Source: Arcicella rosea (GTDB lineage Bacteria > Bacteroidota > Bacteroidia > Cytophagales > Spirosomataceae). Taken from it: a stretch of 64,000 nt of DNA. The first letter of the stretch is position 1; each line of letters begins with the position of its first letter. The DNA lies in NCBI RefSeq assembly GCF_014204325.1, contig NZ_JACHKT010000006.1, forward strand, positions 124,001 through 188,000, read 5' to 3'. The notes under the pieces were generated by a model that was not told the origin of the DNA, searched no databases, and was given only the letters and a program-made list of their open reading frames with translations. Positions 1 through 64,000 of this stretch are shown piece after piece. Position numbers and translations under genes: made by a program.

Positions 1-492
1 ACTTACTGCCGCATTGGTTGTAGCCACATCACCATCACAATTCTGGTCTTTGTTTACTGCTTGTTTCGGAAACAAATACCCTATTCCGTTCCATTCGTAA
101 ACTACACCAATTTCGCTAGTTGGTTTTGCTTTTCGTAACAAACTATACACCGTAGGAAACATTCCGTATTCGTCTAATAATCTGGCAGGTAAATCGGGTT
201 TTTTACTTCCCCAAGTGGTATAGCCATGTAACTCTGGCCCTGCACCCATGACCATTGAAGCCCAATTGGGAGCACTTGACGATGGCAATACTGAGCGGGT
301 TTGCATCGTCCAAGAGCCTTCTTGCATGAGTTTTCGTAAATTAGGTGCATTGACACTTTTGAAAGCATAAGCTCCCAAACCATCAACGCCTATCAGAATT
401 ACGTGTTCTACCTTTTTCTGAGCAAAGCTCAATTGGTACAAAAACAATAGTAACAATACTTGAAAAAGTTTTTTATTGAATAAATTCAACAT
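1..492 (-). CDS. Secreted alkaline-phosphatase-superfamily phosphodiesterase, N-terminal part (runs off left edge)
   Basis: This is the first 164 codons of an exported type I phosphodiesterase/nucleotide pyrophosphatase-like enzyme; the rest lies beyond the window. The ATG is the complement of 490-492. A Sec signal peptide (hydrophobic stretch ending SFAQ) is followed by VEHVILIGVDGLG, which carries the first metal-binding Asp, and by LPSSSAPNW, the nucleophile loop of this superfamily. It is a close paralogue of the protein at 12025-12918 and shares almost every motif with it. It is probably the last gene of the susC-susD-metallophosphoesterase operon. The superfamily hydrolyses phosphate or phosphonate mono- and diesters with bound zinc. 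The substrate is not known; a phosphonate ester is inferred from the neighbours. Confidence 0.85.
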   Translation of the reverse strand, partial: MLNLFNKKLFQVLLLLFLYQLSFAQKKVEHVILIGVDGLGAYAFKSVNAPNLRKLMQEGSWTMQTRSVLPSSSAPNWASMVMGAGPELHGYTTWGSKKPDLPARLLDEYGMFPTVYSLLRKAKPTSEIGVVYEWNGIGYLFPKQAVNKDQNCDGDVATTNAAVS

Positions 493-506
493 AACGATTG
501 ATTTAA

Positions 507-537
507 TGGGCAAATTAGATAAACACTAATTCGCCCA
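507..537 (-). terminator. Intercistronic hairpin between phosphoesterase genes
   Basis: TGGGC and GCCCA arms enclose a second stem AATTAG/CTAATT with one mismatch and a short loop. It lies between the metallophosphoesterase and the downstream phosphodiesterase and has no strong T-run. It may therefore be an attenuator or an mRNA-stabilising hairpin rather than a full terminator. Confidence 0.4.
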
Positions 538-576
538 ATTGTTGAGGCATTGGAAAAATTAGTCCAATACCCAATT

Positions 577-1479
577 TTAATAATGATGCTCGTGATAATG
601 GTTCTCTAAAGTACCATCTTCATATAGCTTCAGAATTGCATAGCCTGGGGCTGTTTCTTGGTAATAATAAGGTTTGGCAGAATGTTCATCGCCTTTTTCC
701 CACCAAAATCCACTCATCGCTCCATTACAGAAATATTGAACGCCATTAAAAACATTGCTGTCAAGTAAATGCTGGTGTCCTGATAAACAGACCTTTACTT
801 TTTCTTTATGTTTATAGAAAAGCTTTCTCAAAATTACATTGTCGCTGTGCGTGCCACCTGCCCATGCTCCTGTTACCGAAAGAATAGGAAAATGCGACAT
901 TAGTAAAGCAAAATGACCAGTAGGTACTGCTTCTAAGCCTTTTTCGAGCCATGCCATTTGCTCTGGATCTAACGAAACACCTTTGTTATTACCGTCTAAA
1001 ATAAAGAAATGCCAGTTTTTCTTTGAAAAGCTGTAATAGCGATGTGGCATTCCCAAGCGTTTGGCAGCATAATTTACTCCATACATTTCATCTTCTTTGG
1101 ATGGAGCATGCCACCAAGGGTCATGATTGCCAACACAGCTATGCAACTCGTATTTATCAATTACTTTGATACTTTCGTCCCATGCACTCCATTGATCGAG
1201 CATTTTTTCACGAGTAACGTCGCTATAATCTGCCGCAAAAATAGAGTCACCACTATTGAGGAAAAAATCTACTTTATGTGTCATTACTTCCTTCAAGCAT
1301 TTCTGAAAACGCTCAGGAGCATTATCTCTACGACGAATATGAACGTCTGTAATATGACCAATCGTCAATATTGGTTTAGCTTTGGAACGCAAACTTTGAT
1401 TTGCCTGTGCCTCTTTAGTAGTAGCCCCAATAGTTGTTGCTGCCAAAGAGCTACTAACAAGAAAATCTCTTCTTTTCAT
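577..1479 (-). CDS. Tat-exported calcineurin-like metallophosphoesterase
   Basis: A 300-residue metallophosphoesterase that should hydrolyse phosphomonoesters or diesters in the periplasm. The N-terminus has a twin-arginine signal (KRRDFL, then an Ala-rich stretch to about residue 26). All di-metal motifs are visible: D45-x-H47 in TDVH, G77-D78, GNHD at 117-120, H196 in MSHF, and GHQH at 234-237. It is encoded 4 bp downstream of susD on the same strand, so it belongs to the SusCD operon. Export by Tat suggests that the protein folds with its metal in the cytoplasm. The substrate is unknown; its place in a putative phosphonate locus suggests a phosphate or phosphonate ester brought in by SusCD. 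Confidence 0.88.
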   Translation of the reverse strand: MKRRDFLVSSSLAATTIGATTKEAQANQSLRSKAKPILTIGHITDVHIRRRDNAPERFQKCLKEVMTHKVDFFLNSGDSIFAADYSDVTREKMLDQWSAWDESIKVIDKYELHSCVGNHDPWWHAPSKEDEMYGVNYAAKRLGMPHRYYSFSKKNWHFFILDGNNKGVSLDPEQMAWLEKGLEAVPTGHFALLMSHFPILSVTGAWAGGTHSDNVILRKLFYKHKEKVKVCLSGHQHLLDSNVFNGVQYFCNGAMSGFWWEKGDEHSAKPYYYQETAPGYAILKLYEDGTLENHYHEHHY

Positions 1480-1483
1480 TATT

Positions 1484-3265
1484 TTACCAACCTGCTGGTT
1501 GAGTTAAGTTTTTGTTTAAAATAATCTGTTGTTGTGGAATCGGGAAATAGTAGTATTTACTTTCGTTAAAATCACGAGGTTGATTTTTGTCTTTCGTGAA
1601 AACGATATTTCCATAAGTACCATTACTCAAATAAAAACTTCCATCAGAAAGGTAATATTTTACAATTTTACTTTTAATATCTGCTGGTAAAGTTGCCAAA
1701 GGTTCTTCTTTACCTGGAGCTTCCAAAATAGCAATATCTTCTTTTCCATCACCAGTTACATCTATTCCTCCTAATTGTTTTACATACATTCCATTAGAAG
1801 CCTTAGCCAATAACTTTCCTACTTTCCAACGATATATATCATCAAAACGGAATCCTTCGCAAGCCAATTCAACTCTTCTTTCACGTCTGATTTCTAAAAT
1901 AACCCCTTTGTTACTGCCACTTACATTAGGATATTTATTGGCCAAATATGAGTCGGGATTAGCGTTGGCATTGCTCAGATTCAAGTCTGGCATTCCAACT
2001 CTTTTACGAAGAAGGTTTACTGTTCTATCCAAATCTCCTTGAGTTAGCTGTCCTAATTCTGCTTTTGCCTCTGCATAAACTAATAATGGTTCAGCTAAAC
2101 GGAAAATAGGAAGGTCTGTATAATTTAGTCCAAATCCACCACGCAAAGCTGGGTCACGTGGATAGAATTTTACTTGCAAATATCCACCGAAACTTGGCTT
2201 AGGTAAGTAAGGATTTGTTCCGGGAACAGTTGTAAACCCTGGAGGCATAATAGTTTCAGATAATCTAGGGTCACGATTGGCAAAAGATTCTACAAAACCC
2301 AATTTATCGTAATTGCTTTTTGAAGTAAATGTTGTTCCATCATTGTTTAAGAAATCGTTTGCTAAATCTTGGCTCAAAGCCCATTGCCAGTCTAATACAA
2401 CGTGCGTATTATTAGTAATTCCCTCTTCTTTGCTATTCTTTCTGAGCATAATAACCTCTTTATTAGCCGATAGGTTGTTACTTGAAAAAAGGGTTCTAAA
2501 ATCTACTGCACTATTTCCTGTGTTAGTCAATGAAAAGCCACCTTTTTCCATCACCTCTTGGGCTGCACTTGCAGCACGAGTAAGGAATCTTGTTGAAGTA
2601 CTTTTCAAATTTAATTCATCATGATACAAACGATAAGTACCTTCGTGTAAAGAAGTACGAGCCAATAATGTCAAGGCAGCCCATTTTGTAACCATGGTAT
2701 TGTTGGTTCTTGATGGTAAAATATTGGCAGAAGCATATTCTAAATCGTTCATGATTGAATCTACCACTACAGTACGAGGGTCTTTAGCCTTATAGAGCTG
2801 TTCCTCATCATTTGAAGCAAGCATTGCTGAGTACCAAGGCACATCGCCATATCTTTTTACCATGTCGTAGTAAACCATTGCTCTAAAGAATCTCCCAACG
2901 CCAATATAGTGTTTGATGAGTGACGGATCGCCAGAAGCCCTTCCTGCACGAGTAAGGAAAAAATTGATACGACGTACAGTACCCCAAGAGTTCCAACCTC
3001 CTACCGTAGCAGGGTTTAGTGAGCCACGAACTAAGTTTTCAGTATCACTCCCTCCCGTATGAACTGAAAGATTATCTGAATAAATATCGTCCCAACGTGG
3101 GCCAATCGAGCCATAAAAACCATTGGTATAGGTTTCTAAATCGGCAACATTTGCAAAAAAAGTATCCTCTGTAATAGCCGTTTGTGGCTTACGGTCGAGG
3201 AAATCGTCTTTACAAGCTACGCATAAAGACAATAAAAAGAGTAAAGAAATTTTAAGATTTTTCAT
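1484..3265 (-). CDS. SusD/RagB-family outer-membrane lipoprotein
   Basis: A 593-residue substrate-binding lipoprotein that caps its SusC partner on the cell surface. It has a lipoprotein signal with the acylated Cys at 18 (after LSLCVA). The early DFLDRKP segment, the TPR-like helical body and the C-terminal KYYYFPIPQQQI block are typical of SusD/RagB proteins. It follows susC by 17 bp on the same strand. SusD proteins mostly bind glycans, but family members also take peptides and other large nutrients. The neighbouring phosphoesterases and phosphonate-catabolism genes suggest a phosphorus-bearing ligand here, which is inference. Confidence 0.93.
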   Translation of the reverse strand: MKNLKISLLFLLSLCVACKDDFLDRKPQTAITEDTFFANVADLETYTNGFYGSIGPRWDDIYSDNLSVHTGGSDTENLVRGSLNPATVGGWNSWGTVRRINFFLTRAGRASGDPSLIKHYIGVGRFFRAMVYYDMVKRYGDVPWYSAMLASNDEEQLYKAKDPRTVVVDSIMNDLEYASANILPSRTNNTMVTKWAALTLLARTSLHEGTYRLYHDELNLKSTSTRFLTRAASAAQEVMEKGGFSLTNTGNSAVDFRTLFSSNNLSANKEVIMLRKNSKEEGITNNTHVVLDWQWALSQDLANDFLNNDGTTFTSKSNYDKLGFVESFANRDPRLSETIMPPGFTTVPGTNPYLPKPSFGGYLQVKFYPRDPALRGGFGLNYTDLPIFRLAEPLLVYAEAKAELGQLTQGDLDRTVNLLRKRVGMPDLNLSNANANPDSYLANKYPNVSGSNKGVILEIRRERRVELACEGFRFDDIYRWKVGKLLAKASNGMYVKQLGGIDVTGDGKEDIAILEAPGKEEPLATLPADIKSKIVKYYLSDGSFYLSNGTYGNIVFTKDKNQPRDFNESKYYYFPIPQQQIILNKNLTQPAGW

Positions 3266-3282
3266 TATCGAAAGTGCTAAAA

Positions 3283-6200
3283 TTAGAAGTTTAGATTTAA
3301 TCCAAAAGCATAAGTACGCTGAAAAGGATACACTGCGTTACCGGCACTACCACTACCTAATGCTTCAGGGTCAAATTTCACTTTGGTATAAGATATTTCG
3401 AAAATATTTTCTGTGCTTACAAACAACCTTACTTTATCAATCTTAGCCTTTTTCAATATTGAAGCTGGTAGCGTGTAACCAAGTGTAATATTTTTGACTC
3501 TCATATAAGCAGCATTTTGCATATACTTTTTGTTAGGCAATGACAATTGTTCTCCAGAGTTCTCTGCTGTATAAGCACGAATGGCAGGGAAATATGCGTT
3601 TGGATTTTCAGGTGTCCAATGATCTAAGTTTTGTACCGTAACGTTTGTCCAAGGTTGGGCAAATACTCCCCAGAAATACACGTTAGAAGCATCTGGATAC
3701 CAGTCACGCTTACCTACTCCTTGCATAAATACACGTAGGTCAAAACCTTTCCAAGAAGCACCCATATCCATCCCAAAAGTATATCTTGGGCGACTATTAC
3801 CAATTTTATACAAATCGCCTGGGTCATTTACAGTTCTTAGCCCCTTGTTTACAATGCCATCACCATTTCTATCGGCAAAAATTGGATCACCCACAAAGAA
3901 TTGGTACGATTGCTCGGCTGCTCCCATCGCTTTCTGGTCAGGGCTATTTTTGAGTTGTTCTTGGTTTTGGAAATACCCAATAATATCAGCTCCCCAAATC
4001 TCGCCTATTTCTTGTCCTTCGTAATATTGATTCAATAATTTACTTGGGTTATCAAAACGTGTGATATAACTGCGGCTATCGGCTAAGTTAAACGCTAAAT
4101 TATACTGGAACGGCGATTTCCCTAAGTTGAATTGATCTCTCCAACCAAGACGGAACTCCCAACCTGTCGTTTTTAAGTCTCCTGCATTCTCTCTAGGTAC
4201 ATTTGTTCCAAAAACGGCTGGCAACGTCTTTCCCGGAATAAGCATATCATTAGTATAACGAGTAAACTTATCAAAATTCACTTGCAGACGATTACTCATA
4301 AAAGCTAAATCCACACCAAGGTTGACAGTCGCAATATTTTCCCAAGAAAAATTACCAGAAACAGCACCAGGAGCATTTACAGTCTGAGGGCGAGTTGTGC
4401 CTAAAATTTGTGAAACTTGAGACGATGCCATACTTGGAATATAATCATATTCACCCACTGAAGCTTGGTTACCCAATATTCCATAAGAACCTCTTAGTTT
4501 CAACAAATTAATAAAGTTATTTGAATTGATACTACGAATAAATTCTTCGTCTGATACAACCCATCCAGCAGATACAGACGGGAAGAAACCCCATCTTTTA
4601 CCTTCTGGGAAACGAGATGTTCCGTCATATCGACCATTCAATTCTAACAAATACTTATCCTTGTAATCATAGCCCAAACGGTAGAATAAGCCTCTTACAG
4701 CCCAATCATTTATAGACTCTGAAGAACTCATTGTTCCTGTACTTAAACCAATTGAAGGTAACGTAGTAGATATAATGTTATTTCTACTAATATTAGATGT
4801 AATACTTTTTCTATACTCTTGGTTGAAACCAGCCAATGCTTGAATAGAATGCTTTCCGAATGATTTATGCAAATCACCATAGATATTGAATACTGTATAA
4901 TCAGTATTTCCATTAGTATTCTGAGCCCAGCTTGTGGTTGAACCTGTATTCAAAATAGGGTTATTAGGGCCTGTTCTGTAAGGAATAGGTATATCAAACG
5001 ATCGGACTAAGCTGGCTCCACGTCTGAAAGTAGCCTCTCCTTTGATGTCGAAAATCCCTTTTATTACCGTTGCTTTAGCGCCAAAACTACTTTGTAATTC
5101 AGTGATTGATGACCTTGAACGTCCTCCATCTTGTAATCTCCCTAATAATCCTGCTCCTGCACTCGTCCAAGAACCATCAGGATTTCGTGGAACATCCAAA
5201 GAGTTTGTTCTATTTACATTCCAGAAGAAATTGCCATCAATAAACACAGGAGAATCATAATTCGTAAACGAAAGCTGAGTATTATTGGTAAATGATAGCC
5301 ATTTTGTTACGTTCAAATCTACTTTACCACGGATATTATACCTTTTGTAAACATCATTTCCATACTTCAAAAGACCGTCTTGTTGATAATAATCGGCTGA
5401 AAAGTAGTAGCTTAAACTCTCTGCTCTTTTTGAAATAGCAATATTTGAGTTATAAGTTGGAGCTGATTGTTGGTAGGCTTCTTGAATCCAGTTAGTATTG
5501 CCATAATAAGCCCAGTTGGCTGGAGTAGTTGGGTCGATAATTACCGAAGGTAGTGATAAATCTTCTGAACGCTTTTTCGCATATACTCTTAAAGCATCTG
5601 GATATAAGTTATAAAGAGGTACTGCCGATTGATGCTTATTGATCATTACCTGATAAGGGTCAGTAACCAATTCAGGCATTTTTCCGATTGTTCTAAATCC
5701 TACATTTGAATTTACGGTAACATTCATTTTATTGCCTTGTGGGGTCTTGGTTGTAATTAGCACTACACCAAATGCAGCTCTTGCACCATAAATAGCTGCC
5801 GAAGAGGCATCTTTCAAAACCGTAACGCTCTCAATATCATTGAAGTTAATTCTTGAAACCTCAGCTACCGTAAATGGTACGTTATCTACCAGAACAAGTG
5901 GGTCTCCACCATTGATACTTGTAATACCTCTGATATTAAAACTTGGAGCTGAACTTGGGCGACCACTTGGGTTAGCGATGTTCAAGTTGGGAATAAGTCC
6001 CTGTAAACCAGAGGCTACGTTATTGATGGGACGATTTTCAAGTTGTCTTGAACTGATGGCATCAACTGAACCCGTTAGATTTATTTTCTTTTGAGCACCG
6101 AAACCGACTACGATAACTTCATCAATATTTTTATCTTCCGACAACAATCTCACTGTAATATTCGACTGTCTTCCAATCTCAATAATTTGTGATTGGTAGC

Positions 6201-6516
6201 CGATGTAAGATACTATCAGCTTTGAATTTTCCGGAACTGATAAAGTAAAGTATCCACCAGCATCCGAAACTGTTCCTACCATACTTCCATCTACTTTGAT
6301 ATTTGCACCTGCTAATGGTTTATCATTTTCATCCAAGACTCTACCTCGAAGGCTTTTATCTTTGAAAATAGCAGATGACATTTTGTTTCCCAAAGGAGAG
6401 CCAATAGCCACAATCGGGCAATAGCATAGGAAAAACGTTACAGCTAATAAGCTGGACAACGTAATCAATCGCCATTTTGTTGGGCGAAGATTATTAATCC
6501 GGGTAAAAGTGTTCAT
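3283..6516 (-). CDS. SusC/RagA-family TonB-linked outer-membrane transporter
   Basis: A 1077-residue TonB-dependent transporter that works with the SusD lipoprotein encoded just downstream. In order it has a signal peptide, a carboxypeptidase-regulatory-like domain (about 55-140, GRVLDENDKPLAGANI), a TonB box region followed by VVVGFGAQKK, the plug (GLQGLIPNLNI, NIRGI), and a long beta-barrel ending in LNLNF. The length is usual for the family. It is the first gene of a leftward operon (susC, susD, metallophosphoesterase, phosphodiesterase). Its promoter region carries the shared palindrome at 6653-6666, next to the divergent XRE-cupin regulator, so control by that regulator is likely. Confidence 0.95.
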   Translation of the reverse strand: MNTFTRINNLRPTKWRLITLSSLLAVTFFLCYCPIVAIGSPLGNKMSSAIFKDKSLRGRVLDENDKPLAGANIKVDGSMVGTVSDAGGYFTLSVPENSKLIVSYIGYQSQIIEIGRQSNITVRLLSEDKNIDEVIVVGFGAQKKINLTGSVDAISSRQLENRPINNVASGLQGLIPNLNIANPSGRPSSAPSFNIRGITSINGGDPLVLVDNVPFTVAEVSRINFNDIESVTVLKDASSAAIYGARAAFGVVLITTKTPQGNKMNVTVNSNVGFRTIGKMPELVTDPYQVMINKHQSAVPLYNLYPDALRVYAKKRSEDLSLPSVIIDPTTPANWAYYGNTNWIQEAYQQSAPTYNSNIAISKRAESLSYYFSADYYQQDGLLKYGNDVYKRYNIRGKVDLNVTKWLSFTNNTQLSFTNYDSPVFIDGNFFWNVNRTNSLDVPRNPDGSWTSAGAGLLGRLQDGGRSRSSITELQSSFGAKATVIKGIFDIKGEATFRRGASLVRSFDIPIPYRTGPNNPILNTGSTTSWAQNTNGNTDYTVFNIYGDLHKSFGKHSIQALAGFNQEYRKSITSNISRNNIISTTLPSIGLSTGTMSSSESINDWAVRGLFYRLGYDYKDKYLLELNGRYDGTSRFPEGKRWGFFPSVSAGWVVSDEEFIRSINSNNFINLLKLRGSYGILGNQASVGEYDYIPSMASSQVSQILGTTRPQTVNAPGAVSGNFSWENIATVNLGVDLAFMSNRLQVNFDKFTRYTNDMLIPGKTLPAVFGTNVPRENAGDLKTTGWEFRLGWRDQFNLGKSPFQYNLAFNLADSRSYITRFDNPSKLLNQYYEGQEIGEIWGADIIGYFQNQEQLKNSPDQKAMGAAEQSYQFFVGDPIFADRNGDGIVNKGLRTVNDPGDLYKIGNSRPRYTFGMDMGASWKGFDLRVFMQGVGKRDWYPDASNVYFWGVFAQPWTNVTVQNLDHWTPENPNAYFPAIRAYTAENSGEQLSLPNKKYMQNAAYMRVKNITLGYTLPASILKKAKIDKVRLFVSTENIFEISYTKVKFDPEALGSGSAGNAVYPFQRTYAFGLNLNF

Positions 6517-6643
6517 AACTCAGACCGATATTTTAAAAGTTAAAAAGAGATAAATTGAATATGAAAGAATTTGCACCTGCAGGGCGAATAAACTTAACAA
6601 GCTAGTTTATGAAAATTAAACATCACCGCTAAAATTATCAGTA

Positions 6644-6666
6644 CAAACTTAATAAACTTTTGTTTA
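6644..6666 (-). promoter_or_regulatory. susC promoter: operator TAAAC-N4-GTTTA next to a -7 box
   Basis: TAAACTTTTGTTTA (6653-6666) is a perfect 5+5 palindrome. Read leftwards it is separated by 1 bp from TAAGTTTG (complement of 6644-6651), which fits the Bacteroidota -7 consensus TAnnTTTG. The same palindrome stands 1 bp from a -7 box at 12992-13014 and occurs again at 9795-9808. The rest of the 307-bp gap (6517-6823) is AT-rich and holds no gene. Confidence 0.7.
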
Positions 6667-6823
6667 ATATATGTAAACTTTTTATAAAATAATTTATGTT
6701 ATATATATAAAAAATATAATTGAAGCAAAGAAAGGGGTATCTATAAAACTGGAAGCATCCTTATAAAAGATTTTTAGCTTAATTTTTTGAGATAAATGAG
6801 CAAAAATCGGTAATATTGTACTT

Positions 6824-7396
6824 ATGGAAGCATTATTTATTTTAGAGGTTGGCCGCCGCATAAAACAACAAAGGCTTGATAAAAGAATGACATTACAGGA
6901 GTTAGCAGACAAATCAGGAGTCAGTAAAGGCTTAGTTTCCCAAATAGAAAATGGGCGAACAATTCCCTCTCTCTCTGTAATGTTTGGTATTATTCAATCA
7001 CTCGAAATTGAAGTAAGCGAGTTTTTTCAAGGGCTTGGTCTTCTTGAACCAACAATTTTAGTTAACCGCAAATCTGACTATACTACTTTTGAGAAAGAAG
7101 ATGCTATAGGTTTTAGTTACAAGCGTATTATGATGCGTAATCTTCCTTCAAGTACAATAGATTTTGTTCTTTTAGAGCTTAGTAGCGACTCTTACCGTGA
7201 AGAAGTCACTACTGATGCTTATGAGTTTGTTTATGTCATAAAAGGTCAAACAGAATATAGAATAAATGATCAATCTCTTTTACTTAAAGAAGGAGATTCA
7301 ATGTTTTTCGATGGTAGATTACCTCATCTACCGAGGAATATTTCAGACACTACATGCCAGCTTTTTGTAATTTATTTCTTTGCTCAAAGTAGCTAA
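6824..7396 (+). CDS. XRE-family transcriptional regulator with C-terminal cupin domain
   Basis: A 190-residue regulator divergent from susC. Residues about 8-62 form a lambda-repressor-type helix-turn-helix (RIKQQRLDKRMTLQELADKSG, recognition helix in SKGLVSQIENGRTIPS). Residues about 110-185 form a cupin barrel (YEFVYVIKGQTEYRIND and EGDSMFFDGRLPH), which in this family senses a small ligand. It sits between the SusCD operon and the transporter/dehydrogenase operon and abuts the stop codon of the convergent transporter. It is the only regulator in the locus, so it is the best candidate to bind the TAAAC-N4-GTTTA sites. A possible -7 box (TAATATTG, 6811-6818) lies so near the ATG that the mRNA may have almost no leader. 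Confidence 0.9.
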   Translation: MEALFILEVGRRIKQQRLDKRMTLQELADKSGVSKGLVSQIENGRTIPSLSVMFGIIQSLEIEVSEFFQGLGLLEPTILVNRKSDYTTFEKEDAIGFSYKRIMMRNLPSSTIDFVLLELSSDSYREEVTTDAYEFVYVIKGQTEYRINDQSLLLKEGDSMFFDGRLPHLPRNISDTTCQLFVIYFFAQSS

Positions 7397-8626
7397 TCAT
7401 ATACTTTTTTGTGATCTTAAAGAAATAATTAAAGAGGAAAGTAAACACATCAAAGCTATTAGTAAAAAAATATGAGCTGTATTACCGGTAATATCTATCA
7501 GTTTTCCAAGAATGGGCTCCCCAAGGGCAGCAAATAAATAGCCAGTCATATTCATCAATCCAATTCCAGTACCTGTTCGTTCACTTCCAAGCATCTCTGG
7601 GCATAAAGTCCAAAAGTTACTCTGAGGTCCATAGACAAAAAAACCAGCAAACAACATCATTAATCCTTGTAGCATTAAGTTATTTATTGGAGCCACATAA
7701 ATAACTAATGCTACAAGCATACTCATCAGCATTCCAAAGCGAATAGATGCGATTCTGTTTCCTCTGAATATTGTGTCTGAAAGTACACCAAATGAAAATG
7801 CTCCAATAGACATTCCGACAGGTAACAAAAAAGTCATCCATAACGATTGCTGATTCTGTTTCCAATTATTTCCTAAATAGTGTACTGGCACCCAAAAAAT
7901 AAACCCATATCTTGCCATACTTTCAAATGCAAATGAAAGCATAACAATTAAAAAACCCTTATTTCTAAAAATGTCTTTATAACGGTCAAGCCATTTATCT
8001 TCCTGTGAATGTTTTACAAAGTTATCTTCTAAATCAAGGAACCCTAGCTCTGAAGGTTTGTCTCTAGCAAAAATTAAAAATAAGGTAGCTGTTACAAATA
8101 AAAGTAATACTGGCAAGCGGAAAAGTATTCTCCATTCAAGATCTTCTTGTAAAATAAAAATAGAAATAAGATAAGTAACCACCGACGAAACTCCTGCCGC
8201 CATTGTATAAAAGCTAAATGCTTTGCCTTTTTCATCGTTACTCCACCAATTTGAAATCAGTTTACCACCTGGAGCCCAAGCCATTGACTGAAAAAAACCA
8301 TTTAAAGCCCATAAGACAAAAACCCATTCTATCGAATTAGCAAAACTAATAGCCACATTGGCAGCGATTGACAAATAAGCTCCCAAAGGCATCATAATTC
8401 TTGCACTATAACGATCTGCAAGATTACCACTTACAAGCTGTCCAATAGCGTAACCCAACAACATCGAAAAACTAATCCAGCCAATGGTTGTAAAAGGAAC
8501 TTTAAAATGTTCTGCCATTCCATGCGCAGCCCAACCAAAGTTGTGTCGACCAGTATAAAAAAACAAATAGCAAACCATTGTTAATATCAACATTTTCCAT
8601 TGCTGTTTGCGAAATAAATTGGGCAT
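7397..8626 (-). CDS. MFS transporter, organophosphate:phosphate antiporter-like
   Basis: A 409-residue, 12-helix inner-membrane transporter. The start MPNLFRKQQWKML followed by YLFFYTGRHNFGWA resembles the OPA branch (GlpT/UhpT/UhpC), whose members move organophosphates or, in related clusters, phosphonates. It is encoded 12 bp downstream of the HpnZ-like dehydrogenase on the same strand, and its stop codon abuts that of the XRE-cupin gene. It would carry the product made by the periplasmic phosphoesterases into the cytoplasm. The MFS assignment is firm, the OPA placement fairly good, and the substrate is inferred from context. Confidence 0.85.
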   Translation of the reverse strand: MPNLFRKQQWKMLILTMVCYLFFYTGRHNFGWAAHGMAEHFKVPFTTIGWISFSMLLGYAIGQLVSGNLADRYSARIMMPLGAYLSIAANVAISFANSIEWVFVLWALNGFFQSMAWAPGGKLISNWWSNDEKGKAFSFYTMAAGVSSVVTYLISIFILQEDLEWRILFRLPVLLLFVTATLFLIFARDKPSELGFLDLEDNFVKHSQEDKWLDRYKDIFRNKGFLIVMLSFAFESMARYGFIFWVPVHYLGNNWKQNQQSLWMTFLLPVGMSIGAFSFGVLSDTIFRGNRIASIRFGMLMSMLVALVIYVAPINNLMLQGLMMLFAGFFVYGPQSNFWTLCPEMLGSERTGTGIGLMNMTGYLFAALGEPILGKLIDITGNTAHIFLLIALMCLLSSLIISLRSQKSI

Positions 8627-8638
8627 ATTTTTGTTCTT

Positions 8639-9730
8639 TTAGTTGTTTAAACGAATACCTACTCTCAAGGGTTTGTGATCGACAGCATATTCAAATGCTT
8701 TTTGTCCCTGAGCTAAGGAAAACTCTTTACCAATTATTTTTTCAAAGGGAAAATGTAAGTAATTACGTTCCATAAAATCAACAGCATAAACAAGATCTTC
8801 ATAATTATAGTTATGCAACCCCTTAATAGTAATTAGTTTTCTTACGATTTGCTCTGCATTAATCTTCAAATTACGTGAATGGAAAACGGCACCAATCCAA
8901 ATTGCTATCCCTCCTACTCCTAGTGCTACTAGACCAGCCTCCATAGCTTCAGCGGCCCCACTCATATCAAACACAACATCTATATTATTTGAATATTTGT
9001 TAAGTAATGCTGAATCTCCTTCAAGATTTCCTTGTTGAAACATGTATGTTTCATCAGCACCAAAATCTAAGGATTGATTTAATCTTTCTGCATTTATATC
9101 TGCAGTAAATATTTTTGCTGCTCCTGCATCCTTACACATGGCTACACACACAATACCGAGCAAACCTAATCCTGTAATTAGCACTCGCTTTGATTTTAAA
9201 TCACCAGCAAGTCGCAAAGCCCCAGCAACAGTTGCTACAGAACAATTAATCGTTGCCGCAACGCTCAAAGGTATATTTGAAGGAACTTTTATAATAGCTG
9301 TGTTTCTCTTTAAGATACAATAATCCGCTAATCCTCCATGAAAGGCATCATTATCAGTAACTTGGGCATGACCATACTTAAACAATCCAGACGATTTTTG
9401 GGGCATTCCTCTCTGTGCCTCCATTGAAAGGGGATCTGACGAAAAAATACTCCAAGTAACTCTATCTCCTTTTTGTAATAAATTACCAATATAATCATGA
9501 TTAGAATGTTCCGTCCCTATTTCTATGACTTCACCTACAATTTCATGCCCAAGTACACTTGGTGTCTTTTCATGCCTTAGTCCACAAAAGGTGTGAAGAT
9601 CGCTCCCACAAATAGTTGTATATAAATTCTTCACCAGAATTTCCTCAGATCCTATTGGAGGAAGCTCTCTTTCGATAAGCTTCATTTTCTCATTAGCTCC
9701 ATTAAATACTAAAATTTTACCTGAACGCAT
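8639..9730 (-). CDS. Zinc-dependent alcohol dehydrogenase, HpnZ-like (phosphonate-catabolism associated)
   Basis: A 363-residue medium-chain dehydrogenase. It has C41 of CGSDLH and GHE at 61-63 for catalytic zinc, and a Rossmann motif (GLGLLG, near residue 196) for NAD(P). The insertion with WSIFSSDPLSMEAQRGMPQKS and the overall pattern match, from memory, the subfamily TIGR03366 (putative phosphonate-catabolism alcohol dehydrogenase). Members of that subfamily usually neighbour HpnW-like FAD oxidoreductases and PhnX-like hydrolases, and both are encoded at 10043-11936. Adjacent genes encode the MFS transporter (same operon) and the regulator. The substrate is unknown. The promoter region carries the shared palindrome at 9795-9808. 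Confidence 0.82.
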   Translation of the reverse strand: MRSGKILVFNGANEKMKLIERELPPIGSEEILVKNLYTTICGSDLHTFCGLRHEKTPSVLGHEIVGEVIEIGTEHSNHDYIGNLLQKGDRVTWSIFSSDPLSMEAQRGMPQKSSGLFKYGHAQVTDNDAFHGGLADYCILKRNTAIIKVPSNIPLSVAATINCSVATVAGALRLAGDLKSKRVLITGLGLLGIVCVAMCKDAGAAKIFTADINAERLNQSLDFGADETYMFQQGNLEGDSALLNKYSNNIDVVFDMSGAAEAMEAGLVALGVGGIAIWIGAVFHSRNLKINAEQIVRKLITIKGLHNYNYEDLVYAVDFMERNYLHFPFEKIIGKEFSLAQGQKAFEYAVDHKPLRVGIRLNN

Positions 9731-9763
9731 TTCTAATTAGTAAATAAAAAATTGAATATAATA

Positions 9764-9808
9764 CAAATATAGTAACCCAATAGTTTATAAATACTAAACT
9801 ATTGTTTA
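9764..9808 (-). promoter_or_regulatory. Promoter of dehydrogenase-transporter operon with operator palindrome
   Basis: The palindrome TAAACTATTGTTTA lies at 9795-9808, with a third half-site GTTTA at 9783-9787. A -7 element TATATTTG (complement of 9764-9771) sits 23 bp downstream in the leftward direction. The operator is therefore further from the -7 box than in the two other promoters. The remainder of the gap to 10042 has no gene, only a hairpin at 9961-10019. Confidence 0.6.
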
Positions 9809-9960
9809 TTTTTACATTAAATTAATAATAATTTAATGTATCGTTTGAATAAAAAAGAATGTGATGTGTAAACTCATAGCTTTTAGGAAGCTAATTACGA
9901 TAGAGCTACTAATTAAGAAGAAAATGATATAATAAGCGTAGAACTGAAAATGTAAATTGA

Positions 9961-10019
9961 AGGCGAATATGTGTTGTCTTTTTATAAAAAACCAAAGAGT
10001 AAAACCCATTAATTCGCCT
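9961..10019 (-). terminator. Long-loop hairpin downstream of the FAD oxidoreductase
   Basis: AGGCGAAT (9961-9968) pairs perfectly with ATTCGCCT (10012-10019) around a 43-nt loop. It follows the leftward operon ending at 10043, so it may terminate that operon. No clear T-run follows, so the call is tentative. Confidence 0.35.
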
Positions 10020-10042
10020 ATTATTTACTTCGTTTTTTAAAA

Positions 10043-11194
10043 TTACCCAAATATTTCTTTAACTCTTTTTTGTGCAAATCCTGGAGAAGTCGTCATGCCT
10101 TTTCCTCCAATACCTGTAGCAATGAAGATTTTTTTATCTATATCATGTTCGTATATTCCCCCATCTTTTGTTTGGGAATAATAACCTGCCCAGTATTGTT
10201 GTATTTCCCACGTTGGTAAATCTATCATTCGTTGTGCTTCTTTGAGAATCAAGTCATTGATAGTCATGTTAATACTAAAATCTAAATCGGCGGCTTGTTG
10301 TACAGAAGCGTATTCGTGCGAATCACCGATAATGATGCTCCCATCAATAGCCTGTTTGAAAAGAATATGAATACCCCATTTTTGGTATTCCTCCAAAGAT
10401 TCGGGTAGCTTAATGGTTGGATAAGAAGCACAAGATTTGAAACTGTCGTATCGACGAATACTTAATCCCGAAAGTATATTGCCACGAAGCTCTACTTCTG
10501 GCATTGGAACAGTGGACATCATATTGAGCTTACAAATACTTAAATCGCTATTTTCAAACAGTTCGGGATATAATGCTTTAAAATCTCGCCCGTTACAAAT
10601 GGCTACTTTTTCGGCAAAAAACTTTTCTCCCTTAGCACTAACAACCTCACAAATCCCTTGATTTACAGCACAATCTATTACAGTTGTGTTGTTGAGATAC
10701 TCCATTCCATATTCTTGTATCAGTAAGTTACGAACTCGGTTTACCATTAAACGAGGCTCTACCGAAAATTCTTGAGGAAAAAATAAACCGCCTTTGCAAT
10801 AAGAATTTTTTAAGGATGGTATTTTCTCAATACAAACTGTTGATGTTAGTAAATGGGCTTGGTAATCTCTTTCCTGAAAAAGTTGTTTAGCTTCTTCCAA
10901 CAATTGTAATTCGTCATCATCAGAGGCTAGGTAATACGAACCATTTGGACGAGCCGAAATATCTGTACGTTGTTGAATATGTCCATAAATATCTAAAGAA
11001 GTACGGCCATATTCAAACCAAGTATCAAGGGCTTGCCCAGAAGGAACTACTTGTCCAAAATTACGAACGGTAGCCTCTATAGGTGCTGCGTCTTTTTCAA
11101 GCATCAAGACTTTTTTGCCTGCTTTCAAAGCATGAAAAGCATGGAATGTTCCGAGATTACCCGCTCCAACAACAATTAAATCATATTTTGTCAT
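10043..11194 (-). CDS. FAD-dependent oxidoreductase, HpnW-like (TIGR03364 type)
   Basis: A 383-residue DAO-type flavoenzyme. The N-terminal GxGxxG dinucleotide motif is in IVVGAGNLGTFHA, a Glu-ending beta strand (VLMLEKD) follows, and the C-terminal FIATGIGGKGMTTSPGFA contacts the flavin. From memory this fits the TIGR03364 group, which is repeatedly found beside PhnX-like hydrolases and HpnZ-like dehydrogenases. Flavoenzymes from such clusters have been reported to oxidise aminophosphonates (for example N-methylated 2-aminoethylphosphonate) to phosphonoacetaldehyde. It is encoded 31 bp downstream of the PhnX-like gene, so its product could feed that hydrolase. The exact substrate here is inference. 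Confidence 0.85.
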   Translation of the reverse strand: MTKYDLIVVGAGNLGTFHAFHALKAGKKVLMLEKDAAPIEATVRNFGQVVPSGQALDTWFEYGRTSLDIYGHIQQRTDISARPNGSYYLASDDDELQLLEEAKQLFQERDYQAHLLTSTVCIEKIPSLKNSYCKGGLFFPQEFSVEPRLMVNRVRNLLIQEYGMEYLNNTTVIDCAVNQGICEVVSAKGEKFFAEKVAICNGRDFKALYPELFENSDLSICKLNMMSTVPMPEVELRGNILSGLSIRRYDSFKSCASYPTIKLPESLEEYQKWGIHILFKQAIDGSIIIGDSHEYASVQQAADLDFSINMTINDLILKEAQRMIDLPTWEIQQYWAGYYSQTKDGGIYEHDIDKKIFIATGIGGKGMTTSPGFAQKRVKEIFG

Positions 11195-11225
11195 GACGTA
11201 TAAATAGTTAAATAAGTTCTGAGGT

Positions 11226-11936
11226 TTAGTTCAAATATTTTTTAATAGCCGCAATATTAGGCAATAAGCCATGATTCTGATAAGGACTCAACTGAGCTTC
11301 TGAGTGCGTACCGTTGGTTACGCCAAACGAATACTTTACATCTGCTTTTATACCAGATAATAAATCAGAAGGAGTATCGCCAATATTAATAACTTGTTTG
11401 GGGTCAGTAATGCCAAATATTTGCATCGCATACTGAATCATATCAGGTTCTGGACGACCATTTTTTACTACATCAGGGGTAATAGAAGCATCAATTAAGC
11501 TATTCCCATTAGTAATATATTGGTCATTAAGTCCTTCCAACCAACCTAATTTTCCCAATATTATATCGGCTACTTTTCGATAAAAGCCTGTTGTTAGGGC
11601 AATATTGATTTTTTTTTCTCGAAGAATAGAAAAAATTTCTAAACACCCCTCTGTTGGATAAACAGGGTTTTCGAGGTAATGATTTTCAAGGATTTCGCAG
11701 AATGTCTGATACGATTCATCTACTTTGCACTGTATCTCAACAGGGTCGGTTAATTGTTCCGACCAAAGAAGCTCAAATACGTATCTTTTGGAATAGCCTT
11801 GTAAAGCTAATACTCTTTCAGGACTTACTGTTAGCCCTGTTTGAGAGGCTGCTTTTATAAAACAAATTTCTACTTCATGTTGGTCTTGGACGGTTGTACC
11901 AGCCATATCAAACACTACTAGTTTTATTGCACTCAT
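11226..11936 (-). CDS. PhnX-like HAD hydrolase (phosphonatase-like)
   Basis: A 236-residue HAD-superfamily hydrolase with VFDMAGTTV at the start (nucleophile D10; Ala after the DxA position as in phosphonatases). A cap region contains GYSKRY with K50. Further motifs are ALTTGF (motif II), KNGRPEPD (motif III Lys) and NIGDTPSDL (motif IV). The DMAGTT signature and the offset of K50 from D10 resemble phosphonoacetaldehyde hydrolase, where a cap Lys forms a Schiff base with the substrate. No alignment was made, so the role of K50 is a suggestion. It lies between a phosphodiesterase paralogue and the HpnW-like oxidase in one operon. The likely reaction is C-P bond cleavage of phosphonoacetaldehyde or an analogue. 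Confidence 0.85.
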   Translation of the reverse strand: MSAIKLVVFDMAGTTVQDQHEVEICFIKAASQTGLTVSPERVLALQGYSKRYVFELLWSEQLTDPVEIQCKVDESYQTFCEILENHYLENPVYPTEGCLEIFSILREKKINIALTTGFYRKVADIILGKLGWLEGLNDQYITNGNSLIDASITPDVVKNGRPEPDMIQYAMQIFGITDPKQVINIGDTPSDLLSGIKADVKYSFGVTNGTHSEAQLSPYQNHGLLPNIAAIKKYLN

Positions 11937-12024
11937 AATTATGGAATTGATTTAGTTTTTAATAATCTATCATGATTTTGATAGACATGAACTTGTTTTA
12001 ATATATTAACTGCTTTGGGATGTT

Positions 12025-12918
12025 TTATTTAAAAGCATCTACGACGGGTTTACCAATCCATACTTGCGGTTGCTTTAATTTAAAAAGTTTTGCAATGGTT
12101 GCTGCAGTGTCGAATGTCATTACACTTTCAGTCACTTCATGATTAGTTTTGATACCTGGACCAGCAATAATCCATGGTATTTGCATTTCCTGCATCGAAA
12201 TAGACCCATGATTTTTGTTGATACCACCATGGTCGGCAGTAAAGATTATCACCGTTTTCTCGGCAATACCAGCATCTTTGATACTCTGGATAATTGTTCC
12301 TAAATAGGTATCTATTGTTTCTACCGATTGATAATATGCTGGCGTATTATGACCGATAGAATGCCCTACGTGGTCAACTTCATTAAAGTGAACAAACAAG
12401 AAATTAGGTTTTTTCTCTTTGATATAACTTACAGCTGCCGATGCAGTAGCACTATCTCCATCACAATTTTGATCTTTATCAACTGCTTGTTTTGGAAACA
12501 AAAATCCTATTCCGTCCCATTCATATATTACACCGATTTCGCTTGATGGTTTGCCTTTTCGCAATAAACTATACACATTTGGAAACATCCCGTATTCATC
12601 TAATACCCGTGCTGGCAAATCTGGTTTTTGGCTACCCCAAGTAGTATAACCATGCAATTCTGGGCCAACACCCATTACCATTGAAGCCCAATTGGGAGCA
12701 CTCGACGAAGGCAAAACCGAACGTGCTTGCATAGTCCAAGTACCTTTACTCATCAACTTCCTTAAATTGGGTACACGAGTATTCTTGAATGCGTAAGCTC
12801 CCAAGCCATCTACTCCAATCAATATAACGTGTTCAATTTTACTTTGAGAAAAAGTAGTTTGAGATAAAACAATAAATAAGAATATTTGAAAGATTTTTTT
12901 TGTCAATTGTTTTAACAT
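12025..12918 (-). CDS. Secreted alkaline-phosphatase-superfamily phosphodiesterase
   Basis: A complete 297-residue paralogue of the truncated gene at the left edge. It has a Sec signal peptide (ends about residue 25, TFSQ), a metal Asp in VDGLG (D37), the nucleophile loop PSSSAPNW (70-77), VDHVGHSIGH (181-190, metal His/Asp), and TADHGG (228-232). It is short for the superfamily but holds all core motifs. It is the first gene of a leftward operon with the PhnX-like hydrolase and FAD oxidoreductase, and carries the shared operator upstream (13001-13014). It could release phosphonate from an ester such as a lipid head group in the periplasm; that substrate is inferred. Confidence 0.9.
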   Translation of the reverse strand: MLKQLTKKIFQIFLFIVLSQTTFSQSKIEHVILIGVDGLGAYAFKNTRVPNLRKLMSKGTWTMQARSVLPSSSAPNWASMVMGVGPELHGYTTWGSQKPDLPARVLDEYGMFPNVYSLLRKGKPSSEIGVIYEWDGIGFLFPKQAVDKDQNCDGDSATASAAVSYIKEKKPNFLFVHFNEVDHVGHSIGHNTPAYYQSVETIDTYLGTIIQSIKDAGIAEKTVIIFTADHGGINKNHGSISMQEMQIPWIIAGPGIKTNHEVTESVMTFDTAATIAKLFKLKQPQVWIGKPVVDAFK

Positions 12919-12991
12919 AATACCTAAACTTTTATGAACCTAAAAAATGACTATCACATTAATTATTTTTAACATGATGACATTCATTGTG

Positions 12992-13014
12992 CAAATATAT
13001 TAAACTTTTGTTTA
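12992..13014 (-). promoter_or_regulatory. Promoter of phosphodiesterase-PhnX-FAD operon with operator
   Basis: TAAACTTTTGTTTA (13001-13014) is identical to the susC palindrome. It stands 1 bp from TATATTTG, the complement of 12992-12999, a perfect TAnnTTTG -7 box. The geometry matches the susC promoter exactly, so both operons probably answer to one regulator. Confidence 0.72.
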
Positions 13015-13105
13015 GTATTAATGAATATTTGTCAATATTTTCAAGCTAGCAATATGTTGTCATTTACCTATGCCTAAGTACTAAGGATAAATTAATTGAG
13101 AATAT

Positions 13106-13170
13106 AAACCTATAAGGATTTGAAGTTAAATCTCTTATTATTAGTTAATTATATAAATCCTTATAGGTTT
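13106..13170. repeat. 65-bp element with 16-bp perfect inverted repeats
   Basis: The left arm (13106-13121) starts AAACCTATAAGG and the right arm (13155-13170) is its exact reverse complement, around 33 AT-rich bases. It lies between the phosphonate locus and replication module 1. It could be a bidirectional terminator, a recombination site or a small mobile-element remnant; the sequence does not decide. Confidence 0.6.
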
Positions 13171-13582
13171 AATTAAAAACTTCTGAATACTTATCTACTC
13201 TTAATTAATATTTAGTTTAACTTTTCACTTTTATTTTATAGAGATATTATGAAAGAAAACTCCTGTATCTCCAATCTATTTTGACTAGTATAAGCATCTT
13301 TTATTCTGTACTTGCAATATATTATTTAAGTCTGGGTACTCATTAACAAACTTCAGTATATTCCCCAGTTTCGCTTAGAGGAGCTTTCTGGTTCTGAAAT
13401 TCTTTTTTTTAGGTTTGCAGATAATCTCTGAATTTACCGCCAAAGTTTGGTAGAGCTTGATGAATAGTTACCTTTATTTAATTTAAAAGCGTTTGATATG
13501 ATTCTAACGCCATATTAATCAGATATAAATTGATTAAAGTGTTCATTTTTCTAGGATGTTGAATAATGAGCATAAAAAACCT
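13171..13582. other. Gene-free AT-rich stretch between phosphonate locus and rep1
   Basis: No convincing gene. On the minus strand a broken reading (containing NFGGKFRDYLQT) suggests an eroded coding fragment, but no family is recognised. Confidence 0.4.
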
Positions 13583-14965
13583 CTACCCTATCCACCCTAA
13601 TGTTCTAAGTTCTTGTTTGAGGCTATTCTCTTGTCTCACAAATGGTTCATCAAGCTCCTTAAATATGGTTGGATACAGTTCTCTTACTTTTGTGTTTAAT
13701 ACCGCAATAAATGAAGCCCTAGCTAAATTAGCTTCAAGACTAAGTTGCTTATTATATTCTGCTCCAAAAGTTAATCCTTCTATGATTTTTTCCTGAATAT
13801 CTGGGTTTTTGATAAAAAAATCTTTCACTAATCTATTTTGATTTTCATAGTAATCAATTCTCAAACTTTCTAGTTCTTTCTCTTTTCTCTTAATTATTAC
13901 TTTTATGTTTTCTTGTTGCTTCGTATCAGTTTTTGGAATTTTCGTTTCTTGCTTTTGAGGAATAAAAAGAACGTCTTGAAGCATCAATTTTTGTAAATAA
14001 CCCATTGGATTTTTAATAACTCTTCCCTCCTTTTGATACTTCTTGAGAGTTTCTATTCTTTCTATAACATATTTAGGTGGATATTTTTCTAACCACTCAT
14101 TCACCGTTTTAATATTAACCCCTTGAAAATGTTCTATCAAACTATGTATTTCTTTTGATGTTATCTCTTCTTGTTCTTGTTGATTAGTAACAGGCACTAT
14201 TTCCTCTACTGTTTCAGGAAGCTTCCTTTCATCAACAACTGTTTTATTGGATAGTATATAAAAAACAATGGAATGGACAGCTTTTCCTCGTTTATCTTCT
14301 TCAAAAGTGAATTTAATATCGGTGTAATTCTCTAAATCTTCTTGTGCTTTTAGAATAACCCTTTGTTTGAAATTGGCATACAACGGATACTTGTCTGCCA
14401 CAGCCAATGTATCCTTCAGTTCTGTAAGAGTAAATGTTCGTTTCCCAATACGTTCATATTGCTTTAATAATTCGTAAATACGTACAGAGAAAGAGCTTTG
14501 TAACTGTAAAATATTACGAACATCGTACATCAAGAATTGCGTTTGCAACTGCAAAAGAAAAGGTTTCATTTTGGGATGAAAAGAAATATCTATATAACTC
14601 CCCTGACTTTTACTGGTGAAGCTATCTAAACCCACAGCAATATGCGTCAAAAACTCTTTTTCTCCTTCATCTGTATCCCTTACGATTTTAATTTCCTTTT
14701 TCATTAACTTAACTGCGCCGCCTTTCAATAAATTGTAGGCTTGTTTATCGGTCGTTAAGTTAAAGTCTTCTATTACATCTTTTAAATAAATCCTATATTC
14801 TTTAAAATCTTCATCATTAGGTAAGATAAGGGTTAGCATTTTAGTGAAAACACGCATTTCCCAAATATCAAATCGATATTTGCCTTCTACAAGGTTGTTA
14901 GATTTTCTTACCAATTTAACTGATTGTGATCCATCTTTGCTGTTATCCTTTTTTTTCATGCGCAA
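13583..14965 (-). CDS. Plasmid replication initiator, Rep_3 family (module 1)
   Basis: A 460-residue initiator. The N-terminal half reads as the two winged-helix domains of Rep_3 proteins (YRFDIWEMRVFTKML, then LQLQSSFSVRIYELLKQYERIGKRTFTLTELKDTL). The C-terminal half is lysine- and glutamate-rich with a coiled-coil tendency (about 330-400). The start is the ATG at 14963-14965, just 24 bp from the first of six helically spaced iterons, so the protein probably binds there to start replication and repress itself. It is distantly similar in layout to the second initiator at 60275-61735, but the iterons differ, so the two are probably compatible replicons. It appears intact. Confidence 0.9.
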   Translation of the reverse strand: MRMKKKDNSKDGSQSVKLVRKSNNLVEGKYRFDIWEMRVFTKMLTLILPNDEDFKEYRIYLKDVIEDFNLTTDKQAYNLLKGGAVKLMKKEIKIVRDTDEGEKEFLTHIAVGLDSFTSKSQGSYIDISFHPKMKPFLLQLQTQFLMYDVRNILQLQSSFSVRIYELLKQYERIGKRTFTLTELKDTLAVADKYPLYANFKQRVILKAQEDLENYTDIKFTFEEDKRGKAVHSIVFYILSNKTVVDERKLPETVEEIVPVTNQQEQEEITSKEIHSLIEHFQGVNIKTVNEWLEKYPPKYVIERIETLKKYQKEGRVIKNPMGYLQKLMLQDVLFIPQKQETKIPKTDTKQQENIKVIIKRKEKELESLRIDYYENQNRLVKDFFIKNPDIQEKIIEGLTFGAEYNKQLSLEANLARASFIAVLNTKVRELYPTIFKELDEPFVRQENSLKQELRTLGWIG

Positions 14966-14990
14966 TATTAAATTATATCCTGTAAATATA

Positions 14991-15541
14991 CCTAAATCTG
15001 TTATAGTTAACCCTAAAAAGGTTATAGAAAACCCTAAATCTGTTATAGTTATTCCCTAAAAAAGTTATAGAAAACCCTAAACTTGTTATAATAAACCCTA
15101 AATCTGTTATAATAAAAGCTGTAATCCATTGATTTTAAAGTAGTTACAAAGCCTGAAAATACATAAAAAACATAAAAGAAAAAGTAAAATACTCAAAACA
15201 GCAGCTTGCTGATTTTTTTATTTTTTTGTATAACTTTTAGTATTCATTTAGTGAAATATCCTATTTTATAATATTTGCTTATCATCTTTTAGAGCTCTCA
15301 AAACTTAATAGCCCTAAATTTGGTATAATTGTCAATAAAAATCAATCAATTAGTTTCTTCCCTATTTTTGTTATAGATAAATAGCTCGCCAACCCTAAAT
15401 TTGTTATAGGATAGCTTTCAAAGGGTGTTTCTAAGCGTAATATTTACCCTAAATTTGTTATAATAAGCCATTTTTTTGACTAATTGATAACTAAAAGTAT
15501 TGGAATAACATAAGAATAAACCATCCCTAAATTTGTTATAA
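14991..15541. repeat. Replication origin 1: iterons CCCTAAA..TGTTATA
   Basis: Eleven copies of a roughly 17-bp iteron (consensus CCCTAAAtnTGTTATAr). Six are tightly phased at 21-22 bp (starts about 14990, 15011, 15032, 15054, 15075, 15096), next to the rep start. Five are dispersed (15312, 15360, 15393, 15447, 15525), the last overlapping the parB stop codon. The interval 15113-15311 between the groups is AT-rich and is a candidate unwinding region. Confidence 0.88.
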
Positions 15542-16444
15542 TAACTTTTTAAGTGCCTCCGAGGCTTTGATTAATTCATCGCAAAGAGTAGGATTAGGGT
15601 TTATTGATAATTTATCAACGATTCCTTGAATCTTTTTCTTAATTATTGTCAGTTCATCAATATCATCTGAGTTGCTTGGTGAATCCACTTGACCTTGTTC
15701 TCCTAAAAGATTAGATACTTCTTCTAATGATGCAATAGATTTTTGATTTACATTGTCAAGTTTGGCAAGTTGTTGAATTGAAGATTTCTTAGCTTTTACT
15801 TTTCCTGATAAAATATCTTTTTTGAGACTAGGAGCCAGTAGGTCGATACCTTCTGCAAATTCAGCATCTCTTTTTATCGTCTTTTCACTAACGTTATATT
15901 GCTTAGCAAGTTTAAGGGAAGTAGCTTCTTTTTTGACTTCTGGAGCATAAGGGACATTTTGACCTTTATGCTCTTCACGAGAATATTTACCCTTTTCGAG
16001 CTTCTCTGTATTATATCGAATACCTCTTAAATAAGAAGCCTGTTCAGGAATTAAATTTCTTCTACCTAATTGATTATCAATCATATATTCCTTTGCGTCT
16101 TTTAATGAGTCAAAAGAAATAAGGTGGATTTTAAAATTGATTTGATGCTTTTGGCAAATTCCGTAACGGTTGTGTCCATCTACCAAAACATAGACAGTTG
16201 CGTTATCTGAAGTAGTATTATCAATAATATTTTTGGTAGTTTCCCAAACCATTAAAGCTTCTCTACAGCCTTCAGCTAAAATATTTTTTTCTAGTTGTGA
16301 ATATTCTTCTTCTTGGAGCGGTGGAATAAGGTCACGAAGTTCGTCAACGATATAAATCTGTTGTTTGATTGCTTCATGATTTAAAAGACTTTGATCTTTA
16401 ATGATTGTGGCCGTTCCAAGACTGCCCATATATTTTTTTGCCAT
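15536..16444 (-). CDS. ParB-like partition protein (module 1)
   Basis: A 302-residue ParB/RepB-family protein that should bind a centromere-like site for plasmid segregation. It has a ParB N-terminal domain (IYIVDELRDLIPPLQEEEY), the nucleotide-pocket segment as VLVDGHNRYGIC (where classic ParB has GERRYRA), NQLGRRNLIPEQASYLRG, and a helix-turn-helix (SLKLAKQYNVSEKTIKRD). The C-terminal third is a linker with a short helical end. It lies 19 bp downstream of the truncated parA, forming a leftward parA-parB pair. It is related to the module 2 ParB (62769-63758) but clearly divergent. Without an intact ParA its function is doubtful unless the second ParA substitutes. Confidence 0.85.
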   Translation of the reverse strand: MAKKYMGSLGTATIIKDQSLLNHEAIKQQIYIVDELRDLIPPLQEEEYSQLEKNILAEGCREALMVWETTKNIIDNTTSDNATVYVLVDGHNRYGICQKHQINFKIHLISFDSLKDAKEYMIDNQLGRRNLIPEQASYLRGIRYNTEKLEKGKYSREEHKGQNVPYAPEVKKEATSLKLAKQYNVSEKTIKRDAEFAEGIDLLAPSLKKDILSGKVKAKKSSIQQLAKLDNVNQKSIASLEEVSNLLGEQGQVDSPSNSDDIDELTIIKKKIQGIVDKLSINPNPTLCDELIKASEALKKLL

Positions 16445-16463
16445 GATAGTATTCTAAGAAGTT

Positions 16464-16977
16464 TTATGCGTTTGAACAAAATTCTTTTGCCAAATTCATA
16501 TAATCTACTGCCCCATTTGAGTTTTGATCATAATCAAAGATGTTGACTTGTGAAATCTGAGATTCCTTTACCGAAACATTATTTCTAATCTCCGTTTTGT
16601 ATATTCTGAAGTTACTTAGCGTTTTATACACATACTCAATCATGTCTCTGTGTACTTTTAAACGCTTATCTACCATTGTTAATACAATCCCTTCCACTAC
16701 AAGCTCTGGATTAATTCGTTCACGTACTTGTGATATTCGTTCAAACAAATTGTTAATTCCTTTCATCGCAGAAACCTCTGGCTGTAAAGTAACCAGACAA
16801 CCGTTTGAAGCAACCAAAGCAGAGTTTGTAAAGATATTTAAGGCTGGTGGGCAGTCAATTAAGATATAATCGTATTTATCTCTGAGGGGATTCAATTTGT
16901 TTTTAAGTTGATTGACTCCTCCTACTGCTTGAACAAGTTCTAAATCAGCAAAAGCTAATTCTAAATCACTCTTTTAG
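16464..16977 (-). pseudogene. ParA partition ATPase, N-terminal half missing (module 1)
   Basis: Only the C-terminal part of a ParA/Soj ATPase remains. The reading frame can be followed from about 16977 (LELAFADLELVQAVGGVNQL) through YDYILIDCPPAL, the Walker A' / Walker B-like region, and LTMVDKRLKVHRD to the end. The deviant Walker A motif (KGGVGKT), present in the intact ParA at 61786-62760, is absent, and an in-frame stop lies immediately upstream. The cut at about 16977 marks a recombination junction with the unrelated segment that follows. It cannot bind ATP normally and should be inactive. Confidence 0.85.
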
Positions 16978-17216
16978 GTCTTAGGAAATCTTAATACTAG
17001 TTTGGGGTTGATACGTCAGGATTAAAAAAGGTATGGTTTTAGAACGGGAATAGTGCTAGGTTATAGCCAAGATTAAGGGATAATTACTTTGTTTATAGCT
17101 ATTCCATTACTTCGTTTTAGGGAAAAAACAGCAAACATGCGTATATTTACGAGTTGGTGTCAATTATGACAAACCGCTTGATTAAAACAATACAACAAAA
17201 AATAAAGACATTTTTA

Positions 17217-18260
17217 ATGACACAAAAATGCAGACTTTTAACCATTTTTTTAGCAATCCTTCTAATAAGTAATAGTAGTTATGGACAAGAAAAAGACGAT
17301 TATTCTTCCAAAATAGATAGTTTAATCAAAATGACAAATCCGAGAAGTTTCAACGGAGTAATTTTGATTACTCAAAAAGGTAAAACAAAATATAAGAAAG
17401 CGTTTGGATATTCAAATTTGGAAAACAAAACTCCTTTAAAAACCGAAGACAATTTTATTATTATGTCAAACAGTAAACAAATTACAGCTGTTTTGACTTT
17501 AAAAGAAGTTGAAAAAGGGAAAATTGATTTACAAAGTCCAGTTAGAAAATATTTACCCGACTTACCCCAAACTTGGGCAGACACTGTTACAATTCATCAT
17601 TTATTGAACTTCTCTGCTGGAATAACTGATGTTGACAAACCCTTGATTTTCAAACCAAGTTCTGACTTTAAATATGGCAACACGACTTATATAATGCTTG
17701 GAAAGATAATAGAAAAAGTTACTGGCAGAAGATATATTGATGTAGCAAATGACTTGTTTAAAGCATTGAAAATGAAAAACACATTTTGTTTCGAGCAAGG
17801 GAAAGAACAAAATCGAGTTCAAGGTTATCGTAACACAAACAATAATTTTGCAATAGTAGAAAAGCCAATTGAAAATAATGACATGGTTTCTGCGGCTGGA
17901 ATAATCTCAAATGTAATTGACTTAAATACTTGGGACAAATTATTACACAAAGGAAAAATCCTAAAACCAGAAACCTATAAACGAATGACAACTTATAGCA
18001 TTACTGCACAACATAACGCTTTTGGAAAAGAAAAAATAGGTTACGGTTATGGCATAAGAATAAGTGACAAAACTCCAATCAAATATGTAGGACACACAGG
18101 TGGCGGTTCAGGTTTTGTATCATTTAAAGTGTACTTTCCAAAAACAGACGTGGACGTAGTTGTATTAGAAAATCAATCTAATGAGAACATAGATTTATTC
18201 TATGAATTTGAAATTAAAATTAGAGAAATAATAATGAATAGTAGCTTAATGAAAAAATAA
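17217..18260 (+). CDS. Serine hydrolase, beta-lactamase/penicillin-binding-protein-like
   Basis: A periplasmic class C-type serine hydrolase of 347 residues when started at 17217, where a clean signal peptide begins (LLTIFLAILLISNSSYGQ); an upstream in-frame ATG would add 21 residues. The catalytic triad motifs are present: SxxK in MSNSKQI, YxN in KYGNTTY, and HTGGGSG in place of KTG. This fits esterase or D-aminopeptidase-like family members rather than a proven antibiotic-hydrolysing enzyme. A TATATTTAC sequence at about 17142 may be the -7 box. It is followed by a palindromic intergenic segment and an M23-type gene, and stands next to the parA breakpoint, so it was probably brought in by transfer. 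Confidence 0.85.
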   Translation: MTQKCRLLTIFLAILLISNSSYGQEKDDYSSKIDSLIKMTNPRSFNGVILITQKGKTKYKKAFGYSNLENKTPLKTEDNFIIMSNSKQITAVLTLKEVEKGKIDLQSPVRKYLPDLPQTWADTVTIHHLLNFSAGITDVDKPLIFKPSSDFKYGNTTYIMLGKIIEKVTGRRYIDVANDLFKALKMKNTFCFEQGKEQNRVQGYRNTNNNFAIVEKPIENNDMVSAAGIISNVIDLNTWDKLLHKGKILKPETYKRMTTYSITAQHNAFGKEKIGYGYGIRISDKTPIKYVGHTGGGSGFVSFKVYFPKTDVDVVVLENQSNENIDLFYEFEIKIREIIMNSSLMKK

Positions 18261-18261
18261 C

Positions 18262-18434
18262 TGTCACCAATAACTAAGCCTTTGTGGTAACTGAAAGCCA
18301 AACATTAATGAAGGCACGGTGGACGGCTTGTCTAGCCGTTCGTCTAGATTTAGTTCAACAAGTGCCCCTTCAGAACACAAAAGCTCTGCTAGTACTGAGC
18401 CATTTTACAAGCTAATCCCAAATACAAAAAGTTT
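18262..18434 (+). other. Palindromic intergenic segment between two imported genes
   Basis: A 170-bp spacer containing GGCAC...GTGCC (about 18314-18368) around CGGC-ttgtcta-GCCG. The nested imperfect palindrome just after a stop codon recalls integron attC sites, but the core GTTRRRY/RYYYAAC boxes are not convincing. No gene is seen in it. Confidence 0.35.
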
Positions 18435-19403
18435 ATGAGAAGAATATTAACGATTTTTATGTTGACACTCTTGACAAATTTCACATTTGGACAAACAGAG
18501 AAAGTAACCTATAAAACTGTTGCAGATGCTTTTGAAGTAAACTATAATTCTGACAACTTTGAAGCAATTTTTGCAAATTTTTCACCAGAACTACAAACTG
18601 CATTACCGTTTGACAAAACAAAAGATTTTTTAACTGGATTAAAGCAACAGGCAGGAAATATAACAAAACGAGAGTTTATAAAATATGAACAAAGCTATGC
18701 TTCTTACAAGACAACTTTTGACAGAGCGTTATTTGGATTAAACATTTCTATTGACAATAATGCTAAAATCAACGGTTTGCTTGTTAAGCCATTCAGAGCA
18801 GACTACTTTCCAAAACTTGAAAGGAATACCTCCAAATTTATACTACCCTTTAATGAAGAATGGACAGTTATTTGGGGTGGTGACACAAAAGAACTAAATT
18901 ATCACGTAGAAAATAAAGCACAAAAAAATGCCTTTGACATAGTTATTACTGACAAGAGAGGAAGTACATTCAAAACTGAGGGAAAAACTAATGAAGATTA
19001 TTACGCTTTTGGCAAAGAGCTAATTGTACCTTGCGATGGCGAAGTTGTCTTGGTTGTTGATGGTATTAAAGATAATCTTCCCGGAACGTTAAACCCAATT
19101 TATGTTCCGGGGAATACTGTAATTATAAAGACTATTAATAACGAATACTTGTTTTTCGCTCATTTTAAGCAACATTCAATAGTTGTGAAGCAAGGACAAA
19201 AAGTTAAACAAGGGCAGATGCTGGGACTTTGCGGAAATTCAGGAAACTCTTCTGAACCGCATTTACATTTTCACATTCAAAACCTAGAAGATATGAATAT
19301 TGCAACTGGCGTAAAATGTTACTTTGACAAAATACAAGTAAATGGACAAATAAAAACTGATTACTCGCCAATTCAAAAAGACAAAATAAGAAATATGAAA
19401 TAA
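18435..19403 (+). CDS. Secreted M23 (LytM-type) peptidase-domain protein
   Basis: A 322-residue exported protein. It has a signal peptide (IFMLTLLTNFTFGQ), then a DUF3887-like domain (about 25-125, EVNYNSDNFEAIFANFSPELQ), then an M23 peptidase domain (about 155-300). Metal ligands are suggested by NAFDIV (Asp) and PHLHFHI (HxH); the first His of the usual HxxxD is replaced by Asn or lies elsewhere, so activity is uncertain. NPIYVPGNTVIIKT and AHFKQHSIVVKQGQKVKQGQ fit the biotinyl/lipoyl-like beta fold of the family. The role would be cell-wall remodelling. It is a possible cassette companion of the serine hydrolase upstream. Confidence 0.82.
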   Translation: MRRILTIFMLTLLTNFTFGQTEKVTYKTVADAFEVNYNSDNFEAIFANFSPELQTALPFDKTKDFLTGLKQQAGNITKREFIKYEQSYASYKTTFDRALFGLNISIDNNAKINGLLVKPFRADYFPKLERNTSKFILPFNEEWTVIWGGDTKELNYHVENKAQKNAFDIVITDKRGSTFKTEGKTNEDYYAFGKELIVPCDGEVVLVVDGIKDNLPGTLNPIYVPGNTVIIKTINNEYLFFAHFKQHSIVVKQGQKVKQGQMLGLCGNSGNSSEPHLHFHIQNLEDMNIATGVKCYFDKIQVNGQIKTDYSPIQKDKIRNMK

Positions 19404-19482
19404 AAACAGTATATAATGTAAGTTGCTCTTATACAACTCATTCTATTCGGTGATTGTTTCCTAACACCTATAATTTAACCTT

Positions 19483-20335
19483 TTACTGAGGTAGTTCAGG
19501 GGCTTGTACTCTGAAAGGAGCTGAAGTAATAGCTCCCAAAAATGCGACCAAAGCTTCCTGTTCTTGTTTTGTTAAATTTAGTTTTCTAATAATTGGTGAT
19601 GTTTTGGGGAACAATGGGTCTTTTTGCTGTTTTTCGTCTTTGGGTTTTGGTTGTGGCATTCCATTATTATACATAGTAATTACTCCTTCAATATCATCAA
19701 ATAAGCCATTGTGCATCCAAGGACGGGTTCTGATGACATCCCGCAAAATTGGAGTTTTAAATTTGCCAATATCTTCTGCCTTATGACTGACATTGTAAAG
19801 GCCTAAATCCTCATATTCACGCCCGTAATAGGTGAGTCCTACGTTATGGAATTGATTATCAGAAAACAAAGGGCCATTATGACAATTTATACAACGTGCT
19901 TTGGTACGGAAAAGATGTAAACCCATTACTTCTTTATCGTTCAGTGCCTGACTGTTGCCTTTTACAAAATCATCAAATCGACTTTTTCTACTTACTATGG
20001 TTTGCTGATAAATAGCCAAAGCTTTCAAAATTTGTTCTTTATTAATACTTTCTTTTCCAAAAGCCTTTTTAAAGTATGCTTGATAACCTTTTATTTTGTT
20101 AAGCTCATTGGGTAGTTGTTCCAAGTTTTCATTCATTTCGCCTTCAGCTAATAGTGGCCCTATTGCTTGTTCTTCTAAACTAGCGGCTCTGCCATCCCAA
20201 AAGTATTTCTTAAAATACCAGATATTTTGGAGTGATGGAGCATTTCGCTTAGTTTTCAAATGGTTATGACCGACTGACCGTTCTCTGCCGTCCGTCCATG
20301 ATAAATCTGGAGCATGACAACTAGAGCTCCGACGG
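19483..20335 (-). pseudogene. Di-haem cytochrome c peroxidase, 5'-truncated
   Basis: This is the C-terminal part of a MauG/CcpA-family peroxidase. The second haem site is intact (CINCH), followed by RDVIRTRPWMHNG and the usual C-terminal EQEALVAFLGAI. Reading upstream of the first Met, the frame continues through SCHAPDLSWTDGRERSVGHNH, the first haem region, but the first Cys of its CxxCH is lost at a junction near 20335. The N-terminal signal and first-haem start are gone. It joins directly to a fragment of a different outer-membrane protein, so it is a deletion remnant. Confidence 0.82.
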
Positions 20336-20340
20336 TATTC

Positions 20341-20990
20341 TTTCCATAACCATATTTATAAGTAAGCCCCAAATACGATAAATCTGTTAGTTTATATCCA
20401 AAAAAACTCTTGGTTTAAAACTAAAAACATTGATTTGTGGCCTAGGATCAGTGGAACGATAATTCTGACGAGCAATGTAATCTGCTCCAGCTCCAATTAT
20501 TACTTTGTTATTTTTTAGATCTGTAGTAATATCACCCGATAAAATATAATTTACTTTATCCCAATTCCCTGGTTTTTGAGCAAACAGATAATAAGGGCTT
20601 GGGTCGTTAATATTGTATCGATGTGCTAACCTAGCTCCAAATTGCCATTCTTTTTCATAAGTAAAACCTCCAGAAACCCTTAGTCTTTTTACATCACGAA
20701 TGCCAAAAGATGAAAAAGCTAATTGGGTAGTACTTTCTGGCTCTTGAGTTTTCTTAAAAAGGCCCCTTGTATTGTTGTAAGATAATTGAGCAAAGCCAAA
20801 ATTTGTGAAAGGGACTTGATGAAGTAGCACAGGATGATTCGCATAGAATTCAATCTCATTCATGGTATTAAACAAGACAAACTTTCCGCCACTGAGCATT
20901 TTTGTGTTGGTTGTATCTTGAGCCATTATCGAAATTTTGCTAAGAGCTATTATACTACAAACCAACAGAATAAACTGTTTTGGAAAAATA
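20341..20990 (-). pseudogene. DUF6850-like outer-membrane protein, fragment
   Basis: A roughly 190-residue piece (MAQDTTNTKMLSGGKFVLFN to FKPRV) of what looks like a DUF6850 outer-membrane beta-barrel protein, which is normally much longer. Both ends are damaged. The signal peptide (KQFILLVCSIIALSKISIMAQ) lacks its start codon because the upstream end is fused to a HupE fragment near 20990. The downstream end changes frame into a barrel-like tail (LSYLGLTYKYGYGKNTVGA) before the peroxidase remnant. The DUF6850 name is from memory. Confidence 0.6.
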
Positions 20991-21201
20991 AAGTAAGCGA
21001 ATGCCCAATGGTAAAAGCCGTAACGATTCTGAATAAATTCAGCAAAATGGCTTGATAATTATCGGCTTTCCCCCATTGTTTATTCTCTACCAAAAGCATA
21101 GCTGGTAACAGTAAAGTAAGGATGAAAAGTATATAGAACCCGACAATTCCTTTGCCTCTTGAATATAAGGTAGTGGTCTTGCCTAATATTGTCCTATTCA
21201 T
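20950..21201 (-). pseudogene. HupE/UreJ-family membrane protein, truncated
   Basis: The reading starts at MNRTILGKTTTLYSRG and continues through one hydrophobic helix into LFRIVTAFTIGHSLTL, the signature end of the first conserved block of HupE/UreJ-2 proteins. It then breaks into the signal-peptide region of the next gene. HupE-type proteins are predicted metal or hydrogenase-associated membrane proteins. The rest is deleted. Together with the two following fragments it shows a former operon collapsed by two internal deletions. Confidence 0.65.
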
Positions 21202-21342
21202 CAAAACGTAGTAGCACAAAGTCCGATGTGGATGAGATAGTTGTACTTTACTCCGTTTTGGCTACAACATCATACATTCTGACTACTTTCTGGCGTTTGA
21301 TTTAATAGAACTTTGTGTCATCAAATAAAATTAAAAAACAAA

Positions 21343-22158
21343 ATGGAAAATAAAGTTTGGTTAATTACAGGAACATCAAAAGGCTTTGGTAAAATTTGGG
21401 CAGAAGCCGCCCTTCAACGTGGCGACAAAGTGGTAGCAACCGCCAGAAACATTGATTCTTTAGCTGATTTGGTAACGAAATACGGCGATGCTGTTTTGCC
21501 AATTTCTTTAGATGTTGATAATCGTGAGGCTTGCTTTGCGGCAGTTCAACAAGCACAGGAACATTTCGGGAAAATTGACGTATTGATTAGCAATGCAGGT
21601 TTTGGGCATTTTGGATGTATTGAAGAGATTTCTGAAACCGAGGCAAGAGCTCAATTTGAAACGAATGTCTTTGGTTCTTTATGGATGATTCAAGCAGTAT
21701 TGCCAATGATGAGAACACAACAAAACGGGCATATCATGCAAGTATCAAGTATTGGTGGCGTAACAACTTTCCCAACATTGGGGATTTATCATGCTTCAAA
21801 ATGGGCTGTTGAAGGTCTTTGTGATTCACTCGCTCAGGAGGTTGCAGGCTTTGGCATTAAAGTTACCTTGATTGAACCTGCTGGTTATGCTACTGAATGG
21901 GGAACGGCATCTGCCAAACAAAGTAAAGCTATTGAGGCATATAACGGTGTAAAAGCTGCTTTATATCAAGCATTTAGCGGTGTTCCACAAGGAAATCCTG
22001 ATAATACAGCCAGTGCAATTTTAACACTTGCTGATGCTGAAAATCCACCTTTGCGATTGTTTTTGGGTGCAGTACCTTTGCACGTGATAGAGCCTGTTTA
22101 TGCTAAACGTTTGGCAGATTGGAAGGCATGGCAACCAGTAGCAGAGAAAGCTCAATAA
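21343..22158 (+). CDS. Short-chain dehydrogenase/reductase
   Basis: A 271-residue classical SDR. It has the cofactor motif GTSKGFG (TGxxxGxG type), NAG (SNAGFGHFG), the catalytic Ser in QVSSIGG, and YHASK (YxxxK). The start at 21343 (MENKVWLITG) puts the Rossmann strand at the usual place. It is encoded just before a DoxX-like membrane protein (12-bp gap). Its substrate cannot be told from sequence; related genes next to DoxX and AraC genes are often called oxidoreductases of unknown role. Confidence 0.9.
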   Translation: MENKVWLITGTSKGFGKIWAEAALQRGDKVVATARNIDSLADLVTKYGDAVLPISLDVDNREACFAAVQQAQEHFGKIDVLISNAGFGHFGCIEEISETEARAQFETNVFGSLWMIQAVLPMMRTQQNGHIMQVSSIGGVTTFPTLGIYHASKWAVEGLCDSLAQEVAGFGIKVTLIEPAGYATEWGTASAKQSKAIEAYNGVKAALYQAFSGVPQGNPDNTASAILTLADAENPPLRLFLGAVPLHVIEPVYAKRLADWKAWQPVAEKAQ

Positions 22159-22169
22159 AAAAGATAATA

Positions 22170-22556
22170 ATGATGATGAAGACGATTAAAGTTGTATCGC
22201 TGTACCTTTTGGTATTGTTTTATGTAGCAATGGGGGCAATGCACTTGCTTTATCCCAAGCAATATTTGGCTATGATGCCTACATGGATGCCTGCCCATAT
22301 CTTTTTGATTTATTTGAGTGGTATCGTAGAAATCGTGCTGGGGCTATTGCTTTTGCCTTTGAAAACCAGAATATTATCAGCAAAACTTATCATAGCTATG
22401 CTGGTAGTTTATTTTTTTGCCATCCATATTCCGCAGTCTATTGATTTTTATCAAACTAAAAATGAAGGTTTTGTGGCAAGTATCATCCGACTGCCTTTTC
22501 AGTTTGTGTTGATTGCTTGGGCTTGGATATTTACCCAAAAAGTCACAAATCATTAA
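22170..22556 (+). CDS. DoxX-like four-helix membrane protein
   Basis: A 128-residue inner-membrane protein with four hydrophobic helices (VSLYLLVLFYVAMGAMHLLY, then HIFLIYLSGIVEIVLGLLLL, and two more) and the MHLLYP / SGIVEIVLGL motifs of the DoxX/DUF417-like group. It starts at the ATG triplet cluster at 22170. It is co-directional with the SDR and probably cotranscribed, and a strong hairpin follows its stop. A second DoxX domain, fused to a peroxidase, lies at 23977-24888. Confidence 0.82.
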   Translation: MMMKTIKVVSLYLLVLFYVAMGAMHLLYPKQYLAMMPTWMPAHIFLIYLSGIVEIVLGLLLLPLKTRILSAKLIIAMLVVYFFAIHIPQSIDFYQTKNEGFVASIIRLPFQFVLIAWAWIFTQKVTNH

Positions 22557-22569
22557 TTTGACATCTTTA

Positions 22570-22602
22570 AGAAGTGTCGTTGCATCTTGTAACGACACTT
22601 CT
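22570..22602 (+). terminator. Rho-independent-type hairpin after the DoxX-like gene
   Basis: AGAAGTGTCGTT (22570-22581) and AACGACACTTCT (22591-22602) form a perfect 12-bp stem with a 9-nt loop. It lies between the SDR-DoxX pair and the AraC-type gene. The T-run is weak. Confidence 0.7.
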
Positions 22603-22621
22603 AATCATTATAGATTTTACC

Positions 22622-23539
22622 ATGAAAAATAGTGCAAAGCCAACAATTATCAACTCTGTTTCTGAATTACATAAACTTATTGGACTACCCAAGCCACATC
22701 ATCCTCTGGTTAGTCTTATCAATTTAGATACTGTGCCGAATACAGATAGTAGTACAACTCATCATTTGATTTTAAACTTTTACAGTGTGTCTTTAAAGAA
22801 AAATGTGAAAGGAAAGTTGAAGTATGGGCAACATTATTACGATTTTGATGAAGGTGTTTTAGCGACCATGTCGCCTGGGCAATTATTATCAACCAGAGGA
22901 CAAGATAATTATGAAGTTTCTGGCTGGTGGTTAGTTTTTCATCCCGATTTTATACGTCCTTATCCATTGGGAAGGCTCATCAAAGAGTACGGTTTTTTCT
23001 CTTATGAAGTAAAAGAAGCTTTACACCTTTCTGATAAGGAGGAAAAAATGCTTGAAATGATTTTACAAAATATTGAATTAGAATCCCAAAATTCAATTGA
23101 CCAATTTAGTCAAGATGTTATGGTTTCTTACTTAGATTTATTACTCAATTACACCAATCGCTTTTACAATCGCCAGTTCTTGACTCGAAAGAATGCCAGT
23201 AACGATTTACTCGTGAAGTTTGATACCTTACTTAATGAGTATTTCACCGATAAAATTACCGACTTAGGGCTTCCAAGTGTTCATTACATTTCACAAGAAC
23301 TCAATGTTTCCGCACATTATCTAAGTGATTTATTAAGAAGTCTTACAGGGCAAAGTACTCAACAACATATCCACGAAAAACTCATTGAAAAAGCCAAAGA
23401 AAAGCTTGCTACTAACAGTCTTTCTGTGAGTGAAATAGCTTTTCAATTAGGTTTCGAACATTCACAGTCGTTTAGTAAATTATTTAAGACCAAAGTTGAG
23501 ATGAGTCCGTTGGAGTTTCGGGCGAGGTTTAACAACTAA
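22622..23539 (+). CDS. AraC-family transcriptional regulator
   Basis: A 305-residue regulator. The N-terminal part resembles an AraC-type ligand-binding cupin (FDEGVLATMSPGQLLS). The C-terminal 100 residues carry the double helix-turn-helix (HYISQELNVSAHYLSDLLRS and VSEIAFQLGFEHSQSFSKLF, ending EFRAR). The start is the ATG at 22622 (MKNSAKPTIINSVSELHKLI). It is co-directional with the SDR and DoxX genes, which it may control, although a strong hairpin separates them. Confidence 0.9.
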   Translation: MKNSAKPTIINSVSELHKLIGLPKPHHPLVSLINLDTVPNTDSSTTHHLILNFYSVSLKKNVKGKLKYGQHYYDFDEGVLATMSPGQLLSTRGQDNYEVSGWWLVFHPDFIRPYPLGRLIKEYGFFSYEVKEALHLSDKEEKMLEMILQNIELESQNSIDQFSQDVMVSYLDLLLNYTNRFYNRQFLTRKNASNDLLVKFDTLLNEYFTDKITDLGLPSVHYISQELNVSAHYLSDLLRSLTGQSTQQHIHEKLIEKAKEKLATNSLSVSEIAFQLGFEHSQSFSKLFKTKVEMSPLEFRARFNN

Positions 23540-23542
23540 TGA

Positions 23543-23695
23543 AATCGCCTAATTTATTGGGAGTGTTCAATAAATCAACTTGTGAAATTCTATTTTCAAA
23601 TGTAATCATTAGTTCTGCAAGACTCTCTCTCCAATTTTTAGTTTTTGTATTCCAAATCTTATTCATGTTCTGAATTGCCAGATAGGTTAATTCCT
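23543..23695 (-). pseudogene. IS256-family transposase, 3' remnant
   Basis: On the minus strand the frame reads LTYLAIQNMNKIWNTKTKNW, then ESLAELMITFENRI. This is the typical C-terminal end of IS256/mutator transposases (a stretch like KKWTMPIQNW...LAIYFEGR). Nothing else of the element is recognisable. The following bases to 23930 hold no gene. Confidence 0.65.
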
Positions 23696-23934
23696 TCTAC
23701 TTCAAATATACCTTGTTATCGCTAATCTGAGTATTATTCCTATTATCATACTTGTAATCAGCCATGAAGGATAAAATGAGGCAGTAAGATAGAACGATTC
23801 TTTTTTATTGTCTTGAATAATAGCAAGTAATCTAAGCTAAGGGAAGTTGATGAAAACGTAAAGATTTTAATGCACTTAATATTTTCAGCAATAGAGTATG
23901 GATGATTAAAATGTTTTAGTAAAGATAAAATATG

Positions 23935-23956
23935 TATATTTGTATCGTGTGCGATA
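23935..23956 (+). promoter_or_regulatory. Promoter and putative MarR operator of the DoxX-peroxidase gene
   Basis: TATATTTG (23935-23942) is a perfect -7 box. Directly after it is the palindrome TATCG-TGTG-CGATA (23943-23956), about 20 bp before the ATG at 23977. The position suits repression by the OhrR-like protein encoded at 24891. Confidence 0.55.
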
Positions 23957-23976
23957 TAATTGTAAAAAATATAAAT

Positions 23977-24888
23977 ATGAAAACTTCTTTAATCCAAAAC
24001 TTATTTAGAATTGTACTTGGTCTTTTTATGACATTGGCTGGTACGGGTCACTTAACATTTCAACGCCAAGAGTTTTTGGCACAAGTACCCAGTTGGCTCC
24101 CTCAAAGTGCTGGATTCATGGATTTTGTTGTGCTGTCTTCTGGCATCATTGAAATACTATTAGGCTTATCAATGATATTTTTATCCAAACAAAAAATTAT
24201 CGTTGGTTTGGTATTGGCACTTTTTTACGTGTTAATTTTTCCGGGAAATATCTCGCAATATATCAATGGCATTTCAGCCTTTGGCTTGGATACAGACACG
24301 AAGCGTCTGGTAAGATTATTTTTTCAGCCAGTGCTAACTTTATGGGCTTTGTGGTCAACAGGAGCTTTAAAGTATTTGATTCAACAATTCAAAGAACGAA
24401 AAATGATGAAAAGTGTTAACTTTTATGATTTATCAGCGAATGATATTAAAGGAAAGAGCCGTTTGATGAGTGAATTTAAGGGAAAGGTTGTCATTGTGGT
24501 CAACACGGCAAGTAAATGTGGCTTAACGCCTCAATTTGAAGGACTTGAGTACTTGTATCAAAAGTATAAAGATAGAGGATTGGTAATTTTAGGATTTCCT
24601 TGCAATCAGTTTGCTAATCAAGAAAAAGGAAGTTCTGAAGAAATTCTCGAATTTTGTCAGATGAATTATGGTGTAAGTTTTCAGATGTTTGATAAAATAG
24701 AAGTAAACGGAACCAACGCTCATCCAATTTTTACGTTTCTAAAGGCAAAACTGGGTTTCATCCTCTTTAGTGATGTTAAATGGAATTTTACCAAATTTGT
24801 TCTTGATAAAAACGGTAAACCTGTAAAGCGATTTTCGCCAATTGCTAAACCCGAAAGTATGGAGGCGTTTATTGAAAAATTATTGTAA
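23977..24888 (+). CDS. DoxX-like membrane domain fused to glutathione peroxidase
   Basis: A 303-residue fusion starting at 23977. Residues 1 to about 135 are a four-helix DoxX-like domain ([32 protein letters not shown]). Residues about 143-303 are a glutathione/thiol peroxidase: peroxidatic Cys in [16 protein letters not shown], Gln in [11 protein letters not shown], Trp/Asn in VKWNFTKF. The frame is continuous with no internal stop. The fusion would tie the peroxidase to the cytoplasmic face of the inner membrane, suiting lipid or quinone peroxides (inference). The next gene, 2 bp downstream, encodes an OhrR-like MarR regulator, consistent with an organic-peroxide response. Confidence 0.9.
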
Positions 24889-24890
24889 AA

Positions 24891-25349
24891 ATGAATACCG
24901 ACGGCACAGAACTTTTCCTTGAAAATCAGCTTTGTTTTCCTTTGTATGCAGCATCGAGGCTCACTACGCAAATTTATAATGAGTTACTTAAAGAAGTAGA
25001 ACTTACTTACCCACAGTACTTGGTGCTATTGGTGCTTTGGCAACATGGGAGCCTATCGGTAAACGAGGTTTGTCAAAAATTACTCTTAGCGTCGAATACG
25101 GTAACTCCGCTACTCAAAAGACTGGAAGAAAAGCAACTCTTAGTCAGAAAACGTTCAGACGACGATGAACGGGTAGTAAAAATATTACTTACTGAAAAAG
25201 GAGTAGCTTTAAAGCAATCAGTTGCTCAGATTCCTCATAAAATAGTCGATAGTTTTAAAGATGATTCTGTAAGTTTAGAAGAAATTGTTTCACTACAAAA
25301 AACGCTTTTTAAACTCATTGATTTACTAAATCGTAAACAGTTGGAATGA
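24891..25349 (+). CDS. MarR/OhrR-family redox-sensing repressor
   Basis: A 152-residue winged-helix regulator. The N-terminal LENQLCFPLYAASRLTTQ contains C15, placed as the reactive Cys of OhrR, which is oxidised by organic peroxides. The winged helix is in LSVNEVCQKLLLASNTVTPL and VRKRSDDDERVVKILLTEKG. It begins 2 bp after the DoxX-peroxidase stop, so the two are cotranscribed and probably autoregulated through the palindrome at 23943-23956. Confidence 0.9.
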   Translation: MNTDGTELFLENQLCFPLYAASRLTTQIYNELLKEVELTYPQYLVLLVLWQHGSLSVNEVCQKLLLASNTVTPLLKRLEEKQLLVRKRSDDDERVVKILLTEKGVALKQSVAQIPHKIVDSFKDDSVSLEEIVSLQKTLFKLIDLLNRKQLE

Positions 25350-25470
25350 TTATTTTAGCTTTTTGAGTCGTTTTTTCATAGAATCCTAAACGACCTATAA
25401 TAAACCTTATGTTAAATAAAAGATGTCCTGCACTTTTTTATAACGTTACTTAGGCTTTTTTGTGATTGTA

Positions 25471-26697
25471 CTATTCGTACCTCAAAGCGTCAATTGGATT
25501 AAGTGAGGCGGCTTTTTGAGCAGGATACCAGCCAAAGAAAAGTCCGATAATGGTAGAAAATAAAAATGATACTACCACAGAAAAAACAGTAATGACCACG
25601 GGCCAACCTCCAAAGGTTGCCACTAATTCTGCCACTAAAATTCCCAGTGCAATGCCAATGAGTCCGCCCATAAAACTAATGACGATGGATTCAATCATAA
25701 ACTGGGTTAAAATATCTTTTCCTTTTGCTCCGATTGCCATTCTGATACCGATTTCTCGGGTACGTTCGGTGACGGAAACTAACATGATATTCATTATGCC
25801 GATACCGCCGACCAATAGCGAAATACTGGCGATACTTGCCAGCAGAATGGTCATTACTTTAGAAATTGTACCAAAAATATTACTGATTTCCGACTGAGTA
25901 CGAACGGTAAAATCGTTATCGTCTGAAGGAGCGATTTTGTGTTTATCTCTTAATAAATTCGTGATTTCATCTACGGCATCTACTACTTGTCCTTCCGATT
26001 TTCCAGAAGCTAAAATGCTATTGACGTACATCGAAGACGACATCATTCTTTTTTGAACCGTTGAAAATGGGGCAAGAATAATATCGTCTTGGTCTTGTCC
26101 AAAAGTATTCTGACCCATTTTTGACAATACTCCAATGATTTTCACAGGAATACTGTTAATACGAATGATTTCACCGATGGGATTAAAATTTTCGTCACCA
26201 AATAAATTCAATACAACGGTGACTCCTACCAAACAAACTTTGGCAACCGCACGGTCGTCGGCAGTTGTGAAAGTGCTTCCTTTGGCAAGAGTAAGCGAGC
26301 GAATGGCAAGGTAGTCGTTGGTAACACCTAAAATGGAAGTATTCCAGTTTTGAGAACCATAAATTACTTGCGCTCTTTTTTGGTCAACAGGAGAAATAAA
26401 ATTCACTAAATCGCAGTTGTCTCTGATGGCTTCTACGTCTTCAACCCGAATGGTTTTATTAGAAGCTGCTCCCTGACTTACGCCACCCATCGCATTATTG
26501 CCAGGATAAACCATGATGGAATTTGTACCCAAACTGGCAACCGATGCTTTGATATTTTGGTTAGAACCTTCGCCAATCGCCAACATCGCAATCACAGAAG
26601 CGACACCAATGATTATGCCCAACATCGTTAAAAAACTACGCAATTTATTTCTTAATAAAGAACGAAAAGCTACTTTAAATAAATTGAGGATTCTCAT
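25471..26697 (-). CDS. MacB-type ABC transporter permease
   Basis: A 408-residue FtsX/MacB-fold permease. It has an N-terminal helix (LRSFLTMLGIIIGVASVIAM), a large periplasmic MacB-PCD domain (about 45-240), then three helices ending SLNPIDALRYE, the standard family tail. It overlaps the ATPase gene by 4 bp. With the ATPase and HlyD-type protein it would form a MacAB-like tripartite exporter of peptides, antibiotics or siderophores; the outer-membrane partner is not encoded here. Confidence 0.93.
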   Translation of the reverse strand: MRILNLFKVAFRSLLRNKLRSFLTMLGIIIGVASVIAMLAIGEGSNQNIKASVASLGTNSIMVYPGNNAMGGVSQGAASNKTIRVEDVEAIRDNCDLVNFISPVDQKRAQVIYGSQNWNTSILGVTNDYLAIRSLTLAKGSTFTTADDRAVAKVCLVGVTVVLNLFGDENFNPIGEIIRINSIPVKIIGVLSKMGQNTFGQDQDDIILAPFSTVQKRMMSSSMYVNSILASGKSEGQVVDAVDEITNLLRDKHKIAPSDDNDFTVRTQSEISNIFGTISKVMTILLASIASISLLVGGIGIMNIMLVSVTERTREIGIRMAIGAKGKDILTQFMIESIVISFMGGLIGIALGILVAELVATFGGWPVVITVFSVVVSFLFSTIIGLFFGWYPAQKAASLNPIDALRYE

Positions 26698-27458
26698 GTC
26701 GTTGATTTTTCATCGGTGAGCAAGGCTATCTTTTTCAGTTCTTCCGTGGCTATTTTCCTATCTTTTACAGTATCATTAAAAATAATTTTTCCGTCTTTGA
26801 AAACAACATTTGTCTTGGCAAATTGAGCAATATCGGGTTCGTGCGTTACCATTACCACGGTAATTCCTTTGTCGTTCAAGGCTTGAAAAATTTGCATAAT
26901 TTCATAACTGGTTCTGGAATCAAGATTTCCAGTAGGTTCATCCGCCATGATAATTACAGGGTCGTTTACCAACGCTCGTGCAATGGCTACTCGCTGTTGT
27001 TGTCCGCCCGAAAGTTCATTTGGCATAGCATTTACTCGGTCGCCAAGTCCAACGGATTTTAGGGCATTCATGGCTCTGTCGCCATAATCTTTCACAGCGA
27101 TTTTACTATTGTACAAAAGCGGAAGCTCTACATTTTCAAGGGCGGAAGTTCTGGGCAAAATATTAAATGACTGAAAAACAAAACCTAATTTTTGATTTCG
27201 CAATTCAGCCAATTCATCTCTATTTCTGCCTAATACATCTATTCCCTCCATCAAATAAGTACCAGTTGTAGGATTATCTAAACATCCAAGAATATTCATA
27301 AAAGTAGATTTCCCCGAACCACTTGCTCCCATGATTGCCAAAAACTCACCTTTGTCAATCGTCAGCGAAACATCATTTAAAGCATGTACCTCAGTAGTAC
27401 CTGTGATATAGGTTTTTATTAAGTTTTGTACGGAAATTAAGTTTTCTGAGGCTTTCAT
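26694..27458 (-). CDS. MacB/LolD-type ABC transporter ATPase
   Basis: A 254-residue ABC ATPase with Walker [10 protein letters not shown], the signature [15 protein letters not shown], and Walker [14 protein letters not shown], as in MacB/LolD/FtsE proteins. It overlaps the HlyD-type gene upstream and the permease gene downstream by 4 bp each, showing one operon with translational coupling. Confidence 0.95.
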
Positions 27459-28693
27459 TTTGTCTTTTTTGTACTTGGCATTTTAGGCATAAACGGATTT
27501 GAAGCGTTGGTTTCTGTTGGAGCAGATTGATTGATACCCGTGGCGACTAAATAGCCTTCTTTCATACTTCCACTTACTTGGGTAAAAGCACCATCATTCA
27601 ACCCTTTGATTACTTGTATAGGAATTACGTCTTTATCTTTTATGACCCACAAAAAACCCTTTGTACCATTCGTTTCAACGATTTCTTGTTTCTTCAATTC
27701 ACTATTATCTGATATTTTTTGTAACCAGAATTTTTTAGTGTTTTCTGAAAGAGAAACCGCATTCTGAATATATTCGGCTGTTGGCGTAAAGGCAAAAGCA
27801 CTTGTAGCTACTTTAAGCACATTTTTTTGTTCTTGAATAGAAATATTGGCATTGACCGTCAGTCCCGGAATTAATTTCAAGGCTGGATTGGGTACTTCAA
27901 TAATCACCACATAATTCACCACGCTCGACACCACCACAGGCGAATGTCTAATCTGAGTAACTTCACCCGAAAAGACATCATTCGGATAAGCATCAACCGT
28001 GAAAATAGCTTTTTGTCCAACTTTCAATTGACCAATATCAGCTTCATCAACATTGGCTTGTACTTGCATTTTTTTAAGATTATTTGCGATGGTAAAAAGT
28101 ACGGGACTGGTAAAACTGGCGATTACCATATTCCCAATCTGAACATTACGGGCGATAATTAAACCACTGATGGGTGCTTTTATGGTACAATACCGCAAAT
28201 TAATTGCAGCTTTATTCACTATAGATTTTGCAGAAACTACATTACTTTTGGCGGTTTGATAGGTCGTTAGTGCCAAGTCATAATCAACTTGTGCAATTAC
28301 TTTATTTTCAAACAAAAATGATGCTCTCTTAAACTCTCTTTGGGCTTGTTCAAAGGCTACTTGTGCTCTTTGTAAAGCTGCCAAAGCATCTAATTTTGTA
28401 GCGTAATAGAGCGTAGTATCCAATACAGCTAAGATTTGATTCTTTTTTACGACCGTATTAAAATCAGCTTTGATACTGGCAATCGTTCCCGAAACCTGTA
28501 CGCCCACATCTACCGAAGTATCCGCAGCCATTGTTCCAGTAGCCGTTATCAATACCTTTACGTCGCCCCTTTCAATGCTTACACTTCGCCAATAATATAC
28601 TTTAGCCTTGTTTTGGCTTTGATAGTAGTAAAACCCTAAAGCGGAAATCACCACCACAACAAGAACACTAATGATGATACTTTTCTTTGTCAT
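27455..28693 (-). CDS. MacA/HlyD-type periplasmic adaptor protein
   Basis: A 412-residue membrane-fusion protein. It has an N-terminal anchor (IIISVLVVVVISALGFYYY), a lipoyl-like barrel (ISGLIIARNVQIGNMVIASF half-motif), a coiled-coil hairpin (about 95-165, LAALQRAQVAFEQAQREFKRA), and a beta-barrel. It is the first gene of the adaptor-ATPase-permease operon and links the permease to an outer-membrane channel. Confidence 0.93.
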   Translation of the reverse strand: MTKKSIIISVLVVVVISALGFYYYQSQNKAKVYYWRSVSIERGDVKVLITATGTMAADTSVDVGVQVSGTIASIKADFNTVVKKNQILAVLDTTLYYATKLDALAALQRAQVAFEQAQREFKRASFLFENKVIAQVDYDLALTTYQTAKSNVVSAKSIVNKAAINLRYCTIKAPISGLIIARNVQIGNMVIASFTSPVLFTIANNLKKMQVQANVDEADIGQLKVGQKAIFTVDAYPNDVFSGEVTQIRHSPVVVSSVVNYVVIIEVPNPALKLIPGLTVNANISIQEQKNVLKVATSAFAFTPTAEYIQNAVSLSENTKKFWLQKISDNSELKKQEIVETNGTKGFLWVIKDKDVIPIQVIKGLNDGAFTQVSGSMKEGYLVATGINQSAPTETNASNPFMPKMPSTKKTK

Positions 28694-28815
28694 ATTAGTA
28701 AATTTTCAAAATCAATCATTTAAGCGGTAATTAGTAAATAGCGATTGGTGATTAAAACCACAAACCTTTAATTATCAAATACTTGTAAATAATTAGCATA
28801 AAGCTTAGAGCATAA

Positions 28816-29256
28816 TTATACTTTGATGATAGGTTCTAAAATGACTTTTGTTTTGATAGAATTAGAAATGGCACAAGCTTTTTCGCTCTTTTCAAGTATT
28901 TTTCGTAATTGTTCTTCATGTTTTAAAGTCGGTACTACAATGGTTGGTTTTAGTAAGATTTCCGTTACTGCCAATTTCCCATCCAATTTTTCAACCGTAC
29001 CAACGGCATTACTTTCAAAACTGATAAATTCAAATTTTGAGTTTTCGGCAATGTCCAAAAAAGTAGCCATCAAACAACTATTGATTGCTGCCACAAATAA
29101 GTGTTCGGGAGTCCAAATGTTTTTCATTCCTTTCGGAAATTCTGGAGGAGTAGCTACCTCAATTTGACTAGGTAAAACAGGAGACGTTAAAATTCCTTTT
29201 CGTTCAGCATTCCACCGAAGATTCACTTCGTAAGTATGAGTATTAGAATTATCCAT
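28816..29256 (-). CDS. OsmC/Ohr-family protein
   Basis: A 146-residue OsmC-fold protein. TPEHLFVAAINSCLMATF holds the first family Cys, and ILEKSEKACAISNSI holds the second, the pair that reduces organic hydroperoxides. It lies downstream of a terminator and of the BON gene in the stress island and probably detoxifies peroxides. Confidence 0.88.
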   Translation of the reverse strand: MDNSNTHTYEVNLRWNAERKGILTSPVLPSQIEVATPPEFPKGMKNIWTPEHLFVAAINSCLMATFLDIAENSKFEFISFESNAVGTVEKLDGKLAVTEILLKPTIVVPTLKHEEQLRKILEKSEKACAISNSIKTKVILEPIIKV

Positions 29257-29269
29257 AGTATTTTATAAA

Positions 29270-29301
29270 AAAAGGAGTGAAAAAAAATCCACTCCTTTTT
29301 C
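29270..29301 (-). terminator. Terminator after the BON-domain gene
   Basis: AAAAAGGAGTG (29270-29280) pairs with CACTCCTTTTT (29291-29301) around an A-rich loop, with A- and T-runs at both ends. It separates the BON gene from the OsmC gene and could work in both directions. Confidence 0.75.
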
Positions 29302-29311
29302 TTTAGAATTT

Positions 29312-29986
29312 TTAATCCATTAAAGCATATTCGTATTCAACTTCCAATTCGTTATCTACCATCCAAACGCCTGGTGCATTCCAAGCTATTCGAGCCGCTT
29401 CATCTTTTTGATACCAAGAATCTACACTTCCAGTTAAGGTAACTATATGACCATCAACATTGATGTTAATATGCTCGTCGTCGATTGCCCAATTACGTTT
29501 TAAGGCGTCTTCGATGTCACTTTTTTTAATGTCATTCTGGATTTCTGATTTTATCAAAATATCGTTAGAAACACCCGTAACGCCCATAAGTTTATCAACA
29601 GCATGTTTTGCAGCATTTCTTTGATAATTCCAATGAACTTCACCTTCTAAGGTAACCCAGCCTTTTTCTACTTTTACTTTAATTTTACTATCAGGAACTT
29701 CCAAATTCCATTTAAAAGCACTTAAAATTTCGTCAGCAATTTCGTTATCATCTTTTTTAGATGTATCTGACTTAAATTTCACTTCTATTTTTTCTACTAC
29801 AACCTTTACGCCTATGATATTCTTAGCCGCTTTTTCTGCCTCAAATTTTTTAGAGTAACTATCCACACTACCCGACAAAGTAACGACTCCATCCTTTACC
29901 GTAACACCGATTTCTGCAGCGTGCAATAAAGGTTCCCATTTGATAGCATTTTGTACATCCTTCTGTAATTCCTCGTTAGTTTTCAT
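29312..29986 (-). CDS. Triple BON-domain protein
   Basis: A 224-residue protein made of three BON domains (about 3-70, 76-145, 150-218), each with a pattern like VKDGVVTLSGSVDSYSKKFEAEKAA. The second instance reads VEKGWVTLEGEVHWNYQR and the third VDGHIVTLTGSVDSWYQKDE. BON domains bind membranes or lipids and are common in osmotic-stress proteins such as OsmY. The start at 29986 is preferred over an ATG at 30043 because the shared stress promoter lies at 30048-30086, which leaves a normal leader only for the shorter form. No signal peptide is seen, so it may be cytoplasmic. Confidence 0.9.
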   Translation of the reverse strand: MKTNEELQKDVQNAIKWEPLLHAAEIGVTVKDGVVTLSGSVDSYSKKFEAEKAAKNIIGVKVVVEKIEVKFKSDTSKKDDNEIADEILSAFKWNLEVPDSKIKVKVEKGWVTLEGEVHWNYQRNAAKHAVDKLMGVTGVSNDILIKSEIQNDIKKSDIEDALKRNWAIDDEHININVDGHIVTLTGSVDSWYQKDEAARIAWNAPGVWMVDNELEVEYEYALMD

Positions 29987-30047
29987 GGTATTTGTTTTTA
30001 GCGTGAAAGTGTTTTCACAGTATAAAGTTGGGAGGTTAGACATTAAG

Positions 30048-30086
30048 AAGTGTTACAACATTACAGGAAATAGTTGCGTTATTCAC
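30048..30086 (-). promoter_or_regulatory. Shared stress-promoter motif, copy 1
   Basis: AAGTGTTAC (30048-30056), then exactly 24 bp, then ATTCAC (30081-30086). Read on the coding strand this is GTGAAT-N24-GTAACACTT, 62 bp upstream of the BON start. The same pair at the same spacing occurs at 35524-35562 and 37023-37061. Confidence 0.65.
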
Positions 30087-30190
30087 TGATTATCAAAATG
30101 TTGTCTATTATAAAAATGCTACTATTTAAACTGATTAATCAAGTTATACTTAATCAGTTGTTAATTTAATTTCGTGATATTCAAACCCGT

Positions 30191-30236
30191 TTTTTCCTTT
30201 TATGAGGTGAATTAGTTCGCCTCATAAGAGGAAAAA
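30191..30236. terminator. Strong bidirectional hairpin
   Basis: TTTTTCC and TTATGAGG on the left face CCTCATAA and GGAAAAA on the right around a 12-nt loop, with small internal mismatches. It lies between the BON promoter and the HAD pseudogene and ends with A/T-runs on both sides. Confidence 0.7.
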
Positions 30237-30253
30237 CAAATGTTGAAAAAATC

Positions 30254-30473
30254 TTAAAATAAGCACGCAATAATCGTTTTTATAACAAGTTTGGTTTCAT
30301 TGATTGCATGAATGATAGCGGTTTTCTCTGACAAAGACAGGTCTTCCGAATAACATAATTCCCAATTTAACATTAGTCAAAAGTATATTGAGTAAATGGG
30401 CGGTTTCGCTATCAATAGACGATTTGCTTTCGGCAAGTGTTCCATCTAGGTCAAAAATGATAAGTTGTTTCAT
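30254..30473 (-). pseudogene. HAD-family (phosphomannomutase-type) phosphatase, internally deleted
   Basis: The reading starts MKQLIIFDLDGTLAESKSSI, with the HAD nucleophile motif DLDGT, and continues to LLTNVKLGIM. It then jumps frame to EDLSLSEKTAIIHAINE, a block that lies much further along in intact relatives. Most of the protein is missing. The start codon coincides with the left end of the IS3-family element, which regenerates an ATG at the junction. The gene was originally downstream of the 118-residue gene at 31887-32243. Confidence 0.75.
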
Positions 30474-30514
30474 GTGCTTGCCTAAAATAGGTTGACATAA
30501 AAATCAACTTATCT

Positions 30515-30907
30515 ATGAGCAAATCGAAATCAGATTCTAAAAAAAGTACAAATTTAAAAATTCGTCAACGACGGATTTTTAGTGAATCGTTCAAACGAGA
30601 AAAAGTTCAAGAGTTAACAGCTGGGCTTTATACCGTGCATTCTTTTAGTAAATTGTGGGAAGTAGCTCCTTATACGGTTTATCGTTGGATTTACAAATAT
30701 TCTCCACAACACAAAAAAGGAACAGTCATGGTTGTACAACAAGAAAGTGAAGCACAAAAGACTGCTGAATTGTTAGCTCAAGTAGCCGAACTTGAACGTC
30801 GCTTAGGGCAAAAACAAATGCAATTAGACTATCTTGAAAAGCTAGTAGAGTTGGCATCGAAAGAATATGACATAGATATAAAAAAAAACTTCAAAGTCAA
30901 ACTTTAG
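30515..30907 (+). CDS. IS3-family transposase OrfA
   Basis: A 130-residue DNA-binding subunit. It has a helix-turn-helix region (FSESFKREKVQELTAGLYTV to WEVAPYTVYRWIYKY) and a C-terminal coiled coil (AELLAQVAELERRLGQKQMQ). Near its end an A9 run (about 30880-30888) offers a -1 slip into the orfB frame, which would give the OrfAB transposase (continuing LQSQTLEYFRLHTRHYS). Confidence 0.93.
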   Translation: MSKSKSDSKKSTNLKIRQRRIFSESFKREKVQELTAGLYTVHSFSKLWEVAPYTVYRWIYKYSPQHKKGTVMVVQQESEAQKTAELLAQVAELERRLGQKQMQLDYLEKLVELASKEYDIDIKKNFKVKL

Positions 30908-30918
30908 AATATTTTCGG

Positions 30919-31824
30919 TTGCATACTCGTCATTATTCAATGAGTGATTTATTCAAGCTTTGTGATATTTCAAGACAGGCTCATCATCAGCGACTTATCA
31001 GAGAAAAGCACTGGGCTTTATTAGAGTACTTGGTTGTCGGTTTAATTATGCAAATAAGGGAAATACATCCTGGCATGGGTTTAAGAGTGATTTACGACAT
31101 TCTTAAACCCAATGGATTAGGTCGTGATGCCTTTATTAGTATCGGACTTAGCTATGGATTTAGATTGATTACTTACAAAAATCAAATTAGAACCACTTTT
31201 TCAAGTCCATTTAGTCGTTACAAAAACCTGTTAGTTGATAAACAGCTCAATAATATTGACCAGTTGTGGACAAGTGATATTACATATTATAACATCGCTG
31301 ATAAATTTTACTATATCGTCATGATTATAGATGTTTATTCTCGAAAAATAATAGGCTATTCCACAGCTGATAATATGAGAGCAGAAAACAATTGTCATGC
31401 TCTTGAAATGGCTTTTTCAACTCGTAAAAAGAAGAAGTTTACAAACCTCATCCACCATTCTGACAGAGGTGGACAATACATTAGTGATGACTATGTCACT
31501 TTACTCAAAAATGCTCACATAGCGATAAGTATGTGTAATGAGGTACATGAAAATAGCCATATTGAAAGAGTGAATGGAACTATTAAAAATCAATATCTAA
31601 GATATTGGGAAAGTACAAGCCTTGAGGAGTTAAAAACTAACGTCAAAAAGGCTATTGATACTTACAACAATAAACGACCACATAGTTCTTTAGGAAAAAG
31701 AACGCCAGACTCGTTTGAACAATACATCAAAGAACTAGAGGTCGATAAAAGACCTAAATTAAACATTTGGACATCCGATGGAACAAAAAAAACAGACCCA
31801 AATCAAACTATATTACAATTTTAA
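30919..31824 (+). CDS. IS3-family transposase OrfB (DDE integrase domain)
   Basis: A 301-residue catalytic subunit; the frame is open upstream to the slippery run, so it is probably made as an OrfAB fusion. It has an HTH_21-like N-terminus and an rve domain with the DDE acids: first D in WTSDITYY, second in HHSDRGGQYIS, and E in NSHIERVNGTIKNQYL. The end PHSSLGKRTPDSFEQ is typical of the family. Confidence 0.94.
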   Translation: MHTRHYSMSDLFKLCDISRQAHHQRLIREKHWALLEYLVVGLIMQIREIHPGMGLRVIYDILKPNGLGRDAFISIGLSYGFRLITYKNQIRTTFSSPFSRYKNLLVDKQLNNIDQLWTSDITYYNIADKFYYIVMIIDVYSRKIIGYSTADNMRAENNCHALEMAFSTRKKKKFTNLIHHSDRGGQYISDDYVTLLKNAHIAISMCNEVHENSHIERVNGTIKNQYLRYWESTSLEELKTNVKKAIDTYNNKRPHSSLGKRTPDSFEQYIKELEVDKRPKLNIWTSDGTKKTDPNQTILQF

Positions 31825-31886
31825 GTACATTGAACAGGAGTATAAATCTGTCAACCTATTTTAGGCAAGCACATCATTGAGGTATT

Positions 31887-32243
31887 TTACAAATTCGCCA
31901 ATTCCCACAGCCATTGAGCCATCTTTTCATTCATTGAAGAGGTTAGAATAATCATCAAATTAAGTCCTTTTTTAGTCATTCTCCAGTCGATATTTAAAGT
32001 ACTAATATCTGCATTGTACACATATATCTTTTTGAAGTGTTGTTCACTATTGATGCCTGCCAAACGACAAACTGCCAAAGATTTTTGGATAGCCTCCAAA
32101 ATATTTTCTTGAGAAGTTTCTTCTGTAACAGTTAAGTGTTCTAGTGAATATTGTCGCATAGCGTGATGAATAGCCTCTTCAAAATCAGTTAGTTCCATCT
32201 GATTTTTATCCGAGAAGCAAAAGGACAGTTCATGCGTTTTCAT
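31887..32243 (-). CDS. Conserved hypothetical protein, 118 residues
   Basis: No family is recognised. The start is the ATG at 32243 (MKTHELSFCFSDKNQMELTD), because an upstream ATG adds only an unlikely hydrophobic tail. Predicted mixed alpha/beta, soluble, with one central Cys (SLAVCRLAG) and a hydrophobic C-terminus (MIILTSSMNEKMAQWLWELA). It sits 46 bp downstream of the aldehyde dehydrogenase gene and originally just upstream of the HAD gene, within the stress island. Confidence 0.6.
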   Translation of the reverse strand: MKTHELSFCFSDKNQMELTDFEEAIHHAMRQYSLEHLTVTEETSQENILEAIQKSLAVCRLAGINSEQHFKKIYVYNADISTLNIDWRMTKKGLNLMIILTSSMNEKMAQWLWELANL

Positions 32244-32289
32244 AGTAATAGATTTAAAGATAAGCACTAGCAATTTTCTTTAGGAACAA

Positions 32290-33672
32290 TCAAAAAGGGT
32301 CATCCAGATTACTTACCCGAATCAGCTTTTTGTTCACAAATTCATCTATTCCAAGTTCAGAAAGTTCACGACCATAGCCAGAGCCTTTGGTTCCGCCAAA
32401 AGGTAAATCAGCCTGAGTCCAAGTTGGGTGATTGATAAATACCATTCCAGTATCAATCTGATTCGCCAATCGTTCACCCCTTGCAATATCCTGTGTAAAA
32501 ATAGATCCTCCTAAACCAAATGGAGAGTCATTGGCTAATTCAATGGCTGCTTGTTCATCTTTTACACGGTAAAAAGTAGCTACAGGTCCAAATAATTCTT
32601 CATAATAAACAGGATTATCGCTTTGGATATTTGTCAAAATTGTTGGTTGTACAAATGCTCCTTCACTATCAACTCGCTTACCACCTAAAATGATTTTTGC
32701 ACCTCCTTTTACTGCCCTATCAATCTGTTGAACAATTTGCACGGCAGCATCTTCACTACTTAAAGGACCGAGGTCAGTATCTTTGTGCATAGGATCACCA
32801 ACTTTTAACAGTGCCATTTTATCAGTAAATTTTTTCAAAAATTCATCTGCAATAGCTTCTACAGCGATAAATCTTTTAGAAGCGATACAACATTCTCCAT
32901 TGTTATTGATTCTGCCTATAATCGCCCAATCAACGGTTTTATCAATATCAGCGTCTTCAAGTATAATGAAGGCATCGCTCCCTCCTAATTCTAAAACAGA
33001 TTTTTTTAGATATTTCCCTGCTTCCGAGGCTAGGCTTGCTCCTGCGGCTTCACTACCTGTGAGCGATACACCTTTGATTCTTTTGTCTGAAACCAATGCC
33101 GAAGCACGTTTTCCCGATATTAAAAGATTAGTATAAAGCCCTTTAGGAGAACCTGCCTCAAGGAATAGTTCTTCTATGGCAATGCCACACTGGGGTACTA
33201 ATGAGGCATGTTTCACTAATATAGTATTGCCAATCATGATATTTGGGGCAGCAAATCGGGCAACTTGATAAAAGGGGAAGTTCCAAGGCTCTACACCAAA
33301 CAATACTCCAATAGGACTGTATCGGATAAGTGCCGTTCCGTGTTCGGGAGCAAGAACTTTATCGGCAAGAAATGTCGCTCCATGGGTTGCATAATAATCG
33401 AAAATATCGGCACTGAGTAGAATCTCCCCCTCTGCTTGAGCAATGAGTTTTCCCATTTCTAGCGTAATCATTTGGGCAAGCGACTCCTTTTTTGCCCGCA
33501 TCAGGCTTGCTACTTTATGCAGTAATTTGGCTCGTACCTCATAGCTAGTATGTTTCCAATCGTCAAAAGCTTTTGTAGCTTTTCCAACGGCACTATCAAC
33601 AGTCGAATCGGTCATTTCATCAAATGATTTTATGACTTTATTCGTTGCAGGATTTATCGTTTGTATAGACAT
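32290..33672 (-). CDS. NAD(P)-dependent succinate-semialdehyde dehydrogenase-like aldehyde dehydrogenase
   Basis: A 460-residue aldehyde dehydrogenase. It has the NAD-binding SLTGSEAAG, the catalytic Glu in VLELGGSDAF, and the catalytic Cys in NNGECCIASKRF. The compact length and the end TKGSGYGRELSELGIDEFVN fit the GabD/Sad branch that oxidises succinate semialdehyde, though other aldehydes are possible. It is leftward, after the 2-hydroxyacid dehydrogenase gene, in the stress island. Confidence 0.92.
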   Translation of the reverse strand: MSIQTINPATNKVIKSFDEMTDSTVDSAVGKATKAFDDWKHTSYEVRAKLLHKVASLMRAKKESLAQMITLEMGKLIAQAEGEILLSADIFDYYATHGATFLADKVLAPEHGTALIRYSPIGVLFGVEPWNFPFYQVARFAAPNIMIGNTILVKHASLVPQCGIAIEELFLEAGSPKGLYTNLLISGKRASALVSDKRIKGVSLTGSEAAGASLASEAGKYLKKSVLELGGSDAFIILEDADIDKTVDWAIIGRINNNGECCIASKRFIAVEAIADEFLKKFTDKMALLKVGDPMHKDTDLGPLSSEDAAVQIVQQIDRAVKGGAKIILGGKRVDSEGAFVQPTILTNIQSDNPVYYEELFGPVATFYRVKDEQAAIELANDSPFGLGGSIFTQDIARGERLANQIDTGMVFINHPTWTQADLPFGGTKGSGYGRELSELGIDEFVNKKLIRVSNLDDPF

Positions 33673-33720
33673 AATTTTATTTAGATTATTCTTGATTTAC
33701 ATGTATCTCAATCAATTTGG

Positions 33721-34716
33721 TTATGACATAACTACTTCATTCTCTAGTACCAATCCTTGTTCAAAATCGGTGAAGTTTTTTAAGGTAATTTTCATGATTT
33801 GCTCTACAGCTTCCTTCGTAAAGAAACCCTGATGTGGTGTAATAAGGACGTTATGAAAAGCCATTAATCGTTCAATGATGTCGTCTTGAATAATTGTTTC
33901 GGAAAAGTCTTTAAAAAACAAGCCGTCTTCTTGTTCATAAACATCTATTCCTAAATATCCCAACTTCTTACTTTTCAGGGCAATAATAACATCTTCTGTT
34001 TTAATTAAACCTCCCCTACTGGTATTAATCAGCATTACTCCTTCTTTCATTTTATCGAATGCCGTAGCATCCAAAAGATGGTGAGATTTTTCTGTAAGTG
34101 GACAATGCAACGAAATAATATCGGCATTTTTTAATACCTCATCAAAAGATTGGTATTCCACCCCTATCGCTTTTAAGTTTTCCGATTCGACAAGGTCGTA
34201 TGCAATAATTTTGCAACCAAAGCCTAGCATGATTTTACAAAAGACAGCACCTATTTTACCCGTTCCAATTACCCCAACAGTTTTCTGATATAGATTAAAT
34301 CCTAGCAGATTATCTAGCGAAAAATCTCCCTCACGTACTCTATTATAAACTTTGTGTGTTTTCCTGTTCAAGGTCAAAATCAAGGCAATAGCGTGTTCTG
34401 CAACGGCTTGAGGAGAATAAGCGGGTACTCGCAATACCTTTATATTATACTTTTTAGCAGCCTGAATATCTATATTATTAAAACCCGCACTTCGCAAATC
34501 AATCAATTTTACACCAAGCTTCGCTAATTTTTCTATTACTTTTTCATTCAATTTATCACTCACAAAAACACATACACCTTCAAAGCCTTCGGCTAAATTG
34601 GTAGTATTGGCATTTAAGGATGCCTCAAAATAGGTCAAATCATGCTTAAAGTCAATATTAAGCCTATCCAGATAGGCTTGTTCATACGATTGAGTACTAA
34701 AAACGGCTATTTTCAT
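33721..34716 (-). CDS. D-2-hydroxyacid dehydrogenase (D-lactate dehydrogenase-like)
   Basis: A 331-residue NAD-dependent dehydrogenase of the LdhA type. It has VGVIGTGKIGAVFCKIM (Rossmann loop), the substrate Arg in LIDLRSAGFNN, and the catalytic His in LITPHQGFFTKEAVEQI. It would interconvert pyruvate and D-lactate. The gene order with the acidic protein and the release-factor-like gene upstream suggests one transcript from the promoter at 35524-35562. Confidence 0.92.
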   Translation of the reverse strand: MKIAVFSTQSYEQAYLDRLNIDFKHDLTYFEASLNANTTNLAEGFEGVCVFVSDKLNEKVIEKLAKLGVKLIDLRSAGFNNIDIQAAKKYNIKVLRVPAYSPQAVAEHAIALILTLNRKTHKVYNRVREGDFSLDNLLGFNLYQKTVGVIGTGKIGAVFCKIMLGFGCKIIAYDLVESENLKAIGVEYQSFDEVLKNADIISLHCPLTEKSHHLLDATAFDKMKEGVMLINTSRGGLIKTEDVIIALKSKKLGYLGIDVYEQEDGLFFKDFSETIIQDDIIERLMAFHNVLITPHQGFFTKEAVEQIMKITLKNFTDFEQGLVLENEVVMS

Positions 34717-34730
34717 AATTTCTTTATCAA

Positions 34731-35060
34731 TTATTCTCTTTCTTCCTCTAAGTCGATATGATTGTCCCCACCAATGCTATAGTAGTTATTTTCTTCATCT
34801 TCGCTACCAACACGCTCTTGTTCGTCATCCAATTCTGACCCTGGCACATCTAAATCATCACCAGATTTATCATCTTCAAAGCTCTTTTCGTTCCATTCCT
34901 CATCAGTCTCATTGAGTACTTTTGTACTCGAAATATTTTCAGGATCAATATCTTCTTCCTCCTTATAATTTTGATAAATATCCTCGCTGGCAGGATATGA
35001 AAAATCTATTTCGCTCTTTTCTGAAATAGGTTTTTGGGTATGCTTATGAAGCTTTTTCAT
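34731..35060 (-). CDS. Small highly acidic protein
   Basis: A 109-residue protein from the ATG at 35060 (MKKLHKHTQKPISEKSEIDF). After a basic start it is dominated by Asp and Glu (EEEDIDPENI, SGDDLDVPGSELDDEQ) with no hydrophobic core, so it is probably disordered. Similar short acidic proteins accompany stress genes in Bacteroidota; no function is known. It overlaps the upstream gene by 17 bp, which suggests translational coupling. Confidence 0.65.
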   Translation of the reverse strand: MKKLHKHTQKPISEKSEIDFSYPASEDIYQNYKEEEDIDPENISSTKVLNETDEEWNEKSFEDDKSGDDLDVPGSELDDEQERVGSEDEENNYYSIGGDNHIDLEEERE

Positions 35061-35457
35061 CTGAATATATTTTAAGAAAAAAGGATTTAACAAAGGCATG
35101 TCGCTGATTTTCAGACATTTTATCCGCCTCTTCGATACTAATATTAATCTTATCGAAATGGTGATTTTTTTCCAAAATATTCAATAATTCAACCTTAGCG
35201 TCTGTCGGACCAAAAAGAATTACTTCATCATATTTTTTAATAATGTCTCCTAATTCATCATAAAAACGCCTTTGTTTCAGTTGCTCTTTATTGTACAGCA
35301 AGCTTTCGCTTCTATTCAGAGTTTCATCTCGATTCTCGTGATTAATGTTAGATTCCATGATTTCAGTTTCCATCGAATCTCTTGTATATTCCATCAAATA
35401 AGCTACTGAATAATCCATCCAAATGCCTAAATATTGTGTTGGCTTTATGATTTCCAT
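35044..35457 (-). CDS. Conserved protein, possibly eRF1-like (baeRF) fold
   Basis: A 137-residue protein. LGIWMDYSVAYLMEYT at the start and YDEVILFGPTDAKVELLNIL in the middle recall the bacterial eRF1-like/host-attachment proteins, in which a similar strand-loop-helix recurs. The assignment is from memory and uncertain. It is the first gene after the stress promoter at 35524-35562 and is followed by the acidic-protein gene. Confidence 0.6.
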   Translation of the reverse strand: MEIIKPTQYLGIWMDYSVAYLMEYTRDSMETEIMESNINHENRDETLNRSESLLYNKEQLKQRRFYDELGDIIKKYDEVILFGPTDAKVELLNILEKNHHFDKINISIEEADKMSENQRHAFVKSFFLKIYSDEKAS

Positions 35458-35523
35458 CGTATTTACTTACAGCCTGCGAATATGTTTTCGCAACTGAACA
35501 AAGATGAGGAAGTATTGAGGATA

Positions 35524-35562
35524 AAGTATTACAGAATTTTTGTAAAGAGTTATAACATTCAC
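35524..35562 (-). promoter_or_regulatory. Shared stress-promoter motif, copy 2
   Basis: AAGTATTAC (35524-35532), 24 bp, ATTCAC (35557-35562). It lies 67 bp before the start of the eRF1-like gene. One base differs from the other two copies. Confidence 0.62.
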
Positions 35563-35600
35563 AGTTTTGCCAATGCTAGTGCTAAATTTTAAGTGATTTT

Positions 35601-35882
35601 TTAAGGTAATAATTTTTTAAGAGGTATCTTCGATTTAGCTTTTTGATGACATTGTGTGATACTCAGTAAAATTAAATTAGCCACAATAATTAATAGTAAA
35701 TGAATTCCTTGACCGCAATGCAAAGTGAAAAATTCAATTGCCCAAATCGCAGTTATGACTCCTGAAATTATGTAAAGTAGATACGCTACAATATTAGGGT
35801 TTTGTACTTGATGTACAGATTTGAAATCTGTTTGTCGAGAATACGTATATAATTTATGAAGTCTAAAATTGAATGCCCTCAT
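35601..35882 (-). CDS. Small two-helix membrane protein, DUF5670/lmo0937-like
   Basis: A 93-residue protein. After a polar N-terminus come two helices (about 30-50, YLLYIISGVITAIWAIEFF; about 57-75, GIHLLLIIVANLILLSI). The W-A-I-E-F-F / G-x-x-I-H-L-L-L pattern recalls the short lmo0937/DUF5670 stress membrane proteins. The N-terminal extension is unusual, so the true start may be internal. Confidence 0.5.
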   Translation of the reverse strand: MRAFNFRLHKLYTYSRQTDFKSVHQVQNPNIVAYLLYIISGVITAIWAIEFFTLHCGQGIHLLLIIVANLILLSITQCHQKAKSKIPLKKLLP

Positions 35883-35943
35883 ATTTTTGGTTTTTATAAA
35901 ATTATAGCTGACTCTTTTAATGTATATAAAACCCTATCGCTAA

Positions 35944-36171
35944 TCAATATACGTTTAGCTTTCCTCTCATATCATGCTTGTCAATCATACACCATACTTG
36001 CTGAAAAATTATTGGCTTATCATATTCTATTTTTTGCATATCAAACTTAGCGTAACTAAAATTTCCTGTTTTAAGACGCCATAAAACCTCAAAACTAGTT
36101 GGAACTACAATGTTATTTATCTTTTTGTAATTAGCCATTTGAATACCCCATGTTTCTAAGAGACTGTTCAT
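35944..36171 (-). pseudogene. C-terminal remnant, DUF6544-like
   Basis: A 75-residue reading frame whose middle (INNIVVPTSFEVLWRLKTGN, then FSYAKFDMQKIEYDKP) resembles the end of DUF6544-type proteins. No N-terminal domain precedes it, so it is probably a fragment. Function unknown. Confidence 0.45.
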
Positions 36172-36190
36172 TAAACTATGTTAATCTAAT

Positions 36191-36343
36191 TTAGAACTTA
36201 AAAAAAGGGTTACTCTTTCTTCGTCGTTTTTCCTGCAAAGACAAACGTAAAGGTTTGTCAAGTATTTCTCCACCAGCCCAAAGCATTTCGTCATCAGGAT
36301 GAGCCACAATAATTGCTACTGATTTGAATACTTTATCATGCAC
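36191..36343 (-). pseudogene. PIG-L/LmbE-type deacetylase, N-terminal fragment
   Basis: The frame VFKSVAIIVAHPDDEMLWAGG carries the AHPDDE zinc-binding motif of PIG-L N-acetylglucosaminyl deacetylases. It stops after about 50 residues (GEILDKPLRLSLQEKRRRK). Normal members have over 200 residues. It lies 10 bp after the DUF4136-like gene on the same strand. Confidence 0.7.
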
Positions 36344-36352
36344 AACAAATGA

Positions 36353-36970
36353 TTATTTATCACTTACAAATCCTTCCTTTAGCATTTGATTAAATACAGC
36401 CTGCCCAATTTCTTCTGTCATTTTTACCACGCCACTTGGGTCGGTTGTTTTAGTAATGCCCGTCCAGATAATTTTATCTTCTTTGATAGAAAAAACACTT
36501 GTTTCAACCGTGAATATTCTTGTCGTTAAGTAATAACCTGAATCAAAATAGAAAGGCCAGTTTCTATAATAATATCCGCTGAAATTATTGTAGTAAGAAG
36601 GATACAAAGCAATATTGCTTCGAGTATAGGTCTTCTCTTTATCGACATCCAAAAGACGCATCGTTATAGCACCATCGAACCCATCTTTTTTGATTTTGTC
36701 TCTGATAGCTTCCTCATTGGTCTCGCTAATACTTCTATCTAAGTAATCATAAGAAGTCACCCCTTTTCCATTCAGATAGCCCACCAATTGGTCTTCTACT
36801 TTTCGGCGAGTAGTTTCATTTTGAAACAAGGCTACCACTAAGACTTTATTTAATTTATTCAGACTAATTTCTTTGTTAGGTTCTCGCCAAGTACTTATCA
36901 TTCGGGTTGAACTACACGAAGAGAGTATAATTAGCATAAAAATATAGGATACAAAAGCGATGTATTTCAT
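36353..36970 (-). CDS. DUF4136-like lipoprotein
   Basis: A 205-residue lipoprotein with a signal ending LIILSSC (acylated C19). The body matches the general pattern of DUF4136 proteins: KVLVVALFQNETTRRKVEDQ, YDYLDRSISETNEEAIRDKI, DGAITMRLLDVDKE, then an aromatic loop (YYNNFSGYYYRNWPFYF) and WTGITKTTDPSGV. It would be anchored in the outer membrane facing the periplasm; the function of the family is unknown. The shared stress promoter lies at 37023-37061. Confidence 0.8.
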   Translation of the reverse strand: MKYIAFVSYIFMLIILSSCSSTRMISTWREPNKEISLNKLNKVLVVALFQNETTRRKVEDQLVGYLNGKGVTSYDYLDRSISETNEEAIRDKIKKDGFDGAITMRLLDVDKEKTYTRSNIALYPSYYNNFSGYYYRNWPFYFDSGYYLTTRIFTVETSVFSIKEDKIIWTGITKTTDPSGVVKMTEEIGQAVFNQMLKEGFVSDK

Positions 36971-37022
36971 GGTATCATTTATAATATTAGATTATAACAA
37001 AGGTGACGATTCTAACCATTGA

Positions 37023-37061
37023 AAGTGTTACATAATATCGATTAAGAATTATAATATTCAC
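37023..37061 (-). promoter_or_regulatory. Shared stress-promoter motif, copy 3
   Basis: AAGTGTTAC (37023-37031), 24 bp, ATTCAC (37056-37061), 53 bp upstream of the DUF4136-like gene. Bases and spacing equal copy 1. Confidence 0.65.
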
Positions 37062-37255
37062 GGCTTTGGCTGAGTAATACTACTATCAAACACACATTAG
37101 GAGCAGTTGCGTTGCTAGCCCTTAACTGCAAACTGTATTGTAATACGAAATTTTTTCAAGCTTTATAAGAAGCTATTTCATGACCTCAATTTTTAAATCT
37201 ATTGAAAATATAGTATTAAGATTTTAACAATGTTTCCCAAATCCTTCAATCAGTA

Positions 37256-37400
37256 ATGATGTTAGCAACATCAGGAAATAGCAGTTTGGAAGTATCAGCC
37301 CTAGGAATGAGTTGTATGAGGCTAAGCTTTGGTTACCGCCAAGCTACCAACAAATCTCAATATTTTGAGCTAATAAATAAAGCTGAACAACATTTTGGAA
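37256..37400 (+). pseudogene. Aldo/keto reductase N-terminal remnant joined to an SDR-like scrap
   Basis: The frame reads NSSLEVSALGMSCMRLSFGY, the N-terminus of an aldo/keto reductase. After ATNKSQYFELINKA it turns into AEQHFGKI, a segment typical of short-chain dehydrogenases, and then loses meaning. It is a decayed junction of two genes. From 37401 to 37804 no gene is seen apart from a possible short peptide (MKQINFQNNKNRNVE) preceded by a TACATTTG -7-like box near 37645. Confidence 0.55.
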
Positions 37401-37804
37401 AGATAAATGGACACCAACAATTCTTCATAAGCGTTCTCTTTTGTCTCATCAGGAATTCTTATCCATTAAATAATCATATCAATCTTTTTTAAGTGCTTTT
37501 CACATAATAATCCGAACCATTCAGGTCTTTTTAAAAAGAATAATACAGTAAACCAATATTTGGTAGGATAAGGATTTATAAGATGTTTCTCATCATGTAT
37601 TTGCAAAATGTATAAAAAACACTTGCTTTTTATATAATCATTTACGTACATTTGTTAAAATATTTTTAGTAGAATAATTATATAGAATTTAACTATAAGA
37701 ACTATGAAACAAATTAACTTTCAAAACAACAAGAATCGAAATGTAGAGTAATTGTAGGACAAATATGTATTGTCTATTTCCATTAAAACAAGGCTTGAAT
37801 AGAA

Positions 37805-37846
37805 AAGCCCATTCGTAACTTCTTGGTCGGACGCACGAATGGGCTT
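37805..37846. terminator. Strong hairpin upstream of the Cys-rich ORF
   Basis: AAGCCCATTCGT (37805-37816) and ACGAATGGGCTT (37835-37846) form a perfect 12-bp stem with an 18-nt loop. It precedes the small Cys-rich ORF and the cas operon, so it may isolate them from upstream transcription or act as an attenuator. Confidence 0.75.
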
Positions 37847-37911
37847 GAGTTAAAATCAATTTTATTAAATACTTAAAACAATTATTTAAATACTTAAACC
37901 CAAAAGATTTT

Positions 37912-38073
37912 ATGCAAAATAACGAAAAAAAAGTCATTGTTCCCAACAATGTTACTGATAATCAGGATGTACTCTTTTATAAACCTATATTGCCGTGTAA
38001 TGATAGATGTAACGGATTCCCTCCTGATTTAGATAAAAATAATTTTTGTTGGACTTGTGTTTCACCAACATAG
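37912..38073 (+). CDS. Small cysteine-rich protein (53 residues) upstream of cas8b
   Basis: The ATG at 37912 opens MQNNEKKVIVPNNVTDNQDV, followed by YKPILPCNDRCNGFPPDLDK and NNFCWTCVSPT, with the stop at 38071-38073. Four Cys in a C-x3-C and C-x2-C arrangement suggest a small zinc-binding protein or a secreted/modified peptide. No family is recognised. It has its own strong terminator at 38093-38119 and a hairpin before it, so it is a separate transcript 129 bp upstream of the cas operon. No ribosome-binding signal is clear, which is normal for Bacteroidota. Confidence 0.5.
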   Translation: MQNNEKKVIVPNNVTDNQDVLFYKPILPCNDRCNGFPPDLDKNNFCWTCVSPT

Positions 38074-38092
38074 AAGTCTTATTGCTTAAATG

Positions 38093-38119
38093 CTACACCC
38101 TAATTCTTTTAGGGTGTAG
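38093..38119 (+). terminator. Terminator of the Cys-rich ORF
   Basis: CTACACCCTAA (38093-38103) and TTAGGGTGTAG (38109-38119) form a perfect 11-bp stem with a 5-nt loop. It lies before the cas8b start at 38202; the cas promoter must lie between them or upstream by read-through. Confidence 0.8.
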
Positions 38120-38201
38120 GTAAAACAGGTATTTATACGCTAAAAAATGCAGAATAAATTTCTCAAAATTGCTGTACAAATTATTAAACCCTATTGATAC
38201 T

Positions 38202-40181
38202 ATGCTTACTACCCTTATCAAATTAGGCTCACAACTCAGCCACAACCGTGGCGAATGGGATGATATTATTGATTATCCGAACATTCTGAAAGAAAAAGAT
38301 AAAAATATCAAATTATATGTCGCTGAATTGGTTTTTGATTTAGATAAATGTGATGTTTATCTAAGTCCATCTTTAAAAGAATATGATGAGGAGAAATCTT
38401 GTTTAGTATTTAAGAATATTAAAATTCAGGGTGGAAATAATAAGGCTATTTATGCTTGTGTTGAATCTGGAAAGTTAGAGCAAATTAGAAAAACGTTTTT
38501 TGGTGCTATTGATTCAAAAGGAAATATTCCTTCAACTGGGCAGTTTCAAGAAGCTATATCAAAAGATTTTCCTCAATTTAATGACACGAGGCTTGGGAAA
38601 CTTCTTCCTAAAATATTCTCTTTAAGTAATATTTTTATTGAAAAATTTACAATTGAGAAAGAAGCTAAAGGACAAGTAGAGCGATTAATAGATGAAAAGT
38701 TGCTTACTTCATTAGTGCTACAATCGCCATTCTCAAGAATTATACTCTTTTATACAAGTGTTTTATCTTCTGAAGACGGTATAAACATGGCTACTCCTGT
38801 CTCAAAAATTGAGGGATTTGAAGAATTTATGAAAGCCAAGTTTCTTGAAAAAGGTAAAAAACAAACATCAATTGAAGTAAGTAAAAAGCTATGTTATGCA
38901 ACAGGTACATTGAACTCTGATGTTGCAGAAGTCAATTTTTCTGATAGATATAGCTTAAATAAAATGTTCGTAAAAGAAACGAAAAACTACGCTTCATTTT
39001 TCGATAAAAACAGTTTTATCTTAAACTATCAAGTTTCAAATAATAATCAATTATTATTAAGTAGAGCCTCCAAATACCTTTTAGAAAACCAGAAAATCAG
39101 AATTGCAGGTATTGACCACTGTATTATCCCTCAATTTCTGAATAAAGAAGAAGTTGATATTCAATACATAACCAAAGGTATTTTCCAGAAATCAGAGCTA
39201 TTATTTGATAGTAACTCTTTTGATAGTTTGGTAACTGGAGCAGAATACGAAACAGATGCACCGTTTTGGATAACTTTTTTAGCGTTTGAATCTGATGGAA
39301 ATTTCTTTAAAACCATCAATGAAATAAAGGATGTAAGTAAATTTCACTTTTATAAAATCATAGAGTCTTTTAATGAAGTCAATGATTTCTTTAAAAATGA
39401 TTTACAAGATTCAGTAGATTGGCTTTCTGTAATGACAGACTACGGAAAACAACACCGTTTTAACTTGGCATCTATTTATTCAATAATTCCAATTAGGAAA
39501 GATAAGGAAAAGAAAAATGAAGTACTTTCTCTCTTCAAGTTAATATTTGAAAATAGAAAGATAGATTCCAACAAGCTCTTTAAACATTTCTGCGACCTTA
39601 TTTTATGCCACAGGTACGAAAGATATAAATCATTCAAAAACGTAAAAGAATACGATGACCAATACTTTGATTTCGCCGTTCGAGATTCAGTATTCAAATA
39701 CTTTGCACTCATTCAAGCTCTTAAACAATTAAACCTTTTACAAAACATGGAAGAAAACGAAATTGTTACCCCAGAAACGTCGGAAGACAAACCCAATGAA
39801 TATCAACAGAAAATAACTACTTTTTTTACTCAAATGGGATATAATGTAGACCAAATGGCTATGTTTTATTTGGGTAGAATGTTGAAAAATGTTGTTAAAA
39901 TTCAGGATGATAAGGTTAAAACTGTTTTTAGTAAAGTAAACTTCAATGGAATGAGTGTAAGAGATATTATGCGTCTCCGTGTTGCTTTAATTGAGAAAAC
40001 AGAGCAATACAAAAAACCTGAACATATGAATAAAATACAAAGGGTAAAGTTTGATGATGTAAATTTTGTAACATTTTTTAAAGAAAAAGATTGGGAAAAA
40101 AGAATGTCAAGAGAACGGGCTATCTTCTTCATTCTATCAGGATATTCATTCGGAATCGTAAAATCATCAGAAAACAAATAA
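38202..40181 (+). CDS. cas8b: Type I-B Cascade large subunit Cas8b (TM1802/Csh1-like)
   Basis: A 659-residue protein starting at the ATG 38202; an upstream in-frame TTG at 38169 is less likely. It lies first in the cas operon, before cas7 and cas5, and its N-terminus (LIKLGSQLSHNRGEWDDIID) and overall length suit TM1802/Csh1-type Cas8b proteins. This subunit recognises the PAM and anchors crRNA in Cascade. The C-terminal 144 residues (from M516) are alpha-helical and may also be made separately as Cas11b. It ends 17 bp before cas7. Confidence 0.88.
   Translation: MLTTLIKLGSQLSHNRGEWDDIIDYPNILKEKDKNIKLYVAELVFDLDKCDVYLSPSLKEYDEEKSCLVFKNIKIQGGNNKAIYACVESGKLEQIRKTFFGAIDSKGNIPSTGQFQEAISKDFPQFNDTRLGKLLPKIFSLSNIFIEKFTIEKEAKGQVERLIDEKLLTSLVLQSPFSRIILFYTSVLSSEDGINMATPVSKIEGFEEFMKAKFLEKGKKQTSIEVSKKLCYATGTLNSDVAEVNFSDRYSLNKMFVKETKNYASFFDKNSFILNYQVSNNNQLLLSRASKYLLENQKIRIAGIDHCIIPQFLNKEEVDIQYITKGIFQKSELLFDSNSFDSLVTGAEYETDAPFWITFLAFESDGNFFKTINEIKDVSKFHFYKIIESFNEVNDFFKNDLQDSVDWLSVMTDYGKQHRFNLASIYSIIPIRKDKEKKNEVLSLFKLIFENRKIDSNKLFKHFCDLILCHRYERYKSFKNVKEYDDQYFDFAVRDSVFKYFALIQALKQLNLLQNMEENEIVTPETSEDKPNEYQQKITTFFTQMGYNVDQMAMFYLGRMLKNVVKIQDDKVKTVFSKVNFNGMSVRDIMRLRVALIEKTEQYKKPEHMNKIQRVKFDDVNFVTFFKEKDWEKRMSRERAIFFILSGYSFGIVKSSENK
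39747..40181 (+). CDS. Candidate internally translated small subunit Cas11b
   Basis: An in-frame ATG inside cas8b would give 144 residues (MEENEIVTPETSEDKPNEYQ to SFGIVKSSENK). Type I-B and other type I systems are known to make Cas11 from an internal start in cas8. This segment has the right size and helical character, and the ATG follows an abrupt change from the preceding helix to an acidic linker. No Shine-Dalgarno sequence is evident, so this is inference. Confidence 0.45.
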   Translation: MEENEIVTPETSEDKPNEYQQKITTFFTQMGYNVDQMAMFYLGRMLKNVVKIQDDKVKTVFSKVNFNGMSVRDIMRLRVALIEKTEQYKKPEHMNKIQRVKFDDVNFVTFFKEKDWEKRMSRERAIFFILSGYSFGIVKSSENK

Positions 40182-40198
40182 TTCAATACACTCAAAAA

Positions 40199-41185
40199 AT
40201 GGAAAATAATACAATCATTCAAGAAAATTCTGACTTCCTTTTTATCTATGATGCTACACTTAGCAATCCCAATGGAGACCCAGACCAAGAAAATAAGCCC
40301 AGAATGGACTATGATACCAATACAAATTTAGTCACAGACACAAGAGTAAAGCGTAGTATTCGAGACTATCTTAAAGCTTCTGGCAATGAGATTTTTGTAG
40401 ATATGGAAGGAGATACAAAAGTAAGTCCAGATTCTAAGCTTAAAGCTGTAATCAACAGAATATTAGCAGATGAAACTTTAGTCGATAGCTTTTTTGGAGA
40501 AAGCCCCTACAAAGAAGTCTTTGTAAAAATCATCAGTGAAAAAAAAGCTACTGACCCAATTTTTAAAGCCCTTCAAGATAAAAAGAATCTTGAACTAAAC
40601 AGTTTTATCTTAGAACAGTTGGTCAAACAACAATTTATTGACATCCGAATGTTTGGTAGTGCCTTTGCTATTGGTGGTTTTTCCAAAGCTTATACAGGTC
40701 CAATTCAGCTAAATTGGGGTTACTCTTTACACAAAGTAGATCTAGTTGAATCAAACACCATTGTAACTACGATGAATGATGACAGTAGTACATTTGGAAA
40801 AGATTACCGTGTACATTATTCAATGCTGGCGTTTAATGGTACTATCAATAAATATGTAGCAAAGTCCACAGGATTAACGGTTGCAGATAGAACACTTTTC
40901 CGTCAAATGATTTGGGAAAGTATTTCGGCAATGCCTACTCGTTCTAAATTGAATCAGTATGCAAAATTGTATGTAGAAATAGTTTATAATGAAGGATTCT
41001 CTAATGGTCATTTTGGAGATTTACGCAATTTAGTTTCGACTAAACCTGATGAAATAATTCGTAAAGTTGAAGATGTTCATGTTGATTTAAGCAAACTCTT
41101 AACAATTATCCTTGAAAATCAGGGAGAAGGAAAAGCTATCAAAGAAGTAATCTTTAAAAATCAACTCACAGATGATAAAATTTAG
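40199..41185 (+). CDS. cas7: Type I-B Cascade backbone Cas7 (Csh2)
   Basis: A 328-residue RAMP-type subunit that polymerises along crRNA. FLFIYDATLSNPNGDPDQEN with KPRMD and VTDTRVKRSIRDYL is the Csh2 signature, and RMFGSAFAIGG (about 160-170) is the conserved core. The start MENNTIIQENSDF is chosen because it places this motif normally; an open frame upstream adds 36 unrelated residues that overlap cas8b. Confidence 0.95.
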   Translation: MENNTIIQENSDFLFIYDATLSNPNGDPDQENKPRMDYDTNTNLVTDTRVKRSIRDYLKASGNEIFVDMEGDTKVSPDSKLKAVINRILADETLVDSFFGESPYKEVFVKIISEKKATDPIFKALQDKKNLELNSFILEQLVKQQFIDIRMFGSAFAIGGFSKAYTGPIQLNWGYSLHKVDLVESNTIVTTMNDDSSTFGKDYRVHYSMLAFNGTINKYVAKSTGLTVADRTLFRQMIWESISAMPTRSKLNQYAKLYVEIVYNEGFSNGHFGDLRNLVSTKPDEIIRKVEDVHVDLSKLLTIILENQGEGKAIKEVIFKNQLTDDKI

Positions 41186-41193
41186 GGTAAACT

Positions 41194-41988
41194 ATGGAAA
41201 TCATTCAATTTGATATTAGTGGTAAGTTTGCCCATTTTAGAAAGTATTATGCCAATAATACAGCGATGACATATAGTTTACCACCTCGAACAACGATTAT
41301 TGGAATATTGGCAGCAATTTTAGGAAAGCCAAGAGATTGCTATTATGAAGATTTTTCATCAGATAAAATCAGAATAGGTATATCTATCAAAACGCCAATT
41401 AAAAAGAGTTTTCATCGTTTAAATTTTCTGTCTGTAAAAAGCTTAGGAGATTTCAGAAAATCTTTTGACTCAGACTTTAGAGGAATGGCTGGAAATCCTA
41501 TTCAAACCCCTTTTGAAGTAGTAACGGGGCTAAATCTACAAGAAAATGATGTTCAATATCGTATTTTCATAAGTCACTTCGATGAAGGAAAGGAATTATT
41601 TCAAACATTAAAAGATGCTATAATTTCACAACAGCTTACTTATAATATTTCTTTAGGAACAGCAAATTTTAACGCCAGCTTAGGGAATGTAAGAGTATTT
41701 GAAAATTCACAAATCATTGAAAATACTTCAAATTCGGACGATTTGATTGAGGTTGATTCTGCTGTAAATTCTGATATGGTTAATGAAATTATTTTTGAAA
41801 AAGATAGTGAATTAATGAATTTTATCGAAGAAGAACTTTTACCAGCGGATTTTGTAGCAAATTATAACAGAGAATTATCTAAAATGAATAGAGTGCTTTA
41901 CACAACGGCAGGAATTCCATTGAAGATAAGATTCTCGGGTAAATATTATGTTCTTAAAGGCAATCAAACCATTCAATTTTTAGATTAA
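41194..41988 (+). CDS. cas5: Type I-B Cas5 subunit
   Basis: A 264-residue RAMP protein that caps the 5' handle of crRNA. MEIIQFDISGKFAHFRKYYA with the following TYSLPPRTTIIGILAAILGK is typical of Cas5b/Cas5h (N-terminal ferredoxin fold and a conserved Pro-Pro/Arg turn). It starts 8 bp after cas7. Confidence 0.93.
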   Translation: MEIIQFDISGKFAHFRKYYANNTAMTYSLPPRTTIIGILAAILGKPRDCYYEDFSSDKIRIGISIKTPIKKSFHRLNFLSVKSLGDFRKSFDSDFRGMAGNPIQTPFEVVTGLNLQENDVQYRIFISHFDEGKELFQTLKDAIISQQLTYNISLGTANFNASLGNVRVFENSQIIENTSNSDDLIEVDSAVNSDMVNEIIFEKDSELMNFIEEELLPADFVANYNRELSKMNRVLYTTAGIPLKIRFSGKYYVLKGNQTIQFLD

Positions 41989-41989
41989 T

Positions 41990-44407
41990 ATGTTCTATTC
42001 TCACAGTGAAACCTTGCCTGATGGTACACGCAAAGGCATAAAATCTATTCAGAAACATAATCAAGGCGTTTCTCAAAACGCCTTGACTTCTTTTGAGTCA
42101 AGTGTTTCTTTTCCAGAACTCAATACTCAACAAATAAAACTTTTGATAAGTGATGTTTGTCGATACCATGACTTAGGCAAATATTCAAAGTATTTTCAAG
42201 CGTACTTGTTAACCAACGAACGTGTTGATAATAATTTAAAAGCTCATGCACGATTTGGAGCTTATACAATATTCCAAAAGTACAAAGACCAAAACTCTAC
42301 TCTCGCTTTACTCCTGTACTATATCGTTGTTAATCACCATCTTAATTTAGACAATTTAGCAAAAAATGAATTTTTACAAAAAACAGAGGCTAAAAATAAC
42401 GAAGGCTATTTTAACAAACAGAAAGTAACCTTCAATGAATTTTGGGATATAATCAAAAGTGAAATTGGAGATGAAAAGCTTGAACAATATGTAAATCCTC
42501 CCGAAGGAAAAACTGCTTACAGAACAACCAAAGAGATTACAGAAAAAGAATCCAATATCCAAAACTACTTCCTAATCAACTACCTATTTTCTCTTTTGAT
42601 AGAAGCGGATAAATTGGATGCTTCGGATACTTCTTTATACCCTAAAAAATCTATTGCTAAACACTTGGTAGATAAGTATCGCCCATTGAGTATTGATAAA
42701 TTAGTTGAAAATCAAGATATTAGTTTGTTCTCTCAAAACGAACTTCGTAGTTATGGACGATTGCGAGTAAATCAGTTTTTGGAAAGAAACGATTGGCAAG
42801 AACATAAACTTTTTACACTTACTGCCCCAACAGGTTTAGGCAAAACGCTCATGGCTTTAGATTTTGCCATTCGACTAAGAGAAAAGATTAGAGAAACCGA
42901 ACAAAGAGAAGCTCAAATAATTTATGCTTTACCTTTTATCAATATTATTGAGCAGTCATTAAAGGTTTATAGTGAGGTTTTGGGTGAAAAAGTAAATCTA
43001 TTGGCTCATTACCAATATGCAGATGCTTTAGAACAAACTTCTAAGGATGAATCAAGTAATTACAATCAAAAAATGATGATGCTTGACACATGGCAATGCG
43101 ATGTGGTGATTACAACTTTTGTTCAGTTTCTCCAAACCTTAATTGGTAACAGAAACAAGTTATTAAAGAAATTCAACCATTTTGCAGGCTCAATTATTAT
43201 TCTTGACGAAGTACAAACAATTCGTTTGGGACAATTACCACTTATTGGTGCTACCTTGTTTTATCTGGCTAAATTTCTGAATGCACGCATTGTACTAATG
43301 ACGGCAACTAAACCCAAAATTTATGAATTAGCCAATCAGGAAATATTGAATAATGAAGGCGAAGAAGCTAAAAGTATAGAACTGTTGCCTGATTATGAAA
43401 AAGTGTTTCAGTGTTTTAAAAGGACTAAAATCGTATCATTAATTGATGAAAAATTAGAAGATGAACAGCAGTTTATTAATACTATTTTTTTAGAAAAATG
43501 GTCTGAGGAAAAATCATGTATCATAGTTTGTAATACGGTAAAACGTTCATTGGATGTTTTTAAGCTTATTGCTCAGGAATGCAATGAAGATACAAACCCC
43601 GTTTATTACCTTTCAACTAATATTATTCCAGCCAGACGACAAAGTATTATAGATGCTATCAAAGCGGATTTAGAAGCTAAATTAAAACCAATTTTAGTCT
43701 CTACTCAGTGCGTTGAAGCTGGTGTGGATTTAGATTTTGATATGGGTTTCCGTGATTTGGGTCCAATGGATTCAATCATTCAAGTAGCAGGCAGAATCAA
43801 TCGAAACAATAATTTGGCTAAACAATATTCGCCTTTGTATATCATAGATTTTGGCGATTGTGAAAAGATTTATGATAAGGTTACTCAGCAACAAGCAAGA
43901 CTTTTATTAGAAAATAATCCACAAATTCTTGAAGACAACTATTTAGAAGTAATAGAATCTTATTTCTCAAATGTTGCTGGCAATAAATCTTTTGTAGATT
44001 CTCGCAAAATATATGAAGCAATGAAAACATTGAAGTATGATTCCGAAGACCCTAAAAATGATATTGCTGTTTCATCATTTCAAGTGATTGAAGAGCAATA
44101 TCCACCAATATCCGTTTTTATTGAAATAGATGAAAAGGCAACAGAATATAAAGATAAGTTTGTCAAAATGATTCATAAGGAACTCACTCAAGAGGATTTT
44201 TCACCTTTTAAGAAAGGCTTTCATCAACATATTATTTCTGTACCAAGTCATCTGCCAAAGGTGAAAGAAGAGTTAAAACAATCAGACCATTATTTACTTT
44301 GTGAAGGTATTTATATTATTCCCAATGATGAGTTGGAAGACTTTTATGATTTAACCACAGGTTTTATTAGAACTAACGAAGACAAAGTACATTCAAGATT
44401 TTTCTAA
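41990..44407 (+). CDS. cas3: Cas3 nuclease-helicase
   Basis: An 805-residue effector with an N-terminal HD nuclease and a DExH-type helicase. The HD site is at H60-D61 (CRYHDLGKYSKYF), with further His at 86 and 115-116. The helicase has Walker A APTGLGKT (279-286), DEVQ (406-409), SAT-like MTAT (437-440), and motif VI QVAGRINRN (from 598). All motifs needed for unwinding and degrading target DNA are present. The gene starts 1 bp after the cas5 stop. Confidence 0.96.
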   Translation: MFYSHSETLPDGTRKGIKSIQKHNQGVSQNALTSFESSVSFPELNTQQIKLLISDVCRYHDLGKYSKYFQAYLLTNERVDNNLKAHARFGAYTIFQKYKDQNSTLALLLYYIVVNHHLNLDNLAKNEFLQKTEAKNNEGYFNKQKVTFNEFWDIIKSEIGDEKLEQYVNPPEGKTAYRTTKEITEKESNIQNYFLINYLFSLLIEADKLDASDTSLYPKKSIAKHLVDKYRPLSIDKLVENQDISLFSQNELRSYGRLRVNQFLERNDWQEHKLFTLTAPTGLGKTLMALDFAIRLREKIRETEQREAQIIYALPFINIIEQSLKVYSEVLGEKVNLLAHYQYADALEQTSKDESSNYNQKMMMLDTWQCDVVITTFVQFLQTLIGNRNKLLKKFNHFAGSIIILDEVQTIRLGQLPLIGATLFYLAKFLNARIVLMTATKPKIYELANQEILNNEGEEAKSIELLPDYEKVFQCFKRTKIVSLIDEKLEDEQQFINTIFLEKWSEEKSCIIVCNTVKRSLDVFKLIAQECNEDTNPVYYLSTNIIPARRQSIIDAIKADLEAKLKPILVSTQCVEAGVDLDFDMGFRDLGPMDSIIQVAGRINRNNNLAKQYSPLYIIDFGDCEKIYDKVTQQQARLLLENNPQILEDNYLEVIESYFSNVAGNKSFVDSRKIYEAMKTLKYDSEDPKNDIAVSSFQVIEEQYPPISVFIEIDEKATEYKDKFVKMIHKELTQEDFSPFKKGFHQHIISVPSHLPKVKEELKQSDHYLLCEGIYIIPNDELEDFYDLTTGFIRTNEDKVHSRFF

Positions 44408-44416
44408 CCCATTACC

Positions 44417-45079
44417 ATGCAAACAATCCATCAAACCATCATCCGTTTTCCTGAAATACAATTGGCTACTCGTGATGCTCATAAATTACGGGGCTATTTT
44501 GGGAATATTTTTCAAGAGTATTCGCCTTTGTTGCATAATCATTTGGAGTCGGGCGAGTCGGCATACCGTTATCCTTTGGTGCAGTATAAAGTAATTAATA
44601 GAGTTCCTACCTTGGTTGGGCTAAACGAAGGGGCTGATTTGTTGATTAACCTCTTTTTGAAAATTAAAACCCTCCAAATTGAGGATAAAACGTACCAAAT
44701 CAATCAGAAAAATATTGAATCAAAAACGCTTGAGATTGGTTTGTCGAACGAACTCCACTCCTATCGTTTCCAAACACTTTGGATGGCTTTGAACCAAGAA
44801 AACCATCAAAAGTATATTCATAATGCTGCCTCCGAACAGCAAAAACAGTTGAATATTTTACTCCAAAATAATATTCTAAGCTATTTCAAAGCGATGAATT
44901 ATTGGGTAAATGGTCAGGTATTGGGAATGTTGCAAAATGTTTATGAAAAAGAAACCAAGTTTAAAGATAAATCAATGATTGCCTTCCAAGCAGATTTTGT
45001 GAGTAATGCCGTTTTACCTTCATTTATTGGGATTGGCAAATCGGTGGCAAGAGGGTTTGGAACTTTGGAAGCGATGTAG
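44417..45079 (+). CDS. cas6: Cas6 crRNA-processing endonuclease
   Basis: A 220-residue RAMP nuclease. The N-terminal strand IRFPEIQLATRDAHKLRGYF and the C-terminal glycine-rich loop FIGIGKSVARGFGTLEAM (G-x-G...G-x-G) are typical of this Cas6 group. It would cut the 37-nt repeat to leave the 8-nt handle ATTGAAAC. A His for catalysis may be one of H22/H41/H43; which is not clear. It is the last gene of the effector half, 10 bp after cas3. Confidence 0.88.
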   Translation: MQTIHQTIIRFPEIQLATRDAHKLRGYFGNIFQEYSPLLHNHLESGESAYRYPLVQYKVINRVPTLVGLNEGADLLINLFLKIKTLQIEDKTYQINQKNIESKTLEIGLSNELHSYRFQTLWMALNQENHQKYIHNAASEQQKQLNILLQNNILSYFKAMNYWVNGQVLGMLQNVYEKETKFKDKSMIAFQADFVSNAVLPSFIGIGKSVARGFGTLEAM

Positions 45080-45165
45080 TAGATATGAGTTTTGAATTAT
45101 GAATTATTTTTGTAAAATATTCATAGTCAATATTTTACAAAAATAAATAGTATTTTCTGCTGATT

Positions 45166-45276
45166 ACTGGACAACTTTTACACACAGAGTTTCGCAGAGT
45201 ATTTTGTTACAATGTTTCTCCGTGAAACTCTTTGTATTCTCTTTGTTCCTCTGTGTCTTTTACAAGATTGTCCAGT
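45166..45276. mobile_element. 111-bp MITE between cas6 and cas1
   Basis: The ends are perfect 9-bp inverted repeats ACTGGACAA / TTGTCCAGT, with weaker pairing continuing inwards (CACAGAG / CTCTGTG). A 5-bp duplication TGATT flanks both sides (45161-45165 and 45277-45281). The inside has no gene and can fold on itself. These are the marks of a miniature transposable element moved by a transposase encoded elsewhere. It splits the effector genes from the adaptation genes. Confidence 0.8.
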
Positions 45277-45376
45277 TGATTAACAAATTTTTATTTTTTG
45301 TTAGGGTGAGAATAAATTAATACCCTATTGAAATGAATGAAAACCTTAAATATTTCTGTCTATTCAATCATAAACG

Positions 45377-46399
45377 ATGCAAGTATATCTAAATACTTTT
45401 GGAACATATCTACATATCAAAGATGATATGTTTGAGGTGAAAATTCCTGTAAAAGATGGAGAACCTATCAAGAAAACTTTGGCTGCCCACAAGGTTAGTT
45501 CCTTTGTATTGGCTACTTCGGCTTCTTTGAGTACTGATGCGGTGCGATTGGCTTTGTACAATAATATTGATATTATTTTTGCTCGTTCAGACGGTTATCC
45601 TTTGGGAAGAGTTTGGCATTCAAAATTGGGAAGTACTACCAAAATCCGTAAACAACAATTACAAGCTAGTATCAACGAAGAAGGTGTAAAGGCTACCAAA
45701 AATTGGATTTCGGAAAAAATGACGAATCAGTTAGAGTTTATCAAAGACTTAAAAAAACATCGTCCACAAATGGCAGAGTATCTGGACGATAAAATAGAGC
45801 GAATCCAAAATCTGGTTATTTCAGTTGGTAAATTGGAAGGTAAAACTGTACAAGATTTTGCCGAAACTATCCGAGGATTAGAAGGTACAGCTGGGCGTTT
45901 ATATTTTGAAACCATCAATTATGTATTGCCACAGTCCTATCAATTTAATGGCAGAAGTAGCCGACCAGCCAAAGATTCATTTAATGCCTTTCTGAATTAT
46001 GCTTACGGTGTTCTTTATACGAGAACAGAAAAAGCCTTGATTTTAGCAGGTTTAGACCCTTACGTTGGCTATTTGCACAGAGACGATTATAACCAGAAAT
46101 CCATGGTTTTTGATTTTATAGAGCCTTTCAGAATATTTGTAGAAGTACCAGTTTTTAGATTGTTTACGGCAAAAAAAGTAAACAAAGCTCATATCGACGA
46201 AATCACCAATGGCGTTACGCTGAATAAAGAAGGTAAAGAGTTATTGATTAAGGCATTGAACGAATACTTGGAAGAAGATGCTATTCGCTACAAAAACCGC
46301 AATCAAACAAGAGCAAATATCATTCAGCAGGAGGCTCATTCTTATGCTAATCAATTGATAGAGAAAACAAAAGATACATCTGAAACGCTGTATTTATAA
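45377..46399 (+). CDS. cas1: Cas1 integrase
   Basis: A 340-residue type I-B Cas1. The catalytic residues are readable: E169 (IRGLEGTAGR), H234 (GYLHRDDYN), and D246/E249 (VFDFIEPFR). The N-terminal beta domain begins MQVYLNTFGTYLHIKDD. With Cas2 it forms the complex that inserts new spacers at the leader end. The gene begins 101 bp after the MITE. Confidence 0.96.
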   Translation: MQVYLNTFGTYLHIKDDMFEVKIPVKDGEPIKKTLAAHKVSSFVLATSASLSTDAVRLALYNNIDIIFARSDGYPLGRVWHSKLGSTTKIRKQQLQASINEEGVKATKNWISEKMTNQLEFIKDLKKHRPQMAEYLDDKIERIQNLVISVGKLEGKTVQDFAETIRGLEGTAGRLYFETINYVLPQSYQFNGRSSRPAKDSFNAFLNYAYGVLYTRTEKALILAGLDPYVGYLHRDDYNQKSMVFDFIEPFRIFVEVPVFRLFTAKKVNKAHIDEITNGVTLNKEGKELLIKALNEYLEEDAIRYKNRNQTRANIIQQEAHSYANQLIEKTKDTSETLYL

Positions 46400-46511
46400 G
46401 AAAACATTCAGCGATAAATAGTGAATACAGTTCAATTGATGTTTTTTGCTTTTCCTAAATATCGGATAATTAGAAACTTGAATACTAATCACTACTTAAA
46501 ATGATAGAAAT

Positions 46512-46802
46512 ATGATTGCATGGGTATTATATGATATAAAAAACGATAAAGCTCGTACCAAAGTTGCTAAAATCTGTAAGCAATCGGGCTTATACAGAGT
46601 ACAGTTTTCTGTGTTTTTGGGTACGATAGACCGCAATATGAAAGACAGCTTGCAACTGCAAATCGAAGATTTGATAAATGAAGAAACCGATTCTGTTTAT
46701 ATTTTTCCGATGTCAAAAAACGAATTACAAGAAACCATTTTATTGGGACAAGCCTTCGACAAGAAATTAGTTTCAGATGAAGTAATGGCACTTTTTCTTT
46801 AA
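46512..46802 (+). CDS. cas2: Cas2
   Basis: A 96-residue ferredoxin-fold protein starting MIAWVLYDIKNDKARTKVAK, with conserved D8 at the end of strand 1, and GLYRVQFSVFLGTIDR. It bridges two Cas1 dimers during spacer integration. It lies 112 bp after cas1. Confidence 0.95.
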   Translation: MIAWVLYDIKNDKARTKVAKICKQSGLYRVQFSVFLGTIDRNMKDSLQLQIEDLINEETDSVYIFPMSKNELQETILLGQAFDKKLVSDEVMALFL

Positions 46803-46894
46803 GAATCCTTATTCGATTTTCATTTAATTGCCTACATGTGTATCAATTTTTTAGTATTCCGAAAGCGATAAACTCATAATTCATCACTCACACA

Positions 46895-47467
46895 ATGACT
46901 CTTACTCCTTCACATATCATAGAATATTTATATTGTCCGAGGTTTACGTATTTTGAATATGTTATCGCTATTCCACAATATGAAGACAGACATTTCAAAG
47001 TCCAGAAAGGCAGAGAAATCCACAACCAGAAATTAGAACAAAACAAAGAATACCTACGCAGACGTATAGGAGCAGTAGAACGATACAACGACCAGTACTT
47101 AACCAACGAGTTTTTAAGAGGACGTATCGACGAAGTACTCAAATTAAAAGACGGTACGATGACACCCTTAGACTATAAATTTGCGGCCTATGACGACAAA
47201 GTTTTTGAGACTTATAAAACCCAATTGTACTGTTATGCTTGGTTAATAGAAGAGAACTTTCATTGTAAAGTCAACAAAGGCTATTTGGTATATACACGGA
47301 GCAATAATAAATTAGTGGAAGTAGCAATACAAGATAGCGACAAACATTTAGTAAAAGAAGCAAGTCGAGAAATTTATCAGATTATAGAGAACAATTATTA
47401 TCCCAAAGCTACCAAATCTAAAATGAGATGTGTAACTTGCACTTATAGAAATATTTGCACAAAGTAA
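46895..47467 (+). CDS. cas4: Cas4 nuclease
   Basis: A 190-residue RecB-like nuclease with an Fe-S cluster. Cluster Cys are C14 (EYLYCPRFTYF) and C179, C182, C188 (CVTCTYRNIC). Nuclease residues are H43, D79 (RGRIDEV), D93 and K95 (PLDYKFA). Cas4 trims prespacers and checks the PAM. Placement after cas2, next to the leader, differs from the more usual cas4-cas1-cas2 order. Confidence 0.94.
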   Translation: MTLTPSHIIEYLYCPRFTYFEYVIAIPQYEDRHFKVQKGREIHNQKLEQNKEYLRRRIGAVERYNDQYLTNEFLRGRIDEVLKLKDGTMTPLDYKFAAYDDKVFETYKTQLYCYAWLIEENFHCKVNKGYLVYTRSNNKLVEVAIQDSDKHLVKEASREIYQIIENNYYPKATKSKMRCVTCTYRNICTK

Positions 47468-47663
47468 TCAATTTCCGAGTAGCAATTTATTTTAAAAGGG
47501 GAAAAATAAGATATTAAATTATTCAAATTCAATTAGTTATGTTTACGGAAAAACTCAAAAAACAAACTAAAAAACGTACTTTGACCTACTGTTTAGAGAA
47601 GAAAAAGCAGATAGGATATAACATACAATTAATTATGTTACAAGGAATTAGCCAATCAGACGA
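47468..47663 (+). promoter_or_regulatory. CRISPR leader
   Basis: A 196-bp AT-rich leader between cas4 and the first repeat. It contains TACTTTG (about 47578), a possible -7 box, and an inverted repeat TAACATA-N8-TATGTTA (47619-47640) ending 23 bp before the first repeat, which could guide Cas1-Cas2. The leader lies on the left because repeats at the right end are degenerate and the cas genes and repeat 3' ends (GATTGAAAC) point rightwards. Confidence 0.75.
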
Positions 47664-50600
47664 CTTCCAAAGTAACTTCCATTAGAATAAGGATTGAAAC
47701 TCGAAATATCCGTTCGCCGACAAGTAATTGATGATTCTTCCAAAGTAACTTCCATTAGAATAAGGATTGAAACCATTTTTGATAAAAACCAAACGCTTCG
47801 GAATCATAGAGCTTCCAAAGTAACTTCCATTAGAATAAGGATTGAAACATGCCGGGTGGTATTACGCTTGTGGGTTGTGATTCTCTTCCAAAGTAACTTC
47901 CATTAGAATAAGGATTGAAACTGCCCGTGACTGGAAGTTTTATTTACCAGCAACCAAAGCTTCCAAAGTAACTTCCATTAGAATAAGGATTGAAACGCAA
48001 AGCCAAAGGCGGACAGGCGAGAGATGCGGACACTTCCAAAGTAACTTCCATTAGAATAAGGATTGAAACGACCGTGGTTTTATAATTCTTTCACTGGTGC
48101 TTTGTTCTTCCAAAGTAACTTCCATTAGAATAAGGATTGAAACAATTCATGCGGTTGGCGTACACCTTTGGTGTAGTATCTCTTCCAAAGTAACTTCCAT
48201 TAGAATAAGGATTGAAACGAAAAATATCTTATCATTTCCCTCCTTATTGTATTACTTCCAAAGTAACTTCCATTAGAATAAGGATTGAAACTAAATAATA
48301 CAAAGGCGGCGAGTTTTCTTTTAGTTTTCTTCCAAAGTAACTTCCATTAGAATAAGGATTGAAACATTGCAAATAATGATGCGTTATCATGGTCAGAGTT
48401 TCTTCCAAAGTAACTTCCATTAGAATAAGGATTGAAACATGCAAACGAACAGTATAGGATTATTGCTTTGATGACTTCCAAAGTAACTTCCATTAGAATA
48501 AGGATTGAAACAGATTGTGGGAGATGGATCATCAAAATGTATATTCTCTTCCAAAGTAACTTCCATTAGAATAAGGATTGAAACTGATGAAATATCATGG
48601 TAGCGAAAAAGGAAGTATGACTTCCAAAGTAACTTCCATTAGAATAAGGATTGAAACATTCCTTATCGGCTGTGACTTGCAATTTTGAAAATACTTCCAA
48701 AGTAACTTCCATTAGAATAAGGATTGAAACACTGGTGTTAGTCTTCTTATTAAAGCTATAAAATTTCTTCCAAAGTAACTTCCATTAGAATAAGGATTGA
48801 AACATGGTAGAATGCTAGTTTGGTATGCAAACGTGCTAGCTTCCAAAGTAACTTCCATTAGAATAAGGATTGAAACTGATTGAACTTTCTACTATTAACC
48901 AAATCACCATTGCTTCCAAAGTAACTTCCATTAGAATAAGGATTGAAACGTAAGAAATTATTCAGGAATGCCACAACACAAAACCAAACTTCCAAAGTAA
49001 CTTCCATTAGAATAAGGATTGAAACCAAAAATATGCTACCGATATAGAATCAGAAATAGTTCTTCCAAAGTAACTTCCATTAGAATAAGGATTGAAACAT
49101 CTTTACCATCATCGGACTATCATTTTCATAAACTCTTCCAAAGTAACTTCCATTAGAATAAGGATTGAAACTGATGAAATATCATGGTAGCGAAAAAGGA
49201 AGTATGAGCTTCCAAAGTAACTTCCATTAGAATAAGGATTGAAACTCTGGATGTGGATAATTATTCGCTACAATTGAACTCCTTCCAAAGTAACTTCCAT
49301 TAGAATAAGGATTGAAACCTTTCACTCTCAAACTATCTATCGATACCAAAATGCTTCCAAAGTAACTTCCATTAGAATAAGGATTGAAACCGAGCCAGAT
49401 TAAAACCTTGAAAGCGAATATTAAGCCTTCCAAAGTAACTTCCATTAGAATAAGGATTGAAACCTATTCCTTTGCCCGAAATGGTTAGTTTCGGGCTGGT
49501 CTTCCAAAGTAACTTCCATTAGAATAAGGATTGAAACAGGGTAGAAATCGCCAAACGTTTGAGGTTGAATTTTATCCTTCCAAAGTAACTTCCATTAGAA
49601 TAAGGATTGAAACCTGGGTCTGTCTGAATTTAGTATCAGGTTGCCAGCGACTTCCAAAGTAACTTCCATTAGAATAAGGATTGAAACCTCAATAAAATTA
49701 CCTGTTCGGTTGTTGATGCTAAAGCTCTTCCAAAGTAACTTCCATTAGAATAAGGATTGAAACTAAGTGAAACGAATATAACAAGACCATGGATGAAACA
49801 CTTCCAAAGTAACTTCCATTAGAATAAGGATTGAAACGTTGTTATCGTACTGGCTGGCTTATCAATACTCATACTTCCAAAGTAACTTCCATTAGAATAA
49901 GGATTGAAACACAAAAACACTTTGGCTTCCATCAGTGCATGTTTATCTTCCAAAGTAACTTCCATTAGAATAAGGATTGAAACATTTCTAAAGTTTTCAA
50001 CATAACTATCACAAAACCTCTTCCAAAGTAACTTCCATTAGAATAAGGATTGAAACGCAGGAAACATCGTTGAAAATACAATTACTCTTGACACTTCCAA
50101 AGTAACTTCCATTAGAATAAGGATTGAAACACTTTTCATTAAATGATTTGGCAACTTGAATGGCAACTTCCAAAGTAACTTCCATTAGAATAAGGATTGA
50201 AACTGTAAGAATCAATACCTATTGGTAACAAATTGGTTTCTTCCAAAGTAACTTCCATTAGAATAAGGATTGAAACAACAATATCATTATGAAATTAATC
50301 TACTTGTCGCATCTTCCAAAGTAACTTCCATTAGAATAAGGATTGAAACAACAATAGCTATATGAAACGATTAGTTTGGGCGGTACTTCCAAAGTAACTT
50401 CCATTAGAATAAGGATTGAAACCTATTCCTTTGCCCGAAATGGTTAGTTTCGGGCTGGTCTTCCAAAGTAACTTCCATTAGAATAAGGATTGAAACAAAA
50501 CTTAAAGACATACTCACTATTGTTGCTGTTGTCTTCCAAAGTAACTTCCATTAGAATAAGGATTGAAACGAAGATGTTTTGGGCTTTTGAAGATGAAGTA

Positions 50601-53600
50601 CTTATCTTCCAAAGTAACTTCCATTAGAATAAGGATTGAAACGTTTTGGAGCTGGCCGCTCCTGTTCTTCTGTTCTTGTCTTCCAAAGTAACTTCCATTA
50701 GAATAAGGATTGAAACAAAAAGAGAGCAATGGATAAGTATTTGCAACAAGTACTTCCAAAGTAACTTCCATTAGAATAAGGATTGAAACAAAAGTTCAGA
50801 AAACTCATCTGTTTTCATCCTCCCTCTTCCAAAGTAACTTCCATTAGAATAAGGATTGAAACGTAATCGACAAGCCTCATGGTGAGCATTTGTTAGTCTT
50901 CCAAAGTAACTTCCATTAGAATAAGGATTGAAACATCCTGAGGCTTTCCGTAAAAAATTCATTGGGGCTACTTCCAAAGTAACTTCCATTAGAATAAGGA
51001 TTGAAACCTGCTTTCCATCTTTTCAAATCCCCAAACATCGATTTGTCTTCCAAAGTAACTTCCATTAGAATAAGGATTGAAACAGATTGTGGGAGATGGA
51101 TCATCAAAATGTATATTCTCTTCCAAAGTAACTTCCATTAGAATAAGGATTGAAACTTGATACCAGAAGTAACCGACCCAACGGAAAGCCATTTGGCTTC
51201 CAAAGTAACTTCCATTAGAATAAGGATTGAAACAAGCCGTAAAAAGAAGAAAAGGAAGTAAACCTTTACCTTCCAAAGTAACTTCCATTAGAATAAGGAT
51301 TGAAACACGGTTTTCTGAAAAGATAATGGATAAGCCAAAGTATCTTCCAAAGTAACTTCCATTAGAATAAGGATTGAAACAGATTGTGGGAGATGGATCA
51401 TCAAAATGTATATTCTCTTCCAAAGTAACTTCCATTAGAATAAGGATTGAAACGCTCCCTAAGCATCACACCTCTGGAGTAATCGCTTTCTTCCAAAGTA
51501 ACTTCCATTAGAATAAGGATTGAAACCTGGTATTAGAGCCGCTAATGGCTTAGATATAAGAAACTTCCAAAGTAACTTCCATTAGAATAAGGATTGAAAC
51601 CTGCAAAGCAGATTTTTGAGTTTGTTGGTTTTCGTCTTCCAAAGTAACTTCCATTAGAATAAGGATTGAAACTATCATCTTATTCATTAGAGGCAAAGCC
51701 TTATATAGCTTCCAAAGTAACTTCCATTAGAATAAGGATTGAAACTTTGTGGCAAAAATATACGTTCAAACGAACAGTTTCTCTTCCAAAGTAACTTCCA
51801 TTAGAATAAGGATTGAAACCTTTTAACTTCAAATAGCTTCGTGAAGTACTAATATCCTTCCAAAGTAACTTCCATTAGAATAAGGATTGAAACTCGAACG
51901 TACACCGGCTCTACCATTGTTGCTGGCACAATCTTCCAAAGTAACTTCCATTAGAATAAGGATTGAAACAGATTGTGGGAGATGGATCATCAAAATGTAT
52001 ATTCTCTTCCAAAGTAACTTCCATTAGAATAAGGATTGAAACCTAAGCTTTTTCTTTGGATTGCCGTAATGATGTACTTCTTCCAAAGTAACTTCCATTA
52101 GAATAAGGATTGAAACCACCTCTCAGCTCGGAGGGATTAAGAAGACTTCGTTCTTCCAAAGTAACTTCCATTAGAATAAGGATTGAAACTGAAAAGAAAC
52201 TATTTTCTTCATTTCATATTTCTCACTTCCAAAGTAACTTCCATTAGAATAAGGATTGAAACGAAAAAGTATAAATAGCATCGAACTCAATTAAAATTCT
52301 TCCAAAGTAACTTCCATTAGAATAAGGATTGAAACATAGACTCCTGAGTCCCTATTTTCAAGCTTTTCAGTCTTCCAAAGTAACTTCCATTAGAATAAGG
52401 ATTGAAACCTCGTGACTCTGTTGAACGTCTCCGTTTTTGGACAAACTTCCAAAGTAACTTCCATTAGAATAAGGATTGAAACCCAATAACTAATAAGTAA
52501 CCACCTTTAGTTATTTCCTTCCAAAGTAACTTCCATTAGAATAAGGATTGAAACGTGGTTGATTTGTTTTGTGGTGCGGGAGGTACCACAACCTTCCAAA
52601 GTAACTTCCATTAGAATAAGGATTGAAACGTTGTTATCGTACTGGCTGGCTTATCAATACTCATACTTCCAAAGTAACTTCCATTAGAATAAGGATTGAA
52701 ACTAAGTGAAACGAATATAACAAGACCATGGATGAAACACTTCCAAAGTAACTTCCATTAGAATAAGGATTGAAACAAGCCTGTTTAATTCTTCTTCAAG
52801 GATTTCCGCTTTCTTCCAAAGTAACTTCCATTAGAATAAGGATTGAAACTAAATAATACAAAGGCGGCGAGTTTTCTTTTAGTTTTCTTCCAAAGTAACT
52901 TCCATTAGAATAAGGATTGAAACTCTGTATGGTTTGCCAAGTTGGGATAAGAAGGATTTCTTCCAAAGTAACTTCCATTAGAATAAGGATTGAAACTTCA
53001 CCAAACAATTTTCTTGAAAGTTCATCAGCTTCCTTCCAAAGTAACTTCCATTAGAATAAGGATTGAAACTAAAATGGACCAAAGTCGGTTGGATGAAATA
53101 TTTTACTTCCAAAGTAACTTCCATTAGAATAAGGATTGAAACCAGATTATTGAATTGAAAGCTGACAAGATTAACTATCTTCCAAAGTAACTTCCATTAG
53201 AATAAGGATTGAAACTTTGATATGCTTAAAAATAAACTAATGTATGAATATCTTCCAAAGTAACTTCCATTAGAATAAGGATTGAAACGTTATTTCAAAA
53301 TCCCAAACCTTCTTAATCTCAATACTTCCAAAGTAACTTCCATTAGAATAAGGATTGAAACGCAAAGCCAAAGGCGGACAGGCGAGAGATGCGGACAGCT
53401 TCCAAAGTAACTTCCATTAGAATAAGGATTGAAACCAAGCTGGACGGATTTCTTTGGGATAGAAAGCCGTGCTTCCAAAGTAACTTCCATTAGAATAAGG
53501 ATTGAAACTAAATAATACAAAGGCGGCGAGTTTTCTTTTAGTTTCTTCCAAAGTAACTTCCATTAGAATAAGGATTGAAACTGAAACTTGAATCATAAAC

Positions 53601-56600
53601 AAAATGAAAATCACAAACTTCCAAAGTAACTTCCATTAGAATAAGGATTGAAACGTAAGAATTTGGTTTTGTTCAAAGTTTTTTCTTACTCTTCCAAAGT
53701 AACTTCCATTAGAATAAGGATTGAAACGAAATACAAGATAAGCCCTATCTTTTTTTTGATATTCTTCCAAAGTAACTTCCATTAGAATAAGGATTGAAAC
53801 GCAAATCTTCTACGGGTACTGAAATGGGATAATGCTTATCTTCCAAAGTAACTTCCATTAGAATAAGGATTGAAACATCATATCGCAAATCAATTATGCT
53901 TTCAGTTTGCGACTTCCAAAGTAACTTCCATTAGAATAAGGATTGAAACTTGAAAGCTCTTGAGGAATTTGTGCCTTGGGTTCATCTTCCAAAGTAACTT
54001 CCATTAGAATAAGGATTGAAACCGACATCATTAATCCGGGAGTTTTAGGCTTTTCTGGCGCTTCCAAAGTAACTTCCATTAGAATAAGGATTGAAACCAA
54101 AAATAGCCCAATCAATTGGGCTATTTTGTTAAAGGCTTCCAAAGTAACTTCCATTAGAATAAGGATTGAAACTCCATTCTTCAAGGTAAGTCTTCGGGTC
54201 TATGTCTTCTTCCAAAGTAACTTCCATTAGAATAAGGATTGAAACCTCACAAGTGAAGGAGTTTTGATTTTTCCCATTGTTCTTCCAAAGTAACTTCCAT
54301 TAGAATAAGGATTGAAACAAGCCAGTTGAAAGTGTATCTGTAAATACCAAACAAGCTTCCAAAGTAACTTCCATTAGAATAAGGATTGAAACAAACCTTT
54401 GTATTCAGTCTCGACACCGTATTTTCTTTCTTCCAAAGTAACTTCCATTAGAATAAGGATTGAAACTCATACCTTCAGGGAGCTGGTCGGTATCTTGTAG
54501 GACTTCCAAAGTAACTTCCATTAGAATAAGGATTGAAACAATAACTTCAATGCCATAAGCATTAAAAATGCTATACAACTTCCAAAGTAACTTCCATTAG
54601 AATAAGGATTGAAACAAATTAAAAAGCCAACCTTGTGGCTGGCTTTTCTTTCTTCCAAAGTAACTTCCATTAGAATAAGGATTGAAACAAAGAAAAAGGG
54701 CAAAAAATGCCCTTTTCTAAGGGTAATCTTCCAAAGTAACTTCCATTAGAATAAGGATTGAAACACTGAGAATATACCACCAGCCAACACCCCAACGTGT
54801 TGCTTCCAAAGTAACTTCCATTAGAATAAGGATTGAAACGCTTTTTGGAAGAGAGCTTCATAAAATGCGATTTGTCTTCCAAAGTAACTTCCATTAGAAT
54901 AAGGATTGAAACAAAGACGTTCAAGAATCTCTTTTTTGTCTTTTTTAGAAACTTCCAAAGTAACTTCCATTAGAATAAGGATTGAAACCTATTCTACACA
55001 TAAAACCCTTGAATCAACTAAAACGGTCTTCCAAAGTAACTTCCATTAGAATAAGGATTGAAACGGTACTATTTTAGGCTGGAGAATTATTTCTGTGCCA
55101 CTTCCAAAGTAACTTCCATTAGAATAAGGATTGAAACTTTTTCACCGAAATAGGGTGGCTCAATGCAAAACAACTTCCAAAGTAACTTCCATTAGAATAA
55201 GGATTGAAACTTTCAGCTTTTCAAATACGATTCACACCTATGTGAACTTCCAAAGTAACTTCCATTAGAATAAGGATTGAAACTAAACCGACTGTAAAGC
55301 CTCTTGATAATCTGCCTTCACTTCCAAAGTAACTTCCATTAGAATAAGGATTGAAACTAAACCGACTGTAAAGCCTCTTGATAATCTGCCTTCACTTCCA
55401 AAGTAACTTCCATTAGAATAAGGATTGAAACGCCTTTGGATTGGCTTCATTAGCATTATTAGTAATACTTCCAAAGTAACTTCCATTAGAATAAGGATTG
55501 AAACACTTCTTTCTGAATTCGTTCATCCAGTTTGTTCCGTGGGCTTCCAAAGTAACTTCCATTAGAATAAGGATTGAAACTTGGCTCAGTAATATTACGC
55601 CTGTGCCAACCTCGCTGCTTCCAAAGTAACTTCCATTAGAATAAGGATTGAAACAATAAATACTACCTACTACTTCTAAATTGGGTCTCATACTTCCAAA
55701 GTAACTTCCATTAGAATAAGGATTGAAACAATAACTTCAATGCCATAAGCATTAAAAATGCTATACAACTTCCAAAGTAACTTCCATTAGAATAAGGATT
55801 GAAACTAGCGTGCCTCAGCTTCTTTCTTTAGCCTTTTGTTATCTTCCAAAGTAACTTCCATTAGAATAAGGATTGAAACGTGAGGTCAATTTTAGCTTTC
55901 AGTTTGGCGATTTCTGCATCTTCCAAAGTAACTTCCATTAGAATAAGGATTGAAACTACAACCCTTGCACATTTGCCGCCCCGTAATCCAGAGGCTTCCA
56001 AAGTAACTTCCATTAGAATAAGGATTGAAACCCGTTGAAATTGACCCAAAAGAGAAAAAGACCGGGCTTCCAAAGTAACTTCCATTAGAATAAGGATTGA
56101 AACGTCAGCATTAATGAAGAATACCTCATTGATGCGGTGCTTCCAAAGTAACTTCCATTAGAATAAGGATTGAAACTGGACTAATTTTGTATTAATATGC
56201 GGTGTAGCTGTCCTTCCAAAGTAACTTCCATTAGAATAAGGATTGAAACTCGGAATATTGATGAAAAAATAATTTTTCAGACCCCCTTCCAAAGTAACTT
56301 CCATTAGAATAAGGATTGAAACTGTTACCGATATGCCTAGAAATCCAAATGAATTCTGCTTCCAAAGTAACTTCCATTAGAATAAGGATTGAAACCATTA
56401 ACTTTCTGTCCTTTGTGCCAACCTCTACCCGCTTCCAAAGTAACTTCCATTAGAATAAGGATTGAAACCATATCTGGGATAAGAATTCGTACACATTCCT
56501 AAAATCTTCCAAAGTAACTTCCATTAGAATAAGGATTGAAACTGGCAGGGTGTCTTGAAGGGGGAACACCCCGAAATCTTCCAAAGTAACTTCCATTAGA

Positions 56601-57333
56601 ATAAGGATTGAAACATACCCTTTACTCTACAATTATATTCAGCACTTACTACTTCCAAAGTAACTTCCATTAGAATAAGGATTGAAACATACAAAAATAG
56701 CAGAAAATATTGATTCTCTGCTATTCTTCCAAAGTAACTTCCATTAGAATAAGGATTGAAACTTAAAGCTCTATTTCCAGCTTTGTTAATTCGTATAAAC
56801 TTCCAAAGTAACTTCCATTAGAATAAGGATTGAAACAAGGCTCGTAAAGAAGAAGCAGAAGCAGAAACTTTAACTTCCAAAGTAACTTCCATTAGAATAA
56901 GGATTGAAACAAGAACTTCTGTCACTTGAAAGAATTAAACGACCATCCTTCCAAAGTAACTTCCATTAGAATAAGGATTGAAACGTTTTGAAAACTTTGA
57001 AAGGTGAATCCAGCTTTTTGACTTCCAAAGTAACTTCCATTAGAATAAGGATTGAAACACGCTTGCCATTTTACGGGGTCGTGATTCGGAAGGTCTTCCA
57101 AAGTAACTTCCAATAGAATAAGGATTGAAACATATATAAAATACTTTTCTATATAATTCTAAAAAGCTTCCAAAGTAACTTCCAATAGAATAAGGATTGA
57201 AACACGGTTATATGTCGGATGCTACTTCTCGTTACGTAAACTTCCAAAGTAACTTCCATTAGAATAAGGATTGAAACCAAGCTTGTAAATAAACCCGTTC
57301 TTTTCTTGTTTCTCTTCCAGAGTAACTTCCAAG
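47664..57333 (+). CRISPR. Type I-B CRISPR array, about 131 repeats of 37 bp
   Basis: The 37-bp repeat begins CTTCCAAAGTAACTTCC and ends AAGGATTGAAAC. I count 131 full repeats (first 47664-47700, last 57241-57277), plus a degenerate, truncated one at 57314-57333. There are 130 spacers between full repeats and one more before the last fragment, each 35-40 bp, mostly 36-37. Repeats at 57095 and 57167 share one change (T19 to A), as expected at the old end. Nine spacers occur more than once (12 extra copies). The repeat end ATTGAAAC suits an 8-nt crRNA handle cut by Cas6. Counts were made by hand and could be off by one. Confidence 0.97.
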
Positions 57334-57506
57334 GTCAAAAGAATAAAATCCGTGAATTGTTTGTCGAAATCCTAGCTGCTATTCATCAAGAAACTCTTGC
57401 CAATGAATTGTACATATTATTTGAAGGAGCCTTGGCAAGTAGTAAAATTTTTAAAGAAAACTGGACTATTGAAGCTACCCGTAGAATTGTAGAAAAATTA
57501 TTATAA
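57334..57506 (+). pseudogene. TetR-family regulator, C-terminal fragment
   Basis: Directly after the broken last repeat the frame reads KIRELFVEILAAIHQETLAN, then ELYILFEGALASSKIF, ending ATRRIVEKLL. This matches the final helices of TetR/AcrR ligand-binding domains. The DNA-binding half is missing, so the array end replaced or deleted it. Confidence 0.65.
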
Positions 57507-57514
57507 TTTTTAAT

Positions 57515-57630
57515 TCAAAACAAGTTCAACTTCTTGATAATGAATAAGAAGTAGTTATTCCTGATGAATGTGGTGATACTTTATGGGATAAAGTTTTGGC
57601 ACAATATGAAAAGACAGACACCCATAAATA
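57515..57630 (+). pseudogene. Unidentified gene remnant
   Basis: An interrupted frame VQLLDNE-stop-EVVIPDECGDTLWDKVLAQY ends with EKTDTHK and a stop at about 57630. The last 24 residues look coding, but no family is recognised. Confidence 0.35.
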
Positions 57631-57639
57631 ACTAAAACT

Positions 57640-58219
57640 ATGGCTAAGAATTTCGCAGAAATCGGATTCAGCTCCGCTGCCAAAAAATTACAAGAGCAAT
57701 TTGGCAGCAGGGCCAATTATTCCCGCATGGAAAGCCAAACGATATACGAAGGATTGAGCAAATATGAACAACATTTTATTGCCCAAAGAGATACTTTTAT
57801 ATGGCAACTGTAGGCGAAAATGGCTTTCCGTATATCCAATAACGTGGTGGGCCAAACAGTTTTCTAAAGGATTGGATAAAAATAGGTTGGGATTTATTGA
57901 CTTCAAAGGCAATATGCAGTAAATCTCTGTGGGGAATATGGCAACTAATAATAAAATAGCACTATTTTTAGTAGATTATCCAAATAAAAAACGATTAAAA
58001 ATATATGCCAAAGCCGAAATTGTAGCATTAAAAGATAACCCAGAATTACATCATTTGCTTGATTTAGAAGATTATAAGTTTTGTCCAGAACGCCTAATGG
58101 TATTCCATATTGAAGCCTACGACTGGAATTGTCCACAACATTATAATGATTGTATTAGAGGAAGAAGCTATTCATGGAACTTCTATGCTAACGAATTAAC
58201 ACTATTTAAAGTTAATTGA
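57640..58219 (+). pseudogene. Pyridoxamine-5'-phosphate-oxidase-family flavoprotein, several frameshifts
   Basis: It starts MAKNFAEIGFSSAAKKLQEQ and reads to YEQHFIAQRDTF. A frameshift leads to YMATVGENGFPYIQ-stop-RGGPNSFLK. A second shift gives DKNRLGFIDFKGNMQ-stop-ISVGNM. The rest is open (KIALFLVDYPNKKRLKIYAK to YANELTLFKVN). The block order is that of the PNPOx-like split-barrel proteins. At least two frameshifts and two stops make it non-functional. TetR genes often neighbour this family, which fits the fragment just upstream. Confidence 0.78.
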
Positions 58220-58266
58220 GTCGGGAATAATCTCTTCGAAAGTAATACCTTTTCTATATAAATTAT

Positions 58267-59310
58267 ACCATTTTTGCTAGTTGCAATAATTTGTTATCTA
58301 GAAAAAAAGTTTATCTCTGAGGTTGCGACCAAAAGAGAAAACCCATGCACCAAGAATCAAAATTCTTAGTATTCAAAGATACGCCAGAAGATTTAGATTT
58401 AGGAAACTTCTTAACGTTAACCTTCTATTTAGTTGATGAGCTTTATCAAACTTTACAATATTTGGTTACCCGTTCGGGACCGACCCCATTTTTTTCAGAT
58501 AGTGAGGTCATTTGCTTAAATTTAGTTGGACAAATGGTTTTTGATTCCGAAAAAGCATGGCATGGGTACGTCAAGAAAAATTATAAACACCTATTTCCAA
58601 GACTTTTGAAAAGGAGTCGTTATCATCGTAAATGCAAGGATTTACATCGAATCGCCGAAGCGACAAATTACTGAGTTAATGCGGAGTAACCTCTTGTATT
58701 ATATGGCTACACATCTACAAGATTGGTTTATCATGGATAGTATGCCTGTATGTGTTTACACCAGAGCGTCTCGAAACTTACGTTTTGCCACTGACTTTCA
58801 AGTAGATAATGATACTTTGTATGGTCATTGTGCTTCAAAGAAGGAAGACTATTATGGATTAAGTTACATTTATTAGTCACTACACATGGCATATCGACTC
58901 ATTACGTTTTAGCTCCAAGTGCTCATCATGATGTAGTACTTGGTTCAGAAGTATTAGAATCGTATCGAAACAATACGCTAACCTTATTTGATAAAGGGTA
59001 TGTAGGTCTTGAAAAAATTAATCAGACCTAATGATTATCAATTAATTATTCAAAAGAGAGCAAATCAAACACCAAATACGCCTATTGAAAAAATATTTTT
59101 AGGAACTTTTAGGAAAACAATAGAAACAACAAATGCTCTTTTAGCAGGACAATTTAACATACAATTTTGTAGAGCTAAAAGTGCTTGGGGATTAACCAAT
59201 AGAATTATTGCTAAAATAACAGCGTTGACGTTAGCTGTGTACATCAACTATTGCATTGGTTTACCTTTATTGGAAATCAAAAAATTTATCTTTTAACTAG
59301 CACAAATAGT
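58267..59310 (+). mobile_element. IS982-family element, decayed
   Basis: A roughly 1044-bp element. Imperfect 16-bp terminal inverted repeats match at 14 positions: the left end 58267-58282 (ACCATTTTTGCTAGTT) and the complement of the right end 59295-59310 (ACTATTTGTGCTAGTT). The transposase inside is broken by frameshifts. The element separates the CRISPR side from replication module 2. Confidence 0.7.
58345..59296 (+). pseudogene. IS982-family transposase with frameshifts
   Basis: It begins MHQESKFLVFKDTPEDLDLG and must be pieced together from four reading frames. These are: to HRKCKDLHRIAEA; MRSNLLYYMATHLQDWFIMD with DSMPVCVY and GHCASKKEDYYG; LKLHLLVTTHGISTHYVLAP with AHHD; and RKTIETTNALLAGQFN to ALTLAVYINY. 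DSMP...C, G-K-L-H...HD and the E in RKTIET correspond to the DDE acids of this family. It cannot be active. Confidence 0.78.
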
Positions 59311-59317
59311 TTATAAT

Positions 59318-60114
59318 ATAACTTTTGGAGTGTCATTGTCTTTTATGAAAAGTTAGCAAATCGGCTAAAATCATCCACCAAAGCAAAAGCTCATTGTGAT
59401 ACTTTGCTATCTGAAATATAACTTTTGGAGTGTTGAAAAATTAGTTTTCATCAATTTTATTCAAATAATCAAAAGCTCATTATGATACTTTGATATTAAA
59501 CCTCATAATATAGCTTTTGGCGTGCTTAAAATTATATTAATGTTAAACGATAGCATGAGCTATTAACATTAAACACAACTATAACTTTTAGAGTGTTGCA
59601 ATCTAATCTTTTATGAGCAAAAGCTCACGATGATACTTTGCTCTTTATCGTTAAATATAACTTTTAGAGTGTGCTTGCATGATTAAAATTTTAATGAAAG
59701 TATCTAAGATTCAAGCTACATTTTTATATATCTTTTTGAGTGTTCTAATTTTACTAAAATATTTCAACAAAAGTATTTTAACCTAAAATCTTTATAATAA
59801 GCATTACTTTTGAAGTGTTCTGTTTTCACAGGGCATTTTATTTTTATGAAAATCATGTCTTTTTTCTTATTCTAAATACATAAAAATCAACAAAATTACA
59901 TTTGAAGATATTTCTTTATTATTTCCTTTATTATTTCCTAATATTTCCTCTTTTGTAACTGTTTGAAAATCAATTATTTGATACGTGTTATTATAACTTT
60001 AAGAGTGCTTGTTATAACTTTTGAAGTGTCATCGATAACTTTTGAAGTGCTTAATTATAACTTTTAGAGTGCGTTAAAATAACTTTTGAAGTGTTACGTA
60101 TAACTTTTAGAGTG
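59318..60114. repeat. Replication origin 2: iterons ATAACTTTTrrAGTG
   Basis: Thirteen copies of a 15-bp iteron. Seven are dispersed (59318, 59418, 59510, 59581, 59657, 59728, 59803). Six are in tight phase at 21-22 bp (59993, 60014, 60035, 60057, 60079, 60100), 160 bp before rep2. A second repeat (AGCTCA, 3 bp, TGATACTTTG) occurs three times among the dispersed ones (about 59388, 59474, 59629). AT-rich DNA at 59820-59990 separates the groups and may be the melting zone. Confidence 0.9.
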
Positions 60115-60274
60115 TTGTGTTTACTCATAAAATAATCATTATACAAAAAAATATATATTGATACAAAATTGAATCCCCCTTGCTTGTAATGCTCAAAAGT
60201 ATTTGTATATTTGATACATATTTGAATCATTCAGAAAGTGTTGGAATGCAATTGTTGATAATCTTATTGCAGAG

Positions 60275-61735
60275 ATGAAAAAAGATAACAAAAAAGAAAA
60301 TCTTGTTGATAAAAAGGGCATTGATGCTCTTGAAAAAATATCAAGTAGTTCCTACATGATTGTTTTAGGAAATCCCCTGCTTAATGCAAAATTTGATTTG
60401 ACTGCTTTTCAAATGAAAATATTTTATTTTCTAGTATTGAACACTAAGCAAACTGCTGAGGGTTTTTCTGTGACAAAAGTGAAGGTTTCGGAAGTGTCTC
60501 AGTTTCTAAAAGCGAAAACAAGCGATTATTTATACAATCTTCTTGAAAAGGAATCTCGAAAGCTGATGAAAAAAGAGATTTACTTAGAAGATGAAAATAG
60601 TTGGAAAGTTGCCAATATTCTTTCACAGATTGAATACCATAAAAAGGAGGGAGCATTTAGTTTTTTATTTCCACCGATGTTGAGCAATTATTTATTGCAA
60701 CTAAAAAAGAACTTTACTTACATTGATGTTAGAAATTTAGTTTCTATGGATAGCATTTACGCTATTCGTTTTTATGGCTTTTGTAAAGAATTTGAACGCT
60801 TTGGGAAATTTCAATTCACAGTAAATGAAATGAGAAAAATGTTCAATCTTGAAAAAAAATACGAGATGTATGGACTTTTCAAACAAAAAGTAATTATCAA
60901 AGCACAAGAGGAACTAATCAAAAACTCTGATTTAATTTTTACATTCAAAGAAGTAAAGGAAGGGAAAAAAGTAGTTTCATTGCAGTTTAAGATTGAGAAG
61001 AATATTGCAAAATCCTCGCAACAACTAGAGATTGATGACAGAAACATTGTTTCTATTTTAGATGATGCCCCTTTTGAAGTAATAGAAACAATCACCAATC
61101 CTTCGGCTTTGGAGACAATTGAGGAAAAATTATTAGAAAAATTAAATGCTTTCTCAATCTCTCAAGAAACTATCAGCGAATGGCTAGAAAAATATCCCGT
61201 TTTGCAAGTGGAGTTAGGAGTGGAGTATGTTTTGACGGAAATTAAAAAAGACAAGAGTAAGATTAAAAATATACCAGCGTATTTAAGTAAAATCATTTCT
61301 TCGAGCCAGTTAATGGATAGACATCAGCAAGTGGAAGAAGAAAAAAAAGTAGTGAAAGCAATGTTGAAGAAAAACAACGAAGAAAAACTTCATTTCGAAC
61401 AGCAAAAGCAATTACAAAAAGAGTTTTTAGAAGAGGTTTATCAAGAGAAAAGGAGAGAGGTTGATAAAATTTTAAATGGCCATTTAACGATTTATAAAAA
61501 GGTTTTAGATGTTTTGGCTGGTTCGTTGTATTCTTCAATTTATTATGATAATTACTTAACCAAAGTAGGAACAGAAATTAGCAAAGAAACCTTTTTAGCT
61601 TTCTTTCGAGAAAATACTGGTTTTGAAACCATTGTTATTACCACGCTAGAATCATTTAAAGACATTGACGTATTTAAAGAAATTCAGAAAAAGTATAAGG
61701 CTCAAGCGACCAAATTAGGCTTATCATACTATTAA
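60275..61735 (+). CDS. Plasmid replication initiator, Rep_3 family (module 2)
   Basis: A 486-residue initiator. Two winged-helix regions are readable (LTAFQMKIFYFLVLNTKQ, and LVSMDSIYAIRFYGFCKEFE with FGKFQFTVNEMRKMFNLE), followed by a charged helical tail. It is similar in design to the module 1 initiator (for example KLMKKEI and KFTF/IFTFKE blocks) but distant in sequence. The start at 60275 follows the iterons; parA and parB follow downstream. It appears intact and is the better candidate for the working replicon. Confidence 0.92.
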   Translation: MKKDNKKENLVDKKGIDALEKISSSSYMIVLGNPLLNAKFDLTAFQMKIFYFLVLNTKQTAEGFSVTKVKVSEVSQFLKAKTSDYLYNLLEKESRKLMKKEIYLEDENSWKVANILSQIEYHKKEGAFSFLFPPMLSNYLLQLKKNFTYIDVRNLVSMDSIYAIRFYGFCKEFERFGKFQFTVNEMRKMFNLEKKYEMYGLFKQKVIIKAQEELIKNSDLIFTFKEVKEGKKVVSLQFKIEKNIAKSSQQLEIDDRNIVSILDDAPFEVIETITNPSALETIEEKLLEKLNAFSISQETISEWLEKYPVLQVELGVEYVLTEIKKDKSKIKNIPAYLSKIISSSQLMDRHQQVEEEKKVVKAMLKKNNEEKLHFEQQKQLQKEFLEEVYQEKRREVDKILNGHLTIYKKVLDVLAGSLYSSIYYDNYLTKVGTEISKETFLAFFRENTGFETIVITTLESFKDIDVFKEIQKKYKAQATKLGLSYY

Positions 61736-61785
61736 AATATTGAACCATTAATATTAAAATTTATAAATCCATAGTGAGACAAAAT

Positions 61786-62760
61786 ATGAAAACTAATTTA
61801 ACCTTAGAAAAAATAAGTAATTTTTTTAGACATAATCCTTCTCTAAACGTCAACGGACTTAATGATGAGGCTGGATTGCCAAAACGAAAATTAGATTTGG
61901 TCTTTAATTCAAATGGTTCACGAAAATTGAGCGAAGATGATTTTATTAAATTAGAACCTATCTTAAAGAAATACGGCTACAGCGAATATTTGTATCAGCA
62001 CGCAAGAGTAATTTCTGTAGTTAATCATAAAGGTGGCGTTGGTAAAACTACCACAACTGCGTGTTTGGGAGAATCTTTAGTTAGCAAAGGTTTTAAAGTT
62101 TTATTAGTTGATTTTGACCCACAAGGAAATTTATCTCAAATTTTAGGCGTAGAAAACCCAGAAGTACAAGTAGCAGATTGTTTATTTACAAATTTGCCTT
62201 TGCCAATCGTTGAAATTTTAGATAATCTTTGGCTTGCACCTTCAGATATTTCATTGGCTGAATCGGAAGTAGATTTATTATCGAAAGTAGGAGGGGACGT
62301 TAGGTTAAAACACAAGATAGAGCCATTGTTAGAATCCTTCGATTATGTTTTGATTGATTGTCCGCCAAGTTTAAGTAAACTCACAGTTTCTGCTTTGAAT
62401 GCTTCCAATGCAACGTTAATTACGATGTTGCCAGAATCTTCTTCTCTGAAAGGATTAAATTCTCTTTTAAATCGTATCAGTGAAGTAAAAACGCATACCA
62501 ATCGTGATTTAACATTGGATGGTATTGTTTTCACGATGGTGAAAAAAAATACCGTTCACGATGGTTTTAAAGAAGCTGTAAGAAATAGTATGAAAGACAG
62601 TTGTAGAGTCTTTAAAACAGAAATTAGACACTTGATAGACTTTCAAAAATCACAAGCACTTCAGGCAACCTTGGGAACAATCAACAGTTCGTCTGAAGCC
62701 TATAAATGCTATAAAGATTTTTGTGATGAGTATGTTGAGTATTTACAAGTGATTAACTAA
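61786..62760 (+). CDS. parA: ParA-family partition ATPase (module 2)
   Basis: A 324-residue ATPase from the ATG at 61786; a GTG 12 bp upstream is also in frame. Residues about 1-70 form a DNA-binding N-terminal extension (LEKISNFFRHNPSLNVNGLN), which in ParA of type Ia binds the operator. The Walker A motif is VVNHKGGVGKTTTT, Walker A' is VLLVDFDPQGNLS, and Walker B is YVLIDCPPSL. It is intact, unlike the module 1 copy. It drives plasmid segregation with the ParB encoded 8 bp downstream. Confidence 0.94.
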   Translation: MKTNLTLEKISNFFRHNPSLNVNGLNDEAGLPKRKLDLVFNSNGSRKLSEDDFIKLEPILKKYGYSEYLYQHARVISVVNHKGGVGKTTTTACLGESLVSKGFKVLLVDFDPQGNLSQILGVENPEVQVADCLFTNLPLPIVEILDNLWLAPSDISLAESEVDLLSKVGGDVRLKHKIEPLLESFDYVLIDCPPSLSKLTVSALNASNATLITMLPESSSLKGLNSLLNRISEVKTHTNRDLTLDGIVFTMVKKNTVHDGFKEAVRNSMKDSCRVFKTEIRHLIDFQKSQALQATLGTINSSSEAYKCYKDFCDEYVEYLQVIN

Positions 62761-62768
62761 TAGAAGCT

Positions 62769-63758
62769 ATGAAAGGGATTGATTTTAAAAAACAATTAGC
62801 GTTAAGTACTGCTAATACTTTAAAGAATAATAAGCTAATAAGCTCTGAAAATATTAAGAATAACCTCATTATTTTACCTGAATTAAAGGATTTTATTCCT
62901 CCTTTGAATGCCGATGAGTTTAGTTCATTAGAAGAAAGTATCATTGCAAATGGTTGTAGAACGCCATTACTGATTTGGGATACTACCCAAAGTGTGATTA
63001 ATCCAACCAGTGAAAACCCGAATGATGCCGCTTTTGTGTTATTTGATGGTCATCACCGCTATGAAATTTGCAAAAGAAATGGCATAGATTTTCAGATAGA
63101 CTTGATGTCGTTTCCAACCATCGAGGATGTCAAAGATTTTATGATTGATTTTCAAGTAGGTCGTAGAAACATGACTTCTGAACAGATTTCATACTTGAGA
63201 GGACTTAAATATCAACGACTTAGAACAAAACAAGGAGGGGTTAGAACAGGTAAAGGAGTAGAAGATTTAGTATTGATTGATACAGCGTCAAAACTAGCCC
63301 AAGAGTTTAATGTAAGTCCCGCAACAATTAAAAGAGATGCCGTTTTTGCTCAGGGTTTAGATAAAATGAATATAGCGTTGAAAGGCGAAGTATTGAATGG
63401 AAAAACAAAAGTTGATAAAAAAACCATCCAACAATTAGCTAAAAGTGATATTGAAAAACCTATTACTTCAGTAGAAGAACTCGATAGCATTTTAGAAAAA
63501 AATCAGCACAAACCTGTTTTTTTTGATGAAAAAGCAGAAAGAAAAGCCTTATTAAACAAAGTAAACAATAGCATTAAAAATGCTACTGAGACAGAAATAA
63601 CCATAGAAATTAAAGGTTCATTTATCATTAAAAATGCCTTAGAATCAACGTGGAAGCAATTAAGAAAAATTTCAGAGGAAATACTTATTGATGAAAATTT
63701 TACGGATAAAATATCACTTTCAGAAGCTATTTCTTTAGGAATTGTACGTGAAGCATAA
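62769..63758 (+). CDS. parB: ParB-like partition protein (module 2)
   Basis: A 329-residue ParB/RepB-type protein. It has the N-terminal domain (LIILPELKDFIPPLNADEFS), the nucleotide-pocket segment VLFDGHHRYEIC, QVGRRNMTSEQISYLRGLKY, and the helix-turn-helix LAQEFNVSPATIKRDAVFAQ. The C-terminal region is charged. It is related to the module 1 ParB (same GH-x-RY variant of the GERR motif). It forms a parA-parB pair followed by a terminator. Confidence 0.92.
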   Translation: MKGIDFKKQLALSTANTLKNNKLISSENIKNNLIILPELKDFIPPLNADEFSSLEESIIANGCRTPLLIWDTTQSVINPTSENPNDAAFVLFDGHHRYEICKRNGIDFQIDLMSFPTIEDVKDFMIDFQVGRRNMTSEQISYLRGLKYQRLRTKQGGVRTGKGVEDLVLIDTASKLAQEFNVSPATIKRDAVFAQGLDKMNIALKGEVLNGKTKVDKKTIQQLAKSDIEKPITSVEELDSILEKNQHKPVFFDEKAERKALLNKVNNSIKNATETEITIEIKGSFIIKNALESTWKQLRKISEEILIDENFTDKISLSEAISLGIVREA

Positions 63759-63766
63759 AGTATTTT

Positions 63767-63809
63767 AAAAAAAGTGGTTTTCTAAATCTTCTAAGAAAAC
63801 TACTTTTTT
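63767..63809 (+). terminator. Terminator after parB
   Basis: AAAAAAAGTGGTTTTCT pairs with AGAAAACTACTTTTTT (one mismatch) around a 10-nt loop, followed by a T-run. It closes the rep-parA-parB operon. Confidence 0.8.
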
Positions 63810-63821
63810 GAAATAAAATAT

Positions 63822-63993
63822 TTAAAAGCTCTTTAATTTATCAAAACAAAAATTGTTCATGTTATATTTAATATCTACTTTTGTTTCATCAATGAATAAT
63901 TGAACGCTTTGACTTTTACAAGTCATTTTTTTATTAAATTGAAAATGTGTATTATCGACACATTTTATTTTTGCATCAAGTGTTCTATTGTGT
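63822..63993 (-). other. Possible small ORF at the right edge
   Basis: The minus strand holds an open stretch ending LFIDETKVDIKYNMNNFCFD, then KLKSF and a stop at 63822-63824. It is bounded upstream by an in-frame stop near 63994. Its only ATG would give 34 residues (MTCKSQSVQ...). It could be a fragment. No family is recognised. Confidence 0.25.
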
Positions 63994-64000
63994 TATGGTT

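Follow-up and report, generated by a model that had tools for sequence, protein, structure and literature searches.

The window, a 64,000-nucleotide stretch of Arcicella rosea DNA, opens within a gene for a second secreted alkaline phosphatase (AP)-superfamily type I phosphodiesterase (1-513, minus strand), recognised from its open reading frame and its alignment with the copy at 12025-12918; cut by the window edge, this gene continues for 401 bp upstream and encodes 304 aa at full length. Next come a calcineurin-like metallophosphoesterase (MPE; 577-1479, minus; PF00149) with a twin-arginine start, as read by eye, a SusD lipoprotein of the Pfam PF07980 type (1484-3265, minus), and a SusC TonB-dependent transporter (3283-6516, minus) that matches TIGR04056 with 843.3 bits (cut-off 368.25) and TIGR04057 with 62 bits and, adjoining a PF07980 SusD, forms a SusCD importer with it. 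Beyond these lie an HTH-cupin regulator (6824-7396, plus; PF01381 (HTH_3) and PF07883), an organophosphate:phosphate antiporter (OPA)-like MFS transporter (7397-8626, minus; PF07690), an HpnZ-like zinc alcohol dehydrogenase (8639-9730, minus), an HpnW/PbfD-type FAD amine oxidoreductase (10043-11194, minus), a PhnX-like HAD hydrolase (11226-11936, minus), and an NPP-like secreted AP-superfamily type I phosphodiesterase (12025-12918, minus; PF01663). The gene positions of the original prediction all agreed with ours. A Pfam scan of nine of the locus proteins gave no glycoside hydrolase, and positions 1-16500 gave nothing at the Rfam gathering threshold. Judging from Rep3 and iterons, the locus is probably located on a plasmid; here, 15536-16444 had no match to the ParB family, and 16464-16895 matched AAA_31 only partially.

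An operator-like palindromic box, TAAACTWTTGTTTA, precedes each of three operons, with no strand assigned to any copy. The first (TAAACTTTTGTTTA, 6653-6666) is found between susC and the regulator gene, the second (TAAACTATTGTTTA, 9795-9808) 65 bp before HpnZ, and the third (TAAACTTTTGTTTA, 13001-13014) 83 bp before the AP-PhnX-like-HpnW operon, with its end at 13014 coinciding with the end of the region originally described. Moreover, a -7-like element starts at the second nucleotide past the first box on the susC side (TAAGTTTG), and another at the same spacing past the third (TATATTTG). When the window was shuffled 100 times, three box matches occurred in 0/100 shuffles, even with one mismatch allowed, and the only exact copies in the 5.3 Mb draft genome are these three, among 22 matches with at most one mismatch. 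As all three operons are preceded by a box of which the genome contains no further exact copy, SusCD and the C-P enzymes appear to form a single regulon, which bears out the regulon-like layout proposed originally. We presume that the HTH-cupin regulator, homologues of which occur in 39 of the 101 HpnW loci surveyed, is the protein that binds the box.

Outside this genome, the box is a weak signal. An identical 14-mer is located between MPE and SusC in S. deserti, the closest SusCD kin, which has two exact 14-mers in all, one of them between glycosyltransferase-like genes; in 20 other genomes, there are 0-3 exact copies per genome, with any copy in seven. If the arms may differ at no more than one position, 19 boxes fall in 61.8 kb before cluster genes (a count that includes the three window boxes, the S. 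deserti box, and the near-copy loci L117 and L118, and excludes L132 as a copy of L194) versus seven in 97.3 kb elsewhere. Exact arms, TAAAC-N4-GTTTA, were matched in seven of 204 loci, namely by the three window boxes and by one match each before cluster genes in L126, L130, and L193; the others are one near a transposase (L165) and two inside genes (L048 and L062).

Profile searches upheld the predicted membership of the three C-P enzymes in their families, with HpnW over its curated cut-off and the other two matching under theirs (NCBIfam). HpnW, which is 65% identical to a second HpnW copy in the same genome, scores 379.4 bits against TIGR03364 over residues 4-375 (cut-off 285.1). HpnZ is slightly under the TIGR03366 cut-off (316.2 versus 328.1 bits), and its Algoriphagus terrigena (G313) counterpart is over it (334.3 bits); further HpnZ kin occur in survey loci L132/L194, L133, L196, and L308. 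The PhnX-like hydrolase gives 161.5 bits with TIGR03351 (cut-off 218.9) and 82.5 bits with the PhnX phosphonatase family TIGR01422 (cut-off 220). The alignment to PhnX revealed D10, A12-G-T-T, K50, R161, D187, and D191 to be invariant in 87/87 sequences, with K50 opposite PhnX Lys53, the site mutated in 2ioh, and the AlphaFold model (mean pLDDT 94.9) has PhnX 1rql as its first-ranked fold in the PDB. The PhnX mechanism set, that is, the Asp nucleophile in DxAGT, the cap-domain Schiff-base Lys, the Arg, and the acidic metal ligands, thus appears to be retained by alignment, the roles of these residues and of His56 being what we assume from known PhnX; His56 itself has no constant counterpart in the 87-sequence alignment. 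The transaminase PhnW (TIGR02326, E<=1e-60) had no match in the genome and was absent from 79 of the 80 HpnW-positive genomes of the order, this one included. With regard to HpnW, A. baumannii PbfD1, annotated as TIGR03364, is reported to oxidise N-methyl-aminoethylphosphonate (N-methyl-AEP) to phosphonoacetaldehyde, and PbfD2 of the same clade to convert both N-methyl-AEP and AEP to this product (PMC10590968). In Acinetobacter, HpnW adjoins an AEP ABC transporter, phnW, and a phosphonoacetaldehyde hydrolase.

The two secreted AP-superfamily copies are 78% identical (the full gene being used for 1-513), and their active-site residues align. NPP is the nearest solved kin of the 12025-12918 protein, and D37, S73, D182, H186, D229, H230, and H237 are invariant in 11/11 sequences. 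While a PDB sequence search with MPE gave no match, its AlphaFold model (mean pLDDT 78.5) is nearest to Rv0805, GpdQ, purple acid phosphatases, and SMPDL3A. For the OPA-like MFS transporter, the best solved kin is GlpT (1pw4), and a 53% identical gene is found beside SusCD and HpnZ in S. deserti.

The nearest kin of SusD are those of S. deserti (57%) and Algoriphagus (51-54%), and the same SusCD type is found together with HpnZ, HpnW, and the PhnX-like hydrolase in both Algoriphagus terrigena and A. chordae. For two of the four closest kin, those of S. deserti and E. shivajiensis, no HpnW lies closer than about 10 kb, and so the pair may be a general phospho- or phosphono-ester importer; in S. 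deserti, OPA-HpnZ adjoins SusCD and the HpnW/PhnX-like genes are on a separate contig. Clustering of SusCD kin with glycan systems in the absence of phosphonate genes had been named as a result that would tell against the original prediction, and this came true in part. Here, the kin proved to be mainly beside phosphoesterases, though glycoside hydrolases do appear in three of 38 SusD-clade kin loci (30 of 62 unclassified neighbour genes scanned): GH20 plus an opposite-strand GH5 in E. shivajiensis, GH95 plus a GLAA-B-type protein in Dyadobacter endophyticus, and GH65 in one MAG, each with no HpnW nearby.

Across the 101 HpnW loci, 57 have SusC and SusD as an adjacent pair no more than 10 kb from HpnW, with AP or MPE in addition in 47, and 16 loci are without SusC, AP, and MPE alike (L072 was left out, as ORF calling gave no HpnW there). 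No such pair occurred in eight arbitrary 12-kb control stretches. These controls are few, were not randomly placed but taken at one set distance from HpnW, and fall short of the 21 kb of the test stretches; with a matched 6-kb gap, SusC and SusD were both present in 40/101 HpnW loci versus 0/8 controls. SusC genes are common in these genomes, but because scoring stopped at about nine candidates per genome, we did not take their density as a background. The distance profile lends mixed support to the link, in that SusC, DUF5690, and HTH-cupin genes grow rarer with distance from HpnW, while AP and HD-oxygenase genes do not. A gene of the 'phosphonate degradation HD-domain oxygenase' type is present in 49/101 loci (the copy in this genome scores 197.6 bits, under the cut-off of 214.6), and a Hymenobacter NBH84 plasmid provides an independent named case of the arrangement. 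The survey supports a recurrent link of SusCD and secreted phosphoesterases with HpnW/PhnX-like genes. A single origin for it gained no support, as the label needs two changes on the SusD tree (71 proteins) and a different SusD type serves in the majority of HpnW loci that have SusCD; PF12771 (one representative checked) is tied to HpnW in most of those other loci.

Gene identities, the box and its exclusivity, the recurrence, and the retained catalytic residues can be read from the sequence itself, and we consider it somewhat probable that they describe a probably plasmid-borne scavenging regulon for phosphonate esters, namely a SusCD locus of the phosphate-utilisation-system (PUS) type specialised for phosphonates such as aminoethylphosphonate-type esters. 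Our confidence in this was reduced slightly, though it stays above even, because of the glycoside hydrolases at three SusCD kin loci. From here we infer the ligand and its size, its import, every reaction, and the pairing of regulator and box. SusD and SusC would import a phosphonate-bearing ester, with AEP or N-methyl-AEP on a lipid, sugar, or peptide, and in the periplasm three phosphodiesterases, the two secreted NPP-like ones and the Tat-type one, would cleave the P-O-C ester. The GlpT-like MFS transporter could then move the small aminophosphonate inward, where HpnW, acting as a PbfD-type enzyme, would deaminate it oxidatively to phosphonoacetaldehyde, and the PhnX-like hydrolase would use its Asp nucleophile and Schiff-base lysine to cleave the C-P bond, giving phosphate and an aldehyde. 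HpnZ might process the aldehyde or else oxidise a hydroxy-analogue to the same intermediate, and the regulator would repress the three operons through the one palindromic box until ligand is present. Much the same flow, with a putatively large ligand such as a phosphonolipid or phosphonoglycan, had been predicted originally. Our results support its family assignments, common control of the operons, and a recurrent SusCD-phosphoesterase-HpnW link; the SusCD kin are not solely with phosphoesterases.

Two adjacent functions could instead be involved, with SusCD, MPE, and AP (perhaps with OPA) forming a general PUS for organophosphates (phosphodiesters), HpnW, PhnX-like, and HpnZ a cytoplasmic module for free aminophosphonates, and common control serving phosphorus supply. 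Indeed, in the window's SusD clade (39 rows), 22 rows are beside MPE or AP without HpnW and 14, several of them from short contigs, are ungrouped; L167-L175 include cassettes of the MPE-SusC-SusD-AP type that lack HpnW; and PUSI of Flavobacterium johnsoniae is described as SusCD with two PDEs (PMC8115612). Yet both halves carry the exact box, which occurs nowhere else in the draft genome, and this SusCD type accompanies all three C-P enzymes in two Algoriphagus as well as OPA-HpnZ in S. deserti. The PF12771 association points the same way, and we regard this division as rather unlikely, at around one chance in four.

Still less probable is a carbon/nitrogen system, in which SusCD imports a phosphorylated glycan or aminolipid and the three enzymes act on a substrate lacking a C-P bond, for example an amino-alcohol phosphate. 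The sub-cut-off PhnX-like score, the inconstant His56, and the glycoside hydrolases near three SusCD kin are in keeping with it, as is a Maribacter SusCD beside AP, an FAD oxidoreductase, and a phosphonatase-like hydrolase that is reported to be strongly induced by laminarin relative to the control (PMC11345257). However, the nucleophile motif and the Schiff-base lysine do not vary in any of the 87 sequences, and in PhnX both serve to cleave 2-oxoethylphosphonate; HD-domain oxygenase genes accompany about half of the HpnW loci, and the scanned locus proteins include no glycoside hydrolase. As for a chance neighbourhood put together on a plasmid, the plasmid-type context and the commonness of SusC genes are all that speak for what we judge to be highly improbable, and it was rejected on the strength of the common box and the recurrence of conserved gene sets in other families.

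Taking locus and survey jointly, we see an even chance of a distinct, widespread Bacteroidota phosphonate route, in which SusCD, with at least two SusD Pfam types separately recruited, would import phosphonate-bearing macromolecules, secreted NPP/GpdQ-like enzymes would release the aminophosphonate, DUF5690 or OPA transporters would bring it inside, and an HpnW/PhnX-like pair would replace PhnW/PhnX, the window's version being one operator-controlled, plasmid-type regulon. DUF5690, whose function is unknown, is a strong candidate for a phosphonate transporter, and the route, if true, would assign this family a role that can be put to the test. Biogenic phosphonate is in part ester-bound in lipids and polymers, SusCD import is usually associated with sugars, and the phosphonate uptake systems that we know of take free small phosphonates. 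Phosphonates are estimated to make up 5-25% of marine dissolved organic phosphorus (PMC9671461), and Bacteroidota are described as without many ABC importers for small molecules (PMC8812569). If true, a SusCD route would explain how Bacteroidota gain access to the ester-bound phosphonate pool, and it would caution against a default 'glycan' label for SusCD pairs such as that of Maribacter (PMC11345257).

In common with PULs, the locus has a SusC/SusD pair, a regulator, periplasmic hydrolases, and an inner-membrane transporter, but its hydrolases are phosphoesterases, with no glycan-degrading enzyme among the nine proteins scanned. HpnW-HpnZ-PhnX-like clusters with PhnCDE occur in Actinobacteria, according to the TIGR03351 family description; the enzyme trio is the same, whereas ABC import of free phosphonate there contrasts with SusCD/OPA here. 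The PhnWX pathway is set apart by its PhnW transaminase, for which this genome has no match. In the hydrolytic PbfD/PhnX pathway for AEP (Zangelmi et al., 2023; PMC10590968), a TIGR03364 FAD enzyme is likewise beside a phosphonatase without PhnW, though the parts of that paper at hand mention no SusCD or secreted esterases, and the hydrolase here is PhnX-like rather than of the PhnX group. Of a described SusCD-based phosphonate pathway, the original prediction had known none; the idea is not categorically new, since PusCD clusters have been reported to adjoin phosphonate-degrading enzymes (Lidbury et al., 2020; PMC8115612), and the Maribacter study (PMC11345257) touches on a similar link. Like the Flavobacterium PUS, for which SusCD with phosphoesterases and no CAZymes is the mark, the locus joins SusCD to periplasmic phosphodiesterases or phosphatases and to co-localised phosphonate-degrading enzymes, and by this gene content alone we assign it to the PUS type. 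Compared with the Flavobacterium clusters as presented in that paper, it differs in its order, its HpnZ-HpnW-PhnX-like set, its OPA transporter and HTH-cupin regulator, its private operator-like box, and its plasmid-type contig.

On the minus strand, the locus opens with a secreted type I phosphodiesterase of the alkaline phosphatase (AP) superfamily (12918-12025), which is first in an operon with a PhnX-like hydrolase (11936-11226) and the FAD amine oxidoreductase HpnW (11194-10043). A 312-bp gap precedes the zinc alcohol dehydrogenase HpnZ (9730-8639), followed by an organophosphate:phosphate antiporter (OPA)-type MFS transporter (8626-7397) and SusC (6516-3283), and then by SusD, a metallophosphoesterase, and a second AP-phosphodiesterase crossing the window edge at base 1. 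The two AP genes thus flank the locus on both sides, their proteins being 78% identical, while an HTH-cupin gene (6824-7396, plus strand) is oriented opposite to its neighbours. Here, the regulon-like layout of the original prediction is borne out by a 14-bp palindrome-like box, TAAACTWTTGTTTA, which we spotted by reading three upstream regions of the locus and which has exactly three copies in the genome, all of them in this locus: 137 bp before susC (and 158 bp from the start of the divergent regulator gene), 65 bp before HpnZ, and 83 bp before the AP-PhnX-like-HpnW operon. A Bacteroidota-type -7 element, TAnnTTTG, starts at the 2nd nucleotide after the box before susC and AP, where the box would occupy a repressor-like position, and at the 24th before HpnZ. 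The HTH-cupin protein is a putative binder of the box. Moreover, Sphingobacterium deserti has an identical 14-mer between its own metallophosphoesterase and SusC genes, and palindromes with the same arms precede PhnX-like genes in two compared loci (by 74 bp in L126 and 23 bp in L130), the box enrichment across relatives being modest.

The locus resides on a 204,483-bp contig of a 5.31 Mb draft genome in 77 contigs. By eye, the genes on its far side look like those of sugar and sugar-nucleotide metabolism. Adjoining its near side is an iteron-type plasmid origin, namely a Rep3 initiator (PF01051) with 21-22-bp iterons (13583-15547; iterons at 14989-15118, plus scattered copies), and then a ParA-like AAA_31 fragment (16464-16895). 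Because of these features the contig is most likely a plasmid; a Pfam check near the locus did not confirm ParB beside the initiator. A perfect 17-bp inverted repeat with a 33-nt loop (13105-13171) separates the phosphonate locus from the replication region. The window also holds a second Rep3 initiator (60275-61735) with tandem repeats close by (59985-60116), which suggests two replicons, perhaps a co-integrate. Also present (38169-46399 and 47810-56984) are CRISPR-Cas genes (Cas_TM1802, Cas3-like, and Cas1), type I by look, and a long array of a 37-bp repeat, CTTCCAAAGTAACTTCCATTAGAATAAGGATTGAAAC.

As for the three enzyme families originally proposed, HpnW is a clear member of TIGR03364, but HpnZ and the PhnX-like protein score 12 and 57 bits, respectively, under the curated cut-offs. 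For the latter, we consider the residues more telling than the family score: in an alignment of 87 sequences (the window protein and 86 relatives of 200-300 aa), all 87 share the DxAGT nucleophile motif, the cap lysine K50, the arginine of GRP, and the acidic metal ligands, and K50 aligns with PhnX Lys53, the position mutated in structure 2ioh. In Foldseek, a PhnX structure is the top match of its predicted model (mean pLDDT 94.9), with other HAD phosphatases scoring close behind. Since PhnX His56 has no constant counterpart in this alignment, the enzyme may act on something other than phosphonoacetaldehyde itself. The AP proteins, whose nearest kin are NPP-type phosphodiesterases, retain their metal ligands and a serine nucleophile in 11 of 11 sequences. 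The metallophosphoesterase, modelled with a mean pLDDT of 78.5, is similar in structure to Rv0805, GpdQ, purple acid phosphatases, and SMPDL3A, and the MFS transporter is nearest to GlpT. Signal peptides were judged by eye only.

Across the order Cytophagales, TIGR03364 scored above cut-off in 121 of 390 genomes. Of 123 places not in the Arcicella rosea genome, we sampled 100 for family spread, together with the window and a second A. rosea locus, and obtained the HpnW ORF in 101 of 102; neighbours were labelled with custom-built HMMs, Pfam being run on single representatives. Within 10 kb of these 101 HpnW genes were PhnX-like (86), SusC (64), DUF5690 (63), a SusD (58), AP (55), HD-domain oxygenase (49), HTH-cupin (39), metallophosphoesterase (30), HpnZ (3), and OPA (1). 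An adjacent co-directional SusC-SusD pair lies within this distance in 57 (55 of 99 once A. rosea is set aside), 47 of which also have AP or metallophosphoesterase; 16 of the 101 lack SusC, AP, and metallophosphoesterase. Nearly all of these SusDs form one family (58 members, 55 loci), of which the one member checked is PF12771, unlike the PF07980-type SusD of the window. An independent example with a named host is found on plasmid NZ_CP043649.1 of Hymenobacter sp. NBH84, where an MFS transporter, HD-domain phosphonate oxygenase, SusC, SusD, sulfatase-like protein, alkaline phosphatase family protein, HAD hydrolase, XRE regulator, and HpnW are adjoined by a Na/Pi symporter.

DUF5690 (PF18943; e.g., L010:12785-14086 and L163:8761-10005 among the compared loci), also found beside HpnW/PhnX-like genes in a Novosphingobium plasmid, resembles a membrane transporter by eye and is a strong candidate for an inner-membrane phosphonate transporter; we found no mention of it in the literature searched. 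The second Arcicella locus (contig C2, ~274800-287100) comprises AP, HpnW, PhnX-like, DUF5690, SusC, a PF12771-type SusD, and HD oxygenase, with a Mutator transposase after it. Its HpnW and PhnX-like copies are 65% and 66% identical to those of the window, whose locus thus resembles a second version fitted out with other genes.

To trace the window SusCD, we scanned one genome per species (84,980 species) for relatives, using two short peptide patterns as seeds that may miss kin, and kept the best 80 of 126 stretches with a relative. Among these 80, S. deserti gave the best SusD match (57%), the other three of the top four being Echinicola shivajiensis (54%), Algoriphagus terrigena (54% along the whole alignment, 52% in its best segment), and A. 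chordae (51%). The two Algoriphagus species carry SusC-SusD-metallophosphoesterase-AP with HTH-cupin, DUF5690, HpnZ, PhnX-like, a second metallophosphoesterase, and HpnW. In S. deserti, SusCD stands with phosphoesterases and planctomycete-type cytochrome and DUF1501 genes, then OPA and HpnZ (53% and 48% identical to the window's), and an HpnW-PhnX-like pair with DUF5690 is on a different contig; E. shivajiensis has SusCD, metallophosphoesterase, GH20, GH5, and AP, with HpnW more than 10 kb off. A metallophosphoesterase-beta-propeller fusion occurs in the SusCD loci of S. deserti (L193:11989-21219) and A. terrigena (L166:6006-8570), the former also encoding planctomycete-type cytochrome/PSD1, DUF1501, and a xylose-isomerase-like protein; these extra genes could possibly serve to oxidise the ligand's organic moiety.

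In the SusD tree, the window and these four species form a supported group of five (98/91). The clade around this group has 39 rows, of which 22 have metallophosphoesterase or AP but no HpnW as a neighbour, 3 have HpnW, and 14 fall in neither category. Clustering with glycan systems would have spoken against a phosphonate role; in 38 kin loci, we scanned with Pfam 30 of the 62 unclassified co-directional neighbours of at least 250 aa within 6 kb, and four, in three loci, were glycan enzymes or related proteins, namely GH20 in E. shivajiensis, GH95 with a GLAA-B-type protein in Dyadobacter endophyticus, and GH65 in a MAG. The close kin thus cluster mainly with phosphoesterases, but these glycan exceptions speak in part against the original prediction. 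By gene context, this SusCD lineage is therefore mainly a phosphoester one, with C-P enzymes in some members and glycosidases in a few; a glycan carrying phospho or phosphono groups would be compatible with this pattern too. Since SusCD and secreted phosphodiesterases would be needless for free aminoethylphosphonate (AEP), an esterified ligand would be favoured. In 79 of 80 HpnW-positive genomes, a search for PhnW found nothing at E ≤ 1e-60, and HpnW would for this reason be the likely supplier of substrate for the PhnX-like hydrolase. At a guess, HpnZ might either reduce the resulting aldehyde or use 2-hydroxyethylphosphonate as a substrate for oxidation.

Among known systems, PbfD1, annotated TIGR03364, is reported to convert N-methyl-AEP to phosphonoacetaldehyde, as is PbfD2 of the same clade for both N-methyl-AEP and AEP (PMC10590968). 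In Achromobacter, phnX adjoins HpnW (PMC11203657); in Acinetobacter, we found HpnW together with an AEP ABC importer, phnW, and phosphonoacetaldehyde hydrolase. The general idea of SusCD clusters with phosphonate enzymes is not new, having already been published by Lidbury et al. (2020; PMC8115612). In the literature passages searched, which included PMC12366243, PMC10574752, PMC10752948, PMC9671461, and PMC8812569, we found neither the combination of HpnZ, HpnW, and PhnX-like nor a regulon defined by the box, nor the distribution across the order. Lastly, a Maribacter SusCD pair beside AP, an FAD oxidoreductase, and a phosphonatase-like hydrolase is reported to be strongly up on laminarin, and the authors propose that it takes up this glycan (PMC11345257). 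Should the Maribacter cluster be of the same kind as the one here, the laminarin assignment or else our reading would need revision, making it a candidate for re-annotation or for counter-evidence.
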